In this document: positions 1-40,256 of the stretch, one piece after another
How positions within the stretch are numbered: the first letter of the stretch is position 1
Layout of the letters: each line of letters opens with the position of its first letter
From: Oscillospiraceae bacterium
Lineage (GTDB): Bacteria; Bacillota; Clostridia; Oscillospirales; Oscillospiraceae
Direction: 5' to 3'
Assembly: GCA_009787995.1 (NCBI GenBank)
Contig: WQSH01000014.1
Coordinates: 1-40,256 of the forward strand
Length of the DNA: 40,256 nt
The notes under the pieces: generated by a model
The model's input: the letters and a program-made list of their open reading frames with translations, nothing else
The model's database searches: none
Told to the model about the DNA's origin: nothing
Position numbers and translations under genes: made by a program

Positions 1-632
1 TCAAATTTTGCAGAAACCTTCCAATGGACGCTTCTGATTGGATCCCCCAAACGATATGGCCGCATATCATAATCCTCAGAAAACCCGCCGCCCGGTTTTG
101 GCCGCAAAATAACGCCTCGCGGCAAAGCCACGGTATACGGCGGCTTTTCAGGCTGGGGCAAAACCAACACGGACGCACTCACGTTGACATTTGCAGGCAA
201 ACATACTAGCCCGATGAGGCTTACCGTCCATAGCCGCTTAACTTCGAAAACCGTTACCCCGGTGCGCGATGTGTCAATGGACACCTCTTGCCGACTACCT
301 CCACTCGCACCAAATACAAATCTCCGCCAAATCGTAAAATCGTCGCCGGCAACCTTAATCCAAAGCTTGACGCACCTGGCCGGAAATTCAGGGAGATGCG
401 ATTTTTGGTGAGTCGTGATTACTACAAGTCCCTCATCACCGCTTTGAAGTATATTCGGTGAATACATCGTGATATTTCTGGTAAGCATTCCAGGCAGGCT
501 TATAAGCAGGTCGAACGGCAACAAAAGCAAAAACAGCAGAAAAAGATACCAAGAGAACCAAAGCGGGTATAGCACAAAAAAGAATGCCGAACCTGCCAGA
601 GCACATGCATATATTATCCGCCTCACGCCCAT
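1..632 (-). CDS. DUF58 domain protein (partial, C-terminus off the left edge)
   Basis: The frame is open from an ATG at 630-632 (reading leftward) to the window edge, giving 210 residues and no stop. Two hydrophobic segments at about residues 5-23 and 26-47 form a membrane hairpin. A beta-rich region follows, and then RPYRLGDPIRSVHWK at 191-205, which matches the hallmark Y-x-x-GD-x-x-R-x-x-xW motif of DUF58 proteins. The gene starts 9 bp after the MoxR stop codon, so the two are translationally close; no clear Shine-Dalgarno is visible. MoxR-DUF58 pairs are a standard arrangement, often followed by a transglutaminase-like gene, and DUF58 carries a von Willebrand A-like fold thought to be the MoxR client. 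The molecular role is unknown. Truncation here is only the window edge. Confidence 0.85.
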   Translation of the reverse strand, partial: MGVRRIIYACALAGSAFFFVLYPLWFSWYLFLLFLLLLPFDLLISLPGMLTRNITMYSPNILQSGDEGLVVITTHQKSHLPEFPARCVKLWIKVAGDDFTIWRRFVFGASGGSRQEVSIDTSRTGVTVFEVKRLWTVSLIGLVCLPANVNVSASVLVLPQPEKPPYTVALPRGVILRPKPGGGFSEDYDMRPYRLGDPIRSVHWKVSAKF

Positions 633-641
633 AATATGCGT

Positions 642-1589
642 CTATACGCGCGGAGCTTGGACTGACGCAAGCACATCGTCCAGAATCTTCGCTGCTGTGA
701 TATTTTCGTTTTCGGCGCCAGGCCGCAAAATAAGCCTATGCGATAGCGTATCGTGAAACAAGGGGGAAATATCCTTAGGAACAACATAATCCCGCCCCTG
801 CAAATACGCCAATGCTTTAGAAATGGCTGTCAGGGCTATGGAGGCACGCGGGCTTGCGCCTAAGAGAAGGTCTGGGTGTTGCCTAGTCGCGCCGATAAGC
901 TTGACAATATAGTCCAAAAGAACCTGATCCACATGCACCTGATCAACCTCGGAACGCATATTCTCGAGCTCGTCATTTGCAAGCACAGGCTCAACCAAGT
1001 CGAGCAGAGTGTTGCCCTGTTTGCGTTGGAGCAAGGTCAGCTCGTCAGAGTGAACCGGATAACCCAACGACAAGCGCACCATAAATCGATCCATTTGCGA
1101 ATCGGGCAAAAGCTGCGTTCCCGCTGCACCCACAGGGTTTTGTGTGGCTATGACCATAAACGGCTGGGGAACCAGATAAGAAACCCCATCTACAGTCACC
1201 TGCCCCTCCTCCATGGCTTCAAGCAAGGCAGACTGGGTGCGGCTTGTGGCTCGGTTGAGCTCGTCAGCCAAGAACAGATTGCAAAGCACCGCTCCCGGCG
1301 TATATTCCATTTTCCCTGTGTCCTTATTGAATATCGAAAAACCCGTAACGTCAGACGGCAGCACGTCCGGCGTGAATTGAACGCGGTTGTAGTCCAAGTT
1401 CAGGGCTTTCGAAAAAGCGATGGCGAGTGTAGTTTTCCCCACGCCGGGGATGTCCTCGATGAGGATATGCCCGCGCGCCAAGATTGCAAGCAGCACCCTC
1501 AAAATAACATTGTCCTTTCCCACGATAGCATTGGCTACGCTGGCAAGCACACGGCGCCCAGCCATATTGTCCCGATTGATAGATTCCAT
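642..1589 (-). CDS. MoxR-family AAA+ ATPase
   Basis: The protein has 315 residues, the usual MoxR length. Visible motifs are Walker A GVGKTT at 49-54, Walker B LFLADE at 105-110, sensor 1 ATQNP at 148-152, and the arginine-finger segment PDSQMDRF at 162-169, followed by a C-terminal lid. MoxR ATPases act as chaperone-like remodelers of vWA-domain or membrane partners; here the obvious partner is the DUF58 gene directly downstream. The ATG start is preceded by a GGGGAAG-like ribosome binding site. A perfect TATAAT at 1655-1660 on the minus strand, in the 119-bp gap after the glycosidase gene, could drive the pair. The substrate of the complex is not known. Confidence 0.93.
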   Translation of the reverse strand: MESINRDNMAGRRVLASVANAIVGKDNVILRVLLAILARGHILIEDIPGVGKTTLAIAFSKALNLDYNRVQFTPDVLPSDVTGFSIFNKDTGKMEYTPGAVLCNLFLADELNRATSRTQSALLEAMEEGQVTVDGVSYLVPQPFMVIATQNPVGAAGTQLLPDSQMDRFMVRLSLGYPVHSDELTLLQRKQGNTLLDLVEPVLANDELENMRSEVDQVHVDQVLLDYIVKLIGATRQHPDLLLGASPRASIALTAISKALAYLQGRDYVVPKDISPLFHDTLSHRLILRPGAENENITAAKILDDVLASVQAPRV

Positions 1590-1654
1590 TGTTTTTCTTC
1601 CCCACTGTCTACTTTTCGTTAACCAAACAACCTATGGCCGAAGCTCTCCAAGGG

Positions 1655-1660
1655 ATTATA
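1655..1660 (-). promoter_or_regulatory. Possible -10 box (TATAAT) upstream of moxR
   Basis: A consensus TATAAT is read on the minus strand, flanked by GGG and CCC, about 66 bp upstream of the moxR ATG. At 17-bp spacing the -35 position reads TGGCAT, which is a poor match, so either the promoter depends on an activator or the hit is chance. Confidence 0.35.
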
Positions 1661-1708
1661 CCCTAAGTTTTCCAAAAATGCCACAAAAAATATTAAAACT
1701 TCCATTAA

Positions 1709-4120
1709 TCACCGAGAGCTTCCGGCAACATGCAAAACGAAGCGCAGATTGTTCATAGCAGACCTTTGGATTTCTGCCAAGCTTATGCCGTCTTCCTTAG
1801 CATAAGATTCAAGCAAAGAACCATCGCCACCGGTGCCTACATGGTCTGCCGCACCAGGCATCAGCACATCCACCTGCGCCCTTACCCTATAGGCATCGTT
1901 GAAAACATCCGGGAAATCCGGGTCCACTGACGGCCTCATCCACCAGTCCGTGACTACATTGCCCTCATACCCCCACTCGCCGCGCAGCACTGTGGTGCAT
2001 AATTCATAATGGTAATGCCCCCATACACCGTTAATCTTATTATAGCAGGTCATCAGGTTTTTGGGTTTTGCATCTTTTATGCAGATTTCGAAACCCTTGA
2101 GATAAACCTCACGCAAAGCCCGCTCGCTGATACGCGAGTCATTGATAGTCCGGTGCTCTTCTTGGTTGTTGGCCACAAAATGTTTGGGACAAGCGGAACT
2201 CCCATGCTTTTGCAGCCCCATGACCATTGCGGCAGCTATCTTGCCCGACAGGATTGGGTCTTCCGAATAGTATTCAAAATTGCGCCCGCAAAGAGGGTCT
2301 CGCAAAATATTCATGCCCGGCGCAAGCAAAACATGCGAACCCTTTTCGGTAAGCTCTCCCCCCAAGTGAGTGGCAAGCTCTGTCACTAAGGCCGTGTCCC
2401 AAGTCGAAGACAGTGCCAATCCGCAAGGGAGAAGCGAACAGGTCGCAGTTAGCCGTATTCCTGAAGGGCCATCGGTGGTAGTGACAGGCAACACGCCTTT
2501 TTTCCTCAAGGCTTCCGTGACCCCGCCAAAGGCTCCTGCATTGCCCGGCGCCCCTAACGGGCTCCCCATAATATAGTCCCCCCTGGTAAGCCCCTCAAGC
2601 TCTTCGATACTAAGCTGTGCCACGAACTCCCCGAGACCGACCTTGCCCGATACGACATCCGAGAGCACATATCCCTTGTCGCCTGTAGGCGGTATTTCTT
2701 TCGGCAAGCCTGCGAGTATACGCTCCTTGAGCCGAACAGTCCGTGTCGGCACATCCTCCAGGGCCTTCACTAAGCTGCCGTCAGGAGATTCCTTGGCAAC
2801 CACCCTCATAAATTTGCTCTCCGGCACAGGTGCCGCAGCTTCCTCAAGCTGACTGTAAACGGTGAGTTCGCCTACATCAAGCTTGCCAGCCTTCTCGGCG
2901 GCGCGCACGGAACTTCCAATATATATTCCATACTCGCCTTGCTCTAAAACATAGGCAGATTTATGCCCAGTCTTTCCGGAATCGTCATAGGATGTCATAA
3001 AATAGATTGGGAATTCAAGCTTTACCGTCTGCTGAGCGCCCGGAGCCAAGCTTGCAGTTTTGCCAAATGCAACCAAAACCCTTGACGGCTTTCCCAGAGC
3101 CCCTTGGGGTGCGCTGCAATACACCTGAACAACCTCGGCGCCGCTTGATGCCCCAACATTTTTAACGCTAACATTAACCGACACGTCCCCACCTGTTTCT
3201 ATAACTGCGCCGTCCAATGAGATTTCAAAATTCGTATAGCTCAGGCCATGTCCATATGGGAAAAGCACTGCGTCCTTCGTAAAGGTTTCGAAATACCTGT
3301 ACCCGACAAAAATATCTTCCACATAATTATTGTGTTCTTTGTTGCCAAAGTTCCCCGATGTCGGATAATCCTCGTATTTTCTGGCTATTGCGGTCGGCAG
3401 TTTCCCGCAGGGGTTTACGTCACCGCACAGAACGTCACAAATGGCATTTCCACTCTCCATGCCGCCCTGCCATACATAAAGCAATGCGTTCAGCTTACGC
3501 CCATACTTCTCATACCACGAGAAGTCGATAATATTTCCGCTGTTGATTAGCAGGACGACCTTGTCAAAAGCATCAGTTACAGCGTCAAGCATGTCCTCCT
3601 CTGCTTTTGTAAGATAGAAGCTGCCCTCGCTAAGCAGGCTGTCCCTGTCTTCACCCGCACAGCGGCCTATAACAATCACAGCGGTGCCGCTTTTGGCTTT
3701 GGCGGCTTTTATAACGCTTTCGGACAGCGGCATCTCCGGCTGATTCCTTGCCCATTTCCCCCATTCCTTGGTGGTATTTGCTGGGTTTTGCCCGCACCAC
3801 TTGGCATATACCTCAGCCAGCTCCTTGTTGCAATTGAGTTTGGAATTGTTTTCAAAGCCCTGCATTAGGCTTACCAGGTAAGGAGGGTTGACATCACCGC
3901 CTGACCCACTGCCCACGTAAAAATAGTCCAATTGTATACGTCCAAAAACTGAGACGGCCTCAGCTCCCAGAGGCAAAACCCCATCATTTTTGAGCATGAC
4001 AATGCCCTCAGCCGCAGCCTTCCTGCAAAGCCTGCGATATTCCTCCGATGGCTCATAACTATCCATACCACTCACATTGCTGCGCCCAATATCCTGAGAC
4101 AATAAACCAAAATCCGTCAT
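1709..4120 (-). CDS. Glycoside hydrolase family 3 beta-glycosidase with inverted domain order
   Basis: The protein has 803 residues and no signal peptide, so it is probably cytoplasmic. The order is unusual. The alpha/beta sandwich that is normally C-terminal comes first (about 35-300), with GRCAGEDRD around Glu157, the region that supplies the acid/base in two-domain GH3 enzymes. A fibronectin-III-like domain follows (about 310-430). The TIM barrel normally found at the N-terminus comes last (about 510-790), with KHFVANNQEEHR and VVTDWW, where Asp725 is the expected nucleophile. Such swapped GH3 enzymes are known from Ruminococcus and Butyrivibrio beta-glucosidases. The likely role is hydrolysis of imported beta-glycosides; glucosidase, xylosidase and arabinosidase cannot be separated by eye. 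The start follows a GAGGGGGGAGC ribosome binding site. The gene stands alone and diverges from the reductase gene. Confidence 0.9.
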   Translation of the reverse strand: MTDFGLLSQDIGRSNVSGMDSYEPSEEYRRLCRKAAAEGIVMLKNDGVLPLGAEAVSVFGRIQLDYFYVGSGSGGDVNPPYLVSLMQGFENNSKLNCNKELAEVYAKWCGQNPANTTKEWGKWARNQPEMPLSESVIKAAKAKSGTAVIVIGRCAGEDRDSLLSEGSFYLTKAEEDMLDAVTDAFDKVVLLINSGNIIDFSWYEKYGRKLNALLYVWQGGMESGNAICDVLCGDVNPCGKLPTAIARKYEDYPTSGNFGNKEHNNYVEDIFVGYRYFETFTKDAVLFPYGHGLSYTNFEISLDGAVIETGGDVSVNVSVKNVGASSGAEVVQVYCSAPQGALGKPSRVLVAFGKTASLAPGAQQTVKLEFPIYFMTSYDDSGKTGHKSAYVLEQGEYGIYIGSSVRAAEKAGKLDVGELTVYSQLEEAAAPVPESKFMRVVAKESPDGSLVKALEDVPTRTVRLKERILAGLPKEIPPTGDKGYVLSDVVSGKVGLGEFVAQLSIEELEGLTRGDYIMGSPLGAPGNAGAFGGVTEALRKKGVLPVTTTDGPSGIRLTATCSLLPCGLALSSTWDTALVTELATHLGGELTEKGSHVLLAPGMNILRDPLCGRNFEYYSEDPILSGKIAAAMVMGLQKHGSSACPKHFVANNQEEHRTINDSRISERALREVYLKGFEICIKDAKPKNLMTCYNKINGVWGHYHYELCTTVLRGEWGYEGNVVTDWWMRPSVDPDFPDVFNDAYRVRAQVDVLMPGAADHVGTGGDGSLLESYAKEDGISLAEIQRSAMNNLRFVLHVAGSSR

Positions 4121-4178
4121 TGCGCTCCCCCCTCACTCGGTTACCTACAGATGCAGGTGTTTTTCATACGTGCAGTGT

Positions 4179-4208
4179 ATCATATTCACGAAGGTTTCGC
4201 CATATCAA
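4179..4208 (-). promoter_or_regulatory. Sigma-A-type promoter of the GH3 gene
   Basis: On the minus strand, -35 TTGATA (4203-4208) and -10 TATGAT (4179-4184) are separated by 18 bp; each box matches 5 of 6 consensus bases. It lies about 60 bp upstream of the GH3 start codon. Confidence 0.6.
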
Positions 4209-4253
4209 TTATTTATGCCGCTAACGTTTTTCATAATTTAGAGCTGCCCCATG

Positions 4254-4272
4254 CAATGCAAAACGTGCATTG
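4254..4272. promoter_or_regulatory. Perfect 7-5-7 inverted repeat, candidate operator
   Basis: CAATGCA (4254-4260), spacer AAACG, TGCATTG (4266-4272) form a perfect dyad. It lies where the -35 region of the reductase promoter should be and about 45 bp upstream of the GH3 -35 box, so a dimeric repressor or activator bound here could act on the reductase gene or on both. The binding protein is not identified and no regulator gene is adjacent. Confidence 0.45.
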
Positions 4273-4284
4273 TCCACAAAAACA

Positions 4285-4293
4285 TGGTATGAT
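4285..4293 (+). promoter_or_regulatory. Extended -10 promoter of the reductase gene
   Basis: TGGTATGAT is an extended -10 element (TGnTATAAT with one mismatch), 84 bp upstream of the start. The -35 position at 17-bp spacing reads GTGCAT and is weak, which is common for extended -10 promoters. It abuts the inverted repeat at 4254-4272. Confidence 0.45.
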
Positions 4294-4376
4294 GATCAAA
4301 ATGCATATGCCACTTCGATACTTTGCGCCTGTGGCACAACGATTACACTAAAATACTACAACTTGGAGGATTGGAC

Positions 4377-6353
4377 ATGGTTAACGCATTTGAAACATTC
4401 CCGCACCTGCTATCCCCGCTCAAAATCGGAAACGTTATGTTCCGCAATAGGATGTTCAGCGCACCGATAAGCTCAGCCGATATAATCGCCGACGGGCAGC
4501 CTGCCATTGACGCAGTAATGTACCATGAGAGAAAAGCGATGGGCGGCGTCGCAATGATCGCTTATGGCGAAGTAGACACCGATCCATCTGATTATCAGGA
4601 GGGGCGGTACCCGCGCGAAATCACAAGGATGAACAACTACAATTACGCCCGCCTTGCAAGTGCCATAAAACGGCATGGTTCAGTCGCAGCACTGGAGCTC
4701 TGCTTTGCAGGTATTTACTCCCGCTTTTACATGAGTGGGGCAAAACTCAATGAGCCGGCATGGGGGCCGGTGGACATGACGATGCCAACTGGGCAAAAGG
4801 TTGCCGCAATGCCCGAAGAGCGCATACTTGAAGTCATAAATGGATTTGCAAATGCAGCCGCAGCCGCAAAAAATGCGGGCTTTGACATGGTCGTGCTGCA
4901 CGGGGCGCACGGCTTCGGGCTTCAGCAATTCATGTCTCCGATTTTTAACACAAGGACAGACAAATGGGGCGGAAGCCCGGAAAACAGGTGCCGCTTTGCA
5001 GTTGCAGCAATTAGTGAAATAAAAAAGGTTTGTGGACAAGATTTCCCTGTCGAAATCCGCATAAGCGGCACTGAAATATTGCCGGGCGGTTACGGCATTG
5101 ACGAGGGTTGTCGCATCGCTGAGCAGCTCGACGGGCATGCCGATATCATACATGTGTCCGTCGGCGATGTCAGCCGGTTTGAGCCGGAGTCATTCTCACG
5201 CACGCACCTGGGCATGTTCTTCCCGGATGGCAGAAATGTTGAATACGCCGCAGAAATAAAAAAGCATGTAAAAAAATCCCTCGTCGGCGCCGTGGGAGGA
5301 CTGACTGACCCATACCTCATGGAAGACATCCTCGCCTCGGGCAAAGCAGATATAGTCTATATGGCAAGGGCGTTAGTTTGCGACCCCGACCTGCCTAACA
5401 AAATCCGGCGCGGGCGTCCGGAGGATGTACGCAAGTGCATGCGCTGCCTGAGCTGCTTCGCTGAAGGCGTTGGGCATGGCGACCTAGTCTGTTCCATAAA
5501 TCCGGAAATAAGCCGAGAAAGGGAGGTTTACTATGCCCTACCTGAGCCAAAAAAGCAGCGCGTCCTTGTTATTGGCGGCGGCATAGCCGGAATGCAAGCG
5601 GCTCTAACTGCGTTTCGCAATGGTCACGACGTAATCCTGTGCGAAAAGAGCGAGGAGCTCGGCGGGCGCATCCTATGCGAGGCTAAAGTACCTTTTAAAA
5701 AGAACCTGCACGGATATATCTTGCAGCAACGCGAGCTAATAAATAAATCTTCTATAGACCTCAGGCTGTGCGTTGAGGTCACTCCTGATTATGCAAAAGG
5801 TGAGCGACCGGACGTCATTATCGCCGCAATAGGCTCAAACCCCATCACGCCGGACATCCCAGGGGTGGACGGTGGGAACGTCTACCATGCCGCCGATATA
5901 TTTTCCAAGCCCTCGCTTGTTCAGGGCAAGGCGGTGGTTCTTGGTGCCGGGCTTGCCGGCACTGAGCTGGCGATTTATCTCAAAGAAGTGTATGGCACCG
6001 AGGTAGAGGTCGTGGAAATACTCGGAGCGCTCAATACTGGAGGCAATAGCACACATGGCATGGCGGTATCTGACGCAATTGCGCGCAGCTCCATCCCTGT
6101 GCATTTCAATATGAAGGCGGTAGAGATAAGCTCCAAAGGCGTAAAGTGCCAAGGCCCAGAGGGGGATGCATTTTTTGATGCCGACACCGTAGTTCTGGCA
6201 ACGGGTATGACCCCCCTCCAAGAGGAAGCCGTGAGTTTCAACCAGTGCGCCGAGGTTTTCCACATGGTAGGCGAATGCCGGAAAGCGGCAAATATCCTCT
6301 ATGCCACAAGCACGGCATACACTGCGGCAAAGTTTATCGGCAGGCAGGGCTAA
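4377..6353 (+). CDS. NADH:flavin oxidoreductase / 2,4-dienoyl-CoA reductase-like (Old Yellow Enzyme, FMN + 4Fe-4S + FAD)
   Basis: The protein has 658 residues from the ATG at 4377, chosen because GGAGGA (4365-4370) sits 6 bp upstream; an in-frame start 18 codons earlier has no such site. Residues 1-345 form an OYE TIM barrel with LHGAHGFGLQQFMSP (about 174-188) carrying the conserved histidines. Cys354, Cys357, Cys360 and Cys372 match the 4Fe-4S ligand pattern. A Rossmann FAD motif VIGGGIAGMQ begins near 398, and a second dinucleotide motif VVLGAGLAGTEL follows for NAD(P)H. The layout equals bacterial FadH, clostridial enoate reductases and the bile-acid enzymes BaiCD/BaiH. Electrons would pass from NAD(P)H to FAD, the Fe-S cluster and FMN, then to an activated C=C bond. 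The natural substrate cannot be read from the sequence; no bai, CoA-ligase or other pathway gene is adjacent. Confidence 0.92.
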   Translation: MVNAFETFPHLLSPLKIGNVMFRNRMFSAPISSADIIADGQPAIDAVMYHERKAMGGVAMIAYGEVDTDPSDYQEGRYPREITRMNNYNYARLASAIKRHGSVAALELCFAGIYSRFYMSGAKLNEPAWGPVDMTMPTGQKVAAMPEERILEVINGFANAAAAAKNAGFDMVVLHGAHGFGLQQFMSPIFNTRTDKWGGSPENRCRFAVAAISEIKKVCGQDFPVEIRISGTEILPGGYGIDEGCRIAEQLDGHADIIHVSVGDVSRFEPESFSRTHLGMFFPDGRNVEYAAEIKKHVKKSLVGAVGGLTDPYLMEDILASGKADIVYMARALVCDPDLPNKIRRGRPEDVRKCMRCLSCFAEGVGHGDLVCSINPEISREREVYYALPEPKKQRVLVIGGGIAGMQAALTAFRNGHDVILCEKSEELGGRILCEAKVPFKKNLHGYILQQRELINKSSIDLRLCVEVTPDYAKGERPDVIIAAIGSNPITPDIPGVDGGNVYHAADIFSKPSLVQGKAVVLGAGLAGTELAIYLKEVYGTEVEVVEILGALNTGGNSTHGMAVSDAIARSSIPVHFNMKAVEISSKGVKCQGPEGDAFFDADTVVLATGMTPLQEEAVSFNQCAEVFHMVGECRKAANILYATSTAYTAAKFIGRQG

Positions 6354-6388
6354 ATGCGCAGGCCCTCAAGCGTAATAAAATAGAACCA

Positions 6389-8320
6389 TTAACCGAACAG
6401 CAGCTCGCCGACAAGACTTGAGAACTCAGCCGGATCCTCCAGCGGCACGCTTGCCATCAGCAAGGCCTGCCCATATAGAACCTTTGCGTACTTGGCTGCT
6501 TTTTCCTTGTCGCTCTCAAACGCACTCTTCAGCGCAGCAAAGGACGAATGCCCTGCATTTAACTCCAGCACCCGCTCTGCTCGCATATCGCCTGGCATTC
6601 CCTCCTGGCGGCCTTGCATCGCCTTGAAGTACTTCTCCATTTCAAGACTGATTTCGCCCTGCGCAGCAAGGCAGCAAGGGTGGGACTTCAATTTTTGGGA
6701 CAGCCGAGCGCTTGCGATTTTGCCGTCAAGCGACTCTTTTACAAACTCCAGGAGGTCTTTGTTCTCGGTTTCCTGGCGCTCGGTTTCCTTCTTATCCTCG
6801 TCACTCTCAAGCCCGAGTTCCTCGTCATTGACGGAGCGGAACTCCTTCTCCTCGAAATTCCTGAGCATGCGGATAACAAACTCGTCGATTTCTTCAGTGA
6901 GGTAGAAAATCTCATAACCCTTCTCGCGCACCTGCTCCGCCTGCGGCAGCTTGTCTAGCAATGCGGCATTATCGCCACTGGCGTAGTAAATGTACTTTTG
7001 CTCCTCCGGCATATTTTTGACATACTCGGTAAGCGGGATAAGTTTTCCTGCCTTTGACGAATAGAACATGATGAGATCGGCGAGCATGTCCCGGTTCATT
7101 CCGAAGCCATTTGCGATACCATACTTGAGCTGAATTCCAAAGGCCTTGTAAAACGTTTCGTATTTTTCAATATCTTCGTCCATTAGCTTTTTCAGTTCAG
7201 CCTTGACCTTTTTCTCGATATTGGTCGCTATGACCTTCAGCTGGCGGTCGTGCTGGAGCATTTCGCGCGAAATATTCAAAGAAAAATCAGGTGACTCTAC
7301 TATGCCCCGCACAAAACGGAAGTGCTCAGGCAGCAAATCGGCGCAGTGCTCCATTATCATTATGCCCGACGAGTACAGCTGCAAGCCAGCCTTGTACTCC
7401 CTTGAAAAATAGTCATATGGCTGGGCCGCCGGGATGAACAACATCGCCTGGTAGCTGACCAGACCCTCTGCCGAAACACGGATTACCGTAGTAGGCTCGG
7501 TGTGGTCAAAGAATTTTTCCTTATAAAACTCAGCGCAATCTTCATCCGTGACCTCGCTCTTCGGGCGCTGCCAAATCGGTATACGGCTATTTATAACATC
7601 AGTTTCGGTATAATCTTCCCAAGTTTTTTTCTTGTTGCCATCGTCGTCAAGTTCATCAGTCTCAACTTGGCGACTCTTTGTGACATCCATAAAAATCGGC
7701 CAGTGTACATAGTCAGAGTATTTTTTGATTAAAGATTGCAGCTTATGCTCCGCAAGATAGTCACTGTATTTTTCATCTTCGACGTCTTCTTTAAGTTCGA
7801 TGACAATTTCCGTTCCTGCGCCCTCGTGCGGACATTCAAAGGGCTCTAGCGTGTAACCATCTGAACCTTCTGAAACCCACTTGTTCGCCCCATCCTCACC
7901 GTATGCGCGCGAAGTCACGGTCACTCGTGAGGCAACCATAAAGGCGGAGTAAAAGCCAACGCCGAATTGCCCGATTATGTCAATATCCTCGGGCTTATCC
8001 TCCATGTCTTGTTTAAACTGCAGTGAACCGCTCTTTGCAATAACGCCGAGGTTTGCCTCAAGTTCCTTGGCTGTCATCCCAACGCCATTGTCGCTGATAG
8101 TGAGCGTCCTGTTTTCCTTGTCTGCTTTGATTGTAATCTTAAAATCCTCGCGAGACAATCCGACCTTATCGTCGGTCAGCGAGATATAACAAAGCTTGTC
8201 GATTGCGTCAGAGGCGTTCGATATAAGCTCGCGCAAAAAAATTTCCTTATGAGTGTAGATTGAGTTGACCATCAGGTCCAGCAGCCTTTTTGACTCCGAT
8301 TTAAATTGCTTCTTAGCCAT
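6389..8320 (-). CDS. htpG: Hsp90-family molecular chaperone HtpG
   Basis: The protein has 643 residues, the usual HtpG size. GHKL ATPase motifs are visible: the FLRELISNASDAIDKL helix (about 28-43) with the catalytic Glu and Mg-binding Asn, DNGVGM, and GQFGVGFYSAF forming the ATP lid. The middle domain and a C-terminal dimerisation region are complete. HtpG is a cytosolic ATP-dependent chaperone. The ATG is preceded by AAGGAGG. The gene lies 29 bp after the mreB-like gene and is the last of the minus-strand run that begins at recJ. It converges with the reductase gene, with only 35 bp between the stops and no evident terminator. Confidence 0.97.
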   Translation of the reverse strand: MAKKQFKSESKRLLDLMVNSIYTHKEIFLRELISNASDAIDKLCYISLTDDKVGLSREDFKITIKADKENRTLTISDNGVGMTAKELEANLGVIAKSGSLQFKQDMEDKPEDIDIIGQFGVGFYSAFMVASRVTVTSRAYGEDGANKWVSEGSDGYTLEPFECPHEGAGTEIVIELKEDVEDEKYSDYLAEHKLQSLIKKYSDYVHWPIFMDVTKSRQVETDELDDDGNKKKTWEDYTETDVINSRIPIWQRPKSEVTDEDCAEFYKEKFFDHTEPTTVIRVSAEGLVSYQAMLFIPAAQPYDYFSREYKAGLQLYSSGIMIMEHCADLLPEHFRFVRGIVESPDFSLNISREMLQHDRQLKVIATNIEKKVKAELKKLMDEDIEKYETFYKAFGIQLKYGIANGFGMNRDMLADLIMFYSSKAGKLIPLTEYVKNMPEEQKYIYYASGDNAALLDKLPQAEQVREKGYEIFYLTEEIDEFVIRMLRNFEEKEFRSVNDEELGLESDEDKKETERQETENKDLLEFVKESLDGKIASARLSQKLKSHPCCLAAQGEISLEMEKYFKAMQGRQEGMPGDMRAERVLELNAGHSSFAALKSAFESDKEKAAKYAKVLYGQALLMASVPLEDPAEFSSLVGELLFG

Positions 8321-8349
8321 TGCGTGAAATAATCCTCCTTAAAATTTAT

Positions 8350-9378
8350 TTAAATTCTCATTTGCTTGCGCCGTGCCAAATTTATTGTGCCCTCTGTCAT
8401 GTCTCCAATCCAGTTAAGGGCTTTGCCAAGGCCGTTTGCCACGCACAAGTCGGCATCGTCGGCAGTGTGCGTCGCAATATTGGTCCTGCTCGATATAAGC
8501 TTGTCAAATCCCCAAAGCAAACAATTCCCTCCCGTCATGATAATCCCATTGGCAGAAATATCCGAAACCAGCTCCGGAGGGGTGCTCTCAAGCACGCTAT
8601 GCACAGCCTCGACGATGCGTTCGGTAAGCTCTTGGAACGCTTCAAGTATATCGGTCGTGCTTACAGCCACGACCTTGGGAAGCCCCGTGTGCAGGCAACG
8701 CCCCTTAACCTCGACCGCAACAGACTCGGGCCTTGGAAACACGCAACCAATTCCTTTTTTGACTTCCTCTGCCGTTGTCTCCCCAATAAGAACATCATGC
8801 TTGCGTTTTATATATTTAATTAGCGCATCATCAAAAGCCTCGCCTCCGGCCTTTATTGATTCCGACTGCACAACGCCAGATAGCGATAGCACTGCAACAT
8901 CGGTCGTGCCCCCTCCGATATCTATGACCATATGCCCATCCGGCTTCGTTATCTCGAGCCCCGCACCAATAGCGGCAGCAAGCGGCGCTTCCATAAGGTA
9001 AACCTTGCGCGCCCCGGCAGCGACGCCTGCGTCAATTACAGCGCGCTCCTCAACCTCCGTAATGCCAGATGGGATAGAAATTATTATCCTTGGCTTGAGC
9101 AGAGAGAACGACAACGCCTTTCGGACAAACTCTTTGAGCATACGCTCTGTCATGTCATAATCGGAAATAGCCCCGCCGCTCATAGGGCGGATTGCGACAA
9201 TGTTTCCCGGAGTCCTTCCCAGCATGCGCTGTGCGGCCATTCCGACATTTAGAAGTCTCCCTGTATTTCGATCCATTGCGACAACAGCAGGCTCACGCAT
9301 AATAACACCCTTACCCCTAGTGGATATGAGGACGGAAGTTGTCCCAAGGTCAATGCCGATATCTCTGCCTAAAATCAT
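8350..9378 (-). CDS. Rod shape-determining protein, MreB/Mbl family
   Basis: The protein has 342 residues and is an actin-like ATPase. The phosphate-1 motif DIGIDLGTTSV lies near residues 5-15 and the phosphate-2 motif VIDIGGGTTDVAVLS near 150. MreB-family filaments lie under the membrane and guide lateral peptidoglycan synthesis. The start follows GAGGAG and lies 3 bp after the comF stop, so the two are co-transcribed. The neighbourhood is atypical: mreC and mreD do not follow, and htpG comes next. That suggests a stand-alone MreB/Mbl paralogue rather than the mreBCD copy, but paralogues cannot be told apart here, so no symbol is given. Confidence 0.93.
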   Translation of the reverse strand: MILGRDIGIDLGTTSVLISTRGKGVIMREPAVVAMDRNTGRLLNVGMAAQRMLGRTPGNIVAIRPMSGGAISDYDMTERMLKEFVRKALSFSLLKPRIIISIPSGITEVEERAVIDAGVAAGARKVYLMEAPLAAAIGAGLEITKPDGHMVIDIGGGTTDVAVLSLSGVVQSESIKAGGEAFDDALIKYIKRKHDVLIGETTAEEVKKGIGCVFPRPESVAVEVKGRCLHTGLPKVVAVSTTDILEAFQELTERIVEAVHSVLESTPPELVSDISANGIIMTGGNCLLWGFDKLISSRTNIATHTADDADLCVANGLGKALNWIGDMTEGTINLARRKQMRI

Positions 9379-9381
9379 TAT

Positions 9382-10032
9382 CTATTCTCCTCGCGCCAAA
9401 GCGGCACAGACAACATTGGTTGCCCCCGCAGACCGCAGTACCTTGGCGCACTCAGACAAAGTCGATCCGGTCGTGACTACGTCGTCGATAAGCAGCACCG
9501 TTTTGCCCACGATGAGCTCCGAATCAAAAACCTCATAAGCGCCGTCTATATTTGCGCTACGCTCAGACCTGTCGCCCAGCTCCGATTGAGCTTGAACATC
9601 GTGTGGCTTTATAAGCGTTTGGGCAGCGACATCATTAAGCTCAAGCGCCGTCGCAAGGGCGAGCAACATCGCCTGATCATACCCGCGCGAACGCTTGCGC
9701 TTGCCGCTAAGCGGAACCCATGAGATTATATCATACTTCATATCAGGGCAGCTTTTTATACAGTCTGCGAGAAGCTTGCCATATATTTCAGCATATGCCG
9801 AAACCCCCCTGAATTTATAACGGAGTATGGACTTTCTCACGGAGCTGCCATAATAAAGGGGAGATATGCAAAATTCGTAGAACTCCCCGCTCTGCCTTCC
9901 GCAATCGTTGGTAAATGGCAGCGACTCCATGCACCTGCTGCACCATCCTTCGTCGCCGCTATTAAGCACCCTCCCACAAAATACGCATCTTGGAGGAAAT
10001 AGGAGATCCAAAAGTGAAGAGAAAAAACCCAT
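9382..10032 (-). CDS. comF: ComF-family phosphoribosyltransferase-like protein
   Basis: The protein has 216 residues. An N-terminal four-cysteine zinc site is formed by Cys16, Cys19, Cys31 and Cys34. A type I phosphoribosyltransferase domain ends with the PRPP loop VLLIDDVVTTGST near 179-191. ComF proteins are needed for DNA uptake in several naturally competent bacteria, probably assisting single-stranded DNA handling, but they also occur in many species with no known competence. The ATG follows GGAGG at 7 bp. A 117-bp gap separates it from recD2 upstream and 3 bp separate it from the mreB-like gene. Confidence 0.9.
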   Translation of the reverse strand: MGFFSSLLDLLFPPRCVFCGRVLNSGDEGWCSRCMESLPFTNDCGRQSGEFYEFCISPLYYGSSVRKSILRYKFRGVSAYAEIYGKLLADCIKSCPDMKYDIISWVPLSGKRKRSRGYDQAMLLALATALELNDVAAQTLIKPHDVQAQSELGDRSERSANIDGAYEVFDSELIVGKTVLLIDDVVTTGSTLSECAKVLRSAGATNVVCAALARGE

Positions 10033-10149
10033 AATGCAACCTCCGGGGAAATTAAGAGTTGTGAATACGGAATTGAAATTTGCTACTGGCCGACTTGCTT
10101 GCTCTGACTTAAAAAATAGGGCGTCAATTGGGAAATCACATTCTTATTC

Positions 10150-12354
10150 TTAATTTCGAACCAGCCTTGCCCTCAACCCGCTATAGCGTCTGAGCTTTCT
10201 GTCATTGCTGACCATTTGCGACATAATCTCCTGAGTCCCAACAATGACAAGCAGGCTCTTTGCCCGGCTCATTGCGGTATAAAGCACCCCGCGGGTCAGA
10301 AGTGGCGGAGCGGCAGAAGTCATCGCAAGGATAACCGCATGATATTCGCTGCCCTGCGATTTATGGACTGTCATAGCAAAGGCAGGCTCAAGTTCAGGCA
10401 GCTGTTCAAACAAATAAGTGACCAGCTTGTCGTCAAAACCGACAGTCAACGTTTCCTCATCGTGGTCGATATCCCTCACAACCCCGACGTCTCCGTTAAA
10501 AATGCCCATACCTTCTAATTGCCCATCGTGTGTCTTCCAAATTATATCATAATTGTTTCTGATTTGCATCACTTTATCACCAACCCGAAACACAAAATCA
10601 CCCGACTGTTTTTCCTTTTTGGCTGCATTTTGCGGATTAACGGCTTCCCGCAGCCTCTCATTGAGCATAAGGGTTCCCGCCGAACCCTTCCTTGTTGGCG
10701 AGAGCACTTGAATAAGCGAGGGTTCAATCCCCATATTTTGGGGAAGCCTCTGCCCATAAAGCTCTGCAACCGTCTCCGCAAGCTGTTCCTCGGACTTGCG
10801 CCGCATAAAAAACAAATCGGTATATTTCTCAGACAAATCGGGCATAGCTCCGCTATTTACTATGTGCGCGCACCGTACAATTCCACTATCGGCAGCCTGC
10901 CTAAATATTTCTGACAAAACAATCGTAGGAACAACCCCGCTTCTCAGAGCATCGGAAAAAACATTTCCGGGCCCCACAGGCGGCAATTGATCAGCATCGC
11001 CAACCATAATTAGGCGGCTGCCATGCTTCATCGCCGCGAGCAGTGAGCGCATGAGCAAAATATCTAGCATTGAGGATTCATCTACAATCACAGCATCAGC
11101 ATTTAATGGGTTTTCCTCATTGTGGTCAAAAACGAGCTCGCCCTCGTCGCGCGGGCTTGCTCCCAAGAGGCGATGGATAGTGGCCGCCTCGCGCCTACAT
11201 GCTTCCGACAGCCGCTTTGCAGCTCTCCCCGTTGGCGCGCACAAAACGGTTTCAAGCCCCAATGCATCAAATAGCATCAAAATGCCGTGCACGGTAGTCG
11301 TTTTTCCAGTGCCCGGCCCCCCGGTGAGCGCCATAACGCCATAATGGGCAGCAATATCAAGTGCCTCCCGCTGCTTCTTAGCAAATTTTATACCATCACT
11401 CTGCTCAATGTCGGAAATTATGCCTTCTATTGAAACTGTGGACAACCCTTCTGGAGCGCTGCTGTCATCTCCGCCCATTTGAATCATCTCCGAAAGCCTC
11501 AGTGCGATATAATGCTCAGCATCGTGCATGTGCCTAAGGTAGCAGGCTTCCACCCCTGCGATTTCCTCAACAACGACGTCTCCACACTCGCATAATGTAT
11601 CAAGCGCATCGCAAATCGCATCAAATCCTGCGCCAATAAGCTGCACGGTTGCAGCAGAAAGTTTATCCTTTGGAATAAACGTATGCCCATTGCTCAAATT
11701 GTGCACAAGCTCGAACACAAGCGCAGCGGACACCCGCTCGGGGCAGTCGCTTTCAAATCCTAAATTAAGCGCAATCGCGTCAGCCTCTGCAAAATCTGCA
11801 CCATAAAAATCAGCGGCGATAATATAGGGGTTGTCCCTGACCGCTTCCACAGCACCATCACCATAATCCTTAAACACGCGCGTGGCAACAATGGGCTTTA
11901 CTCCATATTGTCCAAAAAAATCGATAAGCCTGCGAAGTCCGGCTTGGCGCCGGTAGCCTTCCCCGATTTGGCGGGCGCTGCGAAGCGATATGCCTTTAAT
12001 CAAAGACAGCTTATCAGGATTGTTTTCAATTACCTCAAGCGCCTCTCTACCGAATTTTTCGACTATTTCCCGGGCTTTTGACGGCCCGATATTCTTTATA
12101 GCGCCGGAAACCAAATAACGGAAAATCTCGTCTGTGCTGCTTGGCGGCCTCATTTCAAAGGATTCAACTTTAAACTGCTCGCCATATTGCGGATGCGTCG
12201 TCCAAGACCCAGAAAGAATCAGCCTCTCCCCCGGCGAAACTCCCGGGACATTCCCCGCCGCAGTAACAAGCCCATCGACAGTATCCAAACGTAAAACAGC
12301 ATATCCATTTTCAGGATTAGAAAAAACAATGGAATTAACTATGCCCTCAATCAT
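10150..12354 (-). CDS. recD2: ATP-dependent RecD2-like DNA helicase
   Basis: The protein has 734 residues, the size of Gram-positive RecD2. The N-terminal OB-like region is followed by helix-hairpin-helix segments (ISGAIKNIGP-type repeats), then a superfamily 1B helicase with Walker A GGPGTGKTTTVHGI, Walker B VIVDESSMLD, GDADQLPPVGPG and a C-terminal SH3-containing 2A domain with motif VI YTAMSRAK. RecD2 unwinds DNA 5' to 3' and acts in repair and replication-fork maintenance without RecBC. The ATG overlaps the dtd stop in an ATGA arrangement (12351-12354) with GGAGAACC upstream, which indicates translational coupling. Confidence 0.95.
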   Translation of the reverse strand: MIEGIVNSIVFSNPENGYAVLRLDTVDGLVTAAGNVPGVSPGERLILSGSWTTHPQYGEQFKVESFEMRPPSSTDEIFRYLVSGAIKNIGPSKAREIVEKFGREALEVIENNPDKLSLIKGISLRSARQIGEGYRRQAGLRRLIDFFGQYGVKPIVATRVFKDYGDGAVEAVRDNPYIIAADFYGADFAEADAIALNLGFESDCPERVSAALVFELVHNLSNGHTFIPKDKLSAATVQLIGAGFDAICDALDTLCECGDVVVEEIAGVEACYLRHMHDAEHYIALRLSEMIQMGGDDSSAPEGLSTVSIEGIISDIEQSDGIKFAKKQREALDIAAHYGVMALTGGPGTGKTTTVHGILMLFDALGLETVLCAPTGRAAKRLSEACRREAATIHRLLGASPRDEGELVFDHNEENPLNADAVIVDESSMLDILLMRSLLAAMKHGSRLIMVGDADQLPPVGPGNVFSDALRSGVVPTIVLSEIFRQAADSGIVRCAHIVNSGAMPDLSEKYTDLFFMRRKSEEQLAETVAELYGQRLPQNMGIEPSLIQVLSPTRKGSAGTLMLNERLREAVNPQNAAKKEKQSGDFVFRVGDKVMQIRNNYDIIWKTHDGQLEGMGIFNGDVGVVRDIDHDEETLTVGFDDKLVTYLFEQLPELEPAFAMTVHKSQGSEYHAVILAMTSAAPPLLTRGVLYTAMSRAKSLLVIVGTQEIMSQMVSNDRKLRRYSGLRARLVRN

Positions 12355-12800
12355 AGGTTCTCCGTATCAAAAATAATCGTAACCGGCCCATCGTTGACAG
12401 AGGCAACATCCATCATAGCCCCAAACTCGCCTGTCTGAACCATATGCCCCGCCTTCTTGCATTCTTCGATAAAAATCTCATAAAGCGGGACTGCCGTGTC
12501 TGGCCTCGCCGCCTCAGTAAAGCCCGGGCGCCTGCTCTTGCAATCAGCATAAAGCGTAAATTGCGAAATCACTAAAATGCTGCCCCCGGCAGCCTTTAGG
12601 TCAAGATTCATTTTTCCATCAGCGTCGCCAAACACCCGCAAATTACAAATTTTGGTGGCAAGCCGGACAGCCTCCCCCTCAGTATCCCCATTTTTAATGC
12701 CAAGCAATATCAAAAAACCCTTTCCAATCTCTCCCGTAACGATTCCATCAATCTCTACCGAAGCGGAAGAAACCCGCGTAACAACAGCCCTCACAAGCAC
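12351..12800 (-). CDS. dtd: D-aminoacyl-tRNA deacylase
   Basis: The gene encodes about 149 residues from a GTG at 12800, or 147 from the GTG at 12794. The family usually begins MRAVVQRV, which fits VRAVVTRV at the second GTG. GGAGG lies 5 bp before the first GTG and 11 bp before the second. An upstream ATG at 12842 would add about 14 residues unlike the family. The motifs SQFTLYAD and NDGPVTI, which build the cross-subunit active site, are both present. Dtd hydrolyses D-amino acids, and glycine from mischarged tRNA-Ala, to protect translation. It lies between rel and recD2, a conserved Clostridia order. Confidence 0.95.
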   Translation of the reverse strand: MLVRAVVTRVSSASVEIDGIVTGEIGKGFLILLGIKNGDTEGEAVRLATKICNLRVFGDADGKMNLDLKAAGGSILVISQFTLYADCKSRRPGFTEAARPDTAVPLYEIFIEECKKAGHMVQTGEFGAMMDVASVNDGPVTIIFDTENL

Positions 12801-12838
12801 AAACACCTCCAAATAAATTGTCCATTGCCAGTTGCAAA

Positions 12839-15079
12839 TCACCCTTCCCCCCTGCGCACATCCGTGACTCCAGGCACGGACATTATTTTCGCCATAGCTG
12901 AAATAAGCTCATCCCTGCTTTTCACGCTGATGTCAATCGAAACAAAAGCATTGCCGCTACTGGAGTCTCGCGCGGTAAAGGACGACATCTTCACGTTTAG
13001 CACATTTAACACGGTGGCGATATCAACGACTATCCCCTTCCTGTCGCGAACCTCAATTTGGATAGACGTCGTGTAAGTCTGCCCCTCGGCATCTGCCCAA
13101 GCAACGCGCACCCACCGGCCGGCCTCCCCCTCAGATTTTTCAGCTTTGATATAATTTGCACAATCCTGCCTGTGCACGGACACTCCAAAGCCCCGGGTAA
13201 TAAATCCAATAACAGGGTCCCCCGGAACTGGAGAGCAGCATTTCGCAAACTTTACAAGGCAATTGTCCAAGCCCTCGACCGTAACGCCAAGAACGCCCTT
13301 TGCCTGTACTGCTTCTTTCTTTTCGAGCCTTGACAGGAGAGTGTCCTTTTTCTTAGTCCTTTCAGCCGCCCGCAGGCAATCGCGAACTTTATTTACAACC
13401 TTTTGCGCAGAAATTCCACCATACCCGATTGCGGAATACATGTCCTCCATTGAATTAAATGACGTGCGGATGAGCACTTTTGAAATAACATCTTCGCTCG
13501 TAGCTTCCTCCTGCGAGATATTCGCATGGCGCAACTCTGCTTCAAATGACATTTTGCCATGGATTATATTTTCCTCGCGTTTTTCCTTTTTAAACCATTG
13601 GCGTATCTTATTCCTCGCCTCGGAGCTACGGATAATATCCAGCCAGTCACGGCTCGGCCCCTTTGCCGAGTTTGAGGTGTGAATATTGACAATGTCTCCA
13701 TTTGTCAGGATATGCGCATATGGAACCAGCCGCCCATTGACAATCGCGCCGGTCATTTTGTTTCCTACCTCTGAGTGAATGCTATACGCAAAATCGATAG
13801 GCGTCGAGCCTGCCGGAAGGTTTATGACATCGCCGCTTGGGGTAAAGACAAAGACCTCGTCGGCAAACATATCGATCTTGAGCGCCTGAAGGAAATCTTG
13901 TGCATCGCTGTCTTGCTGCGATTCCAGCAAACGCCTGACCCAAGCGAATTTCTCTTCGTCTGCGACCTTTCCGCCCTTGCCCTCTTTGTACTTCCAATGC
14001 GCAGCGATGCCGTATTCCGCAGTTTGGTGCATATCCCATGTGCGGATTTGAACTTCAAAAGGCAAGCCCTCACTACCAATGACGGTGGTATGAAGGCTTT
14101 GATACATATTTGGTTTCGGCGTGCCGATATAATCTTTAAATGTGCCCAGAATCGGGCGGTACATGTCATGGATATAGCCTAGGACATTGTAGCAATCTGT
14201 GATGTCGTTGACAATTACGCGAAATGCGTAAAGATCCAGCACTTCGGAGAGCACTTTGTTATCACCGTACATTTTTCTGTAAATGCTATAAATATGCTTA
14301 ATCCTGCCGTTGACGGCACATTCGATGCCATGCTCGCTCAGGCGCTCAGTTATTTTGGTCTGCACCCTGCGGAAGAAGCTCTCGTCCTCAGCGTGGCGAA
14401 CTTCTAAATCGTCGGTAATCACTTTGCACCCTGCGGGATCCAAATATCGTATGGATAAATCTTCCATCTCCCACTTTATTTTTTGCATCCCAAGCCTATG
14501 GGCAATCGGCGCATACATTTCCATAGTTTCAAGAGCCTTTGCCCGCTGACGCTCCTCGGATACATGTTCAAGCGTCCTTAGATTATGCAGCCTGTCTGCA
14601 ATTTTGATGAGAATAACCCTAATATCCTGCGCCATTGCTATGAGCATCTTACGCAGGTTGTCCATCTGCTCCTCTTCTTTGCTTGTGTAGTTGACGCGCG
14701 AGAGCTTTGTGACTCCATCCACAATCTGGGCGACATCTGCGCCGAAATGCTTCTTTATATCCTCAAACGTGACATCGGTGTCCTCGATGCAGTCATGGAG
14801 CAGCGCCGCACATAGGGAATCCTCGTCCAAGCCGATTTCTGCAATGATTTCGGCAGAAGCAAGAGGGTGCGTAATATACTCTGTTCCATCCTCGCGCAAT
14901 TGCGGCCCGTGGGCGTTTCTGGCAAATTCAAAGGCGGCCCGGATGCGGCTCATATCTGCGCCGGGATGGCTTTCCAGTACGACATCTTCTAAGTTAAGAT
15001 ATTTTTCAATTACGTCATCCATTTTGTCGTCGTGAGCCACATTAAGCCTCGCTTCCCACTTTCGTTCAACGCTCTGCAC
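12839..15079 (-). CDS. rel: Bifunctional (p)ppGpp synthetase/hydrolase (RelA/SpoT family)
   Basis: The protein has 746 residues, full length for Rel. In order there are an HD hydrolase domain (ALLHDCIEDTD near 90-100, intact, so hydrolase activity is expected), a synthetase domain (DLYAFRVIV and GYIHDMYRP, with TPKPNMYQSLHTT), a TGS domain (VFVFTPSGDVINLPAGST), a zinc-finger/RIS region with CCSPVPGDPVIGF, and a C-terminal ACT domain. It makes and degrades the stringent-response alarmone on ribosomes. The start is a GTG with AGGAGG 11 bp upstream; an ATG 19 codons inside lacks a good site. It sits 44 bp after recJ and 38 bp before dtd. Confidence 0.96.
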   Translation of the reverse strand: MQSVERKWEARLNVAHDDKMDDVIEKYLNLEDVVLESHPGADMSRIRAAFEFARNAHGPQLREDGTEYITHPLASAEIIAEIGLDEDSLCAALLHDCIEDTDVTFEDIKKHFGADVAQIVDGVTKLSRVNYTSKEEEQMDNLRKMLIAMAQDIRVILIKIADRLHNLRTLEHVSEERQRAKALETMEMYAPIAHRLGMQKIKWEMEDLSIRYLDPAGCKVITDDLEVRHAEDESFFRRVQTKITERLSEHGIECAVNGRIKHIYSIYRKMYGDNKVLSEVLDLYAFRVIVNDITDCYNVLGYIHDMYRPILGTFKDYIGTPKPNMYQSLHTTVIGSEGLPFEVQIRTWDMHQTAEYGIAAHWKYKEGKGGKVADEEKFAWVRRLLESQQDSDAQDFLQALKIDMFADEVFVFTPSGDVINLPAGSTPIDFAYSIHSEVGNKMTGAIVNGRLVPYAHILTNGDIVNIHTSNSAKGPSRDWLDIIRSSEARNKIRQWFKKEKREENIIHGKMSFEAELRHANISQEEATSEDVISKVLIRTSFNSMEDMYSAIGYGGISAQKVVNKVRDCLRAAERTKKKDTLLSRLEKKEAVQAKGVLGVTVEGLDNCLVKFAKCCSPVPGDPVIGFITRGFGVSVHRQDCANYIKAEKSEGEAGRWVRVAWADAEGQTYTTSIQIEVRDRKGIVVDIATVLNVLNVKMSSFTARDSSSGNAFVSIDISVKSRDELISAMAKIMSVPGVTDVRRGEG

Positions 15080-15123
15080 GCCTCGTCACGCCTCCTGTCC
15101 GATACACCCCCTGCCTCGGGTAA

Positions 15124-16818
15124 TTATATGGTAGTTGGCCTTATGTCAATCAAGTGCAACTGCACGCTGCTGCGACCCCTAAATTCATTAACCTGCGGCT
15201 CGAAAGCCGCATCTACAACCGACCCTACACTAACCCCCAAGTCCTCCGACGGCATCGAAAAGAAAATGCAATCCAGGCTCTTGCCTGATTTTTCAAGCCT
15301 AAGCCGCGTATGCTTTCCTGACCCGATTGATTGGGTCGAGGAAATTTCAGCTCCCCTCATGCACAAGGTGGGGGAAGGGTTGCCATTGCCAAAGGGCTCC
15401 AGCCTCTCCAAGGCTTGGATGTTTTGAACCGTCAGCAATTCGGGCTTTTCCACCTCAAAATCCAGCTTGAGCTCAGAGGAGGGGGTTTTTTCTATGTTAT
15501 CTAAATATATTTCCGTCATGCGCCGCCGCAGTTCAGCTATGTTTCCTTCATTGATGGACAGCCCGGCAGCCATCTCGTGCCCGCCGAAATTGCCGAGGAG
15601 GTCGGCACAGGAGCGCAAAGCGTCAAAGATAGCGAATGAACCAAAGCTGCGGCACGAGCCGCGCCCAAGCCCATCTTCATCAATGCTGATGATAATGGAA
15701 GGGGTACGGTGCCGCTCAGCCATTTTTGCGGCAACAATTCCGGTAACCCCCTGATACCAGCCTTTGCGGGCAAGTATTATAGGTCCTTCTGGCGGTGCTT
15801 CTTCCAGCATTGCCATAGCCTCTTCAAAAATCTCGCCTTCTAAGTCGCGCCTCTGCATATTAAGCTTGCACAGCTGCGCTGCGATTGTATTGGCTTCCTC
15901 GCAGCATTCTGTAAGCAAAAGGTCTAGCGAAAGCCCTGCTTGACCCATTCTGCCAGCTGCGTTGAGCCTGGGGGCGAGCGTAAAGCCCACCGTAGACGCT
16001 GTCACTTTCCCCAACTCCACGCTCACCTCGCCCAGCAACCGCAAAAGCCCTGGACGAGGGGACTTGTTCAAGAAAAATAGCCCGCGCTTGATTAATTCGC
16101 GATTTTCCCCAACCACGGGCATAACATCCGCAATGGTGCCCACGGCAACGAGGTCGCTGTATAGGCGCAGCAGCTCGTCTAGCCCATGCTCCCTCTCAAG
16201 AGCGCAAACCAGCTTAAAGGCGACGCCAACACCTGCGAGACATTTGTTTGGATAGCCGCAGTCCGGCCTTTTTGGGTCAATTACAGCATCCGCCTGAGGC
16301 AGCTCGTCCCTGCATTCATGATGGTCGGTGATTACCATTGCTATACCAAGCGACTTTGCATAGTCCACTTCCTCAATGGCCGTTATTCCGCAATCGACTG
16401 TGATAATAAGTTCGATGCCCCTTGATTTCAGCGTGTCCACGGCCTTATTATTCAGCCCATACCCCTCGCCAAACCGGCTGGGGATGTATATTTCAAAATC
16501 TGCCCCCTGCGAATGCAACCAGCGCGCCAGCACTACGCAAGAGGTCATCCCATCCACATCGTAATCACCATAAACCGCTATGCGCTCGCACTTGTCCAAA
16601 GACTCGCGTATTCTAGCAACTGCCTTGTCCATATCTTTAAGCAAGTAAGGGTCGAAAATCTCGAACCCGACATCGCCGAGGATTTCATGGACCTGATCAA
16701 TATGTTGCGTGCCTCTTGAGGCAAGAAAAACGGATACCAGCGGGTTGATTCCATGTCGGCAAAAATCTACAGCCGTGTTCCTGTCAAAGCCGCCAACCAC
16801 CCAATCCCTAAACCTCAT
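15124..16818 (-). CDS. recJ: Single-stranded-DNA-specific exonuclease RecJ
   Basis: The protein has 564 residues. The DHH phosphoesterase motifs are visible: VYGDYDVDGMTS near 100-111, ITVDCG, and VITDHHECRDELP. The DHHA1 motif is GGHEMAAGLSI. A C-terminal OB-fold follows. RecJ degrades single-stranded DNA 5' to 3' in recombinational and mismatch repair. At 564 residues it is near the E. coli size and shorter than the roughly 750-800-residue Bacillus form with its extra C-terminal domain. It is the first gene of the long minus-strand run and lies downstream of a well-formed promoter at 16865-16893. The Shine-Dalgarno (GGAAGGG) is somewhat far from the ATG. Confidence 0.95.
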   Translation of the reverse strand: MRFRDWVVGGFDRNTAVDFCRHGINPLVSVFLASRGTQHIDQVHEILGDVGFEIFDPYLLKDMDKAVARIRESLDKCERIAVYGDYDVDGMTSCVVLARWLHSQGADFEIYIPSRFGEGYGLNNKAVDTLKSRGIELIITVDCGITAIEEVDYAKSLGIAMVITDHHECRDELPQADAVIDPKRPDCGYPNKCLAGVGVAFKLVCALEREHGLDELLRLYSDLVAVGTIADVMPVVGENRELIKRGLFFLNKSPRPGLLRLLGEVSVELGKVTASTVGFTLAPRLNAAGRMGQAGLSLDLLLTECCEEANTIAAQLCKLNMQRRDLEGEIFEEAMAMLEEAPPEGPIILARKGWYQGVTGIVAAKMAERHRTPSIIISIDEDGLGRGSCRSFGSFAIFDALRSCADLLGNFGGHEMAAGLSINEGNIAELRRRMTEIYLDNIEKTPSSELKLDFEVEKPELLTVQNIQALERLEPFGNGNPSPTLCMRGAEISSTQSIGSGKHTRLRLEKSGKSLDCIFFSMPSEDLGVSVGSVVDAAFEPQVNEFRGRSSVQLHLIDIRPTTI

Positions 16819-16864
16819 CTACCAAAACACACCCTTCCGCAACGCTGTCTCATTGTATTTCGAC

Positions 16865-16893
16865 AGTATACCAAAACGGCAGTGTGTAGACAA
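16865..16893 (-). promoter_or_regulatory. Promoter of the recJ-rel-dtd-recD2 run
   Basis: On the minus strand, -35 TTGTCT (16888-16893), a 17-bp spacer, and -10 TATACT (16865-16870) preceded by TGG, which makes an extended -10. The predicted start is near 16858, leaving a leader of about 40 nt before recJ. Confidence 0.65.
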
Positions 16894-17207
16894 TATATAA
16901 ACGAGAAAGTTTTCGCCAAAAAGCGGAAAATTTCTTGCTCATTTTTGGAGCATATCTGTTAAAAATTGCCAAGCCGCTTCTGTACGGCATAAGCATTCGA
17001 GCAGCACCCCTTCAAATAATTACCTCTGTTGTTTTTTGAGAGAGTATCGGCATGCTCGCTATCTCGGCATTCGCCCGCTCTAAAATCCGCCTTTTCTCGC
17101 TTAATGTGAATTTTGGCTTAGGGGTGTCGTCTCAACCTACCGCCACCATTGCATTTCCCGAAATGCTCTGAGAAGCTTGGAAAACCAATAGTTTACACCA
17201 ACAAAAA
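16894..17207. other. Non-coding divergent spacer with one long hairpin
   Basis: No convincing gene is seen on either strand between the recJ promoter and the promoter of the thioredoxin-fold gene. The clearest structure is an imperfect dyad at 16905-16934: a 12-bp arm with one mismatch and one G-T pair, and a 6-nt A-rich loop, just upstream of the recJ -35 box. The rest is mixed-composition sequence with no obvious repeats or RNA family motif. Confidence 0.4.
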
Positions 17208-17231
17208 GTGGCAAAGCTGACTCGAATGTGG

Positions 17232-17237
17232 TATTCT
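17232..17237 (+). promoter_or_regulatory. Possible extended -10 for the CPHC/cyclase pair
   Basis: TGG-TATTCT gives an extended -10 element (TATTCT matches 4 of 6) about 100 bp upstream of the TTG start at 17337. The -35 region is weak. The leader contains short GC hairpins (GGGC-TGTC-GCCC near 17243 and TCGGC/GCCGA near 17284). Confidence 0.35.
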
Positions 17238-17336
17238 GATATGGGCTGTCGCCCAACCTTAACTAAAATTTTGCCGTCGCACTCGGCGCCCTTTATGCCG
17301 AATTCTTTATCAAACAAATATTTGGGGGGACTTTTT

Positions 17337-17597
17337 TTGAAAAAAATTAAGATGTTTGTGTTGGCACGGTGCCCGCACTGCAAGAGGGCTTTGGCCTGGA
17401 TGGACGAGTTGTTTGCTGAGAAGCCTGAGTACAGGTCTCTCTCTATCGAGAAAGTTGACGAGGATTTGCAGCCCGAGATTTCTGATAAATATGATTACGA
17501 CCTTGTCCCCGCTTATTATGTCGACGAGGCTAAGGTGCATTCGGGCGTTGCAAGCAAGGATCTAATCCGCGATATTTTTGAGAATGCTCTAAATTGA
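17337..17597 (+). CDS. Glutaredoxin/thioredoxin-fold protein with CPHC motif
   Basis: The protein has 86 residues from a TTG at 17337, chosen because GGGGGGA (17324-17330) ends 6 bp upstream and because the fold begins directly with KKIKMFVLARCPHC. A longer open frame upstream has no ribosome binding site. The CPHC redox motif lies at residues 12-15, and VPAYYVDE near 57 holds the cis-Pro of the thioredoxin fold. The size and C-terminal helix fit small glutaredoxin-like oxidoreductases. The likely role is cytosolic thiol-disulfide exchange; the partner is unknown. Its stop lies 20 bp before the chosen start of the cyclase gene, so the two should share one transcript. Confidence 0.8.
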   Translation: MKKIKMFVLARCPHCKRALAWMDELFAEKPEYRSLSIEKVDEDLQPEISDKYDYDLVPAYYVDEAKVHSGVASKDLIRDIFENALN

Positions 17598-17617
17598 CGA
17601 TGGGGGGACGTTTTGGA

Positions 17618-18250
17618 ATGATTCATGATTTGACTATTACTTTAAACGAAAAGACTTTGCCATTTTTGCCCGGAGGTGACCCTTATTTAAAATGGTCGCC
17701 CTTGGCTACTCATCTTGAAAACCAGGTGCAGGTCAACTATGTCTCTATGAGCACGCATTTGGGCACTCATGCGGATACCCCACTGCATTTTATTGACGGT
17801 GGGAAATCCACTGCCGAAATTGATTTGAAAAAATACTCTGGCCCGGCCGTTTGCCTGGACGTTCCTGGTGTCAAGGCGGGGGAATTGCTGGACTTTTCCG
17901 ACACCTTGAAGGAGAACAAGGAGCTCATAAGGGCTGGAGATATTGTCATTTTTCACACAGGTTGGGAAGATAAGGTCGGGACTACTGAATATTTTGAGTA
18001 TCCTGAATTTGCGCTCAATACGGGATTTCTTCTGGGCTTGTTTAGCATCAATGGGATTGGCATGGATTTGCCATCTCTGGATTTTGGCGGCCCGATTCAC
18101 CGGGATATCCTTGGGCGGGACATCGGCATAGTCGAGTCGCTAATTAATTTGAAGCCTTTAATTGGCAAGCGCTTTTACTTCAGCGCCGTGCCGCTGAAGT
18201 TTGAAAACGGCGACGGAAGCCCCGTTAGGGCTTACGCTGTAACGGACTAG
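17618..18250 (+). CDS. Cyclase-family metal hydrolase, KynB-like
   Basis: The protein has 210 residues from the ATG at 17618, which follows GGGGGGA at 17602-17608 by 9 bp. An in-frame TTG at 17594 overlapping the previous stop lacks a site. HLGTHADTPLHF (about 47-58) is the metal-binding HxGTHxDxPxH signature of the cyclase family (arylformamidase KynB, isatin hydrolase and relatives). AGDIVIFHTGW and the conserved C-terminal Glu region follow. Members hydrolyse formamides or cyclic amides with a divalent metal. No other kynurenine or tryptophan-degradation gene is nearby, so the exact substrate is open. Confidence 0.85.
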   Translation: MIHDLTITLNEKTLPFLPGGDPYLKWSPLATHLENQVQVNYVSMSTHLGTHADTPLHFIDGGKSTAEIDLKKYSGPAVCLDVPGVKAGELLDFSDTLKENKELIRAGDIVIFHTGWEDKVGTTEYFEYPEFALNTGFLLGLFSINGIGMDLPSLDFGGPIHRDILGRDIGIVESLINLKPLIGKRFYFSAVPLKFENGDGSPVRAYAVTD

Positions 18251-18271
18251 AGCGCACACCCCCCCTGCGCT
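18251..18271. terminator. GC-rich hairpin between convergent genes
   Basis: AGCGCA (18251-18256) and TGCGCT (18266-18271) form a perfect 6-bp stem with a 9-nt C-rich loop, starting right after the cyclase stop codon. No T-run follows on either strand, so intrinsic termination is uncertain; it may act as a 3' end stabiliser. Confidence 0.35.
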
Positions 18272-18295
18272 TGTTGCCGGGAGAGGGCAAAATAG

Positions 18296-19081
18296 TCACT
18301 TTCTTTGCGGTAGCAGCGCCTCAATCGCACCTATTGCACAGGCGATTGCACGCTCGTTGCTCAAATATTGGGATTGGCTGACCCCTGCTTTGTGGAGCTC
18401 GGGATTCCAGACGGCGGTTAGCACGCACCCCACCCTTGCTCGCCGGACAAGCCCTACCGAAAAAAGCGAAGCGGCCTCCATTTCGGACGCAAGGCAACCC
18501 GCGCGGATGTAAGTGTTCCAACTGTCCTTTAAGCGCTCGGCGACCGGCATGCTATCCGGTTCTGTCTGCCCATAAAAATTATCCTTACTGTGGACGACCC
18601 CGGTGTGAAAGCGCAGCCCGGCGGCTTCGGCGCTTTTTTGGAGCGCCACTGTCACATCTATACTGGCGCACGCCGGATAGCCGAAGGGCAGGTATTCATT
18701 GCTTGTGCCCTCGGCGCGAATTGCAGCTGCCGCAATGACTAAATCCCCCGGAAGGACATCTGACTGCATCCCACCGCAGGTACCGACTCGGATAAAAGTG
18801 TGCACGCCACACTTTATAAGCTCCTCAATGGCAATTGCTGCGGACGGCCCCCCAATTCCGGTGGACATGACACAGACTGTCTTGCCTGCTATCTCGCCTG
18901 TAAATGTCCGATATTCCCTTTTTTCTGCAACAAAAATGGGGTTGCTTAATTTTTTTGCAATTTCCTCCACCCTGCCGGGGTCTCCGGGCAAAATGGCATA
19001 TTCTCCCACCTGCCCCGGCGAGATGTCTATATGATATTGCTTGCGCATCTCATTTGCGCCAAGAGCCATGATATCCGGCAT
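18296..19081 (-). CDS. Uridine phosphorylase / nucleoside phosphorylase I family
   Basis: The protein has 261 residues from the ATG at 19081. AAGGAG lies 11 bp upstream, and this start falls 2 bp after the ArsC-like stop. An ATG at 19102 would overlap that gene and has no site. Motifs are the phosphate-binding ILPGDPGRV near the start, VMSTGIGGPSAAI, IRVGTCGG and the MEAASLF ribose-binding segment (EME-type). This is the hexameric PNP/UDP family and looks most like uridine phosphorylase, which splits uridine to uracil and ribose-1-phosphate for salvage. Purine specificity cannot be excluded by eye. It is the last gene of the rpe-recR-rnj run. Confidence 0.88.
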   Translation of the reverse strand: MPDIMALGANEMRKQYHIDISPGQVGEYAILPGDPGRVEEIAKKLSNPIFVAEKREYRTFTGEIAGKTVCVMSTGIGGPSAAIAIEELIKCGVHTFIRVGTCGGMQSDVLPGDLVIAAAAIRAEGTSNEYLPFGYPACASIDVTVALQKSAEAAGLRFHTGVVHSKDNFYGQTEPDSMPVAERLKDSWNTYIRAGCLASEMEAASLFSVGLVRRARVGCVLTAVWNPELHKAGVSQSQYLSNERAIACAIGAIEALLPQRK

Positions 19082-19083
19082 TG

Positions 19084-19416
19084 CTATGACCACTCCTTCC
19101 ATATTTCAGGGCAGAATCCTATGGTAGCTTTTTTCCCATTTCGGACTATCGGCGTTTTGATGAGCGCAGGATTTTCAAGGAGTTTGCCCTCTTTGTCAGC
19201 ATCATAAGCCAAGTACGCAAGGATTTCTGCACCATTTGCCTTATCATCGACCATAGCAGCTAGTCCAACGGCATTTTTGACACTTGAAAATTCCCCCTGG
19301 CTCATGCCATACCGGGCCAAGTCAATCCGTTGAAACTTGACCCGCCGCTCCTTAAAATATCGCTCAGCCTTCTTAGTATCAAAGCACTTGGATTTACCAA
19401 AAATCTGAATATTCAT
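19084..19416 (-). CDS. ArsC/Spx/MgsR-family thioredoxin-fold protein
   Basis: The protein has 110 residues from an ATG at 19416 with GAGGTC just upstream; a longer reading from 19446 adds ten residues outside the family. It opens NIQIFGKSKCFDTKKAERYF, the ArsC-type CxxxxK loop with a single Cys10. The CxxC of classical Spx is absent (CFDT). KTPIVRNGKKATIGF is the C-terminal family motif. Members include arsenate reductases and RNA-polymerase-binding Spx regulators; which applies here is not determinable. No arsenic genes are adjacent. A strong hairpin lies between rnj and this gene. Confidence 0.8.
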   Translation of the reverse strand: MNIQIFGKSKCFDTKKAERYFKERRVKFQRIDLARYGMSQGEFSSVKNAVGLAAMVDDKANGAEILAYLAYDADKEGKLLENPALIKTPIVRNGKKATIGFCPEIWKEWS

Positions 19417-19430
19417 AAAGACCTCACAAA

Positions 19431-19464
19431 GACAGGGGAGGCGCATCCCGCCTCCCTGGCTGTC
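19431..19464 (-). terminator. Strong hairpin between rnj and the ArsC-like gene
   Basis: GGGAGGCG (19436-19443) pairs with CGCCTCCC (19449-19456) around a 5-nt loop, and GACAG (19431-19435) pairs with CTGTC (19460-19464) beyond a 3-nt bulge, for 13 bp in all. On the minus strand it follows the rnj stop by 6 bp and is followed by TTTGTG, only a weak T-run. It is therefore a partial terminator, RNA processing site or stabiliser that would lower expression of the two downstream genes. Confidence 0.6.
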
Positions 19465-19470
19465 GATTGT

Positions 19471-21129
19471 CTAAATTTCCGTTATAACCGTCAATATCAT
19501 CGGGTTGCGCTTCGTTTTTTTGTATAAGCGCTCCGACAGCGAGCGTTTGATTGAGCCTTTGAGCGCAGTCCAATCGGTGACGTTTTCCGATAAAGATTGG
19601 TCAATCGTGTTCATGACCACCTCTTTTAACTCTCGCATCAGCTCTTCCGATTCCTTGACGTAAATGAACCCCCTCGTAAGTATATCCGGGCTTGAAACCA
19701 AGCTTCCGTCCTCGCTCGAAAGGTTTACTATAACGACAAGCATGCCATCCTGCGCCAAATGCTTTCTATCCCTAAGTACCACGGCTCCCACGTCCCCGAC
19801 GCCGGTTCCATCAACTAAAACCCTGCCCGATGGGACGGTACCGTTTCTGCTGATGCTTTTGCCCGACAGCTCGACAACCTTGCCAATATCGGGAATCATA
19901 ATGTTCTTCGGCAAGATTCCCATTTGCTTAGCTAGGTTTGCGTGTGTGCTCAAGTGCCTGTATTCCCCATGGACTGGCAAAAAGAATTTAGGCTTGGTCA
20001 GGGCAATCATCATCTTTAGTTCTTCCTGATATGCGTGACCCGAAACATGAAGGTCAGAGATTCTGTCATACATTACCTCTGCGCCCCTGCGGAACAGTTC
20101 GTCAATTACTCGGCTTACCATCCGCTCATTGCCGGGCACGGCAGACGAGGAAATAATGACCCTGTCCCCCGATTTTATTTCAATTTGCCGATGGCCCGCA
20201 AAGGCCATGCGGTATAGTGCGCTCATAGGTTCTCCCTGGCTCCCGGTTGTTATTATGACAATTTTTTCAGGAGGCAGGCTCTTTATTTGGCTTAGCTCCA
20301 CCAAGAGACCTTCGGGAATCTTGACACATTCCAGCTCCGTGGACACGCGCATTGCGTTTTCCATGCTCCGCCCCGTAACGGCCACTCTCCTGCCATGCTT
20401 TGCAGCGCAGTCAATAACTTGCTGGACTCGGTGGACATTTGAAGCGAAAGTTGTAACTATAATCCGCTGCATGCATCCATCGAAGAGCTCGTCTAACCTT
20501 TTCCCCACATTTCGCTCGGAATGCGAGTAGCCCTGCCTCTCAACATTTGTTGAGTCTGACAACAGCGCAAGCACACCTTTGTTGCCAAGTTCGCCAAACC
20601 GTGCAATGTTTATCATACCACCGGAAACAGGCGTTGTGTCTATTTTGAAATCGCTTGTATGGATTATCATGCCGACTGGGGTCCTAATTGCAAGTGCCAC
20701 TGCATCTGGGATGCTGTGATTTACGTGTATGAGCTCTACTTTGAAGCACCCAAGCGAAATCGTTTCGCCCGGCTTTTTTATTACAAGCTCAGTCTTGTCG
20801 AGCAGCCCGTGTTCTGACAGCTTCAGCTCAGTCAGCCCGGCTGTCAGCGGGGTTGCATAAACTGGCGCATCTATGTTTCGCATCACATATGGCAGCGCCC
20901 CGATATGATCCTCATGCCCATGTGTAAGCACGATCCCGCGTATTTTCGAGTGGTTTTTGACGAGATATGTCACGTCGGGTATGACGATATCGACACCGTA
21001 CATGTCATCGTCGGGAAAGCCCAGTCCACAGTCCACCACTATGATGTCCGCACCATATTCGAACACTGTGAGATTTTTGCCGACCTCGTTGAGGCCGCCA
21101 AGAGCGATAATTTTCAATTTTTCAGCCAT
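19471..21129 (-). CDS. rnj: Ribonuclease J
   Basis: The protein has 552 residues, typical of RNase J1/J2. The metallo-beta-lactamase motif THGHEDH is at 69-75 with downstream HVNHSIPD and HTSDFK. The beta-CASP region includes SDSTNVE and HVSGHA, and FLPVHGEYRHL is the final catalytic segment. A C-terminal oligomerisation domain is complete. RNase J combines 5'-exonuclease and endonuclease activity in mRNA decay and rRNA maturation. Both catalytic motifs are intact, so it should be active. The ATG is preceded by AAAGGAG at 12 bp. Its leader carries two mutually exclusive hairpins (21162-21194), which suggests post-transcriptional control, possibly by the enzyme itself. Confidence 0.96.
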   Translation of the reverse strand: MAEKLKIIALGGLNEVGKNLTVFEYGADIIVVDCGLGFPDDDMYGVDIVIPDVTYLVKNHSKIRGIVLTHGHEDHIGALPYVMRNIDAPVYATPLTAGLTELKLSEHGLLDKTELVIKKPGETISLGCFKVELIHVNHSIPDAVALAIRTPVGMIIHTSDFKIDTTPVSGGMINIARFGELGNKGVLALLSDSTNVERQGYSHSERNVGKRLDELFDGCMQRIIVTTFASNVHRVQQVIDCAAKHGRRVAVTGRSMENAMRVSTELECVKIPEGLLVELSQIKSLPPEKIVIITTGSQGEPMSALYRMAFAGHRQIEIKSGDRVIISSSAVPGNERMVSRVIDELFRRGAEVMYDRISDLHVSGHAYQEELKMMIALTKPKFFLPVHGEYRHLSTHANLAKQMGILPKNIMIPDIGKVVELSGKSISRNGTVPSGRVLVDGTGVGDVGAVVLRDRKHLAQDGMLVVIVNLSSEDGSLVSSPDILTRGFIYVKESEELMRELKEVVMNTIDQSLSENVTDWTALKGSIKRSLSERLYKKTKRNPMILTVITEI

Positions 21130-21161
21130 GAGATATTTGTACTCCTTTTACTTTGTTGTTA

Positions 21162-21194
21162 CTCGTGTTTTGAAGGACACACGAGCTTGTCCTT
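21162..21194 (-). promoter_or_regulatory. Alternative hairpins in the rnj leader
   Basis: Two perfect 7-bp stems overlap. In transcript (minus) order, AAGGACA (21194-21188) pairs with TGTCCTT (21179-21173) around an 8-nt loop; CTCGTGT (21185-21179) pairs with ACACGAG (21168-21162) around a 10-nt loop. They cannot coexist. The second ends 32 nt before the rnj start codon. No T-run follows, so control of RNA stability or translation is more likely than termination. Confidence 0.5.
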
Positions 21195-21208
21195 GATAAT
21201 AAATTTCT

Positions 21209-21236
21209 GAAGACAACCGAATCGCCACCTGTCTTC
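21209..21236 (-). terminator. Hairpin overlapping the recR stop codon
   Basis: GAAGACA and TGTCTTC (21209-21215 and 21230-21236) form a perfect 7-bp stem with a 14-nt loop. It overlaps the recR stop and is followed on the minus strand by AGAAATTTATT, a poor T-run. It could be a weak terminator or a processing site between recR and rnj. Confidence 0.35.
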
Positions 21237-21834
21237 ATATCTCCATTCGCCCCTCTAGCGCCCGCATCAGGGTTGCGTCGTCGGCAAACTCGAGACTTCC
21301 GCCGACAGGTATCCCATACGCCAGCCGGGTTACCTTTATCTCAAAAGGCTTAAGCAGGCGCGAGACATATCTCGCTGTCGTCTCTCCCTCTGTGTCAGGA
21401 TTTGTCGCCATGATGACTTCATCAATGCCCCCATCCGCAATTCGGGATATTAGCTCTTTGACCTTGATGTCATCCGGGCCTACATTGTTCATAGGGGAAA
21501 TTACGCCATGCAGGACGTGGTACCTGCCGTTGAATTCATGCGAACGCTCGATGGCCAGCACACCCTTTGGGTCTGAGACTACGCATATCACGCCAGTGTC
21601 CCTGCGCTCATTTTGGCAGACTGCGCAAAGCTCGCCATCCGTGAGGTTGAGGCAAATGGAGCAGCAGCGGACGCTGCCTTTGGCAGCTGTCACCGCATCT
21701 GCAAAAGCCTCTGCCTCACCATTGGGCAGCGAGATAATAAAAAACGCAAGCCTCTGCGCTGTTTTACGCCCAATACCCGGTAAGGTCGCAAATTTGTCGA
21801 TTAAATTTTCTAATGCAGATGGGAAAAAGTCCAT
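21235..21834 (-). CDS. recR: Recombination protein RecR
   Basis: The protein has 199 residues from the ATG at 21834, which follows AAGAGG closely and matches the family start (SALENLIDKFATLPGIG). A reading from 21858 would overlap rpe and has no site. An N-terminal helix-hairpin-helix (LPGIGRKTAQRLA) is followed by a zinc finger (Cys58, Cys61, Cys70, Cys73) and a Toprim domain (CVVSDPKGVLAIE), then the Walker-like ATNPDTEGETTA segment. RecR loads RecA through RecFO/RecOR at gaps. It usually follows dnaX and a YbaB gene; here it follows rpe instead, 13 bp after its stop. Confidence 0.96.
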   Translation of the reverse strand: MDFFPSALENLIDKFATLPGIGRKTAQRLAFFIISLPNGEAEAFADAVTAAKGSVRCCSICLNLTDGELCAVCQNERRDTGVICVVSDPKGVLAIERSHEFNGRYHVLHGVISPMNNVGPDDIKVKELISRIADGGIDEVIMATNPDTEGETTARYVSRLLKPFEIKVTRLAYGIPVGGSLEFADDATLMRALEGRMEI

Positions 21835-21847
21835 ATTACCTCTTTTG

Positions 21848-22504
21848 TCAGTGCGCACAAACCTTGCGGAGTTCCGCTATTCTCGCCGCCCTGTCTGTTC
21901 TGCCGAAAATATCACTCCCCGCTACGAGGACATTTGCACCGGCATCCGCACATAGCTTTGCCGTTTCGACATTTATGCCGCCGTCTACCTCAATGTCACA
22001 CTTCAGCGCGCGGCTAGTAATAGTCTTGCGCAGCTGCGCTATTTTTGGCAGGGCTTCCGGAATGAATTTTTGCCCACCAAAACCCGGCTCAACTGTCATT
22101 ACAAGCGCCATGTCAAGCTTATCGATATATGGAAATAGCTTCTCAGCAGGCGTACCTGGCTTGATGGAAAGGCCCGCTCTTTTGCCTAGGGCATGAATCT
22201 CATCTATAGCTGCGGAAATATTTTCCGGTGTCTCTGCCTCGACATGGAACACCACGATGTCGGCGCCTGCTCTTGCAAATCTTGCTGTGAATCGCGCCGG
22301 TGACGTTATCATAAGGTGTACATCGAGTGTCATTTCCGTGATTCTGCGGACGGACTCAAGTACGGGCAGCCCTATAGTTAGATTCGAAACAAAAACTCCA
22401 TCCATAACATCGAAATGGAGGTAGTCCGCACTTTTAACGCTATTTATTTCTTCGCCAAGCTTTGTATAATCTGCTGAAAGTATAGATGGGGCAACCTTTA
22501 TCAC
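21848..22504 (-). CDS. rpe: Ribulose-phosphate 3-epimerase
   Basis: The protein has 218 residues from a GTG at 22504, chosen because GGAG lies 6 bp upstream and because the family begins M-I-K-[IV]-APSILSAD. The ATG at 22540 adds 12 atypical residues with no site. It is a TIM barrel with metal-binding HFDVMDG (30-36), the FGGQKF segment and VDGGI. It interconverts ribulose-5-phosphate and xylulose-5-phosphate in the pentose phosphate pathway. It is the first gene of the rpe-recR-rnj-arsC-like-udp run and is divergent from xpaC, with which it shares interlocked promoters. Confidence 0.95.
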   Translation of the reverse strand: MIKVAPSILSADYTKLGEEINSVKSADYLHFDVMDGVFVSNLTIGLPVLESVRRITEMTLDVHLMITSPARFTARFARAGADIVVFHVEAETPENISAAIDEIHALGKRAGLSIKPGTPAEKLFPYIDKLDMALVMTVEPGFGGQKFIPEALPKIAQLRKTITSRALKCDIEVDGGINVETAKLCADAGANVLVAGSDIFGRTDRAARIAELRKVCAH

Positions 22505-22651
22505 TTGTATCTCCAGCGTTTTTTCGAACGTAGCGCTCATTCATGAAGAATCAACGAAAACATATGAGTTTAGTCATATATAAATATGTCCGATGTAATC
22601 TGCGTCCGCTCAACCATAGCAGAATAAATTCAGCTACGGCGCTCACTTCAC

Positions 22652-22686
22652 TTGATTATAATATACCAATAGTATATAATGGTCAA
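22652..22686. promoter_or_regulatory. Interlocked face-to-face promoters for xpaC (+) and rpe (-)
   Basis: Plus strand: -35 TTGATT (22652-22657), 17-bp spacer, -10 TATAAT (22675-22680). Minus strand: -35 TTGACC (22681-22686), 17-bp spacer, -10 TATTAT (22658-22663). Each -10 lies in the other promoter's spacer, so the two polymerase footprints coincide almost fully. Both promoters are close to consensus. Confidence 0.7.
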
Positions 22687-22712
22687 CACATTTAATATTC
22701 GGAGAGGCTCAA

Positions 22713-23339
22713 ATGATTGAAATTAAGAGAAAATCTGTAATTCCCATCTACGGCGTCGCAGTGCTTTGGGCTTTATACTGCTTGATTTTCCCCCTGTTCC
22801 GCACTTGGCACCTTGTCGTCCTGGCCTGTTCCGGAGTGCTCGCATATGCAGTTTTGACCTTAATTTTCCCCGGCAAGGTCGAGCTCATAGAAGTTCCTGA
22901 AGAGCCCGAGCGCACGGGCGATGAAAAAATAGACGCCCTTCTTGCCGAAGGCGAAAAGGCTGTTTCAGAAATGAGCAGGCTGCGCGAATCGATTCCGGAC
23001 GAGGATGTGCGGCTCAAGCTTGATGAAATAATCCCTGTCACAGATAGCATTTTTAAGAAGCTGCTTTATGAACCGGGCGTGTACAAACAGGTTAGGCGCT
23101 TTGCCGACTATTATCTCCCAACGACTATAAAGCTGCTTCACACCTACGACAGGTTCGGCAAAAGCGGTTCGGGCGGCGAAAATATAATGGGTACGCTCAA
23201 GCAAATAGATTCGGCTCTTGACGCAATTTTGTCTAGTTATAAGAAATTTTTTGATTCGCTCTTTGCCGATAGGGCATTGGATATTGAAACCGATATTGAT
23301 GTTTTGGAAACTATCCTAAAGAGGGACGGCTTGCTCTAA
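22713..23339 (+). CDS. xpaC: XpaC-like protein (5-bromo-4-chloroindolyl phosphate hydrolysis family)
   Basis: The protein has 208 residues. Two membrane segments lie near 11-30 and 32-52, followed by a charged, helical cytoplasmic part with the family pattern KIDALLAEGEKAVSEM and IDSALDAILSSYKKFF. The family was named from a Bacillus phenotype; it is not an established phosphatase and its function is obscure. It is commonly paired with telA, as here (63 bp apart), and the pair is linked to envelope stress and tolerance of toxic anions or antimicrobials. The ATG follows GGAGAGG. It is the first gene of a four-gene plus-strand cassette. Confidence 0.87.
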   Translation: MIEIKRKSVIPIYGVAVLWALYCLIFPLFRTWHLVVLACSGVLAYAVLTLIFPGKVELIEVPEEPERTGDEKIDALLAEGEKAVSEMSRLRESIPDEDVRLKLDEIIPVTDSIFKKLLYEPGVYKQVRRFADYYLPTTIKLLHTYDRFGKSGSGGENIMGTLKQIDSALDAILSSYKKFFDSLFADRALDIETDIDVLETILKRDGLL

Positions 23340-23402
23340 ACACTAGTTATTTCGTATACGCTAGAAGCGTGTTCCCAAATAAATGAAAAAGGAGATTTAC
23401 TT

Positions 23403-24575
23403 ATGCAGGATGTTAGCGCTATGGAATATGTCCCAAGCCTTACGCTTGACCCAAACGGCACAAATGCTCCAAAGGCTCCCACGCTTCCTGCCGAGGATGC
23501 GCTTGAGGTGAAAACGGCAGACTCGGCTGCCCAGCTCGATATTAGTCAGCTCAGCGAGGAGGAGCAGAAGGTTGTCCTCGATTTTGCCGCTAAAATCGAC
23601 ATAACCGACACGAATGCAGTGCTTACCTACGGTGCGGCCTCGCAACGGAATATTGCCAATTTTTCGGAAAACACGCTCAAGAATGTACGAACGAAGGACA
23701 TGGGCGAGGTCGGCAACATGCTCTCAAGCTTGGTTGTCGAACTCAGGGGCTTTTCGGGGACCGGGGACGAGAAAAAAGGGCTCTTGGGAATAAAGAGGAG
23801 GGTTCGCAATCGCATAGCGGCGCTCAGGGCCGAATATGCCAAGGTTTCTACAAATGTGGACAGGATTTCCGAAATGCTTGAGAAGCACCAGGTGATTTTG
23901 CTCAAGGATGTGGCGATGCTTGACAAGATGTATGACGTCAATCAGGCGTATTTTAAGGAACTAACCATGTATATCATCGCAGGCAAGCAAAAGCTTGAGG
24001 AATGCATGAGTATCGAACTCCCAAAGCTCCAGAAAAAAGCGGCTGAGAGTGGCACTCCGGAGGATGCGCAAGCGGCAAACGACTATGCAAATATGATTAA
24101 CCGCTTTGAAAAGAAGCTGTACGACCTCGAGCTCACACGCATGGTATCGATTCAAATGGCTCCGCAAATCCGGCTTGTCCAAAACAATGACACGCTGATG
24201 ATTGAGAAAATCCAGACATCCATCGTAAACACAATCCCGCTGTGGAAAAGTCAGATGGTCCTTGCGCTGGGCATGCACAATGCGCAAAAGGCTATGGAGG
24301 CACAGCGCGAGGTGACGAATATGACCAATGAGCTGCTCACGAAAAATGCAGAGCAATTAAAAATGGGCACGATTGAGATTGCAAAGGAGTCAGAGCGCGG
24401 GGTCGTCGATATGGAAACCCTTGCAAATACAAACCAGCGCCTAATCGAGACGCTCGAGGAAGTGCGGTCTATACAAAGCGAGGGTTCACAGCGCCGCCGC
24501 TCTGCCGAAGTCGAGCTGGGGCGCATTGAGGGCGAGCTGAAGCAAAAGCTGCTTGAAATTAGGGACAATAGGTAG
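23403..24575 (+). CDS. telA: TelA/KlaA-family toxic anion resistance protein
   Basis: The protein has 390 residues, mostly long helices with coiled-coil character and no membrane segment. Regions typical of TelA are the NMLSSLV...RGF stretch, KGLLGIKRRVRNRI (about 121-134), and the central QMAPQIRLVQ and TIPLWKSQMVLALG segments. TelA proteins are linked to tellurite and cell-wall antibiotic tolerance; the mechanism is not known. AAGGAG lies 8 bp before the ATG. It sits between xpaC and a LemA-like gene, the usual context, and likely works with them at the membrane. Confidence 0.92.
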   Translation: MQDVSAMEYVPSLTLDPNGTNAPKAPTLPAEDALEVKTADSAAQLDISQLSEEEQKVVLDFAAKIDITDTNAVLTYGAASQRNIANFSENTLKNVRTKDMGEVGNMLSSLVVELRGFSGTGDEKKGLLGIKRRVRNRIAALRAEYAKVSTNVDRISEMLEKHQVILLKDVAMLDKMYDVNQAYFKELTMYIIAGKQKLEECMSIELPKLQKKAAESGTPEDAQAANDYANMINRFEKKLYDLELTRMVSIQMAPQIRLVQNNDTLMIEKIQTSIVNTIPLWKSQMVLALGMHNAQKAMEAQREVTNMTNELLTKNAEQLKMGTIEIAKESERGVVDMETLANTNQRLIETLEEVRSIQSEGSQRRRSAEVELGRIEGELKQKLLEIRDNR

Positions 24576-24616
24576 GGGCGCTTGGCGCTTAGTTTTGGAG
24601 AGTGCGGGGTTTTTCG

Positions 24617-25189
24617 ATGAAACTGCTAAAGAACAGGGGCTTTGCGGCGCTGGTGTCCGTTGTTGTAATCATTGCCGCTACTTTGTTTGGCGTGTATAAT
24701 AGCGCAAGCCGCGTTTCGCAGGATATTGAGGCTATGTTTTTCGACGGGGTGTTTCTCGATGACCAGGGCTTTACCCAGCCGGGCATATACTCGCATCTGG
24801 TGAACATCTCAAATGCCACGCTGGGGCTTGTGCCGATTATGGAGGGCTACCCCGGGTTGTCAGGCATAGCGGATGAGCTTATGTCTGCAAGACGACAGCT
24901 CTTGGCTGCGGGTAGCATTGCGCAAAAGGAATCTGCGGCACGCGCACTAAGAGACAGCGCCGCTAATTTGCGGGATGCTTCAGAGACTGCGGAGCTAACC
25001 GAGCGGGATAGGGAGGCTATGGCGCAGCATTTGTCCACAATTAACGGGGCATTTATTGCAATTGGCAATTCTCGCTATAATGGTGCCGCCGAAGAGCGGC
25101 TATCGGCTCAAAGCCCTATTTTAAGGCAAATCAGCAGCTTCCTATCGGCAAGCCGGCCATACTTTTTCCACGTGCCGCCACTTAGCTAG
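24617..25189 (+). CDS. LemA-like membrane-anchored protein
   Basis: The protein has 190 residues from the ATG at 24617 (GGGG 7 bp upstream; an in-frame GTG at 24602 abuts the only other purine run). One N-terminal membrane segment (about 8-27) is followed by helices. The stretch LVNISNATLGLVPIMEGYP and the end SRYNGAAEERLSAQSPIL resemble the LemA pattern (LVxxVxGY and YN-x-x-V), but similarity is modest. LemA genes regularly precede TPM-domain genes, as here, which supports the call. The function of LemA in bacteria is unclear. Confidence 0.65.
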   Translation: MKLLKNRGFAALVSVVVIIAATLFGVYNSASRVSQDIEAMFFDGVFLDDQGFTQPGIYSHLVNISNATLGLVPIMEGYPGLSGIADELMSARRQLLAAGSIAQKESAARALRDSAANLRDASETAELTERDREAMAQHLSTINGAFIAIGNSRYNGAAEERLSAQSPILRQISSFLSASRPYFFHVPPLS

Positions 25190-25269
25190 GGTGTGGCTTA
25201 TCAGGATAGGAACCATGGATATGAGGCGGGGGCTTGCGTGAAGCCTCCGAAAGGATTGGAGGGTATGTT

Positions 25270-26259
25270 TTGAAAAAACTGTTTACTAGCATCTTAGCCA
25301 TTTTGTTTCTTGCGCTTATCGCTATGCCCGGAGCGCTTGCGATAGTGGAGCGTAGCGAAGAGTTTTTTGTCAATGATATGGCAGGCGTGCTGACCGAGGC
25401 CACCCGAAGCGACATTATTTCAGCAAATGTCGATTTGATGGAGAGAGGGCAGGGCGCACAGGTCATTGTCGTCACGGTTCAGTATCTGGATGGCATGTAT
25501 GCGGATGAGTTTGCCATGCGGCTATTCAACGACTGGCAGGTTGGCAGCGCAGAGCACAATAACGGCATGCTGCTGCTTTTGGCGACGGAAGAGCGAAGGG
25601 GTGGGCTGATACCCGGGGCAGGCATCAGCGGCATTTGGAACAATAGCAGAATCAATAACACCCTAAACACTTATTTTTGGCCGGAGGTCGATAATGGCAA
25701 CTTCGACACAGCCGTCCGCAATATTTGCGAGGTGCTTTTTTCGTGGTTTGCTTCATATTACGGCATAGAGCAAATCGGGAGGTACTACCCACAAGAGGAT
25801 TTCTTTCTCCAGGTTCAGCGCGCATACGAACAGATGGCGATTTTCTCAATGATTATACCGTTTTTCTTAGTTGCTTTTATAGTCGTTATCGCCATAGTTT
25901 CGTCTGTTGGCGCCGATAGGGCTAGGTTCAGACAGTACCATATGCACATGGGGCTTCCTATGCCCACCTATCATTGGTGGTTTATCATGGGCATGCGACC
26001 GCACCGTATGTGGCATAACGCCCATTGGCGCGGCGGCCCTCGCGGGCGCGGCGGCTGGGGCGGCGGTGGCTGGGGCGGAGGCCCGGGCGGGCCTCGCGGG
26101 CGCGGCCCGGGCGGACGCCCTCCCGGCGGAGGTTTCGGTGGCGGCAGCAGGGGAGGCTTTGGCGGCTTCGGCGGAGGTGGCGGTGGCTTCGGAGGTCGAG
26201 GGGGCGGAGGCTTTGGCGGCGGCGGCGGCTTCGGTGGCGGTTTCGGCGGCAGAAGGTAA
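25270..26259 (+). CDS. TPM-domain membrane protein with Gly-rich C-terminal tail
   Basis: The protein has 329 residues from a TTG at 25270, with GGAGGG 6 bp upstream. A signal peptide (1-24, ending GALA) is followed by an extracytoplasmic TPM domain (about 30-165, opening EEFFVNDMAGVLTEA). A membrane segment lies at about 190-213, then a His/Met/Trp-rich stretch at 223-253, and a tail (254-329) made almost only of Gly, Arg, Phe, Trp and Pro. TPM proteins with Gly-rich ends usually adjoin LemA; some TPM proteins act as phosphatases or in photosystem repair, but the bacterial role is unknown. The tail should be cytoplasmic if the signal is cleaved and the second segment spans the membrane once. 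Confidence 0.88.
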   Translation: MKKLFTSILAILFLALIAMPGALAIVERSEEFFVNDMAGVLTEATRSDIISANVDLMERGQGAQVIVVTVQYLDGMYADEFAMRLFNDWQVGSAEHNNGMLLLLATEERRGGLIPGAGISGIWNNSRINNTLNTYFWPEVDNGNFDTAVRNICEVLFSWFASYYGIEQIGRYYPQEDFFLQVQRAYEQMAIFSMIIPFFLVAFIVVIAIVSSVGADRARFRQYHMHMGLPMPTYHWWFIMGMRPHRMWHNAHWRGGPRGRGGWGGGGWGGGPGGPRGRGPGGRPPGGGFGGGSRGGFGGFGGGGGGFGGRGGGGFGGGGGFGGGFGGRR

Positions 26260-26284
26260 AGTTCCACAATATGAGCGTTAAAGC

Positions 26285-26312
26285 AACGCTCAGCCCGTAA
26301 AGCTGCGTTTTT
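26285..26312 (+). terminator. Intrinsic terminator of the xpaC-telA-lemA-TPM cassette
   Basis: AACGC (26285-26289) pairs with GCGTT (26305-26309) and, past a 2-nt bulge, AGC with GCT around a 7-nt loop; TTT follows. A competing perfect 8-bp hairpin TGAGCGTT/AACGCTCA (26272-26279 with 26285-26292) uses the same left arm, so the two are mutually exclusive. Confidence 0.55.
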
Positions 26313-26483
26313 AGCTACTATTAAGTGCCAGCCAAGAAAACCTAGTAGTAGGCACTGAGAAGCCTGTACGCTCATCGTAGAGAGGGAATTCCGGCTACTG
26401 CTACGGAACTGACCGAGCGTAGAGGATGTGCAGACTTCTCAATGCCGGACAGATAGCAGGCACTGAAGAACGAAACCGTTTTT
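26313..26483 (+). ncRNA. Putative structured RNA, family not recognised
   Basis: This non-coding stretch folds on paper into one long irregular hairpin. The outer stem is AGTGCC (26324-26329) with GGCACT (26459-26464). Inside are TGAGAAG (26356-26362) with CTTCTCA (26435-26441), CTG with CAG, ACGCTC (26368-26373) with GAGCGT (26415-26420), and a terminal TTCCG (26389-26393) with CGGAA (26404-26408). A short AACG-AAAC-CGTT stem followed by TTT (26469-26483) could end it. A rod with internal loops resembles 6S RNA in outline, but no family motif was recognised and no own promoter is clear. The strand is inferred from the terminator-like end. Confidence 0.35.
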
Positions 26484-26517
26484 ACGCATTTAATTGGGGT
26501 AAGGTGCCCTCAAATGC

Positions 26518-26546
26518 TTGACCTTGCTGCATTAATGATGTACAAT
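26518..26546 (+). promoter_or_regulatory. Promoter of the small membrane protein gene
   Basis: TTGACC (26518-26523), 17-bp spacer, TACAAT (26541-26546): both boxes match 5 of 6 consensus bases. Transcription should start near 26553, about 36 nt before the ATG. Confidence 0.7.
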
Positions 26547-26588
26547 CTACAAATCACTCGGGAAATAAATTGAATAGGAGAGACAGCT

Positions 26589-26981
26589 ATGCGCGGTAAA
26601 TATGTTTTTGGAGTCGGGCAAGTGTTCTCGGGAGTCCTGATGATTATTGGCGCAATACACTACGGCAACACCATACAGGGCATTATGTTTACGATGCTGG
26701 GGGTCTTGTCGGCTATGTTTGGCCTGATTGCCTTTACCGACCCTTTGGAAGCGTGGGAGGTACAGCGATATGCCAGGCAGAAGTATGCTTGGATTGCAAT
26801 CATGATAGTTGTAGGTGGCTTGGCAATGGGCCTCGCTTCTCTCACCCCGCGCGATGAGATGAGAATCGGCCTCGGCTCAATAGGCTTATATGTTGCCTTA
26901 CATGCAGTTCCCTTTATGCTGCTTAAACGCGATAAGAACGCACCCCTAGCCATCCCTCCTTGGGGCGATGAGGAAGACTAG
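26589..26981 (+). CDS. Small integral membrane protein, unknown function
   Basis: The protein has 130 residues and about four hydrophobic segments (near 7-23, 30-48, 66-82 and 90-112), with a charged C-terminus ending in acidic residues. No family was recognised. AGGAG lies 8 bp before the ATG and a near-consensus promoter precedes it, so it is a genuine monocistronic gene. It follows the structured region after the TPM gene and converges with the kinase gene 46 bp away. Confidence 0.75.
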   Translation: MRGKYVFGVGQVFSGVLMIIGAIHYGNTIQGIMFTMLGVLSAMFGLIAFTDPLEAWEVQRYARQKYAWIAIMIVVGGLAMGLASLTPRDEMRIGLGSIGLYVALHAVPFMLLKRDKNAPLAIPPWGDEED

Positions 26982-27027
26982 GCGGGATATCTCCATTCCA
27001 CAGAGGCTAACACGCCAGATTTTTACT

Positions 27028-27996
27028 CTAAAAGCTCAGTAACGCTGACATCAGCTGCTCTGAGCTTTTGTATCTTTTAGCAGGCTCTTTTTGCACCGAT
27101 TTTTCAATTATGCCTGCGATGCCTGCGGAAAGCCCCCCATTGCGCATGAGGTCGTGTAAACGCCCAGCAGGATGCTCGCCTGTCAATAAATGGAGCATTG
27201 CCGCACCCAGGCTGTATATGTCGGAGCGCTTCCAGTCGACGCGCAGCGTTGTGTCCGGCAGTTCTGTGTTTATTGAAAGAGGATGCAAGCTTAGTTTGCC
27301 TGATCGCCGGATTGTATTAGTTAGCTCTGTTTTACTGTCGCACTCTAAAAGCTGCGTCTCTACGCAAGACTGTGTAAGGCTTGCACCCTTTTGGGGAGGC
27401 TTTGCCGCGTTGCGCACCTCTTTTGCATTTTCGCACCGTCTGAAAAGCTCCGATTGCTCCGGCGAAGCATAGCCATTGCTGCGGCTGCACAGGTTTAGCC
27501 TGCTTCCTCTGACGAATGCGGCATTAAAATCTATCAAGCACACATCCCCATTCGGGGTCAGCACTATATTCGCAGGCTTTATGTCGCAGTGGCAAACATC
27601 TTGCTTATGCATGACCACAAGAGCCGCTGCAAGCTGCTTGTACCACTCTATCACATTAGCTTCTGCAAACCTTTTACACTGCGCAAGCCGCTTGTCCAAA
27701 CTCTCACCCTCGATGAAATCGAGAATAGTATAGCACCGGTTGCCATCTGACAAGAAATCATAGACCTGGGGGACAAAGGGACATTTGATGTTTTTCAGCG
27801 CCTCGACCTCATTGCGCTTTATTTCAATGTCTGCCGCCTCGGAGTTTCTAAGCGCCTTCACTGCCACATACTTATGCAGGCGTTTGTGCCAAGCTTTGTA
27901 GACAATGCCGCTGCCGCCCGAACCTAGCAAGGATTCAATACGGACAGTGCTATTTAGTTGCGATCCAAGGCATGCTATGCTTTCTGCAATTTGCAC
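27028..27996 (-). CDS. Serine/threonine protein kinase, variant active site
   Basis: The protein has 322 residues from a GTG at 27996, with GGTGAG 6 bp upstream; an upstream ATG at 28113 would overlap the FHA gene by 70 bp. Gly-loop GSGGSG (25-30), VAVK with Lys47, catalytic loop HCDIKPAN with Asp138 and Asn143, metal-binding DFN at 156-158 in place of DFG, and SPE at 178-180 are present. About 75 residues of low similarity separate SPE from SDIYSLG (258-264), far more than usual, and the C-lobe ends soon after. No membrane segment or PASTA repeats, so it is cytosolic, unlike PrkC. All residues essential for phosphotransfer are present. It is the last gene of the Tad locus, next to an FHA protein that is its likely partner. 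Confidence 0.88.
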   Translation of the reverse strand: MQIAESIACLGSQLNSTVRIESLLGSGGSGIVYKAWHKRLHKYVAVKALRNSEAADIEIKRNEVEALKNIKCPFVPQVYDFLSDGNRCYTILDFIEGESLDKRLAQCKRFAEANVIEWYKQLAAALVVMHKQDVCHCDIKPANIVLTPNGDVCLIDFNAAFVRGSRLNLCSRSNGYASPEQSELFRRCENAKEVRNAAKPPQKGASLTQSCVETQLLECDSKTELTNTIRRSGKLSLHPLSINTELPDTTLRVDWKRSDIYSLGAAMLHLLTGEHPAGRLHDLMRNGGLSAGIAGIIEKSVQKEPAKRYKSSEQLMSALLSF

Positions 27997-28043
27997 GTTA
28001 ATCTCACCCCCATCTAAGTTCCTGGCATTAGAGCTATTGCCCC

Positions 28044-29459
28044 TTACGCCTCCCAAACGTAATCCGCTCCGGAATTTCCGAAAGAAATGCGATCTCCGCT
28101 TGCCAGCTTGCATGGCGTGTTCGAGAGAATTTTTTCATCATTGATAAATGTTCCGGCACTCGATGCCAAGTCAATGATACTGTAGCCCCTTTTGTCTCTC
28201 TCAATTGCGGCGTGACGACGGCTAACCGCCTTTGTGTCCCTGTCAAATTCAAAGTTTGACTGAGGCCTGCCGACAGATGCGTCATATCTCCCTATGGTGA
28301 AAACCTGGCCTTCTTCAATACAAACATCAATGGCTATGGGAAAATGCGGGCGCCCGATGCTATACAGCCTTGTGCAACTGGCACTTACAGCAACATTCTC
28401 TGTAGCATAGCTATTTTCCGGTATCGCCTCTATTGTTGGCGCCGCATCAAAGCTCACAATTTCAGAACTCCGGAATTCGTTGTTCCCCGGCGTGCCTGCC
28501 CCCGATTCGGTGAGCAAAAGCGGCTCTTCGATATGCATAGCTCCGACAGCATCCGGATGCATGCCTTCAGGCGGCTCAACGACTTTTTTTTTGCTAAACA
28601 GCCCTCCAAACCTACTGCTCCCCTTTGATGCTTTTTTATTAGCTTTTGCTTTCTTTTCCTTAGCTTTTGCTTTCCTTTTCTTAGGCTGCGATTCTTTTTC
28701 CGAAATGTCGATGACTACATCCCCCATGTCATAAGACCGGCTTTCGTGCGGCTTGATTGCAGTCTCTTTTGCCTGTGCTGACACCTGTGCGCTCTGCGCT
28801 GCAATTGGAGCGGCGGCTTGAGCAAGAATCAGCCCACTATTGGCGGTGCCTTCAAGCTTTTGCGCGCCAAACTCTTCGCACTTCGAAACACCCACCTCTT
28901 TATCTGCGTTCTTGATTCCCCCGCCAACTGTCAGCTTTAGTATCTGCAACAAATCATTTGGGTCAAACCTTTTCATAATTGCGCGCAAGACTTTGTTTTC
29001 CAAATGTGCGTCTTCGACTGAAATCAGTTTTGAAATGTCTGCGGCAAGTTCCCTGAGCTGGCTGTGGCAGGATATGTCGGTTTTTGATGGGATGTATATG
29101 TAGTTGATGCTCCGCTTCTCTTTGTCATAATATAGATGCTCTGCGTCCAGCAGGAACGAGTATGGCCGCATGAACCAGTCCCCGCAATCTGATAAGGGGC
29201 TGAGAACGCTGCTCCAAAGCTCCGCATACTCATCAGGCTGGCGGCTGCCCGTCAGGTATTGCAATTTGCAATACAACCCAATCTGATAGATAAGCTCCAC
29301 TTCTCCATCTATGCATACATATCGGAACGGTAATATAAAGGGCGGTTTGTCGGCTTGGATTGTATATAGCGCTTTTTTGTCTAGTTCATCCCCGGGAATC
29401 CTTATTATCAGCGTTGCGCCTGTCAAAATGTCATTTTTATATTCGATGTGGTAACTCAT
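28044..29459 (-). CDS. DUF6382-FHA domain protein
   Basis: The protein has 471 residues. The N-terminal part (about 1-180) resembles DUF6382, found in Clostridia with FHA domains. A low-complexity linker includes a Lys-rich block (about 258-290, KKRKAKAKEKKAKANKK) and acidic segments. The C-terminal FHA domain (about 380-471) shows FTIGR, SRRHA and the N-D loop (GTFINDEKI), so phosphothreonine binding should be intact. FHA modules read the output of Ser/Thr kinases; the kinase gene is immediately downstream. AGGAGG lies 8 bp before the ATG. It is 12 bp after the WG-repeat gene. The role is inferred to be a phosphorylation-dependent adaptor for the pilus machine. Confidence 0.87.
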   Translation of the reverse strand: MSYHIEYKNDILTGATLIIRIPGDELDKKALYTIQADKPPFILPFRYVCIDGEVELIYQIGLYCKLQYLTGSRQPDEYAELWSSVLSPLSDCGDWFMRPYSFLLDAEHLYYDKEKRSINYIYIPSKTDISCHSQLRELAADISKLISVEDAHLENKVLRAIMKRFDPNDLLQILKLTVGGGIKNADKEVGVSKCEEFGAQKLEGTANSGLILAQAAAPIAAQSAQVSAQAKETAIKPHESRSYDMGDVVIDISEKESQPKKRKAKAKEKKAKANKKASKGSSRFGGLFSKKKVVEPPEGMHPDAVGAMHIEEPLLLTESGAGTPGNNEFRSSEIVSFDAAPTIEAIPENSYATENVAVSASCTRLYSIGRPHFPIAIDVCIEEGQVFTIGRYDASVGRPQSNFEFDRDTKAVSRRHAAIERDKRGYSIIDLASSAGTFINDEKILSNTPCKLASGDRISFGNSGADYVWEA

Positions 29460-29471
29460 GCTATCGTCCTC

Positions 29472-30770
29472 CTATTTGTATTCAAGCAATGTGATAATTT
29501 GCCATCCGCGCTCTGTCAGCACCGGAGCGCTTCCATTTGAAAAACTCCTTGCTGCTGCAAATTGTGGTTCTATTACAATTTGCCCATATCTGCTTATGTA
29601 GCCCCAACTCTCTCCAACCTTGACAGCCGCCAGATGCTGCCCGAAGGATAGAGCGTCGTCAAATACAAAACCTATCACCTCCACCCCATTTGTGTCTATG
29701 AATCCCCACTTTCCATTTCTTTTTGCCGCAGCATACCCCTCCCTTGAAAAAGGACGGGCATCCTCATAAGGGCCTCCGATTTTCTGTCCGTCAAAAATCA
29801 TGAAAACTTCATCCCCGCTCACCACAAAGATAGCGCCTTGGGCATAGCTGCGGCCAAGCCCATCCATTATGACCCCATCATATTCCGGCGGTACGAGCCA
29901 ATTCGTCCCACGGTCAATCACTCCCCATCTTCCGCCTATCTTGGCTGCCGCATAGCCCCCTGAGTATGTCCCCAGTTGTTCAAACTCGGCATTCCCAACC
30001 TGAAAATCCCCATTTGCACGACGCCAGCTTCCTTCAATGAGCAAGGAGATGCGGCTGTCGGTAAAATTGCCTATGTCCTCTGCGCGTTCCCGGAGCAAGG
30101 CAATGCGATTATTGCCCCTGTCTACCGCAAAAATCTCGCCATCCTTGATTACGATGGCTCTGTCAGAACTAAATGTGCTGACTTTTTCATACTCGCTGGG
30201 TATTAGCGCGACGCCGTTTGCCCTTGCTATTCCCCAGAGCCCATCTCGTTGTACCTGGACTGTGCCGTTGTATATTTCTGATACATATTCATAGGACGTG
30301 CGTATTGATTCAAAGGCATATCTATGGTTCTCATACATGGCGGCAAGATTGCTGCATCCCGTTTTAGTAATCCCTGCCCTAAGGGTGGCCAGCGCCTCGG
30401 GCACTCTAGACCTGCTCAGGAAGTGGTTTGCCGCCTCAGCAAAGACGTCAGCTTCGGCGTCCCGCCTGCTCATTTGACTTTCTAGCAGCGATATGTATCT
30501 TCGGTTGAACCCCCTATTATCAATAAGTGCCCGATAAGCCAGCTTAAGCCAAGCTTCAGCCGCCAAAGTATGCCTGGCGTTGTATCCGGCAGCCTCTTCT
30601 AGAAGCGGCACTGCGCGGATGTATATCCCATCATTTATTAGCTCGGCAGCTTGGGTGATAAGAACTATTTGCTTCTCGGCTGTCGAGCGGGCGCTGATTG
30701 TGACTATCCAAGATGTCAGCAGGAGCAGTGCGCACCCGGCTCCGATTAAAATTCGAACACGCTTTTTCAA
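29472..30770 (-). CDS. WG-repeat protein with N-terminal membrane anchor
   Basis: The protein has 432 residues from a TTG at 30770 with GGAGG 7 bp upstream. A positively charged N-terminus and one hydrophobic segment (about 7-25) anchor it, with the rest outside. Residues about 30-160 are helical, TPR-like. The C-terminal half carries at least four WG repeats: DGLWGIARANG, GGRWGVIDRG, NGKWGFIDTNG and GESWGYISRYG. WG repeats form a beta-propeller-like or solenoid fold and probably bind partners or wall components; the function is not known. Its position between the prepilin peptidase and FHA genes suggests a sensor or scaffold of the pilus system. Confidence 0.85.
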   Translation of the reverse strand: MKKRVRILIGAGCALLLLTSWIVTISARSTAEKQIVLITQAAELINDGIYIRAVPLLEEAAGYNARHTLAAEAWLKLAYRALIDNRGFNRRYISLLESQMSRRDAEADVFAEAANHFLSRSRVPEALATLRAGITKTGCSNLAAMYENHRYAFESIRTSYEYVSEIYNGTVQVQRDGLWGIARANGVALIPSEYEKVSTFSSDRAIVIKDGEIFAVDRGNNRIALLRERAEDIGNFTDSRISLLIEGSWRRANGDFQVGNAEFEQLGTYSGGYAAAKIGGRWGVIDRGTNWLVPPEYDGVIMDGLGRSYAQGAIFVVSGDEVFMIFDGQKIGGPYEDARPFSREGYAAAKRNGKWGFIDTNGVEVIGFVFDDALSFGQHLAAVKVGESWGYISRYGQIVIEPQFAAARSFSNGSAPVLTERGWQIITLLEYK

Positions 30771-30784
30771 TTGGACACCTCCAT

Positions 30785-31339
30785 TTATTGCATAAAAACA
30801 GTTACCAGTATCCCTGCATACAAGAAGGGCACAAGCGGAATAGGGTCTTTTCTCCCAATCCTTTTGAGCAAAATAAGCCCTAATCCGACCAGCGCCGCTA
30901 AAACCGTACCAATAAAAATGCTGGATATTGTCCCCCCAAGCCCCAAGAACAGCCCTGATGCGGCCATGAATTTCACATCGCCCCCGCCCAACCCCTTGCG
31001 GCTGAGCACATATACAAGCAGGAACATCCCGCCGCCAATCGCAAACCCCAGCGCCGAGTCCGAAAGAAGTGCAACTGCCGGCCCTGTGTCAAAGAGAAGC
31101 TTCGAGGTCATAGTCAGAAGCCAAGCCGCAAGCATCGCTAAGACAAGCATGTTAGGCACTTTTCTTGCCTTTAAATCGAGGACTGCTGCAAAGTACCCAA
31201 AGGCAATCAGCAACTCATGCCAGACTAGCACAAACGCCTCTGTTCTCCCCGCTTTAAGCAGCAGCAAGGCAATCCCCAAAATCGGCAAGCCTATGTATGG
31301 GAGCGTCGAAACCATTTTTCCTTTCGATAAAACGTTCAT
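30785..31339 (-). CDS. tadV: Prepilin peptidase, A24 family (CpaA/TadV type)
   Basis: The protein has 184 residues from the ATG at 31339, which overlaps the TadE-like stop in TGATG; a start 11 codons upstream is less likely. Six or so membrane segments. The two catalytic aspartates of the type IV prepilin peptidases are present: Asp55 in AVLDLKARKVPN and Asp121 in GGGD (118-121). Short A24 enzymes without the N-terminal methylase domain are typical of Tad loci. It should cleave the Flp1 pilin and the TadE-like pseudopilins encoded upstream after their conserved glycine. Confidence 0.92.
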   Translation of the reverse strand: MNVLSKGKMVSTLPYIGLPILGIALLLLKAGRTEAFVLVWHELLIAFGYFAAVLDLKARKVPNMLVLAMLAAWLLTMTSKLLFDTGPAVALLSDSALGFAIGGGMFLLVYVLSRKGLGGGDVKFMAASGLFLGLGGTISSIFIGTVLAALVGLGLILLKRIGRKDPIPLVPFLYAGILVTVFMQ

Positions 31340-32034
31340 CACCAATACCCCCTTCCGCTGCCGTTTAGCCATGCCTTTGTCACGGCAGTCTGTGTTATGC
31401 GGAGAGTCGGGCTGAAGGGGAGCGGCAGAGCTCCAAATGTGTATTCAACCTCATATTCCACTGTTAGCCTAACATTGCCGTCTTTATCCAATAGCTCCGA
31501 GCGGGCAAAATCAAGCCCTGCCCCCGCACCTACGACCCGCACGCTACGCAGGTATTCTTCTCCCATCATGTCGCCATTTTTCAGATACCTCATAGTCAAT
31601 GGGCGCACCAAGAGGTTAAATGCCTGGCCTTGGAGATTGAATCTCTCAATGCCCAATAGTTGCGAGATCACCGCTCGCGGATCTCCTACGGCAGCCTCGT
31701 CCGCACTATGCAAGAGACCTAGCGCCTCGCCTATAGAAGAGAGCGACTCAATCCCGCTGAGCACCGCATTTACCCCATCCCGCAATTCGTTTGCAGCTTT
31801 TGGCGCTTTATCAGCTTTGTCGGCTAGGGCGGTCAGGTCATTTGCTATACCTGTCACTTCCAGCATGTAATTGTACACCGACATGGTCTTTGCAGTCTGA
31901 GTAAGCGCATAATGCACACGAGCTTGAAGCGTCACGATATTCACTAAGCTCAAAATCGAAACAACAAGCAAAACAAAAGGAATAAACGCACAGACCGTCT
32001 CAACAACAATATACCCTTTCTCATCATCACACAT
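31339..32034 (-). CDS. TadE-like minor pseudopilin (second copy)
   Basis: The protein has 231 residues from the ATG at 32034, preceded by GGGGGGG at 6 bp. The N-terminus reads KGYIVVE with Gly7 and Glu12, the Gly/Glu(+5) prepilin signature, followed by a hydrophobic stretch to about 32. The remainder is extracellular and of low similarity. It overlaps the prepilin peptidase gene by 1 bp. The role is a minor subunit of the Tad pilus, perhaps in initiation or at the tip. Confidence 0.78.
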   Translation of the reverse strand: MCDDEKGYIVVETVCAFIPFVLLVVSILSLVNIVTLQARVHYALTQTAKTMSVYNYMLEVTGIANDLTALADKADKAPKAANELRDGVNAVLSGIESLSSIGEALGLLHSADEAAVGDPRAVISQLLGIERFNLQGQAFNLLVRPLTMRYLKNGDMMGEEYLRSVRVVGAGAGLDFARSELLDKDGNVRLTVEYEVEYTFGALPLPFSPTLRITQTAVTKAWLNGSGRGYW

Positions 32035-32088
32035 AAATATCCCCCCCAATGAGCAAACAATTCCTGCTAACTGTCAACGGTCAATCGC

Positions 32089-34635
32089 CTAATATCCCCT
32101 GTGCTCCGTAACCCTAATCGGCATTGCGAGAGGCATCCCTATCCCCCTCGAATCTGAGAAGTTTTGAGCAAAGGCCATCGACAGAAACAGCATGCGCAGG
32201 TCTACTGCAGTCGTCAAGCTGAAATCTGTTTTCATCTTAGCAAGCTCGAACCTGTTCGGGCGTGCCAGGGCTTCCGCCATCATACCCTCGTCGGCAGTGC
32301 TCCCACTCTCAAAATTGACAATGTTCCATTCGATAAGATTGCCCGCACGCCTTGCCAGCTCTGTCGCCGCATTTCCGTCACTGCCTGTATAGAACACTGC
32401 CCTTGTCAAGAAGAAAAACATCATGTAGCCGATGTATGAAAACCCTTTCTCGTCATTAAAACCGCTCCCATCAACGCTTCCGTCAGAAATCACTCTGGTT
32501 GCGGCGGCCAGCACGCCGCGCGGCGTGCATATCCACTGCCCTGCTGCGGTATTCTTAAACAATGGGACCCTGTGCCCTGAGCGGAGCGCTGCAACGTCGA
32601 CAACCGATTCGGCAGCAACAAATGCGGCGCGCGCCAGCTCTCCCAATATAACTGCTAGCGGAGGCGCCCACGCAAAGGCCGCTTTGATGCTTGTGACGAT
32701 AGCTGTGACCTCCGGCACACTGAACACTTTAATGTAATTGCACACAAGCCGGACTAATAGCAAGAGCCTTGTTACTGCACTCAAGTTCGTTGAGGCATTG
32801 TCGCTGCCATTGTAAAGGTACTCCAGCTCTGACTGGTAGAAATAATTTGCCTTAGGGCTCATTGGGACGCCGTTTAGGTTCTTGTCAAAATCTGCTTCGT
32901 TAAGACTACTCAGGGTCTTTCCGACCGATTCCGGCTTTGATGTTGAATAATTTGAAAACATGTAAGAGCAGTACGTCAGCAGCAGAACATAGTCGCCGGC
33001 ATTTGCCAAGCTGCCCAATGGGTCGTCCATGATGTTCAGCACGGGGGAGGCAACCGCTTGGGGGATAAGCTTTAAAACATCCAAAATGTTTACATCCTCG
33101 GCTGCAGGCGTTGCGGCATCATTTATATACATCGCTCCAAGCGGCTCGTTCCTGAGCCCATTGTAAGCTTTGTGGGCGAGGTCGAGCAACTCGGTTATGA
33201 GGTTGCGCTGCTGTTTCTCAGAATTTGCCCCAGCAGCATCAGGCTGTCCGTCATAAAGCTTGACGGGGGGCAGAGGCGGCTGATTCATCATTGCGTCAAG
33301 TTCTGCAAAGAATGCCGCATTGTCTCCGGGGTGCTCCGCAAATCGCAAGAATCCGGGGAGCATCCTGTATGTAACATTGTCTCCGGGAATACTGGCGAAA
33401 AACATAGCAAGGTTCATCGGGCCGATATTAAACCTGCTATCGGAGGGCAGGTTTGTAAGTTCTTCAATAGAGAGTCCGGGTCCGCTTTCATTCAGCCTGT
33501 TCCTATATCTCACCTCATCCAGCATGGGCTTGTGGATGTCGTCGATATAGCTGTAGCCGCCGTCTCTGAAAACTATGGCCATAGGTTCGATAGCCCAGCT
33601 TATGATACTGCGGTACTGACTGATTAAAGAGCTTGGCGGGTCGCCTTGAGCTTGTGTAAAAGCACTCCTGAGTTCTTCGCTGATTTCTCCATTGTTGACC
33701 CTTTGCTCAAAGTCGTCGATTTTTATGCGGAGTGCATCCTTCATCGTATCGAGTTCCCTGGCGAGCGTAACAACCAGGTCAAATCTTGGTTTGAAATTAT
33801 CAGCCTGCCGTTTTGCATTTTCAATCGCCTGAATGAGCCCGGTGCGTCGGCTGCCGACGGTCAAAGCGCTGATATTTTGCCGACGTGCCTCGTAGAGGGA
33901 TTCAATATGCATTCTTTCCATGGGGGTCTGCGCTTGCATGTATGCAATATTGAGGGTGGCCAGTGAAAGAAATTCCCCATGTATCTCTGTTAGGACGCTT
34001 GACATAAACCCGAAGGAGCCTCCTGCGATGCCTCCTATCGCTTGTGTACACCTATCGGCGGCGGATATTGCAGTGTGGAGTTCCTTGTATTTTTCATGTA
34101 TGTCGGCAATTGCAGAATCAATTCCAAGCTTGTCGTTTATTATGCGGGAATCTGCAACGATTTTGTTGTCGGTAAGCCTCTCTAAAAGCTCCTGTACAAG
34201 CAGCACCGGCCCGCGGAATTTCATGTACTCTTCTATTTGCCTCCGCAGCACATCTTCGTTGCGGAGGTTTTTGTCCTCGGGGAAGTATGGCTCTTCCAGT
34301 GTAATATTTGAGCCATAGAATATCTGAAAGGTGCCAAGAGATCTATCCTGATGCTCCTCCCCAAACACCGCAACCTTAATATAATCGTCCAATAATTTCC
34401 AAAGTATCGGGTCGTCCTCTGCAATGCCCATAATGCCATATATGTCGTATAGCAACGCTTTGTATTGCGTAAGCATTGTGTTTGCAGCCAGTTGGTTTGC
34501 ATTTTGTATCGTGCTGTGAGCCGTGTGGATGCGAGCCAAATCAACTGCGGTCCCGCTGATAAGCATAGCGGGAATGAGTAGCAGCGTAATAAAAACCGTC
34601 ACCGCACCCTTGGTGTCCCGAACAAATCTCCGCAT
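32089..34635 (-). CDS. DUF5702/TadG-like large pilus-associated protein
   Basis: The protein has 848 residues from the ATG at 34635 (TAGGGGGC upstream). The N-terminus DTKGAVTVFITLLLIPAMLIS resembles a TadE/TadG signal, with Gly10 and a hydrophobic stretch but no Glu at +5. The next region, VDLARIHTAHSTIQNANQLA, is typical of DUF5702 proteins of Clostridia Tad loci. A very long extracellular part with several hydrophobic patches follows. The large size and position among pilin genes suggest an assembly or surface-exposed component. Cleavage by the peptidase is uncertain without the glutamate. Confidence 0.8.
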   Translation of the reverse strand: MRRFVRDTKGAVTVFITLLLIPAMLISGTAVDLARIHTAHSTIQNANQLAANTMLTQYKALLYDIYGIMGIAEDDPILWKLLDDYIKVAVFGEEHQDRSLGTFQIFYGSNITLEEPYFPEDKNLRNEDVLRRQIEEYMKFRGPVLLVQELLERLTDNKIVADSRIINDKLGIDSAIADIHEKYKELHTAISAADRCTQAIGGIAGGSFGFMSSVLTEIHGEFLSLATLNIAYMQAQTPMERMHIESLYEARRQNISALTVGSRRTGLIQAIENAKRQADNFKPRFDLVVTLARELDTMKDALRIKIDDFEQRVNNGEISEELRSAFTQAQGDPPSSLISQYRSIISWAIEPMAIVFRDGGYSYIDDIHKPMLDEVRYRNRLNESGPGLSIEELTNLPSDSRFNIGPMNLAMFFASIPGDNVTYRMLPGFLRFAEHPGDNAAFFAELDAMMNQPPLPPVKLYDGQPDAAGANSEKQQRNLITELLDLAHKAYNGLRNEPLGAMYINDAATPAAEDVNILDVLKLIPQAVASPVLNIMDDPLGSLANAGDYVLLLTYCSYMFSNYSTSKPESVGKTLSSLNEADFDKNLNGVPMSPKANYFYQSELEYLYNGSDNASTNLSAVTRLLLLVRLVCNYIKVFSVPEVTAIVTSIKAAFAWAPPLAVILGELARAAFVAAESVVDVAALRSGHRVPLFKNTAAGQWICTPRGVLAAATRVISDGSVDGSGFNDEKGFSYIGYMMFFFLTRAVFYTGSDGNAATELARRAGNLIEWNIVNFESGSTADEGMMAEALARPNRFELAKMKTDFSLTTAVDLRMLFLSMAFAQNFSDSRGIGMPLAMPIRVTEHRGY

Positions 34636-34663
34636 AATGCCCCCTAATCCAGACAAGGCTGCC

Positions 34664-35299
34664 TCATAACCCCAGCAATTCCCGCACTCTTGCACCTGCC
34701 GAACTTATGCTGCCCGCCAAATCTGTTAAGCCAAATCGGTTCATAACGAACTGACTGAAATCGACTGCCATGTCCATACTCCGCAAAAACTCATCCCCAT
34801 TTTGCGCCACCGCCGTAGCCGACACAGCTATGTGTATGCTGTTGGGGAATCCCACGAAGGACAAATCAACAGGCATAGGCAGCTCCCGAACAGCGTTTAC
34901 AACAATCTCCCTATACACAATGCGGTCATTGACAAAGCACTCCACATCCAAAGTTCCAAGTTTTGAGCTTAAATTACGCCCCTCAATCTCGATAACGATT
35001 TTTTCTCCGAGTTCCTGCACCTGCACGTCCTCTATGCCCGAGAGCAGCGCCACATAGACATTGTCCAGATTGCCCTTGTTTGTCTCCCAGTAATGCGACA
35101 TTATACCCTCGTCAAAGAATATCCACGTGTCGCTCTCCACGGTCGCAAGCGACGTTGCGGCATGTTGGGTTGCGCGCTGCAACGCCGCCCTTGTCGGAAG
35201 ATAAATCGAAAGCAGGACTAACGCCGCAAAAATCATAATCATGATAGGAAAGAGGATGGCCGCCTCGACGAACGCCTGCCCTTTTTCGTTTTTAATCAT
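34664..35299 (-). CDS. TadE-like minor pseudopilin (first copy)
   Basis: The protein has 211 residues from the ATG at 35299, with AAGGGGTGG 5 bp upstream. KGQAFVE gives Gly7 and Glu12, matching the prepilin peptidase signature, followed by the hydrophobic helix AAILFPIMIMIFAALVLLS. The extracellular part is beta-rich. TadE-like proteins are processed pseudopilins required for Flp pilus assembly. It is 28 bp before the DUF5702 gene. Confidence 0.82.
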   Translation of the reverse strand: MIKNEKGQAFVEAAILFPIMIMIFAALVLLSIYLPTRAALQRATQHAATSLATVESDTWIFFDEGIMSHYWETNKGNLDNVYVALLSGIEDVQVQELGEKIVIEIEGRNLSSKLGTLDVECFVNDRIVYREIVVNAVRELPMPVDLSFVGFPNSIHIAVSATAVAQNGDEFLRSMDMAVDFSQFVMNRFGLTDLAGSISSAGARVRELLGL

Positions 35300-35365
35300 T
35301 TTGGCCACCCCTTCTCTCCCACTTGGCAGCACCGTGCGATTTATGCGCCGCCGCCGGTTTGCCCT

Positions 35366-35587
35366 TTAAGATATCTGTTCTGCTTGCCCTGTGATTTGCT
35401 CCCATAAATCTTCTAACCATCCGCTTAGGGATCCCCATATGATCACAATGGCCAGTACTGCTACAAGAATCAGCAGTATTGCGACAACCACCCCTGAAAG
35501 TCCGCGCTCGTCCTTTTTCAAGGCTCCTGCCCTGCCAGCCAATGCGAAATATGCCGCCATAGGAAGACCGGATATTTTTTGCATCAT
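35366..35587 (-). CDS. Flp1-type major pilin
   Basis: The protein has 73 residues from the ATG at 35587 (an adjacent ATG at 35584 is equally possible), with AAAGGAGG 10 bp upstream. A longer open frame continues upstream but has no site and overlaps tadC. DERGLSGVVVAILLILVA places a charged segment and Gly29 before a 22-residue hydrophobic helix, as in the Flp1-like pilin family; there is no Glu at +5. Cleavage after Gly29 would leave a 44-residue pilin. It should be the main subunit of the Tad pilus, exported by TadA/B/C. Confidence 0.82.
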   Translation of the reverse strand: MMQKISGLPMAAYFALAGRAGALKKDERGLSGVVVAILLILVAVLAIVIIWGSLSGWLEDLWEQITGQAEQIS

Positions 35588-35634
35588 GACTAATCCACCT
35601 CCTTTCCATGTTAATTTGCACAAAAGCGCATCGA

Positions 35635-36687
35635 TTAGATTCCCGAGAAATTCATTGCGACCGGTACCATAAGCATTATCAAAATTGCCAGAAGCAAAAG
35701 CATAGTTGGAATCATCAGTTTGGAATTGGCCTTTTCCGCATCGCGTTTTGCCATATGCCTGCGCTCCTGCCACGCCTCCCTTGCCATCTCCTTCATCAGC
35801 CTGCTAATCTCGGCATTCCCCTTTGCCAGGTTTTGCATAATGGCGGAAGCCAGCTTTGCAGTTTCCTTTGTGTTGCAGCGGTTTATAAAATTGCTATATG
35901 CCGCTTCCGGGCTGACCAAATTGTCAAGTTCCTCAGAGGTCTGCTGCATTTCCTTGTATAGCTCCGCCTCTTGGCTGCATGCGGTTTCCTTCCATGCCCT
36001 ATCCATAATCATCCCGGAAGTCACAAGCAACGCCAGTTTTGACACAACATTTGGAAACTGCTTGCTGATTGCGACACGCCTCTTTTTCACCTTGTCATGC
36101 AGTTCGTCGTACATAGCATAGGCCAGCACCAACACCAATATACTGCCAAGCCCGAGGATAGCTGCGCCGGCTGTCGAGTTATCTGTTCCAAGGAGAATAG
36201 CCCCGCATACGAAAGTTATGGCAACGCCAATTATAGGGTAGGACAGGAGCCTTGCAAGCAGCTGCTTTGTTTTGCATGCTGCATGTTTTTTTCCGTAGAG
36301 TTCATAGCAGTTTGTCATAATGGTCTTATGGAGCCCACCCTTGCCGATGCTGTCAAATTCGCGCAATAGCACATAACCGGGCATTTGGAGCACGTTGACG
36401 CTGCGCAGGTCGCCTCGCTGCAGTCTAATATTGTCGTACTCCAGCTTTTTAATCTTCTTGCTGCTCCCGGGCAGAGCAAACTTGATGTCGTGCGCAAGCA
36501 GCCCGCAGTATCTCGACAGCTGTTCGTGCCTGCGCTTTTCTTTTAGTTGTATTTTCTCGATAGAGGCAAAATTTTCAAGCACTTTGTTATATGCCGCCTC
36601 AATCCAATCCTCCCTAGCCACCCTTCCCAGCAATATTAGCCAAGAAGCCATCAGCAATGTGGCAAAAATCATAATAACAATAATCAT
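35635..36687 (-). CDS. tadC: Tad pilus inner-membrane platform protein TadC
   Basis: The protein has 350 residues. A membrane segment at the N-terminus, two near 145-190 and one at the C-terminus (about 325-345) frame a type II secretion F-family cytoplasmic domain (KRRVAISKQFPNVVSKLALLV and the AKGNAEISRLMKEMAREAW segment). TadC and TadB form the platform on which the ATPase TadA acts. AGGAG lies 8 bp before the ATG. It follows tadB by 16 bp. Confidence 0.92.
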   Translation of the reverse strand: MIIVIMIFATLLMASWLILLGRVAREDWIEAAYNKVLENFASIEKIQLKEKRRHEQLSRYCGLLAHDIKFALPGSSKKIKKLEYDNIRLQRGDLRSVNVLQMPGYVLLREFDSIGKGGLHKTIMTNCYELYGKKHAACKTKQLLARLLSYPIIGVAITFVCGAILLGTDNSTAGAAILGLGSILVLVLAYAMYDELHDKVKKRRVAISKQFPNVVSKLALLVTSGMIMDRAWKETACSQEAELYKEMQQTSEELDNLVSPEAAYSNFINRCNTKETAKLASAIMQNLAKGNAEISRLMKEMAREAWQERRHMAKRDAEKANSKLMIPTMLLLLAILIMLMVPVAMNFSGI

Positions 36688-36703
36688 ACGTAACGCTCCT
36701 AAG

Positions 36704-37492
36704 CTAAAGCCTAACCCTGCTAAACTTCCGTGCTAATAAATAACTTAGCACGAACACAATGAGCCCCCCTGTGGAAACAACCCTCCCTATCCCCGACGTG
36801 TATATCGCATCCAAGAACCCTGCTCCCGCATAGCCTATGACGCCAAGGATAACAAGCGGCATAAGCAGCATTATGTTGACCTCAGATTTCGCGGCTGTCA
36901 TCAATGTGTCTATCTCCATTTCAATTTCCATTTTATCGGCGATTATTTGCTGTATTTCCCTAACAAGCTCGTCCGCTCGTCCGGATTTCCCCTCTATTGT
37001 GGAGTAGATAGTCGAGAAGCTCGCCACATCCTCAAGCCCACTGCGCCTTGCAAAGTCTGCGAAAGCCTCGGATAGCGGCACCGCATTATTAAACTTCCCA
37101 ATAATAATATCCAGCTCCGCAATGATATCGCTGCCTTCCGGATAAATGAGCATCAAATCTTCGCGTGCGCTCTGCAAAGACTTAAGCATAGTGCCCCCCG
37201 CCCGCATAGAGACAGACATCGCCTCCAAAAGATCAAAAAACTGAATTCGGAGTCTAAATCTCCGTTTTTTGACAGCATTGTGGGCAGAGATAAAAACATT
37301 GACAAACCCCACTGCAGCTCCACCGACAATCGACAACGCAAAAATCTTGTAAAAGATGTAAATTATCAAAAAGCCAATAACAAAACCAACCAAGCACGAC
37401 ACAACATGATCCAAAGCCACGCGCGAGCTCCGTGAATAATCAACAGCACTAGCGCCGGCACTGTCCTCAGATTGCTGTAACTGCCAAGACAT
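36704..37492 (-). CDS. tadB: Tad pilus inner-membrane platform protein TadB
   Basis: The protein has 262 residues from the ATG at 37492 with GGAGG 10 bp upstream; a GTG three codons earlier is too close to that site. Two membrane segments near 30-70 and two at the C-terminus surround the F-domain (FFDLLEAMSVSMRAGGTMLKSL and FARRSGLEDVASFSTIY). It is the partner of TadC. It lies 39 bp after tadA. Confidence 0.92.
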   Translation of the reverse strand: MSWQLQQSEDSAGASAVDYSRSSRVALDHVVSCLVGFVIGFLIIYIFYKIFALSIVGGAAVGFVNVFISAHNAVKKRRFRLRIQFFDLLEAMSVSMRAGGTMLKSLQSAREDLMLIYPEGSDIIAELDIIIGKFNNAVPLSEAFADFARRSGLEDVASFSTIYSTIEGKSGRADELVREIQQIIADKMEIEMEIDTLMTAAKSEVNIMLLMPLVILGVIGYAGAGFLDAIYTSGIGRVVSTGGLIVFVLSYLLARKFSRVRL

Positions 37493-37531
37493 AACCCCCA
37501 CCCCTCCGAAACTCAGCCAATTGTGAATTAC

Positions 37532-38812
37532 CTAAACTACCCTGCTAACCCCCGCTACATTCAGCTTGAAAGTATTCCTCAGGGCATTTGACGTCCTTGT
37601 CAGCTGCCCCACAACCTTGCTCTTTGTGCTCAGTTCGGATTCCCTGAATTCGTAGAGCGGGTTTAGCTGTATCTGCCTCTTATGAACATCAAAGTTCAAA
37701 ACCTCCACTATTTCCATAGTCCTGCGACTTTTGTCGCGCAGCCGCGAAAGGTGGATAATAATATCTATCGACGAGGCGATTTGCTGGCGTATTGCGTCAA
37801 GTGGCAAACCGTCCGCACCTTGGAGTATCATCGTTTCAAGGCGGCTTAGAATATCAAAAGTCGAATTTGCGTGCCCGGTCGATAGCGAGCCATCATGCCC
37901 GGTGTTCATCGCTTGAAGCATATCCAGGGCCTCTGCGCCCCGAACTTCCCCGACGACAATCCGCTCAGGCCTCATCCTCAGGGCTGACTTGATGAGGTCA
38001 CGGATGGTAACTGCACCCTTTCCGTCAGCGCCTGCGTTGCGGGTCTCGAGGCGCACAAGGTTGTCGATGTTCTTGATTTGAAGTTCTGCCGAATCCTCAA
38101 TTGTGATTATCCGCTCATCCCTCGGTATGAAATTTGAAAGCGCATTGAGGAACGTCGTCTTCCCGCTTCCCGTCCCGCCGCACACGAAAATATTGTACTT
38201 TGCCGTCACCAAAAGCTTGAGCACTTCGGCGACTTCAGTTGTAATCGAGCCGAATTCGATGAGCCTCTCTACCGTCATTGCCTCCTTTGGAAACCGCCGT
38301 ATCGTCACAATCGGTCCGTTGAGAGCAATCGGCGCCATCACAACGTTGACACGAGAGCCATCATCGAGCTGGAAGTCTACAATTGGGTCGCTTTCGTTGA
38401 CAGCCCTCCCTGCTCTTGATACAAATTTGGTTATTATAATCTCCAACTCCCGGCGACTTTCAAATTTTCCGTCGCTTTTGTATAGCGCACCATCTTTTTC
38501 GACGAAGATGTTCTGATGCCCATTTATCATAACTTCGGTCACCTCGGGGTCGGCGATAATCCTGCCGAGGACGCCAAGCCCGCGAATTGACTCGAATACG
38601 GCAAGGGTAATATGCCTCTTATCCCTGAAATTCAGCGATGCAAGCTCCGGATTGGAGTCCTGCAAGTCATCCCTAGCCCGTCTGATTTTATCCTCAAGCG
38701 CCTCCGCTACAAGGGCTTGAAGCTGGTCGTTGTCAAAATTGGTAAGGTCTGCATGGTCTTGAACTTCCGATTTGATTTGGCTGACAAGCCCATTTCGCAT
38801 CTGCTCTGTCAT
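37532..38812 (-). CDS. tadA: Tad pilus secretion ATPase TadA/CpaF
   Basis: The protein has 426 residues from the ATG at 38812 (AGGGGTG 6 bp upstream). The open frame continues 78 codons further but overlaps tadZ, so it is not used. Walker [10 protein letters not shown] (212-220), Asp box ITIEDSAEL (236-244), Walker [10 protein letters not shown] (284-292) and His box [11 protein letters not shown] (305-315) are intact. It is a hexameric ATPase that drives assembly, and possibly retraction, of the Flp pilus. The N-terminus lacks the long extension of some CpaF proteins. Confidence 0.95.
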
Positions 38813-38837
38813 ATGCTTCACCCCTATGCAACGTTTG

Positions 38838-39848
38838 CTATATTTCCAAGCTGGCGGAAAGTGTCTTGTAAACTGTCGTTGGATCGGTTGAGAGCACAAC
38901 CGGAAGCCTGAGAAACGCCCCACTAAAGTGTGTGTCGGCTTCTGCGCCTTTGTTTGCAACAAACAGGGCCTTGTCCTTGATGCTCTCGAAGACATTATGC
39001 TGTGATGTAAACTGTGAGAGCTTGACCTCTGCCGTCGCCGTAGCATCGCTCACAATTAGCACCTTGTCCGCAAGGTCAAACACCTTCCTGGTCCGCCAAT
39101 CGCAGACACAGGACATGTCTATCACCAGCTCGTCCGTCACCCCTGCGCATACGGTGGTAAGCTCGGCGATGTTTTCGGCCGACAGCGCATACATGTCGTC
39201 AAAGTTTTCGGGGCGGCAAAAGTAGCCGACGCCCGCCCCTCTGTCTTGCTGGGATATGCCGCGTATGAGCATTTTAATATTCCCCTCGCCGCTATCAAGC
39301 ATCTCAAATACCGTGCTTATGCTCTTTCCGTTTTCGTAGAAGTAAGCAGGCACGCTTGAAAAAGGCTCTAAATTTAGATATAAAACTTGCTTGCCCTCCG
39401 ATACTTTCTTCGCTGCATAGGAGAGCGCAACGGTGGTCTTCCCCACGCCCCCCGCAGGCGACCAGACTGCGGTAACACATGCCCTTTCCGAATGAGAGCC
39501 TCGCCCATATTGCGAGACTCTGGCGCATTTTGCAAGTATCTCCGACACAATTGACGACACCCTCTGATACCTGCTAAGTTCGCTCAAGTGTGCCGGTGCG
39601 CCTGCTTCGCCAGTCCTGTCCGCACTCAATAGTAGCGGAAGGGCAATTGTGCTCAAATCTGCCCCTTCGGCAAAATCTTCGTCAAGCAGGGCGACATCGA
39701 ACTTCCGGGCTTTTAGCATTTCGCACAAGCGCTCCTGCGTACGGCAAGCGCTCACATCGATTACGTCTGCATAATGCTCCGATATGCTGTTTGACAAGTG
39801 CTCTACATAGTCTGCTTCGCATGATGCGATGAGTAGTTTTATTTTCAT
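38838..39848 (-). CDS. tadZ: TadZ/CpaE-like ParA/MinD-family ATPase
   Basis: The protein has 336 residues from the ATG at 39848; AAGGA lies 12 bp upstream. An ATG four codons earlier is only 1 bp from that site. An N-terminal receiver-like domain (about 1-80, DVALLDED at 51-58) is followed by a deviant Walker A SPAGGVGKTT (130-139) and a MinD-like ATPase fold. TadZ proteins place the Tad machine at a cell pole or site. It is the first gene of the locus and lies behind a candidate promoter at 39916-39944. Confidence 0.88.
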   Translation of the reverse strand: MKIKLLIASCEADYVEHLSNSISEHYADVIDVSACRTQERLCEMLKARKFDVALLDEDFAEGADLSTIALPLLLSADRTGEAGAPAHLSELSRYQRVSSIVSEILAKCARVSQYGRGSHSERACVTAVWSPAGGVGKTTVALSYAAKKVSEGKQVLYLNLEPFSSVPAYFYENGKSISTVFEMLDSGEGNIKMLIRGISQQDRGAGVGYFCRPENFDDMYALSAENIAELTTVCAGVTDELVIDMSCVCDWRTRKVFDLADKVLIVSDATATAEVKLSQFTSQHNVFESIKDKALFVANKGAEADTHFSGAFLRLPVVLSTDPTTVYKTLSASLEI

Positions 39849-39860
39849 ATCAATAACCAT

Positions 39861-40201
39861 TCCTTTCGAAAATATCTAGGCACAAAACAACAAACAAAAA
39901 CCTCTCAGTAGCCACAGCTTACACGACCGCGAGAGATTCGTCAATAGCATTTTGTCATAATTTATCTTTTATAATGCTTTAATATCTACACTTTTAACCA
40001 TCATATTCATCACGATTTTCACACCCATCTCCTGCGAAACTCATAAAAACCACACATTGCTTCATCAAAACACACTTTTATTCACCATGAAAAATTTTTT
40101 TGATTTTTTACGCCGCTGACTTTTCAAGGCATACCACACACCTATGCATTGCGAATGATGTAAGTTACAGGTCACAGGGTAGCCCGGAATGGGCTGTTTG
40201 C
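39861..40201. other. Non-coding AT-rich spacer upstream of the Tad locus
   Basis: Apart from the candidate promoter no gene is visible on either strand. The stretch 39950-40120 is AT-rich with several T-runs. From 40171 onward, GC content rises and a 5-bp hairpin AGCCC/GGGCT (40181-40185 and 40191-40195) precedes the edge structure. Confidence 0.4.
39916..39944 (-). promoter_or_regulatory. Candidate promoter of the Tad locus
   Basis: On the minus strand, -35 TTGACG (39939-39944), 17-bp spacer, -10 TAAGCT (39916-39921). The -35 is good and the -10 matches only 3 of 6. Transcription would start about 60 bp before tadZ. CTCTC/GAGAG inverted arms (39902-39906 and 39931-39935) bracket the -10 box and are followed on the minus strand by GTTTTTG, so the same segment could instead be a weak hairpin in a longer leader. 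Confidence 0.35.
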
Positions 40202-40256
40202 TACGCTTTTTTCGCGTATGTAGGGCGACAAGACCCGTTCTAGCGGAAAAAGCGTA
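40202..40256. repeat. Long imperfect inverted repeat at the right edge
   Basis: TACGCTTTTTTCGC (40202-40215) and GCGGAAAAAGCGTA (40243-40256) form a 14-bp stem with one G-T pair; the 27-nt loop has a nested GGG/CCC pairing. The right arm ends at the last base of the window, so the stem may be longer. It could be a terminator pair, a leader RNA or a repeat-element end. Confidence 0.5.

Follow-up and report, generated by a model that had tools for sequence, protein, structure and literature searches.

The window, a stretch of 40,256 nucleotides that makes up one entire contig (G000:C14), carries on its minus strand a run of genes for a monoderm Tad pilus, a type of adhesive pilus, reading from position 39848 down to 27028. 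The run closes with genes whose products are a protein with WG repeats, one that joins DUF6382 to an FHA domain, and a Hanks-type kinase. Our profile search found this series at about the coordinates given in an earlier note on this DNA. The pilus motor ATPase TadA (37532–38812, 426 aa; PF00437, T2SSE, 1.4e-54), the platform proteins TadB (36704–37501; PF00482, T2SSF, 1.6e-6) and TadC (35635–36687; PF00482, 1.1e-9), the TadE pseudopilin (34664–35299, start set by hand; PF07811, 3.1e-6) and the prepilin peptidase (30785–31339; PF01478, A24, 2.1e-13) all exceed the Pfam cut-offs; the tadA start is the one shared with relatives, whose TadA proteins are mostly 425–430 aa long. Two further calls lean on synteny with relatives, as their scores fall below the curated cut-offs: TadZ (38838–39848), with an atypical receiver domain and a ParA/MinD-type ATPase (PF21194, E 6e-6, 27.0 vs. 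27.4 bits; AAA_31, 6.2e-5), and a 73-aa Flp1-like pilin (35366–35587; PF16982, E 2e-6, 27.6 vs. 33.5 bits). The DUF5702 protein (32089–34635; PF18960, 4e-20) has a Tad-type N-terminal helix (PF13400, 6.9e-4). Where the earlier note counted two TadE-like genes, one is the tadE above; the other (31339–32049), which is kept in relatives, gave no meaningful match in the Pfam profile search, and we call it TadF-like solely by its position and N-terminal hydrophobic helix.

The genes are closely packed. From tadZ to the FHA gene the successive gaps, with hand-picked starts, are 25, 30, 16, 47, 66, 28, 39, −1, 14 and 12 bases, so that the 12–47 bp previously reported is approximate: the Flp1-to-tadE gap is 66 bases (33 if counted from a GTG start), one gap is −1, and the kinase and FHA genes overlap, by 13 nt if the kinase begins with the TTG at 28056 and by 70 nt if its longest ORF is taken. 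For tadZ itself, a start at 39848 suits Shine–Dalgarno spacing better, judged by eye, than one at 39860. Promoter and terminator scans gave counts at chance level (16 vs. 15.8, sd 4.2, and 15 vs. 14.2, sd 3.4), and operon limits drawn from them were dropped; a single transcript across the locus is thus plausible, and no firmer than that.

The three genes that close the locus

The WG-repeat gene (29472–30770) encodes a signal anchor, TPR-like helices and a beta propeller of WG repeats (E 1.1e-38, six stretches in the Pfam search). The protein models as a membrane-anchored propeller facing outside, with one membrane helix and eight sets of three strands; the propeller assignment leans partly on these strands and not on the Foldseek matches, which had large rmsd and TM of at most about 0.46. 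WG repeats as such are frequent away from Tad loci, some occurring in 39 of 60 relatives.

The adaptor gene (28044–29459; PF19909, 1.3e-11; PF00498, 8.7e-16) encodes a DUF6382 domain, a linker and an FHA domain, an arrangement that the structural model also bears out. Its DUF6382 domain (residues 1–180, 28920–29459) models as an EssB/YukC-like pseudokinase fold: Foldseek matched it to YukC/EssB (6z0f_A, E 7.6e-6 over 198 columns; 6z0f_B, 1.8e-5), and hhalign aligned it with kinases at E 3.6e-4, as against at least 0.21 for ten controls. We do not claim membership in the EssB/YukC family. The adaptor has no match to the YukC profile PF10140 at E up to 1, and hhalign against EssB-type sequences gave E 0.78, with just two of the three resembling EssB and the third, the L198 frame, apparently closer to EssC. 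Genomes with PF10140 above the cut-off numbered 0 of 196 in the class and three of 299 in the phylum, and the window's own genome had no match to it. A second structural alignment of the adaptor model was uninformative on DUF6382, since the matches listed were all FHA domains.

The FHA domain (residues 361–471, 28047–28379) is predicted from its motifs to bind phosphothreonine, and its model is nearest to DgcB and GarA/OdhI. Among 47 adaptors the pocket residues are G in 47, R in 35 (K in 12), S in 40, H in 47 and N in 29, and the window's protein has GR, S-x-x-H (as SRRH) and N. Just before the domain lies a conserved threonine, Thr353 (codon 28401–28403), which is present in 44 of the 47 and is the best conserved column of a linker whose mean conservation is 0.23. 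With a looser motif, 71 of 105 adaptors carry such a site, where shuffled sequences give 30.2 (sd 4.5) and a control stretch has it in 12 of 98; with a narrower motif the count is 67 of 105 (vs. 21.8). These 105 are what remained of 126 non-redundant adaptors once the 21 that failed to anchor had been left out. The window's own site, YATENV, fails the strict pattern.

The last gene (27028–28056 from a TTG start; ORF from 28113; PF00069, 4.4e-34) encodes a Hanks-type Ser/Thr kinase, which keeps the catalytic Lys, the alphaC Glu, the HCD Asp, the Asn and the DFN Asp, with HCD and DFN in place of the canonical HRD and DFG. Kinases of genus relatives have HRD with DFN or DFD (DYN in L031). At E 1e-20, too strict a threshold, the window kinase matched no solved structure. 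No PP2C phosphatase gene was found in the window locus, which leaves its T6SS-type trio of kinase, FHA protein and PP2C incomplete; among relatives, a PP2C gene is present in 25 of the 44 WG- and FHA-bearing loci that have 3.5 kb of downstream sequence. The earlier note mentions neither the relatives' PP2C, nor the threonine conserved ahead of the FHA domain, nor the likeness of the DUF6382 fold to a pseudokinase.

Conservation among relatives

The link of Tad genes with the DUF6382–FHA module is conserved. Among 391 genomes of the class, 109 have both DUF6382 and DUF5702, 18 and 12 have one alone, and 252 have neither; all co-occurrence counts given here are raw, without correction for kinship. 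Four loci from genomes with DUF5702 but without DUF6382 (L119–L122) had no FHA gene. Taking one locus per genus gave 69, or 67 once two without an FHA profile match (L089, L106) are set aside. Far from usually lying away from tad genes in relatives, the outcome that the earlier note had named as counting against its reading, the DUF6382–FHA gene had a same-strand Tad core gene no more than 6 kb away in 59 of the 67; contig ends cut several of the other eight.

The survey of Tad loci that had been proposed for the three genes also bore out their association. A WG gene lies beside the FHA gene in all 17 genus loci, the order Tad, WG, FHA being constant, and a kinase occurs in 36 of the 44 WG- and FHA-bearing loci with 3.5 kb downstream. 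Within the one-per-genus Tad loci, all five with a WG gene have a downstream kinase vs. three of the 54 without (kinship ignored). The eight loci lacking a nearby Tad core gene were left out of this comparison (L052 has WG and kinase, L094 a kinase without WG, and six have neither), and the second loci L113 (WG and kinase) and L114 (WG, with no kinase within 7 kb), together with L117 and L118, also stand outside it. A search by WG alone gave 71 loci, of which 54 have Tad or FHA genes, 51 have FHA and 17 have neither; this set overlaps the genus set (for example, L123 is on the contig of L028, L124 on that of L023), and seven of its loci (L123, L124, L126, L129, L134, L164, L176) contain neither kinase nor PP2C.

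A fixed order of outside-binder, reader and kinase does not hold, as in L168, L182 and L189 the WG gene sits among tad genes, apart from the FHA–PP2C–kinase genes. In 11 of the 17 genus loci a related kinase gene comes straight after the FHA gene, in the same orientation and frequently with an overlap; the kinase is nevertheless dispensable, being missing in the other six. Of these six, two are decayed: G004 has lost the FHA domain, and G017 both the pre-FHA threonine and, through a change of SRRH to NTRH, the serine of the pocket. Set against none of the 11 kinase-bearing loci, two of six falls short of significance (a hand calculation gives about 0.11). The four kinase-less loci without such decay keep the FHA motif and threonine intact, so either another kinase must serve or the link is loose; as for such a kinase, G004 and G005 each have a single Pkinase match, in frames of 726 and 638 aa.

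A possible phosphothreonine switch

We think it probable that the monoderm Tad pilus machine of this locus comes with a phosphothreonine switch of its own, of which we infer the phosphorylation, the binding, the direction of control and the WG protein's role. Computed support comes from gene content, conserved synteny, the WG–kinase association, the conserved threonine and the modelled folds. A Ser/Thr kinase, here the product of the neighbouring gene, would phosphorylate the adaptor threonine before the FHA domain, and perhaps Tad proteins as well; the phosphorylated residue would be the ligand of the FHA domain, either in cis or in trans, on the pattern of GarA/OdhI and Bdellovibrio DgcB. 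Binding would alter the way in which the pseudokinase-like DUF6382 domain interacts with the cytoplasmic part of the Tad machine (TadA/TadZ), which would turn pilus assembly on or off, and a PP2C phosphatase would reset the switch. The outer, membrane-anchored WG propeller may report the state of the envelope or pilus, or hold the pilus base. That relatives keep much of this gene set suggests that such pili are switched by protein phosphorylation.

Other readings weigh the same genes differently. In clostridial Tad machines the WG and DUF6382–FHA proteins may serve structure or assembly, much as EssB does in T7SS, working mainly free of phosphorylation beside a separate, optional kinase. The WG protein could indeed be a structural pilus component, and several observations fit: WG and FHA persist in the six kinase-less genus loci, DUF6382 resembles a core T7SS part, 49 to 51 of the 54 WG-less, FHA-bearing class loci have no kinase, and the three loci with WG among tad genes have it distant from FHA. 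However, the near-invariant threonine and the kept FHA pocket suit phosphate binding, and kinase and PP2C recur next to FHA in distant loci, other families included, so that we regard this reading as unlikely.

Somewhat unlikely, too, is signalling from surface contact, in which the WG protein would bind an outside surface and act through the kinase, the FHA domain reading the mark and pilus assembly responding. The modelled membrane helix and propeller agree with it, as do some WG-locus kinases that have a transmembrane stretch as well as an outer part of PQQ/WD40-like type; but the window kinase itself is without a transmembrane segment, WG is retained where the kinase is lost, and the ligand side is conjecture throughout. 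Surface-contact sensing, like any phosphorylation at the locus, is something we infer. As for the kinase being an unrelated passenger, for example of a defence type, inserted at a convergent gene border, its patchiness within the genus and its matches to many PADLOC kinase models, all generic, could be read that way; yet related kinases directly behind the FHA gene in 11 genus loci, and kinases at that place in other families, make it very improbable, and the locus surveys disfavour it.

The cited literature leaves on/off switching of monoderm Tad pili unsettled. If the phosphothreonine switch is real, many Clostridia would have a dedicated one inside the pilus locus, offering a single residue (Thr353) and a single pocket as targets for mutation, and DUF6382, a domain of unknown function, would gain a fold and a role.

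Comparison with known systems

Going by the available text of PMC6916266, the window resembles the monoderm Tad (Tfpc) pilus of, for example, Bifidobacterium breve and Micrococcus luteus in having two minor pilins, a prepilin peptidase, two platform proteins, an ATPase and, to judge by synteny, a pilin and TadZ, and adds DUF5702, WG, DUF6382–FHA and the kinase; neither FHA nor kinase occurs in that portion of the paper. An FHA domain is also tied to the Tad motor in class III CpaF proteins, which, as excerpted, are FHA–CpaF fusions mostly of betaproteobacteria (PMC12019362), whereas the window adaptor is a separate protein, in Clostridia. A threonine N-terminal to the FHA domain likewise recalls GarA/OdhI, where excerpts describe OdhI as phosphorylated by several kinases (PMC2784874), and DgcB (6hc1); unlike in GarA/OdhI, the window's threonine is a predicted phosphosite lying in a long linker behind the DUF6382 domain.

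DUF6382 and FHA stand in one protein in the window adaptor as in TseJ and TsfJ, which T7SSe and T7SSf encode according to the accessible sections of PMC11217815; there T7SSe also has a kinase (TseD) and a PPM phosphatase (TseF), TsfV bears a TadZ-like receiver domain, and T7SSg and T7SSh adjoin Tad genes. The window machine is a Tad pilus, no T7SS gene was noticed in the locus, and those sections describe DUF6382 neither as a Tad partner nor as a pseudokinase-like fold. More tentatively, DUF6382–FHA may serve clostridial envelope machines in general as a pseudokinase adaptor switched by phosphothreonine, which with kinase and PP2C would drive Tad pili and some T7SSs, replacing EssB in the latter; clostridial Tad pili would then be switched post-translationally by a cis FHA–phosphothreonine latch, with the WG propeller as the outer input.

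On our best reading, by analogy, the Tad pilus switch would be comparable to the T6SS threonine phosphorylation pathway PpkA–Fha–PppA (PMC5995506 and PMC12607579, both in excerpt). The machine differs, the window locus lacks the phosphatase and phosphorylation is here a prediction, but a kinase, an FHA protein and, in the window's relatives, a PP2C phosphatase likewise stand beside an envelope machine. If this is right, one regulatory logic would join Tad pili, T7SS and T6SS.

Tad locus and its relatives

The earlier note had read a run of Tad genes, continued by WG-repeat, DUF6382-FHA and kinase genes, on a single strand. All of these were recovered on the minus strand, from 39848 down to 27028, in the order tadZ, tadA, tadB, tadC, Flp1-like pilin, tadE, DUF5702, tadF-like, prepilin peptidase, WG-repeat (WG), DUF6382-FHA (FHA, or adaptor) and Hanks-type kinase. 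There is little space between the genes (starts chosen by hand), good ribosome-binding sites precede the WG and FHA genes, and the end of the FHA gene is overlapped by the kinase start. Convergent with the kinase, at 22713-26259, lie XpaC-like, TelA and TPM-domain genes along with an unknown one; TelA or TPM genes also border several related loci. The draft genome totals 2.42 Mb over 163 contigs, of which the window is one entire contig, and a T2SSE search found one further clear ATPase of this type, on contig 12 (G000:C12:21160-21981, L041, a 377 aa frame), which perhaps belongs to competence or another type IV filament.

Among 60 relatives, of which the nearest MAGs are presumably of termite-gut origin, judging from their names, DUF6382 was found in 18 and DUF5702 in 17, and neither in G012, G018 or G013, the last just 64% complete. 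As far as contigs reach, loci of the genus keep the order tadZ-A-B-C-flp1-E-DUF5702-F-peptidase-WG-FHA, the exception being L026 (G006:C11), where TadZ-like and PP2C phosphatase genes stand between WG and FHA. This is a divergent second Tad locus of its genome, with extra DNA between DUF5702 and tadF. The proposed co-occurrence of WG, FHA and kinase genes at Tad loci held only in part: each of the genus's 17 FHA loci has WG, but a kinase follows FHA in only 11 (the window, L025, L027, L031, L032, L034-L038 and L040) and is absent from six (L023, L024, L026, L028, L030 and L033). Two of the genomes whose locus lacks the kinase, G004 and G005, each gave a single kinase match and a single PP2C match genome-wide. 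Beyond the kinase, at L036:15632-19298, we saw, by eye, two DNA cytosine methyltransferase-like frames and one Vsr-like frame.

Surveys beyond the genus

Across 391 genomes of the class, DUF6382 and DUF5702 occurred together in 109, alone in 18 and 12, respectively, and not at all in 252 (Fisher 1e-62, kinship ignored). With profiles built from the genus loci we then read one DUF6382 locus per genus for 69 of 72 matching genera, the window's genus, L117 and L118 standing outside this set. FHA matched in 67 of the 69, and in 59 of those 67 a same-strand Tad core gene lay no more than 6 kb away. Among these 59, a downstream kinase was found in 5/5 loci with WG versus 3/54 without (Fisher 1.1e-5, kinship ignored); the kinases vary in type, and that of L043 is 3.3 kb distant. 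L043 (9260-16330) carries after FHA three PP2C-like genes, a further FHA-like gene whose start resembles a zinc ribbon, and two consecutive zinc-ribbon kinases.

A search of GTDB genomes from the WG alignment picked out 71 loci, partly the same as the genus set, of which 54 hold Tad or FHA genes and 51 hold FHA. Where 3.5 kb lay beyond FHA (n = 44), a kinase was present in 36 and a PP2C gene in 25, ahead of tadZ in some loci and separating FHA from the kinase in others; its identity was borne out by Pfam PP2C_2 in two loci. Sources include Oscillospiraceae and Lachnospiraceae MAGs, Flavonifractor, Pseudoflavonifractor, Anaeromassilibacillus and one Micrococcales. The last, Micrococcales bacterium KH10, has a WG-FHA Tad locus (L164) outside Clostridia, with tadC-B-A-Z on the opposite strand.

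Some related loci (L092:4055-6904, L079:11173-14271, also L029, L094 and L111) encode kinases of ~945-1036 aa, which in L092 and L079 have a membrane stretch followed by a PQQ_2/WD40-like outer part, in effect a kinase joined to a propeller outside the cell. Long secreted-looking proteins, possible adhesins, follow the kinase at L029:1-2277, L044:13265-16471, L113:12951-16471 and L079:14317-16420; the two scanned (L029, L044) have Ig-like or carboxypeptidase-regulatory-like domains.

A threonine before the FHA domain

The linker from DUF6382 to FHA is long and weakly conserved (mean 0.23), and no column in it is better conserved than a threonine directly before the FHA domain, found in 44/47 adaptors. 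The exceptions are L123 (N), L168 (gap) and L144, the last probably an alignment slip, since there is a T a few residues off. Of 105 non-redundant adaptors, 71 show an acid-T-hydrophobic pattern in the pre-FHA stretch, where shuffling gave 30.2 (sd 4.5); of 98 control stretches, 12 show it. In the window this site reads ATENV, with the Thr and with Val at +3, and does not match the strict pattern. Kinase-less L123 (genome G017) has NTRH in place of SRRH along with its N, and kinase-less G004 has lost the entire FHA domain. Such decay where the kinase is missing is suggestive only, because the other four kinase-less loci keep both FHA motif and threonine.

A possible switch and known systems

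The kinase, optional PP2C, adaptor with its own threonine and membrane-anchored outer WG protein are consistent with a pilus switch that works by threonine phosphorylation. The kinase would phosphorylate, and PP2C, where present, dephosphorylate, the adaptor's threonine; as guesses, the adaptor would act on TadA or TadZ, and the WG protein, outside the cell, would be the input. Since the locus kinase is dispensable, PrkC-type kinases may serve too, a parallel being the FHA protein OdhI, which several kinases phosphorylate, according to the abstract of PMC2784874.

Open-licence full texts name DUF6382 in a single paper and yielded nothing on DUF5702, on WG repeats with pili or on Flp pili with FHA domains, and the titles and abstract openings of a wider open-licence search nothing on this locus; as far as these searches go, the Tad-linked WG-FHA-PP2C-kinase set with its threonine is undescribed in that literature. 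Its elements have precedents. FHA is already tied to Tad, in another form than here, as FHA domains fused to CpaF have been described (PMC12019362). DUF6382-FHA with kinase and phosphatase is likewise known from T7SS, given the DUF6382-FHA proteins described for T7SSe and for T7SSf, and T7SSg and T7SSh have Tad genes next to them (PMC11217815). If DUF6382 is pseudokinase-like, those proteins, TseJ in T7SSe and TsfJ in T7SSf, could replace the T7SS core part EssB.
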